A stretch of DNA of 64,000 nt from positions 7,475,601 through 7,539,600 of the forward strand of contig OX442324.1 in assembly GCA_949358305.1 (NCBI GenBank), given 5' to 3'. Positions within the stretch are counted from its first letter, which is position 1. Every line of letters begins with the position of its first letter. The notes beneath the pieces were generated by a model. That model did no database searches, had not been told where the DNA came from, and worked only from the letters and a program-made list of their open reading frames with translations. Below, piece by piece: positions 1 to 64,000 of the stretch. A program made the translations under genes and the position numbers. The stretch comes from Strigamia acuminata. Its lineage: Eukaryota; Arthropoda; Chilopoda; Geophilomorpha; Linotaeniidae.

Positions 1-1
1 G

Positions 2-3000
2 GGCATTAACGACCAAAAGAAGTTAATTAACGACTCCAGAACAACTGCGCAACCTACTAATGGTGAGAACGACTCAAATTCAAATGTTTACAACATCAAC
101 TTTTTGCAGTACCGGCCCAGTGAGGATCCGACCGATCTCGATTGGATTTACCACCAACTATGGAACCATTTGACCGTTACGCAAATCAAACTACTAATTG
201 AAACTTTACAGCCAATTTCACAGATTTTCCGCGAGGAAATCGGTTTATGTAATAATACGGAATACGAAGTTAATCTGAAACCGGACTTTCGTCCGATCCA
301 TGTTCCAGTACGACCCGTAAACCCTGCGAAAAAGGCAATTATCGACAAATACATCGACAAGAAACTTCAACAAGGTATAATTCGCCGTTCACAAAGTGAT
401 TGTGCCGTTGCCCCAGTGGTCGTGCCCAAGAAGACCGGGGAATGGAGGACAGCAATGGACTTCAGACCCATTAATGCGCAAACAATTCCGGATGTGTATC
501 CACTTCCGGACATAGACAATATATTTGCGTATTTAGGCGGTGCACATTGGTTCTCGATAATCGACGGGCGCGAGGCCTTTCACCAAATTGGAGTGCGCAA
601 GGGAGATGAGCGATTCTTGGCCTTCATAACACACCGAGGACTATTTGAATACGTTCGTATGCCTTTCGGCCCCATCAACGGTCCGGCAACACTCCAAAGA
701 GCGATGAATAAGACCTTGGCCAAATATTTATATAAATTTGTATTTGTATACATTGATGATGTTATTATTTTTAGCAAAACATTTGAGGAGCATGTTCAAC
801 ATTTGCGCCTCGTCTTGGAAGAATTATTTGATGCTGGTTTCACCATGAACGCCAACAAAACCGAGCTCTGTAAACAGCGCCTCGAAGTTCTGGGCCACAT
901 CGTGGAATCCGGTCAAATTTCTCCAAATCCGAAAAAAGTGTCAGCTATTCAAAATTATCCTACGCCAACAAATTTGCGCGAGTTACAACGTTTCAAAGGT
1001 ATGGTGGGTTATTATCAATCTTTTATTGCGAACTTTTCCAAGACAAGTGAGGTATTCCGACCATTACTCAAAAAAGATGCTGTTTGGCATTGGAAGGAGG
1101 CGCAACAAGAAGCTTTTGATTATCTCAAAGATCAAATAGCGACTCCAACGCTAAAGAGACGTTTTCCCAGCTGGAAGAAGCCATTCATCCTCCAAACAGA
1201 TGCAAGCTACTCCGGTTTGGGGTCAGCTTTAATGCAACTAAATGACGCAGGAGAAAGAATTCCCATAGCTTTCGCTTCCCGTGCGCTTAACAGTGCTGAA
1301 AAAAACTATAATGTGACTGAAATTGAATGCCTGGCAGCCGTGTGGGCGGTGAAACGTTTCCGCGCTTATTTAGAAATGATGCCATTTTATTTGGAGAGTG
1401 ATCATCGTTCTTTAAAGTGGTTGTTTCAACAAAGAGAACCAACTGGCCGACTTGCTCGTTGGGTACTCTCATTAAGCGAATACAAATTCACTTTCCTGCA
1501 CTGCTCAGGATGCAAGAATCGAGTGGCGGACGCGTTAAGCAGAGCACCAGTCGATCCACCCGAATATGACGAGGAAGACGACAGCCCACTCGTCGACGAA
1601 GCCTGCTACACAGCATATTTTGATGACTGTAATCAGTGGCCAGCATTATCCATAATTACTGAGTTGCCAAAAGACATTAATAGACAATTTAAGAAAATGT
1701 TCAAAGATAAATTTATTAAATCAACTTTAATTTCAGCCATTTCACCAACTAAACCAAAGAAAGGAAAAAGGAAATCCCTCATTCCTCGCCGAATTATAGT
1801 GACCACAACACCATCAAATGCGCCAACTCAAATTGCGCAACCCACCTCCACAGCTGCGTCAACTCCAGTTGCGCAACCAACTCAACAAACAACTCCAGTT
1901 ACATTACCAGTAATTTCACCTAATTCTCCACCAGTTCGTGTTTCAGTGCCACTTCGTATGCGCAGACAACATTCATTAATTCCAATATTAACAAAGAAAA
2001 GAGGACGACCACGTAAGATTATGATAATCCCAGTGCTCTCCCCTCGCGCCAAACGGGCCATTGCGACAAGAACTCGAGCTAGATTAAGGGATCCCACTTT
2101 AGTTCCAAAAATATCTCCGAAATTACCAAGATATGGCGCTAATATAAAGAAATGGAAACAACCAAAATTATTAAAGGCACAGAGAGTTGGAAAAGGCAAA
2201 AGGACGCCGAAAGCACCTCGTTTAGTGGTTTCACCCACCCCTACACTACCTCCTATTCCTATTTCCATTCCTACTCCGACGCCCCCTAACCAACCCAGTT
2301 CTCCAAGCAAATCAGAAATTTCCATTCCCACTCCCGTTCCTTTAGCACCGACTCTCCCTACTTTACCACCGAAAGGACCACCCAGAAAGTCATCTGGAAT
2401 CCCTTCTCATATTTTGCCACCCAGACCAAAACCCACACCAAAATTGACTCCTGTTTCCAAAATACCCACTCCACCAATTCCTAGACCTAAAGGACGACCT
2501 CGAAAGTCAGCTGGAATTCCTTCTCATATTTTGCCACCAAAACCAAAACCTACACCAAAATCAACTCCTATCCAAATTCCCAATTTTCCTACACCTTCTC
2601 CCACACAATCCATTCCAATATCGCAATCTCCTATTCCTCCAACCTCTCCTGCGTCTACGCCGTCAACGACAACTGATACAGCACCAACTGTGCCACCAGT
2701 GCTTGACCCCGGACCTGGGCCTTCTGGACTCCAACTCCCCGATGGATACCCTTCTGAGCCGGACTCCGACACGTCGTCATCCGACACAGACAGTTTTAGC
2801 CCGATTCGGGATTTTCCTTCGCCGGTGGAGTATCCAGTACCAAGAGGTGGAATGCCGCGAACTCCGACAAGACTGCGCCCGAGATCTGAACGAACATTTA
2901 CAGAATCAGACAGAAGGCTCACTGAAGCGGAGCAACAGGCTGAATTGGAACACGATCCACCTATTGAACATCCACCATTTGAAATGTTACCAGATGCCGC

Positions 3001-4375
3001 TGAAATAATAGCCGCACAGAGACAAGATCCGTGGTCGCGTGAGTTGATATACTACTTAACTGCTCAAATGCTGCCGGTCGATCCAGTCGAAGCTGCGCAA
3101 ATTCAAAAAGGCGCGCAAAATTTTGGTATGCATAAAGATATGTTGTGTCGTTTTCCACCAGTCCACATTAATGAAATACGCAAGAGGCGTCAAATTTATC
3201 TCCCCTTGGAATTGCGCGAACGATATTTCCGCGCAATGCATTACCCTCCAGTAGTGGGACACATGGGCAGAGAAAAAACCCTCCATCGTTTAAAGACGCG
3301 TGTATATTGGCCCAAAATGAGAGAAGATGTTCAAACTTGGATCCAGGTTTGCGAGGCTTGTCAGCGCGCGAAACCATTAAATCGCTTGCCTTATGGCAAA
3401 ATGATAATGTCAAGAGCGCGCCACTTGTTCTCCGCAATATACATTGATTACTATGGCAAAAAACCACGTTCAGTGGGCGGCCATTGTTACGCCTTTGTAA
3501 TGGTCGACTCAGCGAGTCGTTGGTTAGACGTAAGACTAACAGAAGATTCGACTATCGCAACTTCAGTTGCGCAAATTCAGAAATTTACGAAACGCTGGGG
3601 TTTCCCCAAAATCATTATCAGCGACAATGCCCCCGCGTTCAGGTCACCTGAATTTCGCAGCCAAATCCAGCAATTAGGCGCAGTAAACCGCTACACTGCA
3701 GCGTACCATCCCCAAGGCAATATTGCCGAACGCCTGAACCAATCCTTAAAGAACTGCATTTTAGCTTACATAGACGACCACGACAGGTGGGATGTAAATA
3801 TCGGCTATTTTGTTTTGGCAATCAATTCGGCGTATCAAATTTCGTTAAAGTACTCTCCATTTAAGTTAGTTACAGGCCAAGAAGCCAGATTCCCTGGTGA
3901 TATTGATAGTGACACAGATGACGGGGAACCCTTACCACCATCTGAGGCTGAAAACCTTCATGAGCAAATGCGCACCATGCGAGAAAGGGCGATGAACAAT
4001 TTGCGCGAATCCCAGATCCGCCACAAAAAGTGGTTCGATTTAAAACGTCGCGCTCACGACTTTCGTCCTGGCGATTGGGTGACGTTGCGCAATCGGCAAC
4101 CCTCTTCCGCCGACAGACAATTTGCAGCAGGCTTACGCCAGCGGACTGAAGGAGTCTATATCATTCACAAATTGGTGGGCCCCAACACTATCATCTTAAT
4201 GGACCAAAATGGCAGAAAAACACAACCATACAACGTTGTTGAACTTCGCCATTGGCATTTTGCGCAAATTAATTTCCTAACCTTAAAAGATGTCGAAATC
4301 ATCGACAAGCATGTCGAAAATTATACTGCTAACACACTAGATATTTTCACTGCTTATTTTCTTTCTTTTAAATGA
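2..4375 (+). CDS. pol: Gypsy Pol polyprotein (RT, RNase H, AT-hook/Pro-rich spacer, integrase), 5' partial
   Basis: The frame is open from base 2 to the TGA at 4373, so the true start is upstream. Reverse transcriptase has its first catalytic Asp at 563 and YIDD at 749-760. RNase H follows, with an Asp at 1199 in TDAS and the DHRSLKW motif near 1400. From about 1560 to 3000 comes a Pro/Thr/Ser-rich basic spacer of over 450 residues, with an AT-hook core RGRP at 2000-2011 and two further PRK-type copies near 2375 and 2492 inside a duplicated block. Integrase follows: zinc-binding His codons at 3239 and 3260, Cys at 3350 and 3359, catalytic Asp at 3446, Asp at 3623 and Glu at 3728 (D35E spacing), then a GPY/F-like C-terminal module near 4070-4200. 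It would copy element RNA into DNA and integrate it. The long spacer is not usual for the family. Confidence 0.95.
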   Translation, partial: GINDQKKLINDSRTTAQPTNGENDSNSNVYNINFLQYRPSEDPTDLDWIYHQLWNHLTVTQIKLLIETLQPISQIFREEIGLCNNTEYEVNLKPDFRPIHVPVRPVNPAKKAIIDKYIDKKLQQGIIRRSQSDCAVAPVVVPKKTGEWRTAMDFRPINAQTIPDVYPLPDIDNIFAYLGGAHWFSIIDGREAFHQIGVRKGDERFLAFITHRGLFEYVRMPFGPINGPATLQRAMNKTLAKYLYKFVFVYIDDVIIFSKTFEEHVQHLRLVLEELFDAGFTMNANKTELCKQRLEVLGHIVESGQISPNPKKVSAIQNYPTPTNLRELQRFKGMVGYYQSFIANFSKTSEVFRPLLKKDAVWHWKEAQQEAFDYLKDQIATPTLKRRFPSWKKPFILQTDASYSGLGSALMQLNDAGERIPIAFASRALNSAEKNYNVTEIECLAAVWAVKRFRAYLEMMPFYLESDHRSLKWLFQQREPTGRLARWVLSLSEYKFTFLHCSGCKNRVADALSRAPVDPPEYDEEDDSPLVDEACYTAYFDDCNQWPALSIITELPKDINRQFKKMFKDKFIKSTLISAISPTKPKKGKRKSLIPRRIIVTTTPSNAPTQIAQPTSTAASTPVAQPTQQTTPVTLPVISPNSPPVRVSVPLRMRRQHSLIPILTKKRGRPRKIMIIPVLSPRAKRAIATRTRARLRDPTLVPKISPKLPRYGANIKKWKQPKLLKAQRVGKGKRTPKAPRLVVSPTPTLPPIPISIPTPTPPNQPSSPSKSEISIPTPVPLAPTLPTLPPKGPPRKSSGIPSHILPPRPKPTPKLTPVSKIPTPPIPRPKGRPRKSAGIPSHILPPKPKPTPKSTPIQIPNFPTPSPTQSIPISQSPIPPTSPASTPSTTTDTAPTVPPVLDPGPGPSGLQLPDGYPSEPDSDTSSSDTDSFSPIRDFPSPVEYPVPRGGMPRTPTRLRPRSERTFTESDRRLTEAEQQAELEHDPPIEHPPFEMLPDAAEIIAAQRQDPWSRELIYYLTAQMLPVDPVEAAQIQKGAQNFGMHKDMLCRFPPVHINEIRKRRQIYLPLELRERYFRAMHYPPVVGHMGREKTLHRLKTRVYWPKMREDVQTWIQVCEACQRAKPLNRLPYGKMIMSRARHLFSAIYIDYYGKKPRSVGGHCYAFVMVDSASRWLDVRLTEDSTIATSVAQIQKFTKRWGFPKIIISDNAPAFRSPEFRSQIQQLGAVNRYTAAYHPQGNIAERLNQSLKNCILAYIDDHDRWDVNIGYFVLAINSAYQISLKYSPFKLVTGQEARFPGDIDSDTDDGEPLPPSEAENLHEQMRTMRERAMNNLRESQIRHKKWFDLKRRAHDFRPGDWVTLRNRQPSSADRQFAAGLRQRTEGVYIIHKLVGPNTIILMDQNGRKTQPYNVVELRHWHFAQINFLTLKDVEIIDKHVENYTANTLDIFTAYFLSFK

Positions 4376-5106
4376 TTTTTCTAATTATTTTCCAAAAAAA
4401 AAAAAAAAAAAAAAAACAAAAAAAAAAAACCAAAGTAATCCGGTGTAATTTCATCGTTACTTTAAAGAAAAATTTCATTTATGTTCTTATGTTTCTTTAT
4501 TTTTAAATATTTTTATGTTTTATGTTATTCGTTTTACGTTTCATATTTGTTTATTTCAAAATTGACTAAGTCCATTTCCAGTGAGGACAAAATTGCCCAC
4601 TAGAGTGTGACACTTTTAATTACATTTTCAAAACACCACGTGTTTAGATTATTTATTTTCCCAATTTATTATTTCAACCTAGTTATATATACCTATGTGT
4701 GTTTAGATTTGCATATGCTAAACTTTCTCATTGAAGATCAATGTTAAATTTGACTATTTCTTCTAGAACATTCATTTACGATCTTTCGTTAACTTCCAAT
4801 TCTTCACACTAGAGTACGTCGTTCTATTAAAACAGTTACGACTATAATCTCCAACACCCACACTTCATACCCATGTGCTTTTATGACACCTGTGTGAGAA
4901 AATTCTCGAAGCGTTTGACACTCGTGCACTCTTCTTCTATGGATTAACATCATGTGTTGAATTTCGTGTGTTATGTTTTGTGCGCGTTCATTATTTGCGC
5001 AATTCTAATTGTAAGTAACGTTTGTGATATGTTCATTGTTTCAATTCGTGTATATAACCCCAATGATTGAAATCAATTAGGCACAATTACATCTAGTTGA
5101 GACAAC
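4376..5106 (+). other. Non-coding stretch between Gypsy pol and the third ORF
   Basis: About 730 AT-rich bases without a convincing ORF. It opens with a long adenine tract (about 4394-4430, interrupted by one cytosine). Near its end is a TATA-like box, then at about 5078-5080 a TTAG that could act as a splice acceptor. Either a separate promoter or splicing could deliver the downstream ORF; sequence alone does not decide. Confidence 0.5.
5050..5058 (+). promoter_or_regulatory. TATA-like box upstream of the third Gypsy ORF
   Basis: GTATATAAC lies about 50 bases before the ATG at 5107, a spacing compatible with a short-leader transcript. Only the match and position support it; no initiator or downstream element was recognised. 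Confidence 0.35.
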
Positions 5107-7902
5107 ATGGCCGACAAACATGTGTGTCGTTGCAAAGAGGATTTCCCGGGCGAACCTTATCCGAAGAACTTTGCCGAACCGCCGCTCCACGCAGTCGGGC
5201 CGCCCAAATTTCCATGCTGGCATCCGAACGATCCCCGTGAACACAGCTTTCCAAACTTTGAAATATGTCCGGTTTGCTCCGGATATGGTTATGAGCTTGT
5301 TGTTTCGGGTGTGGACAAGACGTGTCGAGCGTGTGACGGGCGAGGCGATCTGCGACGCGGATTTCATCGTGTGTGGATGCGCCAGATTTATGGCTGGTGC
5401 CTCTTTCGTCGTGTCCAGGACAAGGTATATTTGATCGGAGTAGAGTTTCCACAATTTCGGCCACCAAACGGGACACCAGCCATGGTACAAAGATTCCGCG
5501 CCGGCCATTTCAAGTATTGGCACAGACTTCAACGAGAAGCGCGACAGGCGAGAATCGTGCCTAGGAGCTGGATTTACCCGACAGCTGAATTAATGCGCGT
5601 TACATTTGCGCAAGTGCCGAATTTGCTCGCCGACGAAATCGCCGGTTTGGACCCGATGGACCAGGAGCAGCGGGAAGTTGACGAAGCACAACCGACGTTG
5701 CCCCAATTCTTCCACAGCTTCCCTGGGACCGATGCGAGTCTTCAAGAGCAGATCAGCATTGCGTTGGAATCACTAGGAGACCTCAACACTATCGACGACA
5801 ATTCCGACACTGCGCTGCCATATTTCTACCAGCGTAAACCACCATGCTCGATGAATCGAAATCCGAATCGAGAGCAGCAACTAGCCATCAAGGTGCGCAA
5901 CACTTTGGCATCCTCGTCGTCTGCGCTCCCACATGATCCTACTCGAGACACGGAGACAGAACAATTCGTGCCCAGACCTTCGGCAGAGACGATTGCCAAA
6001 GCAGCCGAAAAAATGGCGACACTCACCATTACTACCAAAGAGGACACCGAAAGTTTGTATTCAAATTCCACCGTGTCTAACGTTGAATTTTCAACTCCAC
6101 CAACAGAAATGGCGCTACGACCAGTGCCACAACTGCAGTTCATTCCCGAATCACCAGTGTTAGCGGACGATTCTGCGCAAGAAACATTGCGCAAAGAGAG
6201 CATGGACGATTCTCAGCAATCCGTTGCCGCCGCTAGACTTCCAGAATTCGACGTACAATCCACAATGAGTGTGACCCCGTCGATTCTGGACATTACCAAC
6301 GAAATTCGCGGTAGTGTTCCCACCGCCAAAATAAGTGATGTGCGCAGATTGGAACGAAAGATGATTGACATTCGCGACATCGACATTCCGTCTGCCAGAA
6401 CTGACTTTTCTCGGCCGCGCGGACCGCCACTGAGCGCTAGACTGACACCAGCAGTGAAAGCGCAACGATCAGCGTCAACGCCGAGTTTGCCCATTCCCGA
6501 TTCTGATATTGACCATTCGAACATTAATGAAAATTTATCTGCCGATCTTTTTCCAGCTTCGACTATTTCCGTTGCCTCGGCTGATGTATTTTCACAAACT
6601 TACACGATCTCGCCAATTGCACCAGCAACCGAAGTTCCATCATGTCCACAGGTAAAACTTTCAAAAGTTCCGACTTTGCCAGTGACGCCGATTACTTATG
6701 CGCACTTTCCTGGGCGCAATGTAACCTCAACAACGTCGTCCGGCGCCAACTTTAACATGTCAACCACGACGGCTGCCACCGCGAAAATTCCAGTGACGTC
6801 GACTCTTGTTTCGGACTCATCACCTTACCGATCCCGACTCGACTGCGCAATCCCAAATATCGGACCTGGACTTTCATTCAAAAAGGTCGCTTCCCGTTGT
6901 GAATTGGCGTATGACAAGTATGGAGTGACCCAGAAACCAGTTAACTCGTTGGAGGTCGTAGAGGAATTCTTGCGCAAATTCGAGGTCCAGATCTCCATCA
7001 AGGGACCAGGAGTTTCCCAGACCCGCTTCCAAATTCCATGGAAAGCTTGGAATACTTTGATCACCTTCATGTTGGTGGAAGATTTCAGCGTCTACCAAGA
7101 AGATTTTCGTGTGACTCAAAAAGAGATGATGGACAGACGGCCCCACATTGCGCGACAGGTTGAAAAGCGAATGTCCGAGTGTAGCACGTACGACTCCGAG
7201 ACGGCAGTTGAGATCCTGATATGGACCCTTCATCGTGAGATCTCCGTCTATCTTTACAAAGTCCAGGACACCAGGGACTATCACAACATGATGGAGGAGA
7301 AGAGACGCCAAGAGCGAGACGCGGAACACGAGCTGGAAAAAACCCGAGTTGCAGAAGCCCACCGCCAAGCAGACGAACGTGAAGCTCGTGAACAAGCAGA
7401 AAAAGAGGAAGAAAAGAGACGGTCGGATGAATTGCGCCTTCAAGAATTGCGCAATCTGATGACGGATTCAGGTTTTTACCCGATGACAGCACCATCCATT
7501 CCACCGGCCCAAGGATCGCAAATTTGGGATGACACGCCACCCCGCATCACTCTGGAGCTGCTCCCCAGCCTTTTGCCACCAGCCGCGGTCGAGTGCAATT
7601 TTGCGAATACAAATGGACCGTGCCTCCAATTTGGGATGTCTGCCGCATCTGTCCGACAACTTTTCCAATCCCTCGCATCTGCAGACCTACGCATGAGTCC
7701 GGAAGAGGCTAAACCACTCCTCAATTCGCTGTATCGCCGATACGGAGAACTCTTCTTGGACCATTGTAAGAATGAGATTAACCGGCAGGGTGCCACCAAC
7801 TACCGAGATGCAATGAGAGTTGTGGTCAACGTGGCGTTAAACATGATAAAATCATTTCGAATGCCGACACCTTACCGCACCTTGTCAGGTAATTCTCAAT
7901 AA
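5107..7902 (+). CDS. Unrecognised third ORF of the Gypsy element (931 aa, Cys-rich N-terminus, coiled coil)
   Basis: An intact ORF in the position where env lies in errantiviruses, but without a signal peptide, a transmembrane segment or a furin-type site, so it is not a typical envelope. The N-terminus has paired cysteines (residues 7 and 9, then CPVC at 54-57 and CRAC at 73-76) in two CxxCxGxG boxes like half of a DnaJ zinc domain. Residues about 230-590 are Ser/Thr/Pro-rich and probably disordered. Residues about 600-720 look globular, followed by a strongly charged heptad-like Glu/Arg coiled coil at about 727-785 and a helical C-terminus. The ATG at 5107 is the first in frame. It could be a nucleic-acid-binding accessory protein, a displaced gag-like protein or a captured host gene; I do not recognise it. 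Confidence 0.7.
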   Translation: MADKHVCRCKEDFPGEPYPKNFAEPPLHAVGPPKFPCWHPNDPREHSFPNFEICPVCSGYGYELVVSGVDKTCRACDGRGDLRRGFHRVWMRQIYGWCLFRRVQDKVYLIGVEFPQFRPPNGTPAMVQRFRAGHFKYWHRLQREARQARIVPRSWIYPTAELMRVTFAQVPNLLADEIAGLDPMDQEQREVDEAQPTLPQFFHSFPGTDASLQEQISIALESLGDLNTIDDNSDTALPYFYQRKPPCSMNRNPNREQQLAIKVRNTLASSSSALPHDPTRDTETEQFVPRPSAETIAKAAEKMATLTITTKEDTESLYSNSTVSNVEFSTPPTEMALRPVPQLQFIPESPVLADDSAQETLRKESMDDSQQSVAAARLPEFDVQSTMSVTPSILDITNEIRGSVPTAKISDVRRLERKMIDIRDIDIPSARTDFSRPRGPPLSARLTPAVKAQRSASTPSLPIPDSDIDHSNINENLSADLFPASTISVASADVFSQTYTISPIAPATEVPSCPQVKLSKVPTLPVTPITYAHFPGRNVTSTTSSGANFNMSTTTAATAKIPVTSTLVSDSSPYRSRLDCAIPNIGPGLSFKKVASRCELAYDKYGVTQKPVNSLEVVEEFLRKFEVQISIKGPGVSQTRFQIPWKAWNTLITFMLVEDFSVYQEDFRVTQKEMMDRRPHIARQVEKRMSECSTYDSETAVEILIWTLHREISVYLYKVQDTRDYHNMMEEKRRQERDAEHELEKTRVAEAHRQADEREAREQAEKEEEKRRSDELRLQELRNLMTDSGFYPMTAPSIPPAQGSQIWDDTPPRITLELLPSLLPPAAVECNFANTNGPCLQFGMSAASVRQLFQSLASADLRMSPEEAKPLLNSLYRRYGELFLDHCKNEINRQGATNYRDAMRVVVNVALNMIKSFRMPTPYRTLSGNSQ

Positions 7903-8073
7903 ACAATAACAATTTCTTTAACATAGATATTCTACGGGACAGCAACATCGTCACTCGGAAAACCGTAGGACTACCCATTATGCGCCACCATTCTCTTTGC
8001 GCAATTTAACCAACAAATCACCACCAAAAGTGTATTTCATCACCTCTACTCGTTCAACGATGTGAGAATATTT

Positions 8074-8381
8074 CCTTACAGCGCCCGTGTAAAATTCCTC
8101 AATTGAGTTACGGAACTGGTCTTATTCTCATCCTCACATATGAGTTAGAAGTAAAATGTATTTCATCTCAGCTATTCGTTTAGTGCCCCGAGAACAACTC
8201 CTTATAGCGCCCGCCTAAAATTTCTCTACGGAGTTGCGGAACTGGTTTTGTTTCTCGCCACCATTGCGGATGCGAATGAAATATTTCATCATAAAAGTTC
8301 ATTTCACACGTCCCAAGGCATCAAATTCTTATAGCGCCCTCCTAAAATTTCTCTACGGAGTTGAGGAACTGATTTTGTGTT
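8074..8381 (+). repeat. Three diverged tandem units of about 126 bp in the Gypsy 3' region
   Basis: A conserved core (CTTATAGCGCCC, then AAATTTCTCTACGGAGTT, then GGAACTG) starts at about 8074, 8200 and 8327, giving periods of 126 and 127 bases. The first copy is the most diverged. The sequence between cores also keeps an ATTTCATC motif, so the whole unit is repeated. Confidence 0.8.
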
Positions 8382-9592
8382 TTGGCCGTTGTGTTTGTGT
8401 TTCTCATCATCATTTTGTGTTAAATGTTTTTCAATAAGTGTAATATTCCACAGACTGCTGGAAACATTTATTGCGCAAATTTATCTGATCTTCATCACCG
8501 CTGGATAAGTGCTCCAAAAGTGAAGTGTTAATTTTATTATGTTTATTTTTAAATACTTTAGCATGAACAATTAGCCGAACAATTACGAGACTTTTATTTG
8601 CTATAGTGTTTTCTTCATTATTATTTTTCATTATTATAATTTAATTATATTGTGATATTTTTGAATTTAAATCCTGACTTATTCCAGAAATTATTCTAAT
8701 TTTTAAATTCCCTCAAGACTGAGATGATTAAGTTTAATTTTAGTTTTTCTCATTTGAATTACTGGAATAGGTCATGATACTGATAATTACTTGTGATATT
8801 CATAATTGTGATATATTAGTGTAATTTTTCAAATTTAGTGTTTATTCAATTTTCATAATGCCTAATATTTCTAACTGTGATAATTTTCCCGTGGCAACCG
8901 GTCCGGTTGTGCATGAGGATACCTTTATCCCTGTTCTTATTTGTTTTCCTCTAATGATTCCAAATAGTGTCATGTTTATATTTTTTGTTTATCGCGCCAA
9001 CATTGCGCAATTTTCATATTTTCTGTTTAGTTCTCCCATCATTCCCTACATACTTACCTGATGTTAAGATTACATTCATGTATCGTATCCCTTACCTTAT
9101 TTTGTTTTGCGCATTTATTTGCGCCTTGTTCCTAAAAAAAGGTATCCAATCCGAATAAAACCCCCTGTTCGTAAGATAAACTCTCTTGTGACGTTCCTTA
9201 TTTGTATTATTTTTCGTGTTTAAAATTTATCCGCGTAGAAATTTATTGCTTCGATTTACAAAGCAAATGGGTAAAATAATTTTATTGTGATGACTTAAAT
9301 TGAATTTAAAGTGTATAGCCTCGAGTCCGTCCAATCCTAAAAAATTTAGTCCACGTCCCCCCTGTGAATGTCGCGTGTTTAGTTAGTCTTGTCTTCGTCC
9401 ATACCAAAATTGTTTAGCCTTTATTCGATGAGTTTTATGCAGTTTATTTAAAAATGTTTGTTTATTATTCTTAACCTTACTGATTTATAATTTTCATTTA
9501 CAAGTCGGTCGGAAATTTGTCTCAAGCTTCCTGATGAGCTAATTTTTGTTATTATTATTTATCTGGTGACGACCCCAAATAGCCATAATCAT

Positions 9593-9680
9593 CATATTTA
9601 GTCAAGATCATATTTAACCAAGATCATATTTAATCAAGAGTATGTTAGTCTAGACATTTATTTCATATGTTAACCAAGAT
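9593..9680 (+). repeat. 16-bp direct repeats before the polypurine tract
   Basis: Units reading CATATTTA(G/A)(T/C)CAAGA(T/G) start at 9593, 9609 and 9625, and a looser copy at 9664. They end about 75 bases before the polypurine tract. Confidence 0.75.
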
Positions 9681-9754
9681 TGTATTTATTATTGTATTGT
9701 TTTGAGTGAGTTTCTCTCTCTTTGCCTTTATTACAACAACTATAATAAAGGTTT

Positions 9755-9767
9755 AAGGGGAGGGGGA
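9755..9767 (+). other. Gypsy polypurine tract
   Basis: An uninterrupted purine run AAGGGGAGGGGGA ends immediately before TGTCACGGG, the expected start of a 3' LTR. It would prime plus-strand DNA synthesis. Confidence 0.85.
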
Positions 9768-10420
9768 TGTCACGGGCACGTCTACCCGCCTATTTTTAAT
9801 TTAGAATAACCCGATCTTATTTCTTATAATATTTTCTTGTTTCTCTCACTTGTGATGATTCATCTCACTTACTCATCTTCATTTAATGAATGCGCAATCT
9901 GGATGATGCGCATATCATTATTCTTAACAATTGAACTCCTATTTTCACCTTTCCACCCCCTTCTCTAATTGATCTGACCAGTCACATGACTGAGTTTTCC
10001 TCTTTCCAATCATCCTAAGTTTAATCACTTCTTCTTATGCTCTCTACTGGATAAGACCATTCTCCTTTAGTAACATTTAGATTTAGTCCTCTATTATTTG
10101 CGCCTTCAACAAGCGCCACTACATCTAACCCTATTGCGCTATTTTCTAAGCCGCCATCTTTTATATTATCACTGCCCGATGATATCCCCTTTCCACTTTA
10201 GGTTTATATCATCGTGCTTTCATTCTTTTACGCCTACAAACACCCGTCGTAAGCAAGGAACTGTCCAATATAAATTATGTTAGTCAAACGCGAGTATTAG
10301 GTTTCCTGAGTTTCTGGATGTCCACATTTGAAGGAAACAAGGTTTAGGGAAATCTACGAACTTTGCCCATTACTATTGCGCGAATTAGTTTTTGCGCGAT
10401 ATTGTTAGGAATTAATTACA
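9768..10420 (+). repeat. Candidate 3' LTR of the Gypsy element
   Basis: It begins TGTCACGG directly after the polypurine tract, typical of Gypsy LTRs. I place the end at the TTACA at 10416-10420 because a TGT...ACA terminus results, but no second LTR exists in the window to confirm it. A TATA-like ATATAAAT lies near 10268. Confidence 0.45.
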
Positions 10421-10789
10421 CCAACGGAATTTTGACCATTTTGACGAAAAACGGCCATTTTTACTACGAAAAATGGCTAAAAATGCCACTTGAGTGAGTG
10501 CAAGTACATTTGGTGATGTACTATCGCGAGCGCGCGCGTTTTTGTGCAGTACAATGTGCTGATTAAACCAACAGCATTATAGAGTGATTACATTGTTCAT
10601 TTGTGTTTTTAAGTTACAAAATGGTACAAAATCATAAAATAAACTTGTAAAGTGCAATTTCTGCGGATTGATCAAAATCCGCAAAATCCGCCGCAAAATT
10701 GCGAACAGGGGATCAGCATATAGGCAGCCGTAATGTTAAAAATGGGGTCCCTTTCGCACTCCGCAAAATCCGCATGCGCGCCATAAGGT
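10421..10789. other. Unassigned sequence with repeated AAATCCGC words
   Basis: No gene is visible. Between 10655 and 10785 the words GCGGATT, AAATCCGC and AAATCCGCCGC recur in both orientations, resembling the repeat-rich ends of the other DNA elements here. It abuts the truncated end of Copia P1. It may be a remnant of a DNA transposon that removed the 3' part of P1. Confidence 0.35.
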
Positions 10790-11591
10790 TATGCGAAGCT
10801 CTGGTCGATTTAGCAATCCTGCAGTCGTTACACGACAACTCTTGTCGGACTTCAGCTGGTTGCAGACCATAAACCTGGTCGTTGGCTGCCAGAAGCTTCA
10901 TTGCATTAGTATGCAGGTGACCGAGACGACTATGCCATAGACCGGTGGCATCTCTAACCGAAGCGGGATTAGCAATTGCTTCTTTTGGTGATGGAGGAGG
11001 GAAAAGGGGAAGTTGGTGTCAACTGCAGGACATTGGAATAGGACTGTGTGGTCGGATTGACAATGACCGGTAGAGGAACGGGAGTTAGGACGGGAAAATG
11101 TGCAGGATCGGTCAGGTTTGGAATTGGTTGGGTGGGAATCGCTTTCACACTCTCAACCGCTGGCGGATCGAAACGATAGTCCGTAAGTTCCCGTTGCTTT
11201 TGTTTTACTTTAACCGGTTTTGGAACATTGTCGAAGTCCACTTCTGTCGTGACCATTGTTTTGCCAGGTTGAATTGGCGGCTGAGTAGCTGTCGTAACCG
11301 CCGTCGAATTGATGGGAACCGAACACAAACCGTCCAAATAATACAAGCCACCACGTTCTTTAGCACGGATGATTGGCAAACGATAGTCCGATTCATAAAC
11401 GTTGACCTCCCCGTTGAAAATGTGGATGTGGTGACGCGTTTTGTCGATTTTCGATACCGAAATCAAGTTGGCTTCGAAATTCGGTGCATACAGGACGTTT
11501 GTTAAATCCAGAACGCAATCTGCATCATCAACTGACGTAAGAAGTTGAACCGTTCCTCGTCCAGTGACTTGCGATGTCGAAAGGCGGAATG
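10790..11591 (-). pseudogene. Copia P1, protease-to-integrase zinc-finger fragment (downstream of the X1 insertion)
   Basis: Read on the minus strand this continues the protease of the P family (NVLYAPNFEANLISVSK, HIHIFNGEV) into the pre-integrase zinc region (HSRLGHLHTNAMK, CNDCRIAKST), then stops matching at about 10790. The first bases (GAATG at 11587-11591) are one copy of the X1 target duplication. A small deletion just after the insertion point breaks the frame. The rest of integrase, the reverse transcriptase and the 3' LTR are missing. Confidence 0.85.
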
Positions 11592-11908
11592 TGTTAGAAT
11601 TGTTTATAAACTTGTGTGGATAGCATTGATCTGCAATGGTGTGGAAAATGTCCAAAGGTAAAAAACAGCCAGGTGTTCACAGGTGTGAAATCAAACATAG
11701 AGTGAGTGCTATATTCTCAAGTCATGTGACTCCTTAAGTATACAGTGCCACCTATAGGCATATTATAACAGTTAAATATGTGAGGTATTGCAAACACTCG
11801 TAATGTGAAAAAGCAAAAGCAAACAATTACACATGTAACAATTGAGAACATTATCGCTTGATAATACGACAGAATAATACAGTAATAAATGAGTACGACA
11901 AGTTAACA
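11592..11908 (-). repeat. X1 3' LTR with polypurine tract
   Basis: On the minus strand it starts TGTTAAC after the purine-rich tract ACGAGGGGGCCGAT (11909-11922) and ends TCTAACA. It is 317 bp like its partner at 39400-39716 and has an AATAAA-type polyadenylation word in its second half. Confidence 0.93.
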
Positions 11909-11926
11909 ATCGGCCCCCTCGTATAA

Positions 11927-14900
11927 TCAAGCGGTTAGAGTACTAAGATCAATTAGGAAACAATTACAAAATTTCACAAGATCATTCTTGTCAACAGACT
12001 TAGTAAATATATCGGCAAAATTACACTTCGTTCCCACGTGTATAATCTGGAGATTTTGTCTCCTCACGAGCTCCCGTATAAAATGATATCTAATATCTAT
12101 GTGTTTGGTTTTGCGATTCTCGATATTAGATTTGGTGAAGTCCACAGTGGAAATGTTGTCACACAGGACTCGATGATGAAATTTATCAGCCAAATTGGGA
12201 ACAATCTCGTGCAAAACTCTAACGATCCAAATGTAGTCCTTCACAGTTTCCGTGAGGGCTACGTACTCCGCTTCCATAGTCGATAATGTAACGTTTCGCT
12301 GCTTGAAAGTCCTCCAATAAATGGGTGCATCTCCAAGTGTCACAAGGGTTCCTCCAACAGAGATTCGATCGTCTCTGTTGTTCGCGTAGTCCGAATCACT
12401 AAAACCGACCACTTCAATTCAATCATTTGGGAACAACGCTAAACCATGATTTCTCGTCGTCCTCAAATAACTTAACAAGTCCAATAGAACAATCCAGTGA
12501 TCCCATCCTGGATTGGATTGAAACTGACTCAGGATATTGACGGCGTAGGTCATATCGGGTCTTGTTCGAGAAGCGATGAATGCCAAGCATCCAAGAAGAC
12601 TTCGGTAAGGGATTCCTTCCATTATCTTGAAGTCCTCCAGTGTATCCGGACATTGTCGCTTGGTGAGAACAGTGGACTTAGTCATCGGTTGTGATCTGAC
12701 TTTCACCAATTCCAAATGATTCTTGAACTTCAGCAAAACTTTGTTGATGTATGACTTCTGATGTAGGATCATTTGTTGATTATGCTGGTAGAATTCAACT
12801 CCCAAAAGTTTCTTAGTTTTACCCAGAATCACAAGGTCGAATTGGGTTTTAATCATGTCCAATACATTCATCGCGTCTTGGTGTTGTTTGCCAAAGACGA
12901 CAATATCGTCGACGTACACGATGAGATAGGCGACATCTCCGTATTTGTAGACACAATTACACCAGTTCACATGCTGTAGGCCAAGGTTCAATAAAGTGTC
13001 TTCCAGTTCAATGCCCCATTATCTCCCAGATTGATGTAAGCCATATATTGCGCGAAGGAGGCGGCAAACATAAGTTTCTTTCCCTCGGCAAACAAATCCT
13101 TTGGGTTGACGCATATATACTGTCTTGTGTAATTTCGCATAAAGATATGCGCATTTTACATCCGCTTGAATATAGGACCATTTCAACATGCAAACGAGAA
13201 GTGTAAACATGAAGCGAACGATGGAAAAGTCCACCACAGGCGAGAAAGTTTCTTCATACGATTCCCCGTAAATTTGGGAAAAACCTTGCGCCACAAGTCT
13301 CGCTTTGTATCGTGCAATTTGTCCATCTTCGTTCTGCTTGACGGTGTAAATCCACTTGCAACCCACCAGCTTCACATCAGGTGGCGGTGGAACCAGTTCC
13401 CACACCTCTCGCTCATGCATCGTATCGATTTCGTCGCACATCGCTTGATTCCAGTCTTCCTTCTCTGGTAAATTGGCTATTTGTTCAAAGCGTGTCGGTA
13501 TGTCGACTTCGAGATGATTAGCTTCGAGAGTGAAGTCGTCAAGATCCAAGTCGAAACTGTCAGCCGTCGTATTCGATTCAGAAGGCTTCTTCTTTCTTTT
13601 GTCCTCGAAGAGATGTTCGGGAACACAAAGCTTGTGGTCTGCACAGTATCGTTTTACTTCTGGTATCGAACGCAATTTCGGCTTATCATATCCGACGATC
13701 GTATACTCAATGTCCTTCTGTCCCGTCGGCCTAACTTTTTCTGTCTTCCTCCAAACAAGTGCGGGTATTGTCGCAACGGGATTTACAAGTGCTTGTCCGG
13801 GTTGCGGCAAAACGTTTGGATATTTAACTCCTGGTAAGTTAGGTTGCAGTTTCTCATCTGGCAGTCTAAATTTCAATTTAAATTGCGGCAGCTCTTGTTT
13901 AGCGTCTTCTTCTTTCTTAGCTGGTTGTGGCGGGGGAAGTGGCGGCCTCACGTCTTCATCGGAGTAGTACTGACGATCGTTGTTGTCGTCCAAGTTATCG
14001 TTCAAATTGTCTACATACGTAGTATATTTCTCTGGTAGGCCCAGCACGCCTTCAACTCCGCGCCTGCTTTCTACAAATTTGACGTCGTTGGTTTCGATCA
14101 CCTTCGAAAATTGTGGCAACCAGATCCTGTACCCTTTGGTAATCCTCGAATACCCGAGCATAATTCCATGTAGACTCTTATTGTCTATTTTCCCAAAGCA
14201 CAAACTCCCAAACTTTCTCAAATGTCTGAGTGATGGCTTGCGACCATAATACAGTTTCATTGGCGTCTTGTGAGAATTCAACTTCGCAATCCTATTCCTG
14301 AGGTAGTTGAATGTTAGAATTGCTTCACCCCAAAATCGGTGTTCCAAGCCGGCATCGTAGACAAGCGCTCGCATTCCATTGGCTAATGTTTGATTGAGTC
14401 TTTCGGAAACTCCATTCTGGACTGGTGTGTATGCATTGGTCCTTTCGTGTTTAATCCCTTGTTCTTCAAGGTATAAGCCAAACTTGTTGGAACAGAACTC
14501 CATCCCGTTGTCAGTTCGAATGGCTAAAATTGACTTGCTGAGTAGCCGCTCAATTCATTTTGCGTGCTTCCGAAATAAATCAAACACCTCGTCCTACCTT
14601 TTCATCAAAAACACTGTTGAATAATGTGAATAATCGTCCGTAATAGTAAGGAAATATCGGTTTCCTGAAAGTGTAGGCGTCCCAAAAGCTCCGCATACAT
14701 CCATGTGCAAAAGTTCCAGCGGCTCTTTTGACCTGATTCCCGGCAAAGATTTGTGTGGTACTGCCTTCTTCTTTGCGAGATCGCACACGTCACATTGTGT
14801 TATTGGCACATCCAGCATTGGCAGTCCAATCACTGCATCCACTTTACTCATATGTTGTACGCTGGGAAAATGAATATGTCCTAAACGTTCGTGCCAAAGT

Positions 14901-15566
14901 CGTGCTTCTTCTGGACTAGAAACATTCTTGCTTGATCCAACAGGTTGTAGTTTCTTTTCTTCACTAGTGTTCGCTTTGTTTCTTTCCTTCTCCCTCAATT
15001 TCTCAATGTCAGGTTTTTCGTCGCTAATTTGGATATAATATAGTCTGTCTTTCTTGACTCCCTGCATTAATTGTGGGTCGTAGATTTTCACTAAACCCGC
15101 ACCAATAGCGACTCTGCATCTCGCCTCATCAATATACGGCCCCGACAACAAATTTCTTCGTAAGTCCGGCGCATAGTAAACCTTTTTCAGTGTGATGGGA
15201 ATTGTTTCGGTCCCAACCAGACACATGATGCAGACATCTCCAACTCCTTGTATTTGTATTAGTGTTTTCTTATCTGCCTGACTAATTGTTCCCGTTGTTT
15301 CTTTGAAATTGTGGAATTGAGCTCTATCTTTACAAAAATGTCCAGTGGCTCCCGTATCGTAAATCCAGCAATTATTAGCTCCACTGCACTGCAACATCTC
15401 TTGCTCGCTCAATTCCGTGAGGAATCCAACATCCAGCATGTCGGCGTCAAGTTCTTCGGCCGTATTCGACTTCATGTTGGTATTTGGTAGTGACTGTAGT
15501 TGAGTCGTGCAATCTTTTGCCCAATGTCCATGTTGGTTGTACCGAAAACACGGCCCCCGTCCCGTT
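11927..15566 (-). pseudogene. X1 pol: protease, integrase, MBD-like domain, reverse transcriptase, RNase H (broken)
   Basis: The minus strand reads the last part of gag, a protease with YDTGATGHF, the integrase zinc region (HERLGH...CDVCDLAKK), integrase core (LLHMDVCG; Asp in IRTDNG; NGVSERLNQ), a Pro-rich linker, an MBD-like segment (13607-13753), the RVT_2 reverse transcriptase (CKWIYTVK, VDDIV) and RNase H ending near DIFTKSVDK. Stops in this frame at 14594, 14555, 13019 and 12419, where the sister element X2 has sense codons, show it is dead. The end at 15566 is the X2 insertion point, so gag continues at 37835. Confidence 0.9.
13607..13753 (-). other. MBD-like domain in X1 pol
   Basis: Between integrase and reverse transcriptase the minus strand reads a Trp-Arg start, a basic loop with a Gly, KDIEY, then a Gly and KLRSIPEVKRY, and ends HLFED. 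This follows the MBD pattern W-x-R ... G ... D-V-Y ... G ... R-S-x-x-E-(V/L)-x-x-Y ... F. The Asp and the Arg of LRS match the positions of the MeCP2 DNA-contact residues D121 and R133. It is shorter and weaker than the Y and P versions. Confidence 0.5.
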
Positions 15567-15889
15567 TGTTGTGTATTCGTGTAGAATTTGTAGTAACTTG
15601 TGAAGAACAGTGGTTTGGAAAAACATCAAGTGGATAAAGAATTAGAGTCCATCTTTACAGGTGAGTAGAAAAACATCAAGTGAAGGTTTATTCATACACC
15701 ATGTGACCTGTAATAACCAGAGCCACCTGTGGACAACATATACAAGTTACATGTAAACAAAAGCTGTGATTATCTTTACTGCCAAGCACGAATAGTAATA
15801 CATTGATACATAATGCGATAACATGATAATACGATATAAGTATAAACATATGCACATAATAGGTGATAAATATACACGATATCTCAACA
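15567..15889 (-). repeat. X2 3' LTR with polypurine tract
   Basis: On the minus strand it starts TGTTGAGATATCG right after a purine run (CGAGGGGGCCGAT, 15890-15902) and ends ACACAACA. The partner LTR at 37512-37834 has the same length and nearly the same sequence. Confidence 0.93.
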
Positions 15890-15919
15890 ATCGGCCCCCT
15901 CGAATTATCTCGCCTTGTA

Positions 15920-16925
15920 TCAAACACGTAGAACACTTAAATCAACCAAAAAGCGACTACAGAATTGTATTAAATCAGTCTTATCAACAGACTTTGTGAA
16001 GATATCTGCGTAATTAGACTTTGTGCCGACATGGATAATTTGAAGATTATCTTTCTTGACAAGTTCTCTTATAAAGTGGTATCGGATGTCTATATGCTTG
16101 GTCTTTCTATTTTCAACGCAAGACTTCGTAAAATCTACCGTTGAAATATTGTCGCACAAGACACGGTGAGAGAACTTATCCGCCAATTCGGGAATAATTT
16201 CGTGTAGGACACGAACAATCCAAATGTAGTCCTTAACAGTTTCTGTAAGGGCCACATATTCAGCCTCCATTGTCGACAATGTTACATTCCGCTGTTTGAA
16301 GGTTCTCCAGTAAACAGGTGTGCTGCCTAGTGTTACTAGGGTTCCTCCAACGGAGATTCGGTCGTCCCTGTTGTTAGCATAGTCGGAATCGCTGTATCCG
16401 ATAACTTCGATCCGATCATTTGGGAACAACATCAAACCGTAATTTCTCGTCGTTCTCAGATAACTGAGTAGGTCCAATAATGCAGTCCAGTGATCCCATC
16501 CTGGATTCGATTGAAATTGGCTTAGGATATTGACTGCATAGGTCAAGTCAGGTCTTGTCCTCGATGCGATGAAGGCTAAACATCCAAGCAAACTTCGATA
16601 GGGAATTGCTTCCATGATTCTAAATTCATCAATCGTGCTTGGACATTCCCGCTTCGTGAGGATAGTTGCCTTTGTCATTGGTTGGGATCGAATCTTTACA
16701 GAGTCCAAGTGGTTCTTGAATTTTAACAACACTTTGTTGACATACGATTTCTGATGAAGAACCATTTGTTGTTTGTAGGGATAAAATTAAACTCCCAAAA
16801 GCTTCTTAGTTTGTCCAAGGATGACCAGATCAAATTGTGTTCCGATCATGTTGAGTATGTTCATTGCGTCTGCATGTTGTTTTCCAAAAACGACAATATC
16901 GTCGACGTAGACGATCAAATAGGCA
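15920..16925 (-). pseudogene. X2 pol, C-terminal part: reverse transcriptase end and RNase H
   Basis: The minus strand reads from the VDDIVVFGKQ catalytic motif (about 16890) through the RVT_2 palm (SRTRPDLTYAVNILSQF) into RNase H (YSDSDYANN, STMEAEYVAL, TKHIDIRYHFIRE, DIFTKSVDK). A nonsense codon at 16787-16789 interrupts it. The N-terminal part of the same domain continues at 24100, beyond Y1; the ATACT at 16926-16930 and 24095-24099 is the duplicated target. Confidence 0.92.
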
Positions 16926-16930
16926 ATACT

Positions 16931-17401
16931 TGTTGTTTATCGATGCCAAACAATCCTCCGTACTTGTTTTGCGCATTTCTTAATGTATTACTGCATTATG
17001 CAGCCTAGTGTATTTATTAGGATTTATTTCATTATTTAACATTGGGCATAATGCTGCCTCTATACTGTTTACATTTGTATTACTTATTATCAACACCAGA
17101 TGGTGTGCATGTATGTTTTTCTCAATCACAATGGCCGCTTGCATGCCAGCAAGCACTCATGCATTTTCTCCATCTAAATGGACCAAATTATGTAAGCATT
17201 TTCGTTTTTATTAAACATTTAGTTTATTTTTACATTGTGTTTGTCACTTATGAGCACTTTAGAGTGCAGTGACTTTATTTTCCACCATTTGCAAGTGCTG
17301 GAGGTGCGCGCACGCCATTGCGCTCATATTAGCCGTGTTTCGGCATTTAAACTCGCTTCCACACACAGTATTTCATACTGTGAGCGCACTCCTCTGCTAC
17401 A
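16931..17401 (+). repeat. Y1 5' LTR
   Basis: Starts TGTTGTTTATCG and ends CCTCTGCTACA. The last ten bases before the terminal A can pair with the primer-binding site that follows two bases later. The first 130 bases resemble the Y2 LTR, then the two differ. A hairpin CAGTATTTCATACTG lies at about 17367-17381. Confidence 0.95.
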
Positions 17402-17403
17402 AG

Positions 17404-17421
17404 TGGTAGCAGAGGATGGTT
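17404..17421 (+). other. Y1 primer-binding site for initiator tRNA-Met (3' end)
   Basis: TGGTAGCAGAGGATGGTT is complementary to the CCA-tailed 3' end of eukaryotic initiator tRNA-Met (acceptor and T-arm side). It lies two bases after the LTR, as usual in LTR elements. Confidence 0.9.
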
Positions 17422-18266
17422 GCTATCCTTGCAGCACGCCGAAACCGCTAATTTTTATCGCCATTTTCGCCAAATTCGCGAATTTGCGATAAATTTTCTA
17501 TTTGCAGATTGCGCCGATTTCCGCGACGATTTTCGTCTCTAGAACGTTCGAGACGACACGCCGACGTTCTCACGTAGTCTGCACGACTAATTTCGTCCGA
17601 ATTTCTGCGTGTTTCGCAATTTTCGAGACGAATTTCGATTTATTTTCAGGTTTTTGCCATTTTCCAACGAGATTCAACGTTGGAAACCCGCTTTACACAG
17701 CGTGAACGACGATTTGGACTAATTCCCGACTTAGTACACCGTGTACGGTCGTTGTCACGACGATTTTCGAATTTTTCGGCGAGAAAAACGACGATTTTCG
17801 AAGATTTTCGCATTTTAAATGCGCAACAACGCCATTTTCGATTCTCGAATATTGGCGCAACGTCTCATCACACTAATTAATACTTGCCTTTCAGTTGTCG
17901 TAATTAGCTTGTTAGTATTTAAGGTCGTATTAAGTTTTTGTGGGTCCTTTAGAATAGTTTTTGCTCTTCTGTTCCAGTCGGAACTACCGCATTAACTCAT
18001 TCCTAGCCAGTGCTTACCGTGGCCAACAGGTACTCCCGCGCCTCCAGGCAGGCGAACGGACCCCTGTGTGTTGGCTGGCTAGGGTTATTTGGCCACTTCA
18101 GAAGTGGTCGCCCAATTCGATTGATATCCGCTTTGACAGTGCTCCGATTAGTGCGCCGTATTTGTGTAGTGCTACGCGATATTGTGCACCGAGACCGTCA
18201 AGTGCTCCAATTGTACCATTCTCTATCCAGTGTGTTTTGCTACGGATTGTTTCGTAACTCCACGTC
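17422..18266 (+). other. Y1 untranslated leader
   Basis: 845 bases between primer-binding site and gag without a convincing ORF. It is rich in CGACGATTTTCG and GAACGT words, and has two pyrimidine-AG stretches (ending near 17506 and 17650) that look like splice acceptors and mark loosely repeated units. The equivalent leaders of Y2 and P1 have clear ~161-bp repeats. Confidence 0.6.
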
Positions 18267-21200
18267 ATGTCGAAGTCCGCAGATGGAAATCCAGGACGTC
18301 TTCCCATCCTTAGCGTAGGAAACTACGAACTTTGGCAGCGCTCAATGCGCATGGTACTCCGAAGCGAGGAATTGTGGGAACACGTAACGGAAGAAGAGGA
18401 GGAAGATTTCCTTAAAACCGCCGGAGATAAGGAGAAGAAGAAATACAAGCGTCGTAAAGCCAAGGCATTAGGCTTAATATACTGTTCTGTAAGCGAGGCG
18501 AAGAAGTCTGCGCTAGATGATTGTAAAACCCCGAAGGAAGCATGGGACATCTTAGCCAACATTTATGCGCCATCATCTCGTGCGCGACAGGCAGCCATGC
18601 GCCGCGAATTTTTGAATTTGCGCCTGGAGCAGGGCGAAGATATGGCCGACTTCTTAGGACGCGTAGACTATCATGTCCGCCAAATGAAGGATATCGGAGA
18701 GATAACTACGCCTGATCATCACGCTTACCAATACTTGGACTTATTACCTCGTGAATATTCACAAATTTCATTCACGACATATCACTTGCCCAAAGGAGAA
18801 TTTACACCAAAGAAAGTGTCTGAACAGTTGCTCGCGGAACATATGCGACTCAAAGCTATGGATTCGCGCGACATAGACAATTCTAAACCTCCACGTGCCT
18901 ATGCTGGTGAAAAACAGCAACGTGGGAGAAATCGTTCTCGTCCCTCTCGACCGTTATCTTCGGTGCAGTGTTTTAATTGCCAGGAATTTGGCCATTACGC
19001 AAATAAATGTCCATTACCATCGCGCCGAGATGACAAAAATCAACCGGCAGCTTCACTCCAAAGGAAGCCGAGGAGTTCAAGCCGCAAACGCAACAAGAAC
19101 TCAAACCGGGATGATTCGAGGCCAAGGGGGAATTCCAGCGCAAGGCGGGAAACAAACTTTTTCGCAAGTGCTCCGCAACAGTTGCCCACAATTCACTTCA
19201 TGCAATCACATGAATGGATCGTGGATTGTGGGGCAACCGATCATGTGTGCCACGTTCAAGCATGGTTTCAAGACTTTGTCAAAGTTGTGCCCTTTAATAT
19301 CGCTTTAGGCCAGGGACATTCCGAAGTTCTAGGAAAGGGCAAAGTCCAGATTATCTCCATGATCAACAACGTAGAATGTGTCGTAAATCTCCAAGATGTG
19401 TTGTATGCGCCAAAATTTGAGGCAAATTTGATTTCAGTGTCAAAAATGGACAAAACTAAACATCACATCCATATTTGGAATGGAGACGTCTATGTCTACA
19501 AATCCGACATTAAACATCCAATGCTTCGGGCCAAAGAAAAGGGCGGCCTTTATTATGTCGACGGCTTGTGCCCACCTTCAACACTGATGTCAACAGTGGA
19601 TGTACCTATTGCGCAGTCAATCGCTCCGACCCGAACATTAGTCATGACAGAAGAGGATTTCATCCAGTATCCAAGAGCAAAGAAAAAGTCGAAAAATCCT
19701 GAACTTTTTACTGATTTTCGGCTCGAATTCCCTCCTTTACCGAATGAAATTCCTCCACCTGCACCAATTAAAGTAACCCAGTCCAAGACACTTCCTGTAC
19801 CTACTCCCACCAATCCGTTACCTCAAGTCCCATCCTTTGCCAAGACATTGAAGGCAAACCCACCGATCTCCCAACCGAGTTCAAATTCAAAACCGAATTC
19901 AAAGCCAACCAACGCAAAGAAGGTTGCAGCACCATCGGTTAAAAAGGATGCGACAGGGATATGGCACAGCAGATTGGGTCACCTTCATACCAATGCGATG
20001 AAACTTTTGGCCGGAAATGACCAAGTGTATGGAGTGACTCCGGCAGAAGTAAACAAAGAACTCTCATGTAATCATTGTCGAATTGCGAAATCAACGTGCA
20101 TTTCTCATAAACCTGATGAACATCCTATATCTACAAAGGCTTTAGATCTCCTACACATGGACGTGTGGGGAGCTTCAAGAACGACTTCCTACGGAGGCGC
20201 GCGTTATGTGTTAACGATTATCGATGACGCCACGCGCTATGCCTGGATATTTCCGATGGCCCAAAAATCCCAAGTGTTTGGACTCTTTAAGGACTATGTC
20301 ACACGAATTGAACGAGTGACGGGCAAACGAGTCAAGGCCATCCGAACAGACTGAGGAGGGGAATTCTTATCAAACGAATTTGACCGCTATCTAAAAGAGA
20401 CCGGAATTCAGGCCCAAAGGACCAATCCACATAGCCCGCTATGAATGGCACAGCGGAGCGAATAAACCGCACCATGGCGGATTACACGCGTGCCATACTA
20501 GATGAAACTGGACTTCCAAACGAACTTTGGGCGGAATTCGCAGTGACTTTCTCGTACATAAAGAACCGGTGTCCTCATTCTCGTCTCAAAAATGAGGTGC
20601 CCTATATCCTGTGGCGACGACGTGCTCTTTCGCTCAGACACCTGCGCAAGTTAGGCTCCAAGTGCTGGGTTCATCATACAGCGCCCGGCAGGGACAAATT
20701 GGATCCACGAGCTTGGGAGGGCTATTTAGTCGGATACGCCACGACAACGCGAGGTTATCGCGTCTGGAATCCAACAGATAACAAGGTTATCGAGTCCATT
20801 CACGTCAAAATAGATGAACGGCAGTCCTATAAACGCTCAAATCATTATCGAGGTCCACAGGAACCGTGGACAGGACCAGATTTGGACCAAACGCATCAAG
20901 CGTCGCAAATTTATGAACCATTGCGCATTTCACAACCGCAAGTGAGATTTGACGACGAGTTGGAATATACCGATTGGCCCAAATTTCCGGATTCAGAAGA
21001 TGAATGCGATACAGACTATGACTCTGACGATTCAGCTCCGCCAGGCGCTCAAGCCCGGACACCACCAGGGTCTCCAATTAGGATTCCAACACCTGTCCTA
21101 TCTCCAATAATTTCTCCAGTGATATCTCGAGCGCCAAGCCCACTTATCACACCTGGTAATACACCAACTCAAACACCACCAGGTTCACCTCCGAGTTTTG

Positions 21201-23092
21201 TGAACGCTCGTCGAGGTTCTCGTGGCAATGCGCCACAAGCCCATCCAGCAGCGCATCATGGTCCACCTCCAACTGGAGCTGCAACTGCTTATAAATGGCG
21301 TTACGTCGGAGGCGATTCAGTGTGTAGACACTGGAAAAGAGAGGAACATTTGCGCAAAGTGCAGGAACCTGGCAAATTGAAAACAGATGTTTATTATTTC
21401 CCAGAAGCAGGACTCCGATTACGTTCTAGAGGTGACGTTGAGGAATTCTGTCATATGAATAACATTCCTTACGATCCTGAGCTATTTTATTTTGGCAATA
21501 TGGAATATGAATTGGAGGATCTTCCGCAACCACTTCCCAGAGTGCACCTTTGTCGTCGTGATCCCACTAGTTACGCAGAGGCTGTAAAATTTCCGGATGC
21601 GACCAAATGGCAGGAAGCCATTAATGAAGAGTTGGACACTTTTGCAAAAAGAGGAGTCTATGAAGAAGTCCCGAAACCGGAAAACACGACGATATTAGGA
21701 TGCAAATGGCTCTTCAAACTGAAGGAAGATGCTTTAGGCAAGCCAGCAAGATATCGCGCCAGATTAGTGGCACAGGGCTTTCGCCAAACGTTAGGAGTGG
21801 ACTACGATGAAGTCTTTAGCCCTGTTGTCAATTTTGTTCTCATACGCCTATTCTTCTGCCTGCTAGTAGTGCTTAAAGGGTGGAAGGACGCACACTTAGA
21901 TGTGAAGTGCGCATACCTATACGGTGATCTTGCGCATAAGGTGTATATGCGCATTCCAGCTGGCGCGACATGTTCGAACCCAAATCATGTATGGCTTTTG
22001 ATAAAGTCTCTCTACGGACTCCATCAGTCCGGGCGCCAATGGTTTGAAAAACTAAATCAGACTTTGCGCGATTTGGGATTTCGCAGATTACCAGGATGCA
22101 ACTGTGTATACATATACGGTTTCTCCGCCGTAATGCTAGTGTACGTCGATGATATAGTTCTATTCTACGCGACGGATAGCGTCCTGACTCAATTAATTGC
22201 GCTCATTAGCACCAAATTCGACATCGTCAATTTAGGCCCAATTTCAAAACTTTTAGGTGTAGAGTTCATCCGTACTCCCAAAGGAATCTTCATTATCCAA
22301 CGTGCATACATACAGAAGATTCTCAAGAAATTTGAAATTGTCGCCGATAAACTCATCAAGGTCCCAGTAACACCAGGAACGACGCTCGTCAAAGGGTCGA
22401 AAGAGGACTTGCCAGAATTTCCTTATCGTTCGTTAATTGGCTCTCTTCTCTTCCTCGCATCGAGGACACGACCTGATATATTATTCTCAGTGATAATGTT
22501 GTCACAGTTCAACAATTGCTACAACCACACTCACATCAAGGCGCTCATGCAGGTTGTGCGCTATGTAGGCAATACTTTGGATTATGCAATTGAACTGTCA
22601 AATTGTTCCAATGGACAGCTATGGGGATATACTGACGCGTCCTGGGCCACCGAAGTCAGCACTTCTTTGAGTTTCGGCGGGTATATAGCCTATATTGGAA
22701 TTGCCCCCATCGGATGGAGTTGCCGTAAACAAACCAGCGTGGCGTGCTCAACGATGGAGGCGGAGTTTGTCGCCCTCGTTGAGTGCGTCCGTGAACTTTA
22801 TTGGCTGGATTACGTCTACAGTTCCGTCCCGATGCTGAATAGATCTTCACCACCTATAGTGTTCTCCGATGCGCTTTCTTCCATCCAATTCACATCAAAT
22901 GACGTGGAGAACAGTAAAACGAAACATATCCGAGTGAAATTTCATTGGATTCGGGAATGGTACACAGCAGGTGCATTTCAATTGCGCAAAGTCCCCGGAT
23001 CAATGAACGTGGCAGACATCTTTACCAAATGGTTGGGCTCATCTCAACTGCGTCTCCTGATTTCCCGGATTTTCAATTTCAACCTATCGTGA
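18267..23092 (+). pseudogene. gag-pol: Y1 gag-pol polyprotein, nearly intact (one stop, one frameshift)
   Basis: Gag starts at the ATG at 18267 (MSKSADGNPG), a UBN2-type Copia gag with a CCHC knuckle at residues 235-248 (CFNCQEFGHYANKC). The protease has VDCGATDHV with Asp at residue 320, Cys replacing the usual Ser or Thr. Integrase has HSRLGHLHT/CNHCRIAK, Asp632 in LHMDVWG and Asp695 in IRTD; the next codon is TGA (20352-20354) where Y2 has Arg, and a 1-base deletion near 20437 shifts the frame before the Glu of NGTAERINR. A Pro-rich linker and an MBD-like domain (21296-21496) precede the reverse transcriptase (CKWLFKLK; YVDDIV at 22142) and RNase H (YTDASWA, STMEAEFVAL, VADIFTKW). Both breaks are recent because the remaining frames are open. 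Confidence 0.95.
21296..21496 (+). other. MBD-like (methyl-CpG-binding domain) segment in Y1 pol
   Basis: About 67 residues between integrase and reverse transcriptase. Visible pattern: HWKREEHLRK, then PGK, TDVYYFPEAG, RLRSRGDVEEF, and YDPELFYF. These match in order the MBD signature: W-x-R, basic loop and Gly-Lys, D-V-Y, P-x-G, R-S-(K/R)-x-(D/E)-(V/L)-x-x-(F/Y), and DP-x-(D/L)-F-x-F. The Asp and Tyr of DVY and the Arg of LRS align with MeCP2 D121, Y123 and R133; the other arginine finger (R111) is not obvious. Family membership is inferred by eye from this pattern. Confidence 0.7.
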
Positions 23093-23300
23093 CATTCTTA
23101 ATTTTGTTTTTCCCGAATTTTGAGGATCATCGAGTTCCAGTGGGAATTTTCGGGCTTTCGTAGTGATTAATTTAACAGTACCCGGCTCGATGTTCCGAAT
23201 TATTATTTCCATTATTATTATTCTATGTAAAGTTACATTTAAAGTTTTTCCCTTAACTTATTCTTTATTTTTGCGGCTATTTCCCATCGAAGGGGGAAAT
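23093..23300 (+). other. Y1 3' untranslated stretch and polypurine tract
   Basis: About 200 AT-rich bases after the RNase H stop. They end in CGAAGGGGGAAAT (23288-23300), the purine-rich primer for plus-strand synthesis, directly before the LTR start TGTTG. Confidence 0.85.
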
Positions 23301-24094
23301 TGTTGTTTATCGATGCCAAACAGTCCTCCGTACTTGTTTTGCGCATTTCTTAATGTACCGTACTGCCTCGATTTAACGCCGGTCGTATCTAAACGCCGGC
23401 TCCTGATTAAGCGCCGGGCAAACTGAGGACGAAATGGCAATAAACGCCGGCCTTAAATGAACGCCGGGTTTGTTTAAACGCCGGGTTGAAACGTTTTTTA
23501 AACGTTTTGAGAGGTCTTTTGGTCGAAACATCGAAGAATAGCTAGCAATGAGTGGCTTTCCAATTTTTTTTTTCGGGTAGACGCCCGGCGCGAATAATCG
23601 CCGGGCTTTGAATGAACGCCGGGGGGGTCAACTAGAAAAAATGAATAAACGCCCCGGCGTTAAATCGAGGCAGTACGGTATTACTGCATTATGCAGCCTA
23701 GTGTATTTATTAGGATTTATTTCATTATTTAACATTGGGCATAATGCTGCCTCTATACTGTTTACATTTGTATTACTTATTATCAACACCAGATGGTGTG
23801 CATGTATGTTTTTCTCAATCACAATGGCCGCTTGCATGCCAGCAAGCACTCATGCATTTTCTCCATCTAAATGGACCAAATTATGTAAGCATTTTCGTTT
23901 TTATTAAACATTTAGTTTATTTTTACATTGTGTTTGTCACTTATGAGCACTTTAGAGTGCAGTGACTTTATTTTCCACCATTTGCAAGTGCTGGAGGTGC
24001 GCGCACGCCATTGCGCTCATATTAGCCGTGTTTCGGCATTTAAACTCGCTTCCACACACAGTATTTCATACTGTGAGCGCACTCCTCTGCTACA
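23301..24094 (+). repeat. Y1 3' LTR, carrying a MITE
   Basis: Same ends and sequence as the 5' LTR apart from rare substitutions, interrupted after AATGTA by the 321-bp element at 23358-23678. The downstream ATACT is the target duplication. Confidence 0.95.
23358..23678. mobile_element. 321-bp MITE with TA duplication and repeated ACGCCGG words
   Basis: Comparison with the unoccupied 5' LTR shows an exact insertion at TA, duplicated at 23356-23357 and 23679-23680. Perfect terminal inverted repeats of 25 bases begin CCGTACTGCCTCGATTTAAC. Inside, the word (A/G)CGCCGG recurs about nine times in both halves. No ORF of its own. The TA duplication suggests mobilisation by a Tc1/mariner-type or another TA-targeting transposase; the source element is not in the window. 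Confidence 0.93.
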
Positions 24095-24099
24095 ATACT

Positions 24100-24557
24100 T
24101 CCATACTTATAGACGCAATTGCACCAGTTCACATGCTCTAGTCCCAATTTCAGTAAAGTCTCTTCCAGTTCTATGCCCCATTCTCTCCCGGATTGATGTA
24201 GTCCGTATATCGCTCGGAGGAGTCGGCAGACATAGTTTTCCTTTCCTTCAGAAATGAAACCTTTCGGCTGACGCATGTAGACTGTTTTTTGGAGTTTTGC
24301 GTAAAGGTACGCACATTTGACGTCTGCCTGGATGTACGACCACTTCAGCATACAAACGAGTAGGGTGAACATGAAGCGCACGATTAAAAAGTCTACCACA
24401 GGTGAGAAAGTCTCCTCGTACGACTCGCCGTAGACTTGAGAGAAACCTTGCGCGACAAGTCTCGCCTTGTAACGTGCGATTTCCCCTTCTTCGTTCTGTT
24501 TGGTCGTATAAATCCATTTGCAACCCACTATCTTAGTGTTGGGCGGTGGTGGAACTA
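24100..24557 (-). pseudogene. X2 pol, middle part: N-terminal reverse transcriptase
   Basis: The minus strand reads KIVGCKWIYTTK, RARLVAQGFSQ, YEETFSPVVDF, IQADVKCAYLYAKL and RAIYGLHQSGRE, the RVT_2 fingers and palm, and ends in NWCNCVYKYGS at the Y1 insertion site. On its other side it is cut by the fold-back element at a TA in the sequence GTGGAACTA. Confidence 0.93.
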
Positions 24558-26086
24558 CAGTGCGCGCCAAAAAGATGAGTGCACCCCATTTTTCCTTCAT
24601 TTTTCAGCAATGCGCGCGTGTTGAGTGTTGAAATTTTAAACAAAGATGCAAAATTATAACAAAATAAACTGCTGAAACAATTGGAGCGATTGAGATACAA
24701 ACAAAAAATTTATTATAAAAAAATGAAAATAGAGGTGCGACAAAATGATGAGTGCACTACAATCAAACTTCAACAGTAAGCAAAATAGTTAAGACAATGA
24801 ACTTGCATGTATAGATGGTGATAAATAGGTGATGTTGGATGAAAACTGTCAAAGCAGATTTTTAAATTGTCCATTTTTAAAGCCTCCACATCACTCTGAA
24901 CTCCCCGACCCTTAAATTCAGGAAATATGAAATTTTATTGTAATAATGAATTTCTGAAAACACTTTTTAGACTAATTGGGGGTTCCTAATGCATAATTTC
25001 ATAATATTTTTTAGGTTGGGACTCAATTTCTGTGCTAAAACACAACTTGAATGGAAAAGTTGCACATTGACTGGAGCCAAATGACAGAATTTTGCCTTTG
25101 TAACTTGTGTTAGGCTAGCAGCAGGCTTAATTTCAAATAGAATACAGCTTTCCTGCTCATTTTGTACTATTTTTATTTGGCTTAAAAATTTACAGGACTC
25201 AGCACACCACCCGCAGAGAATCATAAAAATTGCCCATTTGAGTACAGCAAGAAAACAGAATGTTCTAAGGTGCATTAATGAACTCATGTCGTGGTTTGGG
25301 ATGCCAATCACTTCTCAATGCATCTGGATTGAGTTTTTTTTTCATCCAAAACCATGATAGAGTTTATTAATGCACCTAGAACATTCTGTTTTCTTGCTGT
25401 ACTCAAATGGGCAATTTTTATGATTCTCTGCGGGTGGTGTGCTGAGTCCTGTAAATTTTTAAGCCAAATAAAAATAGTACAAGATGAGCAGGAAAGCTGT
25501 ATTCTATTTGAAATTAAGCCTGCTGCTAGCCTAACACAAGTTACAAAGGCAAAATTCTGTCATTTGGCTCCAGTCAATGTGCAACTTTTCCATTCAAGTT
25601 GTGTTTTAGCACAGAAATTGAGTCCCAACCTAAAAAATATTATGAAATTATGCATTAGGAACCCCCAATTAGTCTAAAAAGTGTTTTCAGAAATTCATTA
25701 TTACAATAAAATTTCATATTTTCTGAATTTAAGGGTCGGGGAGTTCAGAGTGATGTGGAGGCTTTAAAAATGGACAATTTAAAAATCTGCTTTGACAGTT
25801 TTCATCCAACATCACCTATTTATCACCATCTATACATGCAAGTTCATTGTCTTAACTATTTTGCTTACTGTTGAAGTTTGATTGTAGTTCACTCATCATT
25901 TTGTCGCACCTCTATTTTCATTTTTTTGTAATAAATTTTTTGTTTGTATCTCAATCGCTCCAATTGTTTCAGCAGTTTATTTTGTTATGATTTTGCATCT
26001 TTGTTTAAAATTTCAACACTCAACACGCGCGCATTGCTGAAAAATGAAGGAAAAATGGGGTGCACTCATCTTTTTGGCGCGCACTG
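24558..26086. mobile_element. Fold-back DNA transposon (1529 bp, arms about 730 bp, TA duplication)
   Basis: The element starts CAGTGCGCGCCAAAAAGATG and ends with its reverse complement, bordered by TA (24556-24557, 26087-26088). The two halves are near-perfect inverted repeats (about 24558-25285 and 25353-26086) around a central stretch of about 67 bases. The same short ORF therefore appears in both directions (24967-25311 minus, 25354-25677 plus); it is Cys-rich and unrecognised and may be fortuitous. No transposase is encoded. The TA target and CAGTG ends suggest Tc1/mariner mobilisation. It interrupts X2 pol. Confidence 0.92.
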
Positions 26087-26088
26087 TA

Positions 26089-26133
26089 GTTCCCAAACCT
26101 CGCGCTCATGCATGGTGTCAATCTCGTCGTTCA
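26089..26133 (-). pseudogene. X2 pol fragment between the fold-back element and Y2
   Basis: Forty-five bases reading DTMHEREVWEL on the minus strand, the conserved lead-in to the reverse transcriptase. GTTCA at 26129-26133 is the left copy of the Y2 target duplication. Confidence 0.9.
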
Positions 26134-26625
26134 TGTAGCAGAGGAGAGCGGCGCAAACGATTTATTAATCGCGTGGAAGCTGAATTTGGTGTCGTGTCGC
26201 CGACACGAACGATAATGCGACGTTACCAAAACGCAAATTGCCGTGCGCGCAGCAGAAAGCTGCTTATGTGCGCATTAAACGAACTAGAAAGCACTGAAAG
26301 TGCTCTAAATAATAATAAGGCATTTAAAATCATAAACATTTAATAAAAGCAAAGATATTCTTACATATAGAGTCCTTTTCTATATAGGAGTGAATGAGTG
26401 TGCACATATCCGTGTGCGCGGCCATGTTGGAAATGGTAAAAGATACAATTGACACCCTCTGGTGTTGGGAAAAATAAACTAAAGCTAACATGATGCAGGC
26501 AGCATTATGCCCAATGTTAAATAATGAAATAAATCCTAACAAATACACTAGGCTGCATAATGCAGTAATACATAAAGAAATGCGCAAAACAAGTACGGAG
26601 GACTGTTTGGCATCGATAAACAACA
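26134..26625 (-). repeat. Y2 3' LTR with polypurine tract
   Basis: On the minus strand it starts TGTTGTTTATCG after a purine run (CGAAGGGGGAAAT, 26626-26638) and ends CTCTGCTACA. It contains stem-loops such as GTGTCGCCGACAC and AGCACTGAAAGTGCT. Beyond the first 130-150 bases it differs from the Y1 LTR. Confidence 0.93.
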
Positions 26626-28425
26626 ATTTCCCCCTTCGATGGCAAATAGCCACAAAGATAAAGAATAAGTTAGGGAAAAACTTTAAATGTAACTTTACAA
26701 TATAATAATAATAGAAATAATAAGTCGAATCATCGAGCCGGGTACTGTTATAATTATCGCTACGAAAGCCCGAAAATTCCCACTAGAACTCGATGATCCT
26801 CACATTCGGGTAAAACAAAATTAAGAATGTCACAATTGGTTGAAATTGAAAATCCGAGAAATCAGCAGACGCAGTTGAGATGAACCCAACCATTTGGTAA
26901 AAATGTCTGCTACGTTCATTGATCCGGGGACTTTGCGCAATTGAAATGCACCTGCTGTGTACCATTCCCGAATCCAATGAAATTTCACTCGGATATGCTT
27001 CGTTTTACTGTTCTCCACGTCATTTGATGTGAATTGGATGGAAGAAAGCGCATCGGAGAACACTATAGGTGGTGAAGATCTATTCAGCATCGGTACGGAA
27101 CTGTAGACGTAATCGAGCCAATAAAGCTCACGGACGCACTCAACGAGGGCGACAAACTCCGCCTCCATCGTTGAGCACGCCACGCTGGTCTGTTTTCTAC
27201 AACTCCATCCGATGGGGACGTTTCCAATATAGGCTATATACCCGCCGAAACTCAAAGAAGTGCTGACTTCGGTGGCCCAGGACGCGTCAGTATATCCCCA
27301 CAGTTGTCCATTGGAACAATTTGACAGTTCAATCGCGTAATCCAAAGTATTGCCTACGTAGCGCACAACCTGCATGAGTGCCTTGATGTGCGTGTGGTTA
27401 TAGCAATTGTTAAACTGTGACAACATTATAACTGAGAATAATATGTCGGGTCGTGTCCTCGATGCGAGGAAGAGAAGAGAGCCTATTAGTGAGCGATAGG
27501 GAAATTCTGGCAAATCTTCTTTTGACCCTTTGACGAGCGTCGTTCCTGGTGTTACTGGGACCTTGATGAGTTTATCGGCGACAATTTCAAATTTCTTGAG
27601 AATCTTTTGTATGTATGCGCGTTGAATAATGAAGATTCCTTTGGGAGTACGGATGAATTATACACCTAAAAGTTTTGAAATTGGGCCTAAATTGACGATG
27701 TCGAATTTGGTGCTAATGAGCGCAATTAATTGAGTCAGGACGCTATCCGTCGCGTAAAATAGAACTATATCATCGACGTACACTAGCATTACGGCGGAGA
27801 AACCGTATATGTATACACAGTTGCATCCTGGTAATCTGCGAAATCCCAAATCGCGCAAAGTCTGATCTAGTTTTTCAAACCATTTTCGCCCGGACTGATG
27901 GAGTCCGTAGAGAGACTTTATCAAAAGCCATACATGATTTGGGTTCGAACATGTTGCGCCAGCTGGAATGCGCATATACACCTTATGCGCAAGATCACTG
28001 TATAGGTATGCGCACTTCACATCTAAGTGTGCGTCCTTCCACCCTTTAAGCACTACTAGCAGGCAGAAGAATAGGCGTATGAGAACAAAGTTGACAACAG
28101 GGCTAAAGACTTCATCGTAGTCCACTCCTAACGTTTGGCGAAAGCCCTGTGCCACTAATCTAGCGCGATATCTTGCTGGTTTGCCCTGCGCATCTTTCTT
28201 CAGTTTGAAGAGCCACTTGCACCCTAATATGGTTGTATTTTCCGGTTTTGGGACCTCTTCATAAACGCCTCTTTTTGCAAAAGTGTCTAACTCTTCATTA
28301 ATGGCTTCCTGCCATTTGGTCGAATCCGGAAATCTTACAGCCTCTGCGTAACTAGTGGGATCACGACGACAAAGGTGCACTCTGGGAAGTGGTTGCGGAA
28401 GATCCTCCAATTCATATTCCATATT

Positions 28426-28626
28426 GCCAAAATAAAATAGCTCAGGATCATAAGGAATGTTATTCATATGACAGAATTCCTCAACGTCACCTCTAGAACG
28501 TAATCGGTGTCCTGCTTCTGGGAAATAATAAACATCTGTTTTCAATTTGCCAGGTTCCTGTACTTTGCGCAAATGTTCCTCTCTTTTCCAGTGTCTACAC
28601 ACTGAATCGCCTCCGACGTAACGCCA
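28426..28626 (-). other. MBD-like segment in Y2 pol
   Basis: Nearly the same as in Y1: HWKREEHLRK, TDVYYFPEAG, RLRSRGDVEEF, YDPELFYF. Only one residue near the Gly-x-Arg turn differs (His for Leu). Its retention in a second copy shows it is part of the family, not a chance capture in Y1. Confidence 0.7.
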
Positions 28627-29696
28627 TTTATAAGCAGTTGCAGCTCCAGTTAGAGGTGGACCATGGTGGGCTGCTTGATGAGCTTGTGGCGCGTTTCCAC
28701 GAGAACCTCGACGAGCAATTACAAAACTCGGAGGTGAACCTGGTGGTGTGTGAGTTGGTGTATTACCTGGTGTGATAAGTGGGCTTGGCGCTCGAGATAT
28801 CACTGGAGAAATTATTGGAGATAGGACTGGTGTTGGAATCCTAATTGGAGACCCTGGTGGTGTCCGGGCTTGAGCGCCTGGCGGAGGTGAATCGTCAGAG
28901 TCATAGTCTGTATCGCATTCATCTTCCGAATCCGGAAATTTGGGCCAATCGGTATATTCCAACTCGTCGTCAAATCTCACTTGCGGTTGTGAAATGCGCA
29001 ATGGTTCATAAATTTGCGACGCTTGATGCGTTTGGTCCAAATCTGGTCCTGTCCACGGTTCCTGTGGACCTCGATAATGATTTGAGCGTTTATAGGACTG
29101 CCGTTCATCTATTTTGACGTGAATGGACTCGATAACCTTGTTATCTGTCGGATTCCAGATGCGATATCCTCGCGTTGTGGTGGCGTAACTAACTAAATAG
29201 CCCTCCCAAGCTCGTGGATCCAATTTGTCCCTGCCGGGCGCTGTATGATGAACCCAGCACTTGGAGCCTAACTTGCGCAGGTGTCTGAGCGAAAGGGCAC
29301 GTCGTCGCCACAGGATATAGGGCACCTCATTTTTGAGACGAGAATGAGGACACCGGTTCTTTATGTACGAGAAAGTCACTGCGAATTCCGCCCAAAGTTC
29401 GTTTGAAAGTCCAGTTTCATCTAGTATGGCACGCGTGTAATCCGCCATGGTGCGATTTATTCGCTCCGCTGTGCCATTCATAGCGGGGCTATGTGGATTG
29501 GTATTTTGGGCCTGAATTCCGGTCTCTTTTAAATAGCGGTCAAATTCGTTTGATAAGAATTCCCCTCCTCGGTCTGTTCGGATGGCCTTGACTCGTTTGC
29601 CCGTCACTCGTTCAATTCGTGTGACATAGTCCTTAAAGAGTCCAAACACTTAGGATTTTTGGGCCATCGGAAATATCCAGGCATAGCGCGTGGCGT

Positions 29697-31457
29697 CATC
29701 GATAATCGTTAACACATAACGCGCGCCTCCGTAGGAAGTCGTTCTTGAAGCTCCCCACACGTCCATGTGTAGGAGATCTAAAGCCTTTGTAGATATTGGA
29801 TGTTCATCCGGTTTGTGAGAAATGCGCGTTGATTTCGCAATTCGACAATGATTACATGAGAGTTCTGTTTACTTCTGCCGGAGTCACTCCATACACTTGG
29901 TCATTTCCGGCCAAAAGTTTCATCGCATTGGTATGAAGGTGACCCAATCTGCTGTGCCATATCCCTGTCGCATCCTTTTTAACCGATGGTGCTGCAACCT
30001 TCTTTGCGTTGGTTGGCTTTGAATTCGGTTTTGAATTTGAATTCAGTTGGGAGATCGGTGGGTTTGCCTTTAATGTCTTGGCAAAGGATGGGACTTGAGG
30101 TAACGGATTGGTGGGAGTAGGTACAGGAAGTGTCTTGGACTGGGTTACTTTAATTGGTGCAGGTGGAGGAATTTCATTCGGCAAAGGAGGGAATTCGAGC
30201 CGAAAATCTGTAAACAGTTCTGGGTCCTTCGACTTTTTCTTTGCCTTTGGATATTGAATGTAGTCCTCTTCTGCAGTGACTAATGTTCGGGCTGGAGCGG
30301 TCGTCTGTATAACTGGCGCATTAACTGTTGATATGACCGTTGAGGGTGTACATAAGCCGTCGACGTAATACAGACCGCCCTTTTCTTTGGCTCGAAGCAT
30401 TGGATGATTGATATCGGATTTGTAGACATGGACTCCTCCATCCCAAATATGGATATGATGTTTGGCTTTGTCCATTTTTGATACGGAGATCAAATTCGCC
30501 TTAAATTTTGGCGCAAACAATACATCTTGGAGATTCGCGACACATTCTACATTGTTGATCATTGTGACAATCTGGCGTTATCGATAATCGTTAACACATA
30601 ACGCGCGCCTCCGTAGGAAGTCGTTCTTGAAGCTCCCCACACGTCCATGTGTAGGAGATCTAAAGCCTTTGTAGATATTGGATGTTCATCCGGTTTGTGA
30701 GAAATGCGCGTTGATTTCGCAATTCGACAATGATTACATGAGAGTTCTGTTTACTTCTGCCGGAGTCACTCCATACACTTGGTCATTTCCGGCCAAAAGT
30801 TTCATCGCATTGGTATGAAGGTGACCCAATCTGCTGTGCCATATCCCTGTCGCATCCTTTTTAACCGATGGTGCTGCAACCTTCTTTGCGTTGGTTGGCT
30901 TTGAATTCGGTTTTGAATTTGAATTCAGTTGGGAGATCGGTGGGTTTGCCTTTAATGTCTTGGCAAAGGATGGGACTTGAGGTAACGGATTGGTGGGAGT
31001 AGGTACAGGAAGTGTCTTGGACTGGGTTACTTTAATTGGTGCAGGTGGAGGAATTTCATTCGGCAAAGGAGGGAATTCGAGCCGAAAATCTGTAAACAGT
31101 TCTGGGTCCTTCGACTTTTTCTTTGCCTTTGGATATTGAATGTAGTCCTCTTCTGCAGTGACTAATGTTCGGGCTGGAGCGGTCGTCTGTATAACTGGCG
31201 CATTAACTGTTGATATGACCGTTGAGGGTGTACATAAGCCGTCGACGTAATACAGACCGCCCTTTTCTTTGGCTCGAAGCATTGGATGATTGATATCGGA
31301 TTTGTAGACATGGACTCCTCCATCCCAAATATGGATATGATGTTTGGCTTTGTCCATTTTTGATACGGAGATCAAATTCGCCTCAAATTTTGGCGCAAAC
31401 AATACATCTTGGAGATTCGCGACACATTCTACATTGTTGATCATTGTGACAATCTGG
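29697..31457 (-). repeat. Internal tandem duplication of about 880 bp in Y2
   Basis: The segment 29697-30570 (part of protease, pre-integrase zinc region and start of integrase) recurs almost unchanged at 30578-31450. The junction at about 30570-30577 joins the protease to ATCGATAATCGTTAACACA of the integrase. The copies differ by very few bases, so the event is recent. Confidence 0.93.
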
Positions 31458-32536
31458 ACTTTGCCCTTTCCAAGAACTTCGGAATGTCCTTGACCTAATG
31501 CTATGTTAAAGGGCACAACTTTAACAAAGTCCTGAAACCAAGCCTGGACGTGGCACACATGATCCGTTGCCCCACAATCCACTATCCATTCATGTGATTG
31601 CATGAAGTGAATTGTGGGCATTGGTTGAGGCGCACTGGCGAAAAAGTTCGTTTCCCGTCTTGCGCTGGAATTCCCCCTTGGCCTCGAATCATCACGGTTT
31701 GAGTTCTTGTTGCGTTTGCGGCTAGAACTTCTTGGCTTTCTTTGAAGTGAAGCTGTCGGTTGATTTTTGTCATCTCGGCGCGGCGGTAATGGACATTTAT
31801 TTGCGTAATGGCCAAATTCCTGGCAATTAAAACACTGCACCGAAGATAACGGTTGAGAGGGACGAGAACGATTTCTCCCACGTTGCTGTTTTTCACCAGC
31901 ATAGGCACGTGGAGATTTAGAATTGTCTATGTCGCGCGAATCCATAGCTTTGAGTCGCATATGTTCTGCGAGCAATTGTTCAGACACTTTCTTTGGTGTA
32001 AATTCTCCTTTGGGCAAGTGATATGTCGTGAATGAAATCTGTGAATATTCACGAGGAAATAAGTCCAAGTATTGGTAAGCGTGGTGATCAGACGAAGTTA
32101 TCTCTCCGATATCCTTCATTTGGCGGACATGATAGTCAACGCGTCCTAAGAAGTCGGCCATATCTTCGCCCTGCTCTAGGCGCAAATTCAAAAATTCGCG
32201 GCGCATGGCTGCCTGTCGCGCACGAGATGATGGCGCATAAATGTTGGCTAAAATGTCCCATGCTTCCTTCGGGGTTTTACAATCATCTAGCGCAGACTTC
32301 TTCGCCTCGCTTACAGAACAGTATATTAAGCCTAATGCTTTGGCTTTCCGACGCTTGTACTTCTTTTTCTCCTTGTCCCCAGCTGTTTTAAGGAAATCTT
32401 CCTCCTCTTCTTCCGTTACGTGTTCCCACAATTCCTCGCTTCGGAGTACCATGCGCATTGAGCGCTGCCAGAGTTCGTAGTTTCCTACGCTAAGGATGGG
32501 AAGACGTCCTGGATTTCCGTCTGCGGACTTCGACAT

Positions 32537-33318
32537 GACGTGGAGTTACGAAACAATCCGTAGCAAAACACACTGGATGGAGAATGGTACAATTGGAGCA
32601 CTTGACGGTCTCGGTGCACAATATCGCGTAGCACTACACAAATACGGCGCACTAATCGGAGCACTGTCAAAGCGGATATCAATCGAATTGGGCGACCACT
32701 TCTGAAGTGGCCAAATAACCCTAGCCAGCCAACACACAGGGGTCCGTTCGCCTGCCTGGAGGCGCGGGAGTACCTGTTGGCCACGGTAAGCACTGGCTAG
32801 GAATGAGTTAATGCGGTAGTTCCGACTGGAACAGAAGAGCAAAAACTATTCTAAAGGGCCCCCAAAAACTTAATACGACCTTAAATACTAACAAGCTAAT
32901 TACGACAACTGAAAGGCAAGTATTAATTAGTGTGATGAGACGTTGCGCCAATATACGAGAATCGAAAATGGCGTTGTTGCGCATTTAAAATGCGAAAATC
33001 CTGGAAAATCGTCGTTCACGCTGTATAAAGCGGGTTTCCAACGTTGAATCTCGTTGGAAAATGGCGAAAACCTGAAAATATATTGAAATTCGCCTCGAAA
33101 ATTGCGAAACTCGCAGAAATTCGGACGAAATTAAATAGGCAATTGTGCAGCCGGTAGTGCAGACTGCGTGGAAACGTCGGTGGGTCGTCTCGAACGTTCT
33201 AGAGACGAAAATCGTCGCGGAAATCGGCGAAAACTGAAAATAAAATATTTCGGCGCAAATCGCGAATTTCGCGAAAGTTGCGTCAAAAATTAAACACAAA
33301 TTGGCCGGGTTAATTGGT
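32537..33318 (-). other. Y2 untranslated leader with ~162-bp repeats
   Basis: About 780 bases from primer-binding site to gag. CTGAAAATA units start at 33072 and 33234 (plus-strand coordinates), period 162, each followed by TTCGCGAA-like and GACGAAAATCGTCG words. The same period occurs in the P1 leader. Confidence 0.65.
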
Positions 33319-33336
33319 AACCATCCTCTGCTACCA
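33319..33336 (-). other. Y2 primer-binding site for initiator tRNA-Met (3' end)
   Basis: The minus strand reads TGGTAGCAGAGGATGGTT, identical to Y1, two bases after the LTR end. CCTCTGCTAC and GTAGCAGAGG across the junction form a perfect 10-bp inverted repeat with a 5-base loop. Confidence 0.9.
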
Positions 33337-33338
33337 AT

Positions 33339-33830
33339 TGTAGCAGAGGAGAGCGGCGCAAACGATTTATTAATCGCGTGGAAGCTGAATTTGGTGTCGT
33401 GTCGCCGACACGAACGATAATGCGACGTTACCAAAACGCAAATTGCCGTGCGCGCAGCAGAAAGCTGCTTATGTGCGCATTAAACGAACTAGAAAGCACT
33501 GAAGGTGCTCTAAATAATAATAAGGCATTTAAAATCATAAACATTTAATAAAAGCAAAGATATTCTTACATATAGAGTCCTTTTCTATATAGGAGTGAAT
33601 GAGTGTGCACATATCCGTGTGCGCGGCCATGTTGGAAATGGTAAAAGATACAATTGACACCCTCTGGTGTTGGGAAAAATAAACTAAAGCTAACATGATG
33701 CAGGCAGCATTATGCCCAATGTTAAATAATGAAATAAATCCTAACAAATACACTAGGCTGCATAATGCAGTAATACATAAAGAAATGCGCAAAACAAGTA
33801 CGGAGGACTGTTTGGCATCGATAAACAACA
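33339..33830 (-). repeat. Y2 5' LTR
   Basis: 492 bp, almost identical to 26134-26625, with the same TGTTG and CTACA ends. The adjoining GTTCA (33831-33835) is the target duplication. Confidence 0.95.
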
Positions 33831-33835
33831 GTTCA

Positions 33836-36809
33836 TTGCTTGGCGCCATTCATTCTTTTCGGGTAAAGTTGCTATTTCTTCATAACGTACAGGCACGTAG
33901 ACTTCTAGGTGATTAGCTTCAAAGTCGATTGTCAAATCATCCAAGTCTATGTCGAAACGATCTGCCGTCGTATTGGATTCAGAAGGCTTCTTTTTTCTTT
34001 TGTCCTCAAAAAGATGTTCAGGTACGCAAAGATTATGCTCTGTGTAATAACGCTTCACGTCGGGTATCGAGCGTAACTTGGGTTTGTCGTATCCCTCGAT
34101 CGTGTACTCGACATCCATCTGTTCAGTTGGTCTGATCTTCTCTGTTTTCTTCCAAACTAGTGCTGGAATAGTTGGAACTGAATTCAAAAGTCCTTGTCCG
34201 GGTTGTGGCAAAGTATTTGGAAGTTTTACTGCTGGCAAATTATGTTGCAACTTCTCGTCTGGCAGTCTAAATTTCAATTTAACTGGGGGCAATTCCAGTT
34301 GTGGATCTTCCTTCTTCTTAACTGGCACTGGCGGGGGTAGCGGCGGCCTCACATCTTCATCCGAATAATATTGGCGATCATTGTCATTGTCCAAATTGTC
34401 GTCCAAATTATCGATGTAAGTCGTGTACTTCTCTGGTAAGCCCAGCACGCCTTCAACTCTGCGCCTGCTTTCTACGAACTTCACGTCGCTGGTTTCGATA
34501 ACCTTTGAAAATTCCGGCAGCCAAACTCTGTATCCCTTCGTGATTCTTGAATAACCGAGCATTATTCCATGTAAACTCTTATTGTCTATTTTCCCATCTC
34601 GTATTTTTTTCTGCACGAAGCAGAGACTTCCAAATTTTCTCAAATGACGCAAAGATGGTTTTCTGCCATAGTAAAGTTCCATCGGCGTCTTTTCCGAACT
34701 CAGCTTGGCAATTCTGTTCCTTAGGTAGTTGAAAGTTAGAATTGCTTTGCCCCAAAAACGGTGTTCTAAGCCGGCATCGTAAACAAGCGCTCGCATCCCA
34801 TTTGCTAACGTCTGGTTCAGTCTTTCGGAAACGCCGTTCTGGGCGGGTGTGTACGCATTCGTCCTCTCATAGGCGATTCCTTGCTCTTCAAGGTATTGTC
34901 CGAACTTGTTGGAGCAAAACTACATACCATTATCCGTGCGAATGGCTAAAATTGATTTTCCCAACAGTCTTTCTATCCGTTTCGCATGTTTTTGAAAAAT
35001 CTCAAATACTTCATCCTTCTTCTTCATTAAATAGACTGTCGAATAACGAGAGAAGTCGTCCGTAATGGTTAAGAAGTATTTGTTTCCCGAGAGCGTTGGT
35101 GTGCTAAATGCTCCACACACATCCATATGCAACAACTGTAGTGGTTCTGTTGATCTAATCCCTGGTATCGACTTGTGTGAGACTGCTTTCTTCTTTGCTA
35201 ACGTGCAAACATCGCATTGCGTGATTGGGACATTGAGAATTGGCAACCCAATCACTGCTCCTCGCTTACTCATCTCTTGTACACTTGGAAAATAAATATG
35301 TCCCAGCCGCTCATGCCAAAGTCTCGCTTCCTCTGGATTAGATGTGCTCTTTGTTGTGTTCTTTGTTAAATTAGTTGGCTCTTGTTTCTTCTGTTCGCCA
35401 ACATTCGCTTTGTTGTTCGCCTTTTGCTTTAACTTCTCGAAGTCGGGTTTCTGGTCACTCAGTTTGATGAAATATAATCGATCCTTCTTCACGCCTTCCA
35501 TCAACTGTCTTTTCCACTGAGGATCGTATATTTTGACTAGTCCTGAGCCAACGGCGACTTTGCATCGTGCCTCGTCAATGCATGGTCCCGACAACAAATT
35601 TCTTCGCAAGTCTGGCGCATAATAAACTTTCTTAACCGTAATCGGAATTGTCTCGTTTCCGACTAAACTCATCACGCAGACGTCCCCGACGCCCTGGATT
35701 TGAATCAAAATTTTCTTATCCGCCTGGCTTATTGTTCCTGTTGTTTCTTTAAAGTTGAAGAATTGGCTTTTATCTTTGCAAAAGTGTCCAGTGGCCCCGG
35801 TGTCGTAGATCCAACAATTGTTGGCTGCGCTGCACTGCAACATCTCTTCTTCGCTCAACTCGGTGAGAAAACCGACGTCGAACATATTCGTGTCCAATTC
35901 CTCGACAGTATTCGTATTCTGGCTGTTGTTTGGTGCGAGCTGCGCCGTGCAGTCCCTCGCCCAATGTCCTGGCTGATTGCATCGGAAACACGGCCCCCGT
36001 CCTGATGATCCGGTTGTGTTTCCCCAAAAATTCCTTGTATTTTTGCCGCCTCTATAGTTTGATCGGCCACCTTTCTGTCCACCACCATATCCTCGATTGT
36101 TTTGGCCACTATTTCCCTGCTGCTGTTGAAATTTGGGCACATTGTTGTTATTCTTTGTGTTGGAGTTGCTCGGCCCCGTAGTGAAAGCATCTATGATTGA
36201 TCCCTGACCCGAATCTCGCCTTTGCTGCGCGAGTCTGCCTTCTTCGGCGACCAACTCCGCTTCGACTTTCTCTAGTGTAAAATCCTTATCGTCCCATCGA
36301 TAAATGCTCTGCACAATCGACTGGTACTCCTGTGGCAGGTATCGGATTAGTTGAAATGCCTGATATAAATTGTCCAAATCGTGCTTGACGTCGGCTAGTT
36401 GCTTTGCCACATTGCGTATCTTCGCCGCGAACACGCTGATCGTCTCCGTTGTTGGTTCGTACTTTAGGCTGAAGAATTCGTCCAGCAGACGTATTATTCT
36501 CGCCCTCGAGACCGGTTCAAAGTTAGTTTTCAGCGTGTCCCACGCTGTTTTCGCATCTTCGGTCCCGCTGAGCAATTCGTGGTATTGCTCCTCTATGGCG
36601 TAGTAAATTAAGCTGAAGGCTCGCCCCTTACGCAGTTGATAGTCCGAACGATCACGCCAAGATGCTCCCGGTGCCAGCGCTTCTTGTGTTCCATCGGTGA
36701 AAGCCCAACATCCATGATGCATCAACAGCACTTTCATTTGCTGTTTCCACGTATCATAGTTCGTTCTGTTCAAAAGTGTCACTTTCCTCTCTGGTTTTTC
36801 TGCATCCAT
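33836..36809 (-). pseudogene. gag-pol: X2 gag and N-terminal pol (gag, protease, integrase, MBD-like domain)
   Basis: Gag begins at the ATG whose first base is 36809 (MDAEKPERK), the position matching the X1 start; an upstream in-frame ATG at 36905 is less likely. UBN2-type gag with a Gly/Asn/Gln-rich tail and CCHC CFRCNQPGHWARDC. Protease has YDTGATGHF. Integrase has HERLGH/CDVCTLAKK, LLHMDVCG and IRTDNG; a TAG at 34920-34922 breaks it where X1 has Glu. It continues with NGVSERLNQ, a Pro-rich linker and an MBD-like segment, and ends at the Y2 insertion point. The polyprotein resumes at 26133. Confidence 0.94.
34008..34154 (-). other. MBD-like domain in X2 pol
   Basis: The minus strand reads a Trp-Lys-Lys start, MDVEYTIEGYDKPKLRSI, DVKRYYTEH and HLFED. 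As in X1, the Asp of DVEY and the Arg of LRS fall where MeCP2 D121 and R133 lie. The start Trp and the Arg-Ser pair are shared with the Y and P versions. Confidence 0.5.
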
Positions 36810-37499
36810 TGCGAATCGAGTGTCCACCAAGTGAAAAACACCGTATACACACACAGATTTCCTCAAAAACACTTTCAAAACAGTTACTCGTGAAAAATAG
36901 TGCAATTTCCACGAGGTTAATGCGCTCTTAAAATATGTTAGTATAATCTCCTAACACAGCAATAATCTAACAATATATTCACAATATATTCGAAACAAAT
37001 AGTAATATAAACAAAAGTTCTAGTCTTCTTGTGTTGTTTTCTCCTCGTTTTAGTGTCTTTTTCGCCTCGAAAATTCGTCCATTAAACTTTTCCGCGTTTT
37101 TCCAATCCTTTTTCGTCCGCAGCTCGTACACACTTCCCGTGTGGTTGCCGAGAGTCGTCGTCGTTACGTATTCCTCGTTGAGTCGTTTTCTCGACGAAAA
37201 ATTAACGACACGTCGATTAAACGTATCGCGCGTCGCGATATTCGGAAAATCGTCCGAAAATTGGAAAAGTAAGCTTATTAATGAAAAGTTTCGTAATGTT
37301 CGAACCCATTTATTGTTCCTGCATCGTTGGATGGTCGACAATCGCTGCTAAAATCGTGGATTGTTGGCACAAACACAGGCTGATGACTTTCCTCATGGGC
37401 GCCGCCATTTTGGATTTGGAGGAGAAACGCCTTCTTTTTCACCTGTCGTTGACTTGAAATGTTTTCAATCACTCTAGATGTTTTTTCCACGTTGTTTGT
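36810..37499 (-). other. X2 untranslated leader
   Basis: About 690 bases between the primer-binding site and gag. No supported ORF. It is not similar to the Y or P leader but resembles the X1 leader at its gag-proximal end (GAGCGCATTAACCTCG-like). Confidence 0.6.
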
Positions 37500-37510
37500 G
37501 GCCCATAACC
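37500..37510 (-). other. X2 primer-binding site for the internal (anticodon-arm) part of initiator tRNA-Met
   Basis: The minus strand reads GGTTATGGGCC one base after the LTR. This is complementary to the anticodon arm of initiator tRNA-Met (GGCCCATAACC) and matches the known Drosophila copia arrangement, in which a 5' half-tRNA primes. Confidence 0.85.
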
Positions 37511-37511
37511 T

Positions 37512-37834
37512 TGTTGTGTATTCGTGTAGAATTTGTAGTAACTTGTGAAGAACAGTGGTTTGGAAAAACATCAAGTGGATAAAGAATTAGAGTCCATCTT
37601 TACAGGTGAGTAGAAAAACATCAAGTGAAGGTTTATTCATACACCATGTGACCTGTAATAAGCAGAGCCACCTGTGGACAACATATACAAGTTACATGTA
37701 AACAAAAGCTGTGATTATCTTTACTGCCAAGCACGAATAGTAATACATTGATACATAATGCGATAACATGATAATACGATATAAGTATAAACATATGCAC
37801 ATAATAGGTGATAAATATACACGATATCTCAACA
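37512..37834 (-). repeat. X2 5' LTR
   Basis: 323 bp, the partner of 15567-15889; bordered by CCGTT at 37835-37839. Confidence 0.95.
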
Positions 37835-38641
37835 CCGTTGACCCGGTCGTGTTTCCTCGGAAATTTCCTCTTGTGTTTTTGTTTCCTCGATAATTCGATT
37901 TGCTGCCCCTCTGTCCGCCCTGATAGCCTCGGTTATTTTGTCCAAAGTTCTCTTGTTGTTGAGGTTTCGAGGAATTTTCACTACTTTTTGCATTGGCGGA
38001 ACCTGCTCCCGTGCTGAAGGCGTCTATGATCTGCCCCTGGCCCGAATCTCTCTTCTGTTGAGCGAGACGTCCTTCTTCGGCAACAAGCTTGGCTCCACCT
38101 TTTCTAACGTGAAATTCACATCCTCCCATCTGTAGATGGCCTGTACTATGGACTGGTACTCTTGCGGTAAATATCTGATGAGCTGGAATGCTTGGTACAA
38201 GTTGTCTAATTGGTGTTTCACATCGGCGAGCTTCTTTGCAGCATTCCTTATTTTTGCAGCAAAAACACCAATTGTTTCTGTGTTTGGATCGAATTTTAAG
38301 CTGAAAAATTCGTCCAGTAAACGTATAATCCGTGCACGTGAGACCGATTCAAAATTCGCCTTTAGTGTGTCCCATGCCTTTTTCGCGTCTTCTATTCCGC
38401 TTAACAACTCGTGGTATTGTTCCTCTATGGAATAGTAAATTAGGCTAAAAGCCCGTCCTTTCCTCAATTTGTAATCGGAACGATCGCGCCACGATGCTCC
38501 GGGTGCCAAAGCTTCCTCTGAACCGTCGGTGAAGGCCCAGCAACCGTGGTGCATCAGCAAAACCTTCATTTGCTGTTTCCACGTGTCATAGTTTGTCCTA
38601 TTTAGCAATGTCACTTTCCTCTCGAGTTTGTCCGACTCCAT
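37835..38641 (-). pseudogene. gag: X1 gag, 5' part
   Basis: Starts at MESDKLERK (ATG, first base 38641), UBN2-type gag (NRTNYDTWKQQMK, LIYYSIEEQYHELL) followed by a Gln/Asn/Gly-rich tail. A 1-base loss near 38098 shifts the frame. It ends at the X2 insertion site; the CCHC knuckle continues at 15566 on the far side of X2. Confidence 0.92.
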
Positions 38642-39387
38642 TGCGTTTTTCCGTTGTATAAAGTGGCACTTTTCACACAAATTACTTCAAAAACACTTTT
38701 TGTACTGAATTATCGCAACTAGGTGCAGTGTTGCGAGGTTAGTTCGCTCTTAGAAACTATGTTAGTAATAATCCTAGCACATAACTAAGCTAACAATATC
38801 ATAATAACGAAAATTTGACAATAATATTCGAAAATTTGACAATAATATTCGAGAATGATGTTTTCCAGACGTTTCTAGCTGTGTTTCTCGTTGTATTTTG
38901 CAGCTGACAATTGTCCTTTCTCGTTGATTCTGGTCTCGTGTTAATTCCGCAAATTGTTCATCAATTGCCCGTCGTTTTTCCAATTCCCTTCTGTTTGTCC
39001 GTCTCCGGAATCTCGATTCACACTTCACGTGTGGTTGGCGAGAATTATTCCGCTTGTGTAAACGTCGTCCAGTCGTTTCGCCGCTCCAAAAATTGATGAC
39101 ACGTTGCCAAAACGTATTGCGTCTCGCAATACCGGAATGAAATTCCGAAAAACACGAAAAGAAATATAAATAAATGAAAAATCTAATATTGTTCGAACCA
39201 ATTATTGTCCCTGCGCTGTTTGACATCTAGTTGTCGGCTCCAGAACCGCAAAATCCAGGCACAAACACTGATTGTTGATCTCTATCATGGGCGCCGCCAT
39301 GGATGAAAATGAGGAAATTTTCACTGCTGACCTTCAATGACTCAAACTGCTTTGAAATCACTCTGGACACTTTTCCTGCATTATATT
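38642..39387 (-). other. X1 untranslated leader
   Basis: About 750 bases with two short ORFs (39463-39227, which begins within the LTR, and 39226-38774) that are probably fortuitous. A 20-bp unit (GAAAATTTGACAATAATATT) is repeated at about 38809-38850. This leader is also present in duplicated copies B and C. Confidence 0.55.
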
Positions 39388-39398
39388 GGCCCATAACC
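39388..39398 (-). other. X1 primer-binding site, anticodon-arm type
   Basis: The minus strand reads GGTTATGGGCC one base after the LTR, as in X2, so both X elements use the internal site of initiator tRNA-Met. Confidence 0.85.
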
Positions 39399-39399
39399 T

Positions 39400-39716
39400 T
39401 GTTAGAATTGTTTATAAACTTGTGTGGATAGCATTGATCTGCAATGGTGTGGAAAATGTCCAAAGGTAAGAAACAGCCAGGTGTTCACAGGTGTGAAATC
39501 AAACATAGAGTGAGTGCTTTATTCTCAAGTCATGTGACTCCTTAAGTATACAGTGCCACCTATAGGCATATTATAACAGTTAAATATGTGAGGTATTGCA
39601 AACACTCGTAATGTGAAAAAGCAAAAGCAAACAATTACACATGTAACAATTGAGAACATTATCGCTTGATAATACGACAGAATAATACAGTAATTAATGA
39701 GTACGACAAGTTAACA
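39400..39716 (-). repeat. X1 5' LTR
   Basis: 317 bp, TGTTAAC to TCTAACA, partner of 11592-11908. The target duplication GAATG follows at 39717-39721. Copies of this LTR occur at 43446-43762 and 50556-50872 as part of the inverted duplications, not as new insertions. Confidence 0.95.
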
Positions 39717-39948
39717 GAATGTTTGTGAAATCAGTGAATAAGGCTCGCACATGGGTCACATGGTCGGTCGTGCCACAGTCAACAATCCACTCATTGGATT
39801 GCATAAAGTGGGCAACTGGGCGCTCAACGACTTGCGGTGCACTGCAGAAAAATGTCCCTTTCCGAATTGGGCGTGAGCTCCCTCGAGGACGAGTGTCTTC
39901 GACCTTGGCGACGGCGTTCTTATTCCGTCTTCGACTCTGGCGAGGAGG
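39717..39948 (-). pseudogene. P1 gag-protease fragment between X1 and element T
   Basis: The minus strand reads the basic tail of P-family gag (RNKNAVAKVED, RKGTFFCSAPQ) and the protease (HFMQSNEWIVDCGTTDHV, HVRALFTDFTNI) up to the X1 target duplication. The upstream part of gag resumes at 53650 beyond T. Confidence 0.88.
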
Positions 39949-40240
39949 AATATTTTCGACCCGGATTCTTTGCGACCGGGATTCTTTTCGACTCGAGGTA
40001 AAGTGCGCTTTTTTCGACTGGGATTATTTTCGACCAGGAAAATTTTCGACCAGGAAAATTTTCGACGAGGAAAATTTTCGACCAGGAAAATTTTCGACCA
40101 GGAAAATTTTCGACCAGGAAAATTTTCGACCAGGAAAATTTTCGACCCAAACGGGATTATTTTCGACCAGGAATCCACTCGACCAGGAATCTTTGCGACC
40201 CAGGATTTTTTTCGACCGGACATTTTTCGACTTCAACAAT
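39949..40240. repeat. T left end: tandem GACCAGGAAAATTTTC array
   Basis: Seven consecutive units reading (C/G)AGGAAAATTTTCGAC run from about 40035 to 40147, preceded and followed by looser units (GGGATTCTTTTCGAC, AGGAATCTTTGCGACC). The copies of this end in B and C keep only four such units, so the array varies in length. Confidence 0.9.
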
Positions 40241-40985
40241 AATGTCACGCATGAGATACGTGACGATGTCACGTATTGTAGACATGAAAGGACTAATGTT
40301 TATTGTTCAATCCCACACTTTATGCACAAAAAACCTAAATGTTAGCAGAAAAAGTCCAAATTTTTGCACAAAAAATTAAAATGTATGGTACTATACAGCC
40401 AATCCCTTATTCAATCCCGGCTAGAACAATATACTGTAGGAAAATTTAGTGCTTATTTAACCCTTCCAACCCTGAGATGGGTCATTTTGTGACCCAGTTT
40501 TAAAAAAGAAAATTGGCAATAGTATGTGCATGGAAATTATTGTAAGAGTAATATTGCTGTTAATGTTTTGGTAAGACTAGGGTAAAAAAAAATAATATGA
40601 AGCTGAATTTTTAATCTTGCTTATTTTTCTGACTTTAGGAAAACCGAGCTGACTGAACCTTTCCAACGGAAAATTCACAGTGAAGAATTATGGCTGTATA
40701 GAAATCCTAGAACACCTAGTTATGTACCGTACCTGTAGCAATTTTATGGGTAATTGTATTTTTAAATATAAATTTGCACATACCTTTTAATTTTAAAACT
40801 TAGATTGATATTGTGTTGTAGCCTTTCGTCTTATTTGTTCCATTATTTTTCATAACTGTTTTCGGAGTCACAAAACGAGATAAATCGGATATTTTGCAAG
40901 CTATTTTAGGTAAATATTAAAATATCTTATTTTCAGAATATATAAATTCGACTTAAAATGGTTCTTTTCTTTTATTATTTTGCAG
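40241..40985. other. Non-coding part of T between its end array and the phosphatase fragment
   Basis: It begins with two CGTGACGATGTCACGTATTG-like palindromic words. Near 40460-40512 copy A holds a segment with TGGGTCATTTTGTGACCCAG, an inverted repeat; copies B and C have unrelated bases there. No gene is visible apart from sequence that would precede the phosphatase exon at 40986. Confidence 0.5.
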
Positions 40986-41528
40986 CTGCTGTGTCATTAA
41001 CTTTATGTTTGAATGGTGTCCTCACAAACGTGATAAAATTAGCAGTTGGAAGGTGAGTATTGCATTTATTCTCGTTAGTGAAACGCAGATTTTTAGACTA
41101 CGGCCAGATTTCTTTTGGCGATGTTTTCCGGATGGATATGTCAATTCAGAAATGAATTTTACGGGTAATATTTTAGACATATCAAACGGCCGCAAAAGTT
41201 TTCCAAGTGGCCATTCTAATTGTACGTACATAAAAGAATGAAAACAATTTAAGTTTTTATCTAATTTTTAAATTTAAACCATGCAGTTTCATTCGCAAGT
41301 ATGGGCATCACAGCCCTTTACCTCGCTGGAAAGTTGTATTGTTTCAACGTCAAAGGGCGAGGTCAGTCGTGGCGCTTATGTTGTGCACTTTTTCTATTAT
41401 GCATGGCTTTAATGGTAGCTTTGAGCAGAACGGCAGATTACCACCACCATTGGCAAGGTATGGTAGTTTATTGCCGTGAATTACCTCTCTAATTAAACTG
41501 TTTATTTCAATTTACAGATGTTGCGTGA
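40986..41528 (+). pseudogene. Phospholipid phosphatase (PLPP4/5-like, PAP2 family) gene fragment, four exons, copy A
   Basis: Four exons with GT-AG introns: 40986-41052, 41097-41221, 41287-41457 and 41518-41528; introns of 44, 65 and 60 bp. The joined frame keeps all three PAP2 lipid-phosphatase motifs: KLAVGRLRP (C1), FPSGH (C2) and SRTADYHHHWQ plus Asp across the last splice (C3). RPDFFWRCFPDG and YLAGKLYCF are typical of the PLPP4/5 subgroup, integral membrane enzymes that dephosphorylate lipid phosphates. The 5' exons are absent and the frame stops three codons into the last exon, so it is a fragment. An unrelated ORF overlaps its end on the other strand. Confidence 0.88.
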
Positions 41529-41799
41529 AATCTAAATTTCTCAACAGCTTTGTAAACAAATTAGCACGTCGATTTTGCTGCTTGAATCTATTGACATTAT
41601 CAACTGCTAATTGGCACTTGAAGCGAGATATTTCATCTTCCAATTTCAAACACCGTTTCACGAATTCGTGCACCTCGTCCCAATCATATTTTCCATTTAT
41701 TTTTCTTGCATTTCCCTTCAAACACCTGTCGAGTTGACTTTGCCTAAAGGGGACCTGTGTCTCTTTACTGAATATTGGGGGAGGAACACCTGCTGCCAT
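41512..41799 (-). CDS. Unrecognised 95-aa ORF, tail to tail with the phosphatase fragment (copy A)
   Basis: Starts in good context (AAATGGCAGC) after TTATAA and ends CATCTGTAA. The product is hydrophilic and probably helical (KYDWDEVHEFVKRCLKLEDE, then RFKCQLAVDN). Its last codons lie antisense to the phosphatase splice acceptor. The same ORF in copy C differs at one residue (Arg versus His in RRANL/RHANL), so it is not obviously decaying, but duplication is too recent for that to mean much. I do not recognise the family. Confidence 0.5.
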   Translation of the reverse strand: MAAGVPPPIFSKETQVPFRQSQLDRCLKGNARKINGKYDWDEVHEFVKRCLKLEDEISRFKCQLAVDNVNRFKQQNRRANLFTKLLRNLDFTQHL

Positions 41800-41857
41800 T
41801 TATAACACACCTCTCAAGGGTAAAGACACTTCCGGCCCCTCTACACACACTGTAAAC

Positions 41858-42191
41858 CAGGGGTCGGCAAGTAATTTTGAGTGGGGTCCGGATACAAGTG
41901 AAAATTTTTTTGACGGTCAAATGATTGTTTTCAAAACAATATCACCTTCGTTAAAATCTGATTATTTGATGGAATAAGTCTTATTTTACTTTTTAATTTA
42001 ATTTCGTTGCAGATGTTTAACATTCACATTAAAAAGGCCGCCGAAATCTACGTAATCGCGTACATGCTGGAGCCATGTGTTTGAAGTTCGCGGATTTAGA
42101 GAGGAAATTATGTTAATAAAATAAAATTAAAATGAACATAGGAATATTTTATTTGTTTATTTATTTATTTTTTGAAAAACTGATTAACTGA
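41858..42191. mobile_element. hAT-type terminal fragment, copy A
   Basis: CAGGGGTCGGCAAG followed by GAGTGGGGTCCGG is the classic terminus of hAT elements. The other terminus is missing: in copy A the sequence stops at GGGGCCC where arm B begins. CTGTAAAC just outside would be one 8-bp target copy; the second is not present. Confidence 0.6.
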
Positions 42192-44951
42192 AATGGGGCC
42201 CAACATAAAGTTAATGACACAGCAGCTGCAAAATAATAAAAGAAAAGAACCATTTTAAGTCGAATTTATATATTCTGAAAATAAGATATTTTAATATTTA
42301 CCTAAAATAGCTTGCAAAATATCCGATTTATTTCGTTTTGTGACTCCGAAAACAGTTATGAAAAATAATGGAACAAATAAGACAAAAGGCTACAACACAA
42401 TATCAATCTAAGTTTTAAAATTAAAAGGTATGTGCAAATTTATATTTAAAAATACAATTACCCATAAAATTGCTACAGGTACGGTACATAACTAGGTGTT
42501 CTAGGATTTCTATACAGCCATAATTCTTCACTGTGAATTTTCCGTTGGAAAGGTTCAGTCAGCTTGGTTTTCCTAAAGTCAGAAAAATAAGCAAGATTAA
42601 AAATTCAGCTTCATATTATTTTTTTTTACCCTAGTCTTACCAAAACATTAACAGCAATATTACTCTTACAATAATTTCCATGCACATACTATTGCCAATT
42701 TTCTCTACTGAATGTTTTAGTACTATTTTGTTCATCAACAAACACACATTAAATAAGCACTAAATTTTCCTACAGTATATTGTTCTAGCCGGGATTGAAT
42801 AAGGGATTGGCTGTATAGTACCATACATTTTAATTTTTTGTGCAAAAATTCGGACTTTTTCTGCTAACATTTAGGTTTTTTGTGCATAAAGTGTGGGATT
42901 GAACAATAAACATTAGTCCTTTCATGTCTACAATACGTGACATCGTCACGTATCTAATGCGTGACATTATTGTTGAAGTCGAAAAATGTCCGGTCGAAAA
43001 AAATCCTGCGTCGCAAAGATTCCTGGTCGAGTGGATTCCTGGTCGAAAATAATCCCGTTTGGGTCGAAAATTTTCCTGGTCGAAAATTTTCCTGGTCGAA
43101 AATTTTCCTGGTCGAAAATTTTCCTGGTTGAAAATAATCCCAGTCGAAAAAAAGCGCACTTTACCTCGAGTCGAAAAGAATCCCGGTCGCAAAGAATCCG
43201 GGTCGAAAATATTCCTCCTCGCCAGAGTCAAAGACGGAATAAGAACGCCGTCGCCAAGGTCGAAGACACTCGTCCTCGAAGGAGCTCACGCCCAATTCGG
43301 AAAGGGACATTTTTCTGCAGTGCACCGCAAGTCGTTGAGCGCCCAGTTGCCCACTTTATGCAATCGAATGAGTGGATTGTTGACTGTGGCACGACCGACC
43401 ATGTGACCCATGTGCGAGCCTTATTCACTGATTTCACAAACATTCTGTTAACTTGTCGTACTCATTGATTACTGTATTATTCTGTCGTATTATCAAGCGA
43501 TAATGTTCTCAATTGTTACATGTGTAATTGTTTGCTTTTGCTTTTTCACATTACGAGTGTTTGCAATACCTCACATATTTAACTGTTATAATATGCCTAT
43601 AGGTGGCACTGTATACTTAAGGAGTCACATGACTTGAGAATAAAGCACTCACTCTATGTTTGATTTCACACCTGTGAACACCTGGCTGTTTCTTACCTTT
43701 GGACATTTTCCACACCATTGCAGATCAATGCTATCCACACAAGTTTATAAACAATTCTAACAAGGTTATGGGCCAATATAATGCAGGAAAAGTGTCCAGA
43801 GTGATTTCAAAGCAGTTTGAGTCATTGAAGGTCAGCAGTGAAAATTTCCTCATTTTCATCCATGGCGGCGCCCATGATAGAGATCAACAATCAGTGTTTG
43901 TGCCTGGATTTTGCGGTTCTGGAGCCGACAACTAGATGTCAAACAGCGCAGGGACAATAATTGGTTCGAACAATATTAGATTTTTCATTTATTTATATTT
44001 CTTTTCGTGTTTTTCGGAATTTCATTCCGGTATTGCGAGACGCAATACGTTTTGGCAACGTGTCATCAATTTTTGGAGCGGAGAAACGACTGGACGACGT
44101 TTACACAAGCGGAATAATTCTCGCCAACCACACGTGAAGTGTGAATCGAGATTCCGGAGACGGACAAACAGAAGGGAATTGGAAAAACGACGGGCAATTG
44201 ATGAACAATTTGCGGAATTAACACGAGACCAGAATCAACGAGAAAGGACAATTGTCAGCTGCAAAATACAACGAGAAACACAGCTAGAAACGTCTGGAAG
44301 ACATCATTCTCGAATATTATTGTCAAATTTTCGAATATTATTGTCAAATTTTCGTTATTATGATATTGTTAGCTTAGTTATGTGCTAGGATTATTACTAA
44401 CATAGTTTCTAAGAGCGAACTAACCTCGCAACACTGCACCTAGTTGCGATAATTCAGTACAAAAAGTGTTTTTGAAGTAATTTGTGTGAAAAGTGCCACT
44501 TTATACAACGGAAAAACGCAATGGAGTCGGACAAACTCGAGAGGAAAGTGACATTGCTAAATAGGACAAACTACGACACGTGGAAACAGCAAATGAAGGT
44601 TTTGCTGATGCACCACGGTTGCTGGGCCTTCACCGACGGTTCAGAGGAAGCTTTGGCACCCGGAGCATCGTGGCGCGATCGTTCCGATTACAAATTGAGG
44701 AAAGGACGGGCTTTTAGCCTAATTTACTATTCCATAGAGGAACAATACCACGAGTTGTTAAGCGGAATATAAGACGCGAAAAAGGCATGGGACACACTAA
44801 AGGCGAATTTTGAACCGGTCTCACGTGCACGGATTATACGTTTACTGGACGAATTTTTCAGCTTAAAATTCGATCCAAACACAGAAACAATTGGTGTTTT
44901 TGCTGCAAAAATAAGGAATGCTGCAAAGAAGCTCGCCGATGTGAAACACCA
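42192..44951. repeat. Arm B of the inverted repeat (duplicate of T end, P1 piece, X1 LTR, leader and gag)
   Basis: Reverse complement of 38211-41009. It holds only the first phosphatase exon sequence, the T end (array at about 43068-43140), the P1 fragment (about 43216-43445), the X1 LTR (43446-43762), the leader and the start of X1 gag (44521 onward, with a private stop at 44770-44772). It ends abruptly within gag next to a fragment of AAR2. Confidence 0.93.
43446..43762 (+). repeat. X1-type LTR in copy B
   Basis: 317 bp, TGTTAACTTG to TCTAACA, followed by the anticodon-arm primer-binding site GGTTATGGGCC at 43764-43774. It is flanked by P1 sequence exactly as at 39717, so it is a duplicate of the X1 5' LTR. 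Confidence 0.93.
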
Positions 44952-44953
44952 CG

Positions 44954-45015
44954 AATCCGAGGGCAGTGAGCCCAACGCATACTGGTATGCGTTGGGCTCA
45001 CTGCCCTCGGATTCG
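44954..45015. repeat. Perfect hairpin at the end of copy B, within AAR2 coding sequence
   Basis: Two 30-base arms (GAATCCGAGGGCAGTGAGCC... and its complement) are separated by TG. The inner 12 bases of each arm (CCAACGCATAC, GTATGCGTTGG) also occur, as the natural palindrome of AAR2 coding for NAYQYAL, at the end of copy C (51630-51655). The hairpin marks the breakpoint of the rearrangement. Confidence 0.9.
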
Positions 45016-45053
45016 CGCTTAGCAATATGTTCCGTCCAGATCATGATGAATAG
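44976..45053 (-). pseudogene. AAR2: Fragment of the AAR2 gene (upstream exon, inverted)
   Basis: After a splice-acceptor-like GTTTACAG the minus strand reads MIWTEHIAKRESEGS and then PNAYQYAL, where it meets the hairpin. The plus strand at 51630 starts with NAYQYAL and goes on into recognisable AAR2. The two pieces overlap in this word, so they are parts of one gene separated by an inversion. AAR2 is a U5 snRNP maturation factor. Confidence 0.6.
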
Positions 45054-45130
45054 CTGTAAACTAATGAGGAATAATTTTTCTGATCGGCTCTTACTCGGTA
45101 AAAACGGGTAAATGATAAAAATAACGTTGA

Positions 45131-45345
45131 AACTAAAAACAGCTGGCTGAGTTCACCTCCATCACTTGGTCGTTACTATCGTCCGCGTCATTCTAAAGCA
45201 ATTAAATAAAAAAAAAAACTTTTAAGTGTACAAACAAAATTAAAAAGCAATAACAACACCTCTCCACGAGCATCGTCCACTTCTTTCTGCACGTGCTTAT
45301 TCATATTCCTAATGGTCAGGTGGATAATTTCCCAAACGTAAATTC
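45131..45345 (-). pseudogene. Two exon-like pieces of unknown identity
   Basis: On the minus strand an AG acceptor at about 45346 leads into IYVWEIIHLTIRNMNKHV and QKEVDDARGE, with a GT donor at about 45266. A second AG at 45193 leads into NDADDSNDQVMEVNSA. Splice signals and composition suggest real exons, possibly the gene of which 44976-45053 is the next exon, but I cannot place them. Confidence 0.35.
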
Positions 45346-45418
45346 TAAAAATAAAATGATATAATATTTTTTTTCTTTTTTTTATACAAACGAAAACACG
45401 TCCTTTCCTTTCCCTGTC

Positions 45419-45573
45419 CAGGGCTGGACTGGGAACAAATTTATTACCGGGAAATCTGGGTGTCCGGGCCACAATTAATGGAGTCGAGACAGGCTACAGC
45501 AGGCCACAACAGGCCACGGCGGCCACGGGCCACCGGGAAACTCCCGGTAGCCCGCCGGGCCAGTCCAGCACTG
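45419..45573. mobile_element. hAT-type MITE, 155 bp, with 8-bp target duplication
   Basis: Imperfect inverted ends CAGGGCTGGACTGG and CCAGTCCAGCACTG are bordered by the same 8 bases, TCCCTGTC (45411-45418 and 45574-45581). GC-rich interior with CCGGG and GGCCAC words, no ORF. End sequence, size and duplication length together identify a non-autonomous hAT element. Confidence 0.93.
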
Positions 45574-45581
45574 TCCCTGTC

Positions 45582-46553
45582 TCCGTAACGGGTCGGCTCG
45601 GGCCCCTTTGGCCGCCAACTTCGCCTGTGTGCGAGGAATTGCAGGAAGCCGAAAATGTTATGGATTTGGTGTTTGCTTGGTCCAATAATTCAGTTTCAAT
45701 CGTTTCTTTATGGTTTGTAATACTTTTTTCCGTTTTAATCGCCTTTTTTTATCTCCAATTCTTGTGGCGTCAGTCACTCGGTCACTCACCCCACATCTGC
45801 CAATCAGTTTCCAGTGACTTTGACTCATTTTTAACCCCTTTGTTTTTCTCTGAAGAAACCACATTCCAACTACATTTTCTATCACACCAAAAAATAGAAA
45901 AGCTGAATTTGCAAATTAAATTTAAAAATTTTTTTTTTGGCATAAAATTACATTTTATTATTACAAAATTGCATTTTTGGGCGTAAAAGTAAAAAAGCAC
46001 ATTTCATACAAGTGGCAAAAAATAATTGACGAAATAAAAACCAATAAATCCAACAAATCGGTAACAAACAACAACAACAACAACAACTAATCTTTCTTTT
46101 TTTCAACAAATTTGCAGTTTAAGTCGCGAAACGGAAACGTTAATCTGGCTTCCTCCATTTTGCACTTGCATTTTTGGCACACAGATGGCGCCAAAGTTTT
46201 CCCAAGTTAAAGTTTTTCTCTCTTAAAAATGAGTTAATTTTTTTATTTTTGTGTGTCTTTCCTCCACAGATTTTTATTTTTTGCAATGTCTACAAAGTGT
46301 TATCCAATTTTTGTGATTAAACATTTGAGCACGGAGTATACATATTTCTGGTCTGTTTCCTGATTTAATTGAAATTAAAAAAATTCAATTTTTTTAATTT
46401 TTGACCTTCCTTAGATTAAAAGGGGTGATGCGAACAGCTCCCCTATTTAATCCCTAGGGTTGCAGGTGTTGCCTGCCATTTTGTTTTACATTTTGTTTTA
46501 TAGACAAATCAAATCAAACCAAATCAAACAATCTCTTTGAATAAAGCTTTTAT
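45582..46553. other. AT-rich stretch without a supported gene
   Basis: Several short ORFs occur on both strands but none has recognisable content. An ACA microsatellite lies at about 46069-46087. ACAGATGGCGCC near 46181 may be a transposon-end relic. The sequence is probably intergenic DNA or intron. Confidence 0.5.
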
Positions 46554-46701
46554 GTGGGTGATTCAAATCGAGTGCGCTACTACCGCAGATTGTTTCGCCA
46601 TTGCGGTGACCGTGACCGTGCAAAAAAACGTTTGAAAAAAGAACTTGTTCTTAACAATATAAAAGAACAAAATATATGGGCAGATAAGAATTTTGATTTT
46701 A

Positions 46702-47244
46702 ATCAGGTTACGCCAAAAGAATTAAAATTAAAAAATCAAACAAAATCGTTCGCAGACGGGACGTGGCGACCGCGAACGTGTCAGTGTCTCAAACTCGCAA
46801 GCCTCCGACTGTTGCGTCGGTGTTTGTTCGTTCGTCGCCATTTCAAGTCGATTTCACGGATATATAAGTGTTGGGAAATAAAACGGCACACATCAGCGTC
46901 GGGTTCAAATCGATGTGTTTTGTTACAAATATTCACAAGGTTTAATTACCAGAAAAAGATTAAACAAAATACTTTATTTTTTTAATCAGGTGATGCCAAA
47001 AAAATTAAAATTAAAAATCAAAGAATCGTTCGGAGACGGGACGCGGCGAACGTGGATCCGACGGTGTTTCGGCCAAACACCCACTCACCATGCCGAGCCG
47101 ACCCCACCTACTCCGGCATCGATCCCCAACCCCCGTCGAAACCAACAAAATTAAAAAAAAATAATAAACACTAGTTGCATTCAAAAATACAATTTCAGTT
47201 TAAGTGTGGTGTAATAGAGATGCCATTTCAAGTCGATTTCACGG
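46702..47244. repeat. Diverged direct repeats upstream of the cyclin fragment
   Basis: An 80-base block containing AATTAAAATTAAAAA and GACGGGACG(T/C)GGCGA occurs at 46702-46783 and again at 46985-47056. CCATTTCAAGTCGATTTCAC occurs at about 46840 and 47223. The order suggests an old, partly scrambled duplication of a ~285-385-base unit. Confidence 0.7.
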
Positions 47245-47459
47245 CGAACATCGCTTTCCATGCCGCGATGTCTCGAACTAAAATACGTTGCTCCGTGTGA
47301 ATGAAAGGAGTTAGCACATTCGCGCACATTCTTCTCCAGCTTATCATGTATGCAGAGCCGCCGCATTGCACCTTTTCGGCAGAACACCGTCAAAGGGTAT
47401 AGGATGCGAAGGATTATGATGGTGATCTTAAAATGTAATCTCCGGTGTGCGTCATCTTC

Positions 47460-47469
47460 GTTATAAATA
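47460..47469 (+). promoter_or_regulatory. TATA-like box of the cyclin B fragment
   Basis: TTATAAATA lies about 31-40 bases before the ATG at 47500, with TCAACAGTC as a possible initiator between them. The 5' untranslated region would be very short. Confidence 0.4.
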
Positions 47470-47499
47470 CTGCCATTCAGACATTCAACAGTCATTGCC

Positions 47500-47933
47500 A
47501 TGGCAGCAGCAAGCAATAGGCAGTTGCAGACCAACAATCCATCGTTGTTGGATGACGAATATTCGTCAATATATGATTATTGGCGCGAGCTAGAAGTAAG
47601 TAATTATTTCAATTTTTTCTTTTTAGTTAGTATTAACACAAATTTTATTTATTCCAAAGGCTAAACACCTGATCAAACCTGCCTATTTGGCATTAAGCTC
47701 AGTAGTTACCCCGAAAATGAGAGCGCATTTGGTGGACTGGCTGACCCAAGTTCACGTTAGATTACAGATGCTCCGAGACACGGTGTATCTCACTGTCGCA
47801 ATCCTTGACCGAATTTTGCAATTGCCGGTAATGTAAATTTGTTAAAAACTTTAGTCGGATTTAATTTTTAATTACTAAATGTTTTTTTTTTCAGGATGTG
47901 GAAGTTGGGCGACCATTCATCGCTGCTAAGTAA
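47500..47933 (+). pseudogene. B-type cyclin gene, 5' fragment (three exons), truncated by a DNA element
   Basis: ATG in strong context (GCCATGG). Exons 47500-47595, 47660-47827 and 47895-47933, with introns of 64 and 67 bp and GT-AG borders, all phase 0. The joined frame has DDEYSSIYDYWRELE, then the first half of the cyclin box: PKMRAHLVDWLTQVH, YLTVAILDRILQ and FIAAK, typical of cyclin B, which activates CDK1 at mitosis. It ends at TAA 13 codons into exon 3, exactly where a TA-bordered element (ATCGCGCGG...) begins; cyclins normally continue with Tyr-Glu-Glu there. The N-terminal destruction-box region is also missing or shortened. Confidence 0.82.
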
Positions 47934-48119
47934 TCGCGCGGACAAGTCATCGCGCGGTCAAGTCTTTTCATTTTTAAGTATTCATTCATTCATGAAAGCA
48001 ATTGGCGGAACTGTATGGAAAGAAAAGTCCAATTATCTTATTTTCTAGCCATAAAATAATTTGCAGAAACACATTTAAATGCTTTTCATTTTATTGTTTT
48101 TGGGCCCCCAGATTTCCGG
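47934..48119. mobile_element. Truncated DNA-element end with 16-bp GCGCGG repeats
   Basis: Directly after the TA in the cyclin exon come two tandem units ATCGCGCGG(A/T)CAAGTC. The following AT-rich bases have no ORF and end in the hairpin GGGCCCCCAGATTTCCGGGGGCCCC (arms only partly shown in this copy). The opposite end is not in the window; block C begins here. The TA target and repeat-rich end resemble the MITE at 23358. Confidence 0.55.
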
Positions 48120-48521
48120 GGGCCCCATTTCAGTTAATCAGTTTTTCAAAAAATAAATAAATAAACAAATAAAATATTCCTATGTTCATTTTAATTTTAT
48201 TTTATTAACATAATTTCCTCTCTAAATCCGCGAACTTCAAACACATGGCTCCAGCATGTACGCGATTACGTAGATTTCGGCGGCCTTTTTAATGTGAATG
48301 TTAAACATCTGCAACGAAATTAAATTAAAAAGTAAAATAAGACTTATTCCATCAAATAATCAGATTTTAACGAAGGTGATATTGTTTTGAAAACAATCAT
48401 TTGACCGTCAAAAAAATTTTCACTTGTATCCGGACCCCACTCAAAATTACTTGCCGACCCCTGGTTTACAGTGTGTGTAGAGGGGCCGGAAGTGTCTTTA
48501 CCCTTGAGAGGTGTGTTATAA

Positions 48522-48809
48522 ATGGCAGCAGGTGTTCCTCCCCCAATATTCAGTAAAGAGACACAGGTCCCCTTTAGGCAAAGTCAACTCGACAGGTGTT
48601 TGAAGGGAAATGCAAGAAAAATAAATGGAAAATATGATTGGGACGAGGTGCACGAATTCGTGAAACGGTGTTTGAAATTGGAAGATGAAATATCTCGCTT
48701 CAAGTGCCAATTAGCAGTTGATAATGTCAATAGATTCAAGCAGCAAAATCGACATGCTAATTTGTTTACAAAGCTGTTGAGAAATTTAGATTTCACGCAA
48801 CATCTGTAA
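48522..48809 (+). CDS. Unrecognised 95-aa ORF, copy C
   Basis: Same ORF as at 41512-41799, with one residue changed. It starts after TTATAA in AAATGGC context and ends opposite the phosphatase splice acceptor. Function unknown. Confidence 0.5.
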   Translation: MAAGVPPPIFSKETQVPFRQSQLDRCLKGNARKINGKYDWDEVHEFVKRCLKLEDEISRFKCQLAVDNVNRFKQQNRHANLFTKLLRNLDFTQHL

Positions 48810-49335
48810 ATTGAAATAAACAGTTTAATTAGAGAGGTAATTCACGGCAATAAACTACCATACCTTGCCAATGGTGGTGGTAATCTGCCGTTCTGCTCAA
48901 AGCTACCATTAAAGCCATGCATAATAGAAAAAGTGCACAACATAAGCGCCACGACTGACCTCGCCCTTTGACGTTGAAACAATACAACTTTCCAGCGAGG
49001 TAAAGGGCTGTGATGCCCATACTTGCGAATGAAACTGCATGGTTTAAATTTAAAAATTAGATAAAAACTTAAATTGTTTTCATTCTTTTATGTACGTACA
49101 ATTAGAATGGCCACTTGGAAAACTTTTGCGGCCGTTTGATATGTCTAAAATATTACCCGTAAAATTCATTTCTGAATTGACATATCCATCCGGAAAACAT
49201 CGCCAAAAGAAATCTGGCCGTAGTCTAAAAATCTGCGTTTCACTAACGAGAATAAATGCAATACTCACCTTCCAACTGCTAATTTTATCACGTTTGTGAG
49301 GACACCATTCAAACATAAAGTTAATGACACAGCAG
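48793..49335 (-). pseudogene. Phospholipid phosphatase (PLPP4/5-like) fragment, copy C
   Basis: Mirror of the fragment at 40986-41528 with the same four exons, splice sites and PAP2 motifs (KLAVGRLRP, FPSGH, SRTADYHHHW). The frame again ends three codons into the last exon. Confidence 0.88.
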
Positions 49336-50555
49336 CTGCAAAATAATAAAAGAAAAGAACCATTTTAAGTCGAATTTATATATTCTGAAAATAAGATATT
49401 TTAATATTTACCTAAAATAGCTTGCAAAATATCCGATTTATCTCGTTTTGTGACTCCGAAAACAGTTATGAAAAATAATGGAACAAATAAGACGAAAGGC
49501 TACAACACAATATCAATCTAAGTTTTAAAATTAAAAGGTATGTGCAAATTTATATTTAAAAATACAATTACCCATAAAATTGCTACAGGTACGGTACATA
49601 ACTAGGTGTTCTAGGATTTCTATACAGCCATAATTCTTCACTGTGAATTTTCCGTTGGAAAGGTTCAGTCAGCTCGGTTTTCCTAAAGTCAGAAAAATAA
49701 GCAAGATTAAAAATTCAGCTTCATATTATTTTTTTTTACCCTAGTCTTACCAAAACATTAACAGCAATATTACTCTTACAATAATTTCCATGCACATACT
49801 ATTGCCAATTTTCTCTACTGAATGTTTTAGTACCATTTTGTTCATCAACAAACATACATTAAATAAGCACTAAATTTTCCTACAGTATATTGTTCTAGCC
49901 GGGATTGAATAAGGGATTGGCTGTATAGTACCATACATTTTAATTTTTTGTGCAAAAATTTGGACTTTTTCTGCTAACATTTAGGTTTTTTGTGCATAAA
50001 GTGTGGGATTGAACAATAAACATTAGTCCTTTCATGTCTACAATACGTGACATCGTCACGTATCTAATGCGTGACATTATTGTTGAAGTCGAAAAATGTC
50101 CGGTCGAAAAAAATCCTGCGTCGCAAAGATTCCTGGTCGAGTGGATTCCTGGTCGAAAATAATCCCGTTTGGGTCGAAAATTTTCCTGGTCGAAAATTTT
50201 CCTGGTCGAAAATTTTCCTGGTCGAAAATTTTCCTGGTCGAAAATAATCCCAGTCGAAAAAAAGCGCACTTTACCTCGAGTCGAAAAGAATCCCGGTCGC
50301 AAAGAATCCGGGTCGAAAATATTCCTCCTCGCCAGAGTCGAAGACGGAATAAGAACGCCATCGCCAAGGTCGAAGACACTCGTCCTCGAGGGAGCTCACG
50401 CCCAATTCGGAAAGGGACATTTTTCTGCAGTGCACCGCAAGTCGTTGAGCGCCCAGTTGCCCACTTTATGCAATCCAATGAGTGGATTGTTGACTGTGGC
50501 ACGACCGACCATGTGACCCATGTGCGAGCCTTATTCACTGATTTCACAAACATTC

Positions 50556-50872
50556 TGTTAACTTGTCGTACTCATTGATTACTGTATTATTCTGTCGTAT
50601 TATCAAGCGATAATGTTCTCAATTGTTACATGTGTAATTGTTTGCTTTTGCTTTTTCACATTACGAGTGTTTGCAATACCTCACATATTTAACTGTTATA
50701 ATATGCCTATAGGTGGCACTGTATACTTAAGGAGTCACATGACTTGAGAATAAAGCACTCACTCTATGTTTGATTTCACACCTGTGAACACCTGGCTGTT
50801 TCTTACCTTTGGACATTTTCCACACCATTGCAGATCAATGCTATCCACACAAGTTTATAAACAATTCTAACA
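50556..50872 (+). repeat. X1-type LTR in copy C
   Basis: Identical arrangement to 43446-43762: P1 protease sequence, CATTC, LTR of 317 bp, then the GGTTATGGGCC primer-binding site. It is a duplicate of the X1 5' LTR rather than a solo insertion. Confidence 0.93.
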
Positions 50873-51627
50873 AGGTTATGGGCCAATATAATGCAGGAAA
50901 AGTGTCCAGAGTGATTTCAAAGCAGTTTGAGTCATTGAAGGTCAGCAGTGAAAATTTCCTCATTTTCATCCATGGCGGCGCCCATGATAGAGATCAACAA
51001 TCAGTGTTTGTGCCTGGATTTTGCGGTTCTGGAGCCGACAACTAGATGTCAAACAGCGCAGGGACAATAATTGGTTCGAACAATATTAGATTTTTCATTT
51101 ATTTATATTTCTTTTCGTGTTTTTCGGAATTTCATTCCGGTATTGCGAGACGCAATACGTTTTGGCAACGTGTCATCAATTTTTGGAGCGGAGAAACGAC
51201 TGGACGACGTTTACACAAGCGGAATAATTCTCGCCAACCACACGTGAAGTGTGAATCGAGATTCCGGAGACGGACAAACAGAAGGGAATTGGAAAAACGA
51301 CGGGCAATTGATGAACAATTTGCGGAATTAACACGAGACCAGAATCAACGAGAAAGGACAATTGTCAGCTGCAAAATACAACGAGAAACACAGCTAGAAA
51401 CGTCTGGAAGACATCATTCTCGAATATTATTGTCAAATTTTCGAATATTATTGTCAAATTTTCGTTATTATGATATTGTTAGCTTAGTTATGTGCTAGGA
51501 TTATTACTAACATAGTTTCTAAGAGCGAACTAACCTCGCAACACTGCACCTAGTTGCGATAATTCAGTACAAAAAGTGTTTTTGAAGTAATTTGTGTGAA
51601 AAGTGCCACTTTTACGTACGTAACGGG

Positions 51628-52830
51628 TCCAACGCATACCAGTATGCGTTGGACAACTGGAAAAAATGGATTTCCCAAACCCACTACATGACAGGTAAGA
51701 AAAAAAAAATTTCGTATTTTATAAAATATTTTATACAAAACTTATTCTTGCGGTTTTAGAACGGGTGCAGCCATTAAACAAAAAAAATTCGCCAGTTTCC
51801 CATTTAATAACTGATGAGAGTGAATCATCAGAATCGTCAGCAAGAACAAATAGCTTTGATTTCGAAATTAATCATCTTGACGTGTGCATACCTGTTGTAA
51901 TTGCTTCCTCATTGACCTAACTGTCTTGAATAATTGTTAATACGAGGGGGCCGATTGTTAGAATGTGATATGTTATTGCCGTGTATAGTATACATATCTC
52001 TGGGTCGTATTAACAAGTGATAATGTGCTATTTAGTCTGTACTTTGTTTATGTTTGCTTTTGTAAACAAACACGATGTTTGTTTACATATTATTTGTATA
52101 TGCTGCCTAAAGGTAGCGCTTGTTGTAAAAGAGTCACGTGACAAGCTAATAAAACCTCACTTGATGTTTTGGTTCTCACCTGTTAAGATGATGTGTTTTT
52201 CTTTCACCTGATGCATTTTTCCAATCCACTACATTTGTCACTATTAGCAGAAGTTTGCAATACAACTCAACTAGATGATTTTCTTACGAAAATGTGTCAA
52301 AAACCCGGAACGGAAAATCGTTTTTCCAAATTTCCTGAAAAAAAGTAAGAAGAAAAAAAAAAGACAATTTTGATTTTAAAAAAGTAACACAAATTTCTTG
52401 CCAGGTATACCGATGGCAACTGAAATCACAAAACACAGTTTAGATTTGACCTATACAGATCTTGAAGACATTCTCGGCGAACTTGAAATGGCTTTTATTT
52501 GTTTCATTTTAGAACAGGTGTACGACGCATTTGAAGAATGGAAACATTTAATCCACTTGCTGTGCTCGTGTGACAATGCTCTTACGAAATACGCAGATTT
52601 ATATTCAAAATTCATTTTTGTACTTCATCACCAACTTCAGGAACTTCCTCGTCAACACATTGCATTCTTTCTTCTCCAATTTGAACGGGAACCAACAAGT
52701 ACCGCACGAAATTGTAGAAAAGGGTAGAAGGTTTAAAAAATATTTAAATTTTTGTACATTATTTTGTAAAATAAAAGCATTTTCACACGAATTTAATCGA
52801 ATCCGATGTTTTTTCAAAAGTAGAAAAATA
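51628..52830 (+). pseudogene. AAR2: AAR2 gene, 3' part, degenerate and interrupted by X3
   Basis: Exon-like pieces read NAYQYALDNWKKWISQTHYM to 51694, then from 51760 RVQPLNKKNSPVSHL to the X3 remnant. After it come 52234-52344 (LSLLAEVCN, GTENRFSKFPEK) and, from 52405, TEITKHSLDLTY, DILGELEMAFICFILEQVYD, AFEEWKHLIHLLC and YSKFIFVLHHQL. These match AAR2 of other animals in order (the WKKWIS, LQP, GTE-RFS, EITKHS and GEL-FAF blocks). AAR2 is a chaperone-like factor for PRP8 in the U5 snRNP. A frameshift just after 52405 and a loss after HHQLQ, where NFLVNTLHSFFSNL continues in another frame, show it is broken, or the sequence contains indel errors. Confidence 0.8.
51820..52233 (+). mobile_element. 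X3: remnant of an X-family Copia element with 3' LTR, inside AAR2
   Basis: SARTNSFDFEINHLDVCIPV resembles X pol between the MBD-like domain and the reverse transcriptase. It jumps directly to the X pol C-terminus and a purine run (ACGAGGGGGCCGAT) followed by an LTR-like sequence, 51956-52233, starting TGTTAG and ending CTACA, with CTAATAAAACC as a polyadenylation word. Reverse transcriptase, RNase H and the whole 5' side are deleted. Confidence 0.7.
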
Positions 52831-52897
52831 GGTTTGATTTCTGCATGTTTGCGACTGCAATGATGAAATTAAAGTTTGAAATTAATTTACACAGTTT

Positions 52898-53137
52898 TTA
52901 TTTATTTGTTTGTTTGTTTATTAGAAAAAGAAATTGAATTGAAAATAAAGATTTTTGGTACTCTACCCTGAATCCCGATATAAAAGGTAATCCAGTAGGC
53001 ACTTTCTTCTGATATTTCACGTAATCTTGACCGAAAAAATTTAAAAGAATGAATTCTTCTTCGTATATCCGCTCGTTAAAGAAATTCCATGATGCGATAG
53101 TGTAACCGATTAAACAGATCGGATTGCACAACACAAT
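52898..53137 (-). pseudogene. ICMT: ICMT last-exon fragment
   Basis: After an AG acceptor (TTCTAATTGCAG, just above 53137) the minus strand reads IVLCNPICLIGYTIASWNFF, ERIYEEEF, FFGQDYVKYQKKVPTGLPFI. This is the very conserved C-terminus of isoprenylcysteine carboxyl methyltransferase, the ER-membrane enzyme that methylates prenylated CAAX proteins, including the RHRIExEE-type cofactor/catalytic region. The usual stop soon after PFI-G is absent and the frame runs on to 52898. No upstream exon is present, so it is a fragment, convergent with AAR2. Confidence 0.85.
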
Positions 53138-53259
53138 CTGCAATTAGAACTAAACTTTTAGTGAGTAAATGCTATAAAGAAGGCTGCAAAAGTAGATTAT
53201 TTGCTTGTAAAAAATGCTTATTCAAGAAACACAATTTCAGCAATTTCCATTAAAAAATA

Positions 53260-53644
53260 TAGTATTGGATTGAACAATATATCGTACATTAGTCCTGTCA
53301 TGTATACAATACGTGTCATCGTCACGTATTGTATACTGACATCGTCACGTATATAATGCGTGACATTATTTGGGGTATATAAACCCCCAACCATTGTTGA
53401 AGTCGAAAAATGTCCGGTCGAAAAGAATCCCGGTCGAAGAGAATCCCGGTCGAAGAGAATCCCGGTCGAAGAGAATCCCGGTCGAAGAGAATCCCGGTCG
53501 AAAGGAATCCGGTCGAAATATTTACTGGTCGAAAGAATTCCTAGTCGAAAAGTTTCTCGGTCGAGAAAAATCCAGTCGAAAAAAATCCGGTCGCAAAAAA
53601 TCCAGTCGAAGAGAATCCCGGTCGAAAGGAATCCGGGTCGAAAA
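53260..53644. repeat. T right end: CGTCACGTAT words and GGTCGAAGAGAATCCC array
   Basis: From inside out: three CGTCACGTAT-type words (53310-53352), a palindrome around a TATA box (TTGGGGTATATAAACCCCC at 53370-53388) not present in the other copies of this end, TTGAAGTCGAAAAATGTCCGG, then at least five units of a ~17-base GAATCCCGGTCGAAGA repeat and looser units to GGTCGAAAATATTCC. It mirrors 39949-40260 in inverted orientation. Confidence 0.88.
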
Positions 53645-53649
53645 TATTC

Positions 53650-54462
53650 CACCCTATCTCGACTCTTACTTCTCGAGGAGCGTTGTACGGAAGCCGTCGA
53701 CTGATTCGGATTCTCACGTCGAGGGTGGGGGTACTTGTTCGCGTAGTGACCCATCTGGTCACAATTGAAACACCGAATAGTTGACAAATCACGAGCACCG
53801 GATTTATTACGTTGGCGAAACTGTCCTTTCGCAGAAGCATGAGCCGTCGGTGGAGTTGTTCGAAGCAGACCCGCTGATCGTAAACGAGATTGTTCGGCTA
53901 TTAACTGTTCCGCGACCAAAATCGGGGTGAATTGGTCATCCGGCCAATGGTAGATTGCGAATGTGGCCTGCGCATATTCAGGCGGTAACCCCTTCAGATA
54001 CTGATATGCGTGATGGTCGGGCGAAGTTTCTTCTTTAACGTCCTTCAATTGCCTAACAAAGTGATCCACCCGGGCAATAAAATCCGGCATATCTTCGTTG
54101 GGTCCGATTTGGAGATTTAAAAACTCCCAACGCATGGCTGATCTTCTAGCCTGCGGGCTTGGCGCATAAATCTTAGCCAGCGCGTCCCACGCCTCCTTCG
54201 GCGTGTTACACGTATCCAAAACCGATCGTTTGGGCTCGCTGACTTGGATATAGATGTGGCCGAGGGCTTTATCTTTCTTGGTCATGTACCGATCCTTCTC
54301 TTTTTCCGTTAAAGTCAGTAAATGTTCGGCTTCTTTCTCTTCGGTTACATGCCTCCAAAGGCCCTCGGACTTAAACAGCATCCGCATCGACCGTTGCCAC
54401 TGTTCGTAGTTGCCAACTCCGAGTACGGGAATTTTGCTCGATGAATCTCCGGATTTGTGCAT
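53650..54462 (-). pseudogene. gag: P1 gag (5' part), zinc knuckle damaged
   Basis: Start chosen at MHKSGDSSSKIP (first base 54462), which matches the start of Y gag; an upstream ATG at 54486 is less likely. UBN2-type gag: VGNYEQWQRSMRM, PKEAWDALAKIYAPS, EFLNLQIG. The knuckle reads CFNCDQMGHYANK followed by Tyr instead of the fourth Cys. The frame runs into the T end after RSKSRDR. Downstream gag and protease lie at 39717-39948. Confidence 0.9.
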
Positions 54463-55501
54463 CGTGGCGTGGAAAACTGGACACACCGCGACGAAAACAC
54501 AGGCTCAGGGAAATGGCACACAGGAGACACCGTAGCACTGCACAAAAACGTAGCACAACACTCGATTCGAAGCACTTTCGAGGCAGAAACCGTCAAAGTA
54601 GGAACTGATGCTACAATCAGTTGATAACCCAAAGCAAGTGTCCCCCTAGCGTCCTTTATGACCACCTGGGGCCGCGGGAATGCTAGGTGGTGCAGGGCTC
54701 AGCCTTGCTTTGGAATACAAACGCAACTTGGACGGAATGTCCGAAGGGTTGCGCCGATTCTAAAAGTTTCCCACCAAAAGCCTTATAAAATATCTTAATG
54801 CTAACAAGTAATTTCGACACAAGGAGAAATAGGCGAATCTGTGTGGGCTGGTCACCACACCTCGTGCAAATGAGCGCACGGAGCAGCTTTCTCGAAAAGC
54901 TTGCCAGAAAACGCAATCCAAATTCGAAAATTCGGATTCTTCTCGAAAATTCAAGGCTCTTCGTAAGTTGCAAAGATCGGTGATAACCGCCGTTCACCGA
55001 GGAACTAAGCGGCCGATAAACTAGTATCGGATTCTCATTGGATCCGCCGCAACGTGCTAAGCGGAGAAGTCGGTCCAGTGTGGCGAAAAATCTGAAAATA
55101 AATTAAATTCGCCGAAATTCGCGAATCCCGCGGAATTTCGGACGAAAATTAGACGAATCGATGGAAATATGGACAGCCCTGGCTGTCTGGAACGTCGGCG
55201 AGACGTTGTGGACATATGGCGGACGAAAAACGGGTCGAAAATCGTCGCGGGCCTGAAAATAAAGAAATTTGCCGAGAAATTCGCGAATCCCGCGCAATTT
55301 CTGGCAAAATTAATCGGCGAATCGTGAAAAAAATGATGCAGACCGCTGTGGAACGTCGGCGGTGCGTATCTGACGTCTCCAGTACGAAATTCGGCTCGAA
55401 AATCGTCGATATCTGAAAAATACACAATTCCGGCGCAAAAATCGCGAATTTCGCGAAATAAACGTCGGAGATTAAACAAATAAAGTAACAGGGGATTAAA
55501 C
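54463..55501 (-). other. P1 leader with three ~161-bp repeats
   Basis: About 1 kb between gag and primer-binding site. CTGAAAAT units start at 55092, 55253 and 55413 (plus coordinates), each followed by TTCGCGAATCCCGCG-like, TGGAACGTCGGCG-like and CGAAAATCGTCG words. No ORF is supported. Confidence 0.7.
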
Positions 55502-55519
55502 AACCACCCTCTGCTACCA
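55502..55519 (-). other. P1 primer-binding site, 3' end of initiator tRNA-Met
   Basis: The minus strand reads TGGTAGCAGAGGGTGGTT, one base different from Y1 and Y2. Confidence 0.85.
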
Positions 55520-55521
55520 AT

Positions 55522-56051
55522 TGTAGGTAACCGGTAGCAGAGGAGCGCGCAGATGTCGGCAAATTGCCGATTGGAAGCGTGAATGAATGCAAACAAAATG
55601 GCGTCGTGCTTCGTGCACGACGTCGCCGATACGTTACGTATCGATACAGAAACGGCGCGCGACTAAAGGTCGCTTATAAGCCATGAACTAGCACATAAAG
55701 TGCTTTAAATCAATGACAAATAGTTAAAACTATAAATGCAATTTAATAAAAGGAAAATTCTTACATATACTGGTTTGAAATGGTGAGAGCTGCACAAACC
55801 CATGTGCAGCGCCATGTTGGAATCGAGATAAGAGTGTCACAGCACTCTGGTGACAAGAAAAAGCATTACAAATGGAAACAATAGAACAAATCATGTAGTA
55901 AAACATTACACTCGTACGGAATTACGTACGGGACAATTCAAAACAGAACTCTAGTTAAATAAACAGTGAATATCGAGATAATAATATAGAATATGAAATA
56001 CTAAATTAAATAACATTTGATATCGACCAAATGGCGGTCTTTAGACCAACA
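55522..56051 (-). repeat. P1 5' LTR
   Basis: On the minus strand it starts TGTTGGTCTAAAGACC (a short palindrome) and ends CCTACA, two bases before the primer-binding site. 530 bp. It contains stem-loops such as GTCGTGCTTCGTGCACGAC and shares with Y2 and P2 the GGTCGCTTAT and AAAGTGCTTTAAA words. No 3' partner is present because P1 is truncated at 10790. Confidence 0.85.
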
Positions 56052-56208
56052 CATGCTTGAACACGAAAATAGTGATAAATATCGGAATAACATTAAATAA
56101 GCCGGAAAATTAAATAATAGCAATAAATACATTAAGGTGATAAATAAACAAATAATCAAATGTGATCCTATATTACATCGACACACTCTGGGTCATTTTA
56201 GACCAACA
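56052..56208 (-). repeat. LTR-like fragment next to Q
   Basis: The minus strand starts TGTTGGTCTAAAATGACC, close to the first bases of the P LTR, and runs for 157 bases to the P1 LTR. It may be the truncated 3' LTR of Q into which P1 inserted. No good polypurine tract precedes it, so the assignment is weak. Confidence 0.4.
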
Positions 56209-57416
56209 AAAATGTCAGCTATGTTCAGTTTTGACTTCCCTTCCGTTGACGACACAAACCCCCTTATCCATGGCTTTGTCCCAGTCTTCATCGTTGACAC
56301 CAGTCATTGTATTCAGATCCAAGCAGCAAAGGCTCGCGAATGGTAGAGGGGCTTGTGCTTGTGGTTTTGCCTTAAAATCGAATAGGCTCGCGTCGTATTC
56401 GACTGCCTCTTCTTCACACCATCTGACCACATCAATACGGCTCCTAATTCTAACACCTCCTGGGGTAATATAATGAATGAAAACAGTCCCGGCCTGTGCT
56501 CCGGACTTTCTCGTATATTCAAATCTTTTCCATTTCGTTATATCAATTTGTTGTAATTGAGCACCCCCAACTGCCCCAGTATGTCTGCCCTTTACATTAG
56601 GAGACTGAGCGACTGCCTCTTCATACTTGTCATCATCATCGCTGCCCTCACTAGGGGTAGTCTCCCCTGTTGCCTGGGTAACATCCTCTGGTAATGCAGG
56701 TAAAGTGGGGCCCAATTGGGGTACTGGAGCGGGTTGAGACGTAGAGGGCTCAACTTCTGGCTCCACCGCTGTTTCAGCAGGAGTAATCTGCGTCGTTGTT
56801 GGTTTGACGGGGGCTGTGTTGGTAAAGGAGGAGGGGGACTCTGAGGAATCGCCTCCTCTTCTGATTCGCCTTCACTAACCAGGTGAATATAATCATCGGA
56901 CCCAAATCCCTTTTTGGTCTTCGACTTTACCAAACCTTTTAAAATTGTCGGTTCCCCTTCGTACCAGTATTGACTCTCATCAATTTTTACATGCTTAGAT
57001 GCAATGATTTTTCTCTTGTGTGGGTCCCAAATCCTGTATCCAGAAGTGGTTATTGCGTAGCCAACTAAAACTCCCACCCAAGCTCGACTGTCTAATTTAC
57101 TTTTTCGGTTTTGCGCCGGGATGTGTACGTATACCTTCGACCCGATACAGCGCAAATGTCTCACTGACACACGGCGTCCAAAGAACACGTTATAGGGGGT
57201 CCGCCCCTGTAAACTAGAGTGAGGGTACCTGTTTTTCAAATACACAATGGTATTTGCCAACTCAGCCCTTAAAAAGTGTGGAAAATTATTTTCAATTTCC
57301 ATTGCCCGCACCCCCTCTACGATGGTGCGATTCGATCGCTCCGCCACCGAATTCATCTTAGGGCTATAGGCGTTGGTCCGTTCACATTTAATTCCGCAAG
57401 ATTTTGCATGATTATC
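56209..57416 (-). pseudogene. Copia Q: integrase C-terminal half, linker and MBD-like domain
   Basis: The minus strand reads CERTNAYSPKMN, VAERSNRTIVEGVRAM (catalytic Glu), YLKNRYPHSSLQGRTPYN, GYRIWDPHKRKI, then a Pro-rich and acidic linker that shifts frame near 56750, the MBD-like segment at 56374-56532, and DEDWDKAMDKG, where the reverse transcriptase should begin but does not. The upstream end is fused to P2 pol with no LTR between. It is a doubly truncated fragment of a fourth family. Confidence 0.85.
56374..56532 (-). other. MBD-like domain in Q pol
   Basis: The closest of the set to an animal MBD in its N-terminal half: KWKRFEYTRKSGAQAG, then YITPGGVRIRSRIDVVRW, EYDASLFDF. W-x-R, RKSG, P-x-G, R-S-R and the terminal FDF all match the MBD consensus. 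The D-V-Y strand reads FIH instead, so the Asp aligned with MeCP2 D121 is lost while the R133 equivalent is kept. Confidence 0.72.
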
Positions 57417-59592
57417 GGGTGACGGTTCCAGCTGCATCGGTCTTGAGTTTGAAAATCCACTTGCAGCCGAGTATCGTGGTGTCCGGTGGTCTTGGAACTT
57501 CGGTGTAAATTTCCCTTTCTTTGAAAGTGTCTAATTCTTCTTGTATGGCTTTGCGCCATTTCGGAGCGTCGTTGAACTTCGGAATCTCAGCGTATGAAGC
57601 TGGCTCAGTTCGGCATAAATGAGCCGCATGACGAACGCCCGGAAGAGTCGGCAATTTGTGTTCGAGGTTACCGAAGAAGAAAAGTTCGGGTTCATAATCA
57701 ATGTTATTCAACATGCAGTAATCTTCAATATCCTTGTAAGATCTGAGTCGAATCTTCGGAGTCGGAAAATAATAAACATCGATTAAAATAGATCCCGGCT
57801 TTTGATCTTTTCTGAGATGCTCTTCACGCACCCATTCACTGCACTCTCCATCTCCACCAACAAATCGCCACATGTGAGTTGTATGGCGTGCAGTTGCTGC
57901 AGCGACTTCGGTCCCTAATACAGGTGCAGGTGACATGGGAGCTGGATCGAAGACTTGTAACGTGTGCGACGTGGGATCGTCAGCACGTTGTTGGCGACGT
58001 GTCGTAACAAATCTTAGCGGATCACGTGGAAGAGAATGCGGCATTGAGCGTCGAGGTGACGGTGGCGCAGACGGAAGAGGCGTAGACGGAGGTGTTTGAC
58101 GTGGTGATTGGTCGGGTGATGTGCCAGTAAATTCAGATGTGCCCGGATACATGGATGCACTCTCAATGGGTTCAACATCATCTACCGTATCACCTCCTTC
58201 TTCTTCATATAATTTGGGATATGATTGAGAGTATCGCAACGTTGCTGAACCTGGTGGTTGAGTTGCACATAGATCCAACAATAGTTGTTCCGGTGTCGTC
58301 GGAGGTGGCAAGAAAATATGCGGAAAAATTGGCGGCGTGTGCATTGTCACAGATGTGGAGGTCTGATTACCGTTGCTGTCATCGGAATCATTATCCGAAC
58401 GATTTGATCCTTCGGAGTCAGATCCCCTCGGCCAAGCGTGATACCTGACATCGTCACTGAATGAAACTGACTGTTGTCCGGGACTAGTAAATGATTCCTC
58501 AGGTCGTTGGGTCGAAGTTCTGATGGATTTACGATACGACTGTCGTTCGTCGACCTTGACATGGATAGATTCATAGACTTTGTTATCAGCCGGGTTCCAA
58601 ATTCTGTATCCACGGGTCCCTGTGGCGTAGCCGACTAAATACCCCTCCCAGGCCCGCGGATCCAGTTTCTTGCGGCCTGGTGCGGTGAAGTGCACCCAGC
58701 ATTTGGAGCCCAGTTTACGTAATGACAATGCTCTCTGTCGCCAAAGAATGTAGGGGACTTGATTGTTGAGTCGTGAATGAGGACTCCGGTTCTTGATATA
58801 AGAAAACGAGACTGCGAGTTCGGCCCAGAGCGCTTCCGGCAATTTAGTTTCGGATAGAACTGCGCGAAAATTGTCGGCCATTGTTCGGTTTATGCGCTCT
58901 GCCGTGCCGTTCATTTGGGGCGATGATGGGTTCGTTCGCTGACCCTGAATCCTTTTGTCCTGAAGGTAGCGGAGAAATTCGTTTGATAAAAATTCACCGC
59001 CTCGATCAGTACGTATGGCTTTGACGCTCGTTTCTTGTATCCGCTCAACCCTTGCAACAAAGTCTTTGAAAGATGCGAAAACTTGCGATTTCTGAGCCAA
59101 TGGAATAATCCAACAGTAACGGGTGGCGTCGTCTACTTGTATGATCGTGAGAACGAAACGTGCTCCTCCAAAAGATATGGTAGGAGCCGGTCCCCAAACG
59201 TCCATATGGAGGAGGTCCAATGGCTTAGAAGTACTCGGGTTCGGATCCGGTTTATGCGATGCTCTAGTTGACTTCGCGATACGGCAATCATTACATGCAA
59301 GCTCTCGCTGTACTTCTCCCGGTTCCATCCCGTAGACTTGGTCATTAGCGGCCAATAATTTCATCGCATTCGTATGCAAATGCCCTAACCGACTGTGCCA
59401 CAAACCAGTGGCATCCTTGACAGAAGCAGGATTGGCGACGACTTGCTTTTTGACTTGAGAAGCATCGCCAAGCGAGGGAAAGGAATTTGCAGTAGGTATT
59501 GATTGCAATGCATTTGAATATGACGAAAGAGTAGGCGGGTTGGTGAGGGCGTGTATGGGAGTATGAACAGGAGGAAAATCAGGGTCAACCAA
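57417..59592 (-). pseudogene. P2 pol: integrase, MBD-like domain, start of reverse transcriptase
   Basis: One open frame on the minus strand: LWHSRLGHLHTNAMK, CNDCRIAK (zinc region), LLHMDVWGPA, IRTDRGGEF and NGTAERINRT (catalytic triad), a Pro/Ser-rich linker, the MBD-like domain, PASYAEIPKF and CKWIFKLKTDAAG, cut at the junction with Q. The core closely resembles Y. There are no internal stops in 726 codons, so truncation, not decay, inactivated it. Confidence 0.92.
57673..57870 (-). other. MBD-like domain in P2 pol
   Basis: The minus strand reads a Trp-Arg start, SEWVREEHLRKDQKPG, LIDVYYFPTP, IRLRSYKDIEDY, YEPELFFFG. It lines up with the Y1 segment over its whole length and keeps the Asp-Val-Tyr strand and the Arg-Ser pair. 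Confidence 0.7.
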
Positions 59593-60392
59593 CGGCTTCT
59601 CTCCAGCGCACGTCCCGCAGTAAAAGGCGTCGACAGAACAAGAACGCGGCTACGAAATCGAATCCCAACCGGCCTCGCGAAAGTTCCCATCCGCATCGAG
59701 AGGGGACATTTTTCGTCAATGCACCACAGGTCATTCATCCACCAGCTGTCCATTTCATGCAATCCAATGAATGGATAGTAGATTGTGGTGCAACGGACTA
59801 TGTATCTCACGTACGCGCATGGTTCACCGATTTTACTGACGTGATACCGTTTGACATCGAGTTGGGACAGGGCAAGTCCCAAGTTACGGGCAAAGGAACA
59901 GTTCGACTTCTCACCGCAATTGACAAGGCCCGATGTGTTGTTAATTTAACGAATGTTCTCTACGCACCGAATTTCGAAGCAAATTTGATTTCGGTTTCGA
60001 AGATTGATAAGACTCGTCATCACACGCACATCTTTAACGGCGAAATTCACGTGTATCAAACGGACATTCGTAGCCCTCTCATACGAGCAAAAGAGAGAGG
60101 TGGATTGTATTATGTGGACGGTTTGTGTTCGACACCGACATTTGCGACGACGATTTCTACGCCGGCTCAACCGACAAATATTACGGCGAACGAACCGACC
60201 ACCCCACCGGTCCAAACATTCGTAACTACCGAAGAGGATTTTATCAACATCCCGAAACAGAGGAAGGGGAAAAGGCCGATCACGGATTTTCGGATAGAGA
60301 TGCCAATTGTTGAAAGAGTGCACCACCCTCCTACCCAACAAGCTCCTATCCCAGTCAATCCGATCCCTCCTCCTGTTCATACTCCCATACAC
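59593..60392 (+). pseudogene. P2 gag tail and protease, inverted relative to the rest of P2
   Basis: The plus strand reads the basic gag tail (TASLQRTSRSKRRR), HREGTFFVNAPQ, protease HFMQSNEWIVDCGATDYV, FDIELGQGKSQVTGKGT, and the linker up to PVHTPIHT. Next to it on the minus strand P2 pol begins at the same PVHTPIHA. The 24 bases at 59551-59574 and 60369-60392 are inverted copies of each other. So this segment was inverted between them, with loss of gag and leader next to the primer-binding site. Confidence 0.85.
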
Positions 60393-60406
60393 ACCCTCTG
60401 CTACCA
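60393..60406 (-). other. P2 partial primer-binding site
   Basis: The minus strand reads TGGTAGCAGAGGGT, then departs from the tRNA because of the inversion breakpoint. It lies two bases from the LTR and forms the same inverted repeat with the LTR end as in Y2. Confidence 0.8.
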
Positions 60407-60408
60407 AT

Positions 60409-60966
60409 TGTAGCAGAGGAGTGCGCAATATTCGGCAATAAGCCGACAGGAAGCGTGGATAATGCGCGAAAATGGCGTCGGTTAATTCCGATAATAAAGT
60501 CGTGCTTCACGCACGTACACGTACGATACGTCCCGTATTGTTTGGCAATGCACGCGCGACGTAAGGTCGCTTATAGGCGTGAAAAGAGCACACAAAGGTG
60601 CTTTAAAGCAAACACAATGTTGAAAAATAAATATAATACTTTATAAAACGAAAATACATTACATTTGAGTTGGAAAATGATGAAGCAGCATAAATCCATG
60701 TGTTGCGCCATCTTGGATTGGAAAAACAATGTGTAGTGGCACCTAGTGCCGGTAATTGACATTATACAGAATAAATCATTGAATTGGAGAACAAATCATA
60801 TAAGAATATAAACATTATATGGAATTACATGTGGAACAGCACTAAATTAACATCAATATCGAAATCAATTGGAATAATTATGAATATACGACTATTATCG
60901 AGATATTAAGTGTAACCTAACATAATTAAATATATACATCGATAATATGTGGTCTTTAGACCAACA
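60409..60966 (-). repeat. P2 5' LTR
   Basis: On the minus strand it starts TGTTGGTCTAAAGACC and ends CCTCTGCTACA; 558 bp. It is related to the P1 LTR (same start, GGTCGCTTAT and AGGTGCTTTAAA words) but diverged. Confidence 0.85.
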
Positions 60967-61450
60967 TATCGTTGTCCAATTTCTTCCCATAATCATTATT
61001 AGCCGTTAAAGCTGTTTTAACTGGGTCAAGTAAAGTCGAATTAATCTGGTTCACTCCATTCTGATTAACCCCCTGTACAACATTACTAAACGTGCGCGCA
61101 TTGTTTGCATTACTCGCATTATTCACTGCGCCATTTGTTGCAACAATCGTTTTCCCATTCGATTGCACATTAGAAGTGGTTAGTTCACACTTAGAATTAG
61201 GCATGGTTAATACATTTTGTTTTACACAAGTAGTTACGCCAACTGCCTCCTTCTGCGCAGGGATGGCAGTTGTGTTTACAGAAGTGACTGAAACATGTCC
61301 ATTTACTTTATACAAGCGATTGCTGAGTCGTACCGCTGTCAACGATGGGTCGTTGATCTTCTTTCTGAATAAAGTTATTTTGCCATCTGCAACGTATTGT
61401 CACGTGTACGAACCGTGTCGATTAATGCGCGATTCGTAACACGTAATTTG
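60967..61450 (-). pseudogene. R: possible Copia protease / pre-integrase remnant
   Basis: The minus strand reads ADGKITLFRKKIND, then LTAVRLSNRLYKVNGHVSV, like the segment between Copia protease and the pre-integrase zinc region, followed by an Asn/Thr-rich stretch (to 60956) without known content. A stop lies near 61400. P2 begins within this frame, suggesting another nested insertion. The match is short. Confidence 0.4.
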
Positions 61451-62587
61451 ATCCATTATTGGTTTAATGTTGCTAAATTTCGGCAACAGATGGCGTGGCG
61501 ATTGGAAACCGTCATCGTCGTCTGTTAGACCGATCAATTCGATTAAGGGTAGAATAGGAGATTTCCTATGAACTGACCCACTCTAAGACAGCTCACTTAA
61601 TCTTATGTTGCTTTTCAGAGAACATCAATTTAACTTACTAGCCTAATGTCGCCCGATAAACAAAGGGTACGGCTGACGGCTATCTTCTGATATTATGATT
61701 TATGCAATTTATCACCCAGTTGTAAAGTGTTATTTAGTTGTACTGAATTAATATAATATAAATGCCATTTCATTCAAGGTTAATAGTGATGATTTATTCG
61801 AGTTGTAAAGCGCACAATTAATGAAGGTCGAACAGACTTTGTCTGTCCGATCTAATAAAGATCAGATTTGAATTTAAAACTATAAACAACGCCCCATTCA
61901 TTCCCCTCACTCATTCAACAACAGTCACGTGGACCTCGGTCAGAAAGGGCCAGTTACCACGTAACAGTATGTGCGTAAGCCCGCCTCATCAGTGTTGTGA
62001 TATGTGTCAATGTTGCACGTTAATGTAACTGTTCAATTAAAAATGTCATTTTATATCGGAAAATATTGTGCATATAATAAGAAAATATTATGTTAAATGT
62101 TGTGTTTAAACTCGAAATACAAATGTCTGTAATAATAATTGATTCCGATATTATGTGTGATGTTAAATTTGTTACTCATTTGCAACGTGAGGGCGCTATA
62201 CTTAATGTACGAACGTCTTCATGTTATATTAGTCTTATGTGATGATGTGACAATGCTGACATCATCACATATCAAGATTAGTTCTGTATTTATATTATTT
62301 CATGTAAACAAAACGATTTATTCTTTGTACATAAGTTTTGAACACGTGAATAAAACTTCACTTGCTTTTATGTTTTTCAACCACTACACCGTGTGTACTA
62401 TTCTGTCTGCCACCTCATTCTACATGCATGGATTTAGGTTTATTTTCTCTAACTTCACCTACTTTTGAGGCATATATACCACTACATGTTTACCACTGAC
62501 TTCAATGATAAGTGAGAAGTTGGAATTGTGTTTGGACTTCATAATTGGATTTGGCATTCAGCTTTACATGCCAATTAGGGACTAATG
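61451..62587. other. Stretch without a supported gene; LTR-like features near 62100-62430
   Basis: No coding region is convincing. At about 62340-62375 GTGAATAAAACTTCACTTGC and TTTTATGTTTTTC resemble the polyadenylation region of the X3 LTR (CTAATAAAACCTCACTTGATG), and CTACA occurs at 62420, so a solo LTR of an X-like family may lie here. Its ends are not definable. Confidence 0.35.
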
Positions 62588-62829
62588 TGTTAATAATACA
62601 TTAACACATGTGAGTACTTTTGTTTTCAATACAATTATTTAATATTTTGATAATTTCGTTGCCGGTTCACACGTCGTAAACGGAACGCAACAACGACGTA
62701 CACAAACGTGCGATACATGTGTCGTAGAGAAACCGAATTTATCGCCGCCCGGCACATGCGAGATAGGACATTCGCAGTTGCCGAATCGTTTCCACTGCTA
62801 ATTATTATTATTTTTGTGAATGTCCTACA
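62588..62829 (+). repeat. Candidate 5' LTR of Copia S
   Basis: The end is fixed by the adjoining primer-binding site (...GTCCTACA). The start is my guess at TGTTAATAATAC, which gives TGT...ACA termini and 242 bp. The other LTR is outside the window, so the start could be further upstream. Confidence 0.4.
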
Positions 62830-62847
62830 TGGTAGCAGAGGATGGTT
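62830..62847 (+). other. S primer-binding site, 3' end of initiator tRNA-Met
   Basis: TGGTAGCAGAGGATGGTT directly abuts the LTR end. Unlike in Y and P2, the LTR terminus is not complementary to it. Confidence 0.88.
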
Positions 62848-62895
62848 CTGCTAAAACCCGATATCGACGAGAAATAGCCACGATACAGCGGGAAA

Positions 62896-64000
62896 ATGGC
62901 AACCAAAATGAATGCGGCGTCAGCGGCTGCAGGAATAGCGCCGCTTGATAAGAACAATTACGAAACATGGAAGGTGGACATTCAGCTACTATTGCAGGAA
63001 CTTAATTTGTGGGGTTTCCACGATGGAACCATAAAGGACCTGGACAAGGGGACGGCTGCGCCGGAATTAGCGAAATTTGAGAAGCGCAAAGCCCGAGCGC
63101 GAGGTATTCTGTGCAACAGTGTCGCAACCAGGTTGAAGCCGTCGCTCCTTAAACTCGACACATCTAAAGAGGTGTGGGATTATTTGAAGAAGCTCCACGA
63201 ACCCACGTCTGTGGCGAGGAACGCAAAAATCCTGGAGGACTTCTACACAATTCGTTGCGGAGAAAAAGAAGACGTCGACACGTTCATAACACACGTAGAA
63301 TTGGCAGCGGATGAATTAAAATCAATAAAGCAGGAACCTAATGATAAAGTAAAAGCTTATACATTAATAAATCGAATCCGCAAAGATTTTGAACAACAAG
63401 TTCAAGCCATCTACCAATGGAGCGATGGAGACTTCACATTTGATAAAGTTTCAGCAGCGTTACTAGCAGAGAATGCACGACGACGATATACAACGGGAAT
63501 CAGCCCTACAACAACGGAATCGAGTGCGCTTAGTGTCAGTGCTTCTAACAATCAAAAGGGATCGAGGAAGCAAGACAACAAAGACGGTAAGAGTAACTTT
63601 TTAAATATCTTATGTTATAACTGTCATGAGAAGGGACACATTGCCCGAAATTGCACAAGTTCGAATTCAAAACAACAGGACAGCACACGCGGGCGTGGAA
63701 AAGGACGTGGTCAGTCCCAACGTGGCAGAGGTCTGCGTGGAGCATTTTATGCATCATTATTGGGGGAATGTGCTTCGAAATCAAATGAAAATGTTTGTGA
63801 TGAGGACGCATGGTTTGTAGATTCCGGCGCATCGGACCACGTGTGTGGAAAAATGGAGTATTTTCAGAACTTTAAGCAATTGGCTTCGACTAAATTACAA
63901 TTAGGTCAAGGCACAGCTAATATCACTGGCTGTGGTGCTGTATGTATCAGCACAGTTGCTAGTGGGACTACCAACCATGTGGACTTAATAAATGTCTATT
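62896..64000 (+). CDS. gag-pol: Copia S gag-protease, open to the window end (3' partial)
   Basis: The ATG at 62896 opens a frame with no stop over the remaining 1.1 kb. UBN2-type gag: LDKNNYETWKVDIQLLL, LHEPTSVARNAKILEDFYT, AIYQWSDGDFTFDKV. CCHC knuckle CYNCHEKGHIARNC at residues 240-253, followed by an RG-rich stretch (RGRGKGRGQSQRGRG). Protease VDSGASDHV with Asp at residue 309, the standard D-S-G, unlike the DCG of Y and P. The leader is only about 50 bases, much shorter than in Y or P. This is a fifth family and the only gag-pol start here without any break. Confidence 0.93.
   Translation, partial: MATKMNAASAAAGIAPLDKNNYETWKVDIQLLLQELNLWGFHDGTIKDLDKGTAAPELAKFEKRKARARGILCNSVATRLKPSLLKLDTSKEVWDYLKKLHEPTSVARNAKILEDFYTIRCGEKEDVDTFITHVELAADELKSIKQEPNDKVKAYTLINRIRKDFEQQVQAIYQWSDGDFTFDKVSAALLAENARRRYTTGISPTTTESSALSVSASNNQKGSRKQDNKDGKSNFLNILCYNCHEKGHIARNCTSSNSKQQDSTRGRGKGRGQSQRGRGLRGAFYASLLGECASKSNENVCDEDAWFVDSGASDHVCGKMEYFQNFKQLASTKLQLGQGTANITGCGAVCISTVASGTTNHVDLINVY

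Follow-up and report, generated by a model that had tools for sequence, protein, structure and literature searches.

The methyl-CpG-binding domains (MBDs) of the MeCP2 and MBD1 to MBD4 family read methylated CpG by means of two arginine fingers and an aspartate; MBD3 is not known to be methyl-selective. Chromoviruses are Ty3/Gypsy retrotransposons with a chromodomain beyond the integrase, and this chromodomain is thought to direct integration. According to passages of two papers on Ty1 and Ty5, the C-terminal part of the Ty1 integrase comprises a disordered end, a nuclear signal and a targeting domain that binds AC40, and the targeting domain of Ty5 binds Sir4 (PMC9673352, PMC5738225). The retrotransposons SymbioLINE-Dnmt and SymbioDIRS-Dnmt3 captured DNA methyltransferases, as passages of another paper describe, and this is the nearest report that we found (PMC5890265).

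Here we describe Copia elements of Strigamia acuminata that carry an MBD between integrase and reverse transcriptase (RT). They resemble the chromoviruses in having a reader module, a proposed tether, downstream of the integrase core, but the order is that of Copia, with the integrase before the RT, an MBD takes the place of the chromodomain, and DNA rather than histones would be read. As in Ty1 and Ty5, the putative targeting element would belong to the C-terminal region of the integrase of a Copia element, whereas the Ty1 and Ty5 elements are short motifs that bind the host proteins AC40 and Sir4 and not a folded DNA-binding domain. With SymbioLINE-Dnmt and SymbioDIRS-Dnmt3 they share the possession of captured DNA-methylation machinery; there, however, it is a writer (a methyltransferase) and not a reader, and the elements are LINE and DIRS rather than Copia. 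Among the papers listed on MBDs or methyl-CpG in connection with Copia elements, retrotransposons, integrases or Pseudoviridae, none describes an MBD-carrying Copia element as far as titles, the first lines of abstracts and excerpts show, and neither do the passages available from PMC5890265, PMC9673352, PMC5738225, PMC8616336 and PMC8885841. This agrees with an earlier note on this DNA, which knew of no described Copia family with an MBD, although Repbase or Dfam may hold such elements unremarked.

Results

The window analysed is a stretch of 64,000 nucleotides, and all positions without a contig or locus name refer to it. It contains a Copia element on the forward strand, Y1 (16931 to 24094), flanked by a 5-bp target duplication, ATACT (16926-16930 and 24095-24099). 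Its 5' LTR (17401 is its last position, 16931 its first) matches the 3' LTR (23301 to 24094) over 418 bp at 100% and over 58 bp at 98.3% identity, and the 3' LTR is about 320 bp longer. These approximately 320 bp, at 23358-23677, are missing from the 5' LTR and contain a repeated CGCCGG motif. A first frame (18258 to 20354, +) runs from the gag side to the integrase core, its domains being assigned by reading, and ends at a stop inside the integrase. An 885-aa frame follows (20435 to 23092, +), with the end of the integrase, the MBD, the RT and, by reading, the RNase H side. As the coding sequence is broken by the stop codon at 20352-20354 and continues in another frame from 20435, this copy is defective; as an insertion, Y1 looks recent. 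Within the 885-aa frame, Pfam places the integrase C-terminal SH3-like domain (SH3_retrovirus, PF25597, 88.1 bits) at residues 63-132 (20621 to 20830), then, after a proline/serine-rich linker, the MBD at residues 299-353 and the RT (RVT_2, PF07727, 194.2 bits) at residues 408-645 (21656 to 22369). The integrase lying before an RVT_2-type RT, the LTRs and the 5-bp target duplication are those of a Ty1/Copia element. A chromovirus would have a Gypsy RT and a chromodomain; the RT here is RVT_2, and Pfam at E values up to 10 gave no chromodomain in the 885-aa frame.

The MBD segment itself (21296 to 21496, +; Pfam match 21329-21493) is in frame within this 885-aa reading frame and translates without a stop into 67 residues with the motifs, among them W-x-R and DPELFYF, that the earlier note had described; the opposite strand has three stops. 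On the segment alone, the Pfam MBD profile (PF01429) scores 27.6 bits (E 2.3e-6; curated cut-off 21), and inside the 885-aa frame the same domain scores 22.8 bits against the same cut-off. Relatives reach 48.1 bits. A leave-out HMM, trained on 14 relatives and on no row of Y type or of P/Q, gave the Y1 segment 50.2 bits, compared with a maximum of 10.4 bits among 2000 shuffles of the segment (1895 scored); of 28 MBD-less Copia loci, only 6 scored at all with this HMM, the highest at 4.2 bits. Searching PDB sequences with the Y1 segment as a single sequence returned MBD2 as the top match (E 0.0049), and a nine-row profile found MBD2 (4.7e-13), MBD4 (1.1e-12), MBD1 (8.1e-12), MeCP2 (1.5e-10), MBD3 (3.2e-10), plant MBD6 (9.8e-8) and BAZ2B (4.7e-5).

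The AF2 model of the segment has strands at 18-25 and 31-39 and a helix at 49-58, and shows the wedge fold of antiparallel strands, a long loop and a helix packed on the sheet. Confidence is middling (pLDDT 72.4), and Foldseek gave no match at E 0.001. For the predicted folds of both the Y1 segment and one relative, the first PDB matches are MBD/TAM structures. The top structural match of the Y1 model is the TAM domain of BAZ2B, and in the VIA listing MBD3 shares the top rows with others. Among the viral structures of BFVD, the best E value was 0.16. Profile, profile-to-PDB search, predicted fold and key residues together identify the 67-residue segment as a genuine MBD. The claim of an MBD between integrase and RT of a Copia element is thus borne out by the Pfam score of 27.6 bits, by the order SH3, MBD, RVT_2 and by the fold match. 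Neither of the two outcomes named beforehand as speaking against it occurred, the profile matches being significant and the predicted fold MBD-like.

A second copy, Y2, lies inverted at 26134 to 33830 (-), with LTRs that are 99.6% identical and the target duplication GTTCA (26129-26133 and 33831-33835). Its MBD, with short flanks at 28378 to 28611 (-), scores 22.8 bits with Pfam, so the domain is retained in two separate insertions, as had been claimed. Four further copies are present in the window, all on the reverse strand. Pfam flags only one of them, the MBD of another Copia family that is without the conserved Asp (56323 to 56580, 32.2 bits). The MBD at 57622 to 57858, which belongs to a Y-like fragment of a related Copia, was placed by alignment and by our own HMM, whose 91.7 bits come from a model that included this row in its construction; it has no Pfam MBD match at E values up to 10. 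The P/Q Copia family has a divergent form with a short first loop at 13586 to 13780 and, in a second copy, at 33987 to 34166, neither of which is matched by the Pfam MBD profile. The leave-out HMM gave them 26.4 and 17.1 bits, respectively, compared with a maximum of 11.2 bits among 2000 shuffles of the first segment (1843 scored), which indicates that the P/Q family carries a divergent MBD. The Pfam check proposed in the earlier note was therefore positive for Y1, Y2 and the copy at 56323 and negative for the copy at 57622 and the P/Q copies.

The window holds other features. Close to the start of a 933-aa frame at 5101-7902 (+), for which Pfam gives no match at E 0.01, there are CxxCxGxG-like motifs. 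At 39701-40345, 42830-43285 and 49940-50571, on both strands, the translations abound in repeats of a FSTRKIFDQENFRPGKF-like unit, apparently inserted in Copia copies.

Like the MBD family (MeCP2 and MBD1 to MBD4) in profile and predicted fold, the Copia domains also have its arginine fingers, RS pair and Asp (the latter in 20/21 rows). In our alignment A3, which has 21 rows, several of them near-identical, W17, R24, R47 and S48 are invariant (21/21) and D35 is present in 20/21. At the DNA face, both arginine fingers and the RS pair are thus kept throughout, and the Asp in all rows but one. We take R24, R47, S48 and D35 to be the equivalents of MeCP2 R111, R133, S134 and D121 at the methyl-CpG contact; in Y1, the codons for the presumed equivalents of R111, R133 and D121 start at 21353, 21422 and 21386. 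The domains differ from the family in lying inside a retrotransposon polyprotein and in their loop lengths, that of Y being one residue longer than in its relatives and those of P/Q shorter. The methyl-selectivity Tyr is also often replaced. This residue, two positions past the Asp, which presumably corresponds to MeCP2 Y123 and is important for methyl selectivity, is present in 9 of the 21 rows, Y1 included, and is V, I, W, H or E in the other 12. MBD3 fits about as well as MeCP2, both in the profile-to-PDB search and with the Y1 model, and since MBD3 is not known to be methyl-selective the profile does not settle selectivity.

We searched the genome (237.5 Mb in 157 contigs) with the Y segment and with the Pfam MBD profile. 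All 150 scored places matched the Y segment (the best 150 of 1271 first-look candidates), many of them in open frames of approximately 1,604-1,621 aa, and all 150 places scored with Pfam, of 1092 candidates, were above the cut-off, the highest at 50.3 bits. A Copia RT lies within the same 3.2-kb stretch in 30/30 loci (L009-L038) and in 10/10 more (L078-L087). One of the 150 Pfam places, C3:20309085, resembles an exon of a host gene, presumably BAZ2-like, and was removed from the list. By sequence, the lineages Y, a Y-like L088 family (which includes the window copy at 57622), L011, L080, L009, L014/L041, L016, L081, an L022/L086/L087 group, the family of the window copy at 56323 and P/Q can be told apart. 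About ten Copia lineages in the genome thus carry this module at the same place; the earlier note was right in assigning an MBD to the Y family, but the module is not restricted to it. Just downstream of an MBD-Copia, at L040:5221-7036 (+), Pfam finds PF08398, a phospholipase A2-like domain, at 48.6 bits and an rve integrase at 54.4 bits, and a further frame without Pfam match resembles a cysteine protease, an arrangement that we take to be that of a Maverick/Polinton-like element.

Outside this genome, a homologous-protein search with the Y MBD-RT piece gave one match among 85 candidates, P0002, which is a Copia RT for which the precomputed Pfam list shows RVT_2 only. With the L022 family, none of 334 candidates scored, in a database whose coverage of animals may be thin. 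In viral contigs, not one of 8 pattern matches was confirmed. A single bacterial or archaeal pattern match out of 38, L094, passed tblastn, but it was negative with the family profile, and we rejected it as a chance match.

Not all Copia elements of the genome have the domain. Among 28 control loci, chosen from the 150 best RVT_2 matches (of 2633 candidates) so as to span scores and frame lengths, none had an MBD match at E below 0.01. We built a maximum likelihood RT tree of 43 rows: 15 MBD-carrying, 27 MBD-less and P0002. The carriers are represented by one or two rows per MBD lineage, including three partial P/Q pieces and partial L009 and L014 rows; L062, which is cut short by a stop, and the lineages of the copies at 56323 and 57622 are not in the tree. 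A branch with support 100/99 separates all 15 carrier rows from the MBD-less rows and P0002, and P/Q is split from the remaining carriers. A warning of the tree program concerns the meeting of long branches, namely of P0002 and the MBD side and of P/Q and the MBD-less side, and the midpoint root serves the drawing only, the inner order being unsure. Because the carriers form one RT clade, a single gain of the MBD in their common ancestor appears the likeliest history.

The MBD also looks to be under purifying selection. Of 11 pairs, pairwise dN/dS was computable in 8, where it is 0.02-0.24, and dS is saturated in the other 3; several dS values lie above 1 and are rough, and the pairs, which have rows in common, are not independent. 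The linker just upstream, comparable in 6 pairs, evolves faster than the MBD in 5 of them, whereas in the sixth it is slightly slower (0.15 versus 0.19). The low values suggest that the domain is kept as a protein and is not passively carried.

The location data cover the top-scoring copies rather than a full census. After exclusion of small contigs and C7, 97 of 108 Y, 38 of 42 L088-type, 133 of 149 other MBD and 147 of 150 MBD-less places remained; all 150 RVT_2 places were counted as MBD-less on inspection of 28, and 40 of the 149 other MBD places were inspected as Copia. Places within 100 kb of a Y copy make up 14/38 of the L088-type and 29/133 of the other MBD copies but 4/147 of the MBD-less Copias, against a random expectation of 6.9% (Fisher p 4e-8 and 4e-7 for the two MBD sets, values that overstate independence because some places duplicate others). 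In the first 6 Mb of contig C3 we find 21/26 MBD copies versus 3/26 MBD-less ones, and in its first 4 Mb 0/26 MBD-less ones, many of the MBD-less frames being 1,300-1,400 aa long. The median distance to the contig end is 2.4-2.8 Mb for MBD copies and 7.6 Mb for MBD-less ones (C8 excluded). The RVT_1 places (best 150 of 4264 candidates) have 24/29 in the first 6 Mb of C3 and a median contig-end distance of 3.1 Mb. Four RVT_1 loci that were fetched are Gypsy-type, and no chromodomain was found in them by reading, nor by Pfam in L090. Gypsy-type elements thus share the contig-end compartments, which are therefore not specific to MBD elements; the elements that keep away from them are the MBD-less Copias. 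This control weakens contig-end clustering as a proof of MBD targeting, and the bias may reflect a general sink that only MBD-less Copias avoid. Contig C13, which makes up 4.6% of the main contigs and is perhaps an unusual chromosome, has 23/97 Y, 23/142 RVT_1 and 4/147 MBD-less places.

The host has four DNMT1-type loci, one DNMT2-type locus and one weak further match, types that we assigned by motifs presumed to be diagnostic, as well as an SRA domain and an MBD2/3 C-terminal domain. The four DNMT1-type loci (L042-L045) are separate, at C1:30368704, C3:32744317, C1:11840161 and C3:35919211, and apparently represent an expansion. As a measure of germline methylation we compared CpG with GpC transitions between copies. 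The ratio is 1.53 for Y, 1.20 for the L016 type, 1.49 for the L022 type, 1.88, 1.29 and 1.10 for three further MBD sets and 1.35 for MBD-less pairs; these ratios are descriptive, as within-family pairs are not independent. Of the MBD-less pairs 7/11 passed the filter, as did 2/6 pairs of one MBD set, and the L088/L089, L009/L010 and Gypsy-type sets had no passing pair. CpG transitions at merely 1.10-1.88 times those of GpC argue against dense germline CpG methylation where the copies now sit, so the idea that the copies lie in heavily methylated DNA is not supported. This footprint speaks against the simplest form of methyl targeting. CpG observed/expected is 1.14 in the window, without depletion. 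Its means are 1.01 for MBD Copia (19 loci), 1.29 for MBD-less Copia (28), 1.42 for DNMT loci (8) and 1.03 for Gypsy-type loci (4), differences that we do not count as evidence, as rows are redundant by family and base composition differs.

Discussion

The MBD occupies the place that matches the targeting region of the Ty1 and Ty5 integrases, and for this reason we read it as a folded DNA-reading tether. A Copia LTR retrotransposon lineage would have captured a host-type MBD, probably once, behind the SH3 domain of the integrase and ahead of the RT, and selection would have preserved the domain in its descendants as they multiplied to well over a hundred copies. Judging from its position, the MBD would most likely become the C-terminal tail domain of the integrase after polyprotein processing, although it may travel with the RT instead. 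A linker that is proline-rich, and by its composition and position probably disordered, would join it to the integrase, and the tether would dock the pre-integration complex on chosen chromatin. Its ligand could be methyl-CpG, plain CpG or DNA in general. As far as residues and copies can tell, methyl-CpG reading is favoured by the arginine fingers and the Asp, and reading of CpG or DNA in general by the loss of the Tyr and by the lack of a methylation footprint. That the captured MBD serves as a DNA-reading tether on the integrase tail of this Copia lineage seems to us somewhat probable. The earlier proposal that the module chooses integration sites draws its support from position, which is comparable to that of the Ty1 and Ty5 targeting domains and the chromovirus chromodomains.

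That the resemblance is fortuitous, or that the segment is a functionless gene fragment carried along passively, is hardly credible to us. It is true that the score within the 885-aa frame of Y1 (22.8 bits) is barely above the cut-off and that Pfam misses the copy at 57622 and those of P/Q, but the leave-out HMM with its shuffles, the fold, retention across the clade and the low dN/dS all speak against it. A better case can be made for a domain that binds DNA regardless of methylation and raises the affinity of the integrase or pre-integration complex for DNA, the location of copies then reflecting where insertions survive. Both arginines are kept while the Tyr is lost in 12/21 rows, MBD3 matches about as well as MeCP2, a strong CpG-deamination footprint is absent and Gypsy-type elements share the compartment. 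We nevertheless consider it rather unlikely, as the Asp is kept in 20/21 rows, MBD2, MBD4 and MBD1 outscore the BAZ2 and SETDB2 domains, and a generic DNA binder need not have this specific fold.

The domain could also shield the element from silencing, by occupying its own methylated LTRs or by competing with the host MBD2/3-NuRD. The host does have an MBD2/3-type C-terminal domain and DNMT1-type genes, and the MBD is retained under selection; the place in pol beside the integrase, however, favours a role in integration, and the copies are without a methylation footprint, so that such shielding appears improbable. Location could, moreover, owe nothing to the MBD if regions at contig ends simply tolerate insertions, an explanation that is compatible with a tether and that we take seriously without leaning towards it. 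RVT_1 matches fill the same bins and the four Gypsy-type loci show no chromodomain, but MBD-less Copias, whose frames are in many cases 1,300-1,400 aa long, do not gather there (0/26 in the first 4 Mb of C3), so that the sink is not alike for all LTR elements.

Returning to the tether on the integrase tail, a more far-reaching possibility is that the Copia clade uses the integrase-fused MBD to read methyl-CpG and so to steer integration, and that families with another residue in place of the Tyr have turned to a different target, so that variation in the MBD would divide chromatin niches between families. We put this forward tentatively and with some doubt; if true, it would be the first known DNA-methylation-guided retrotransposon. 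The chromodomains captured by LTR elements revealed a way for a parasite to select its chromatin, and a DNA reader in the Copia superfamily would make methylation-guided retrotransposon integration directly testable. The captured MBDs, which diverge under selection at key contact residues, also form a series of natural mutants of this fold.
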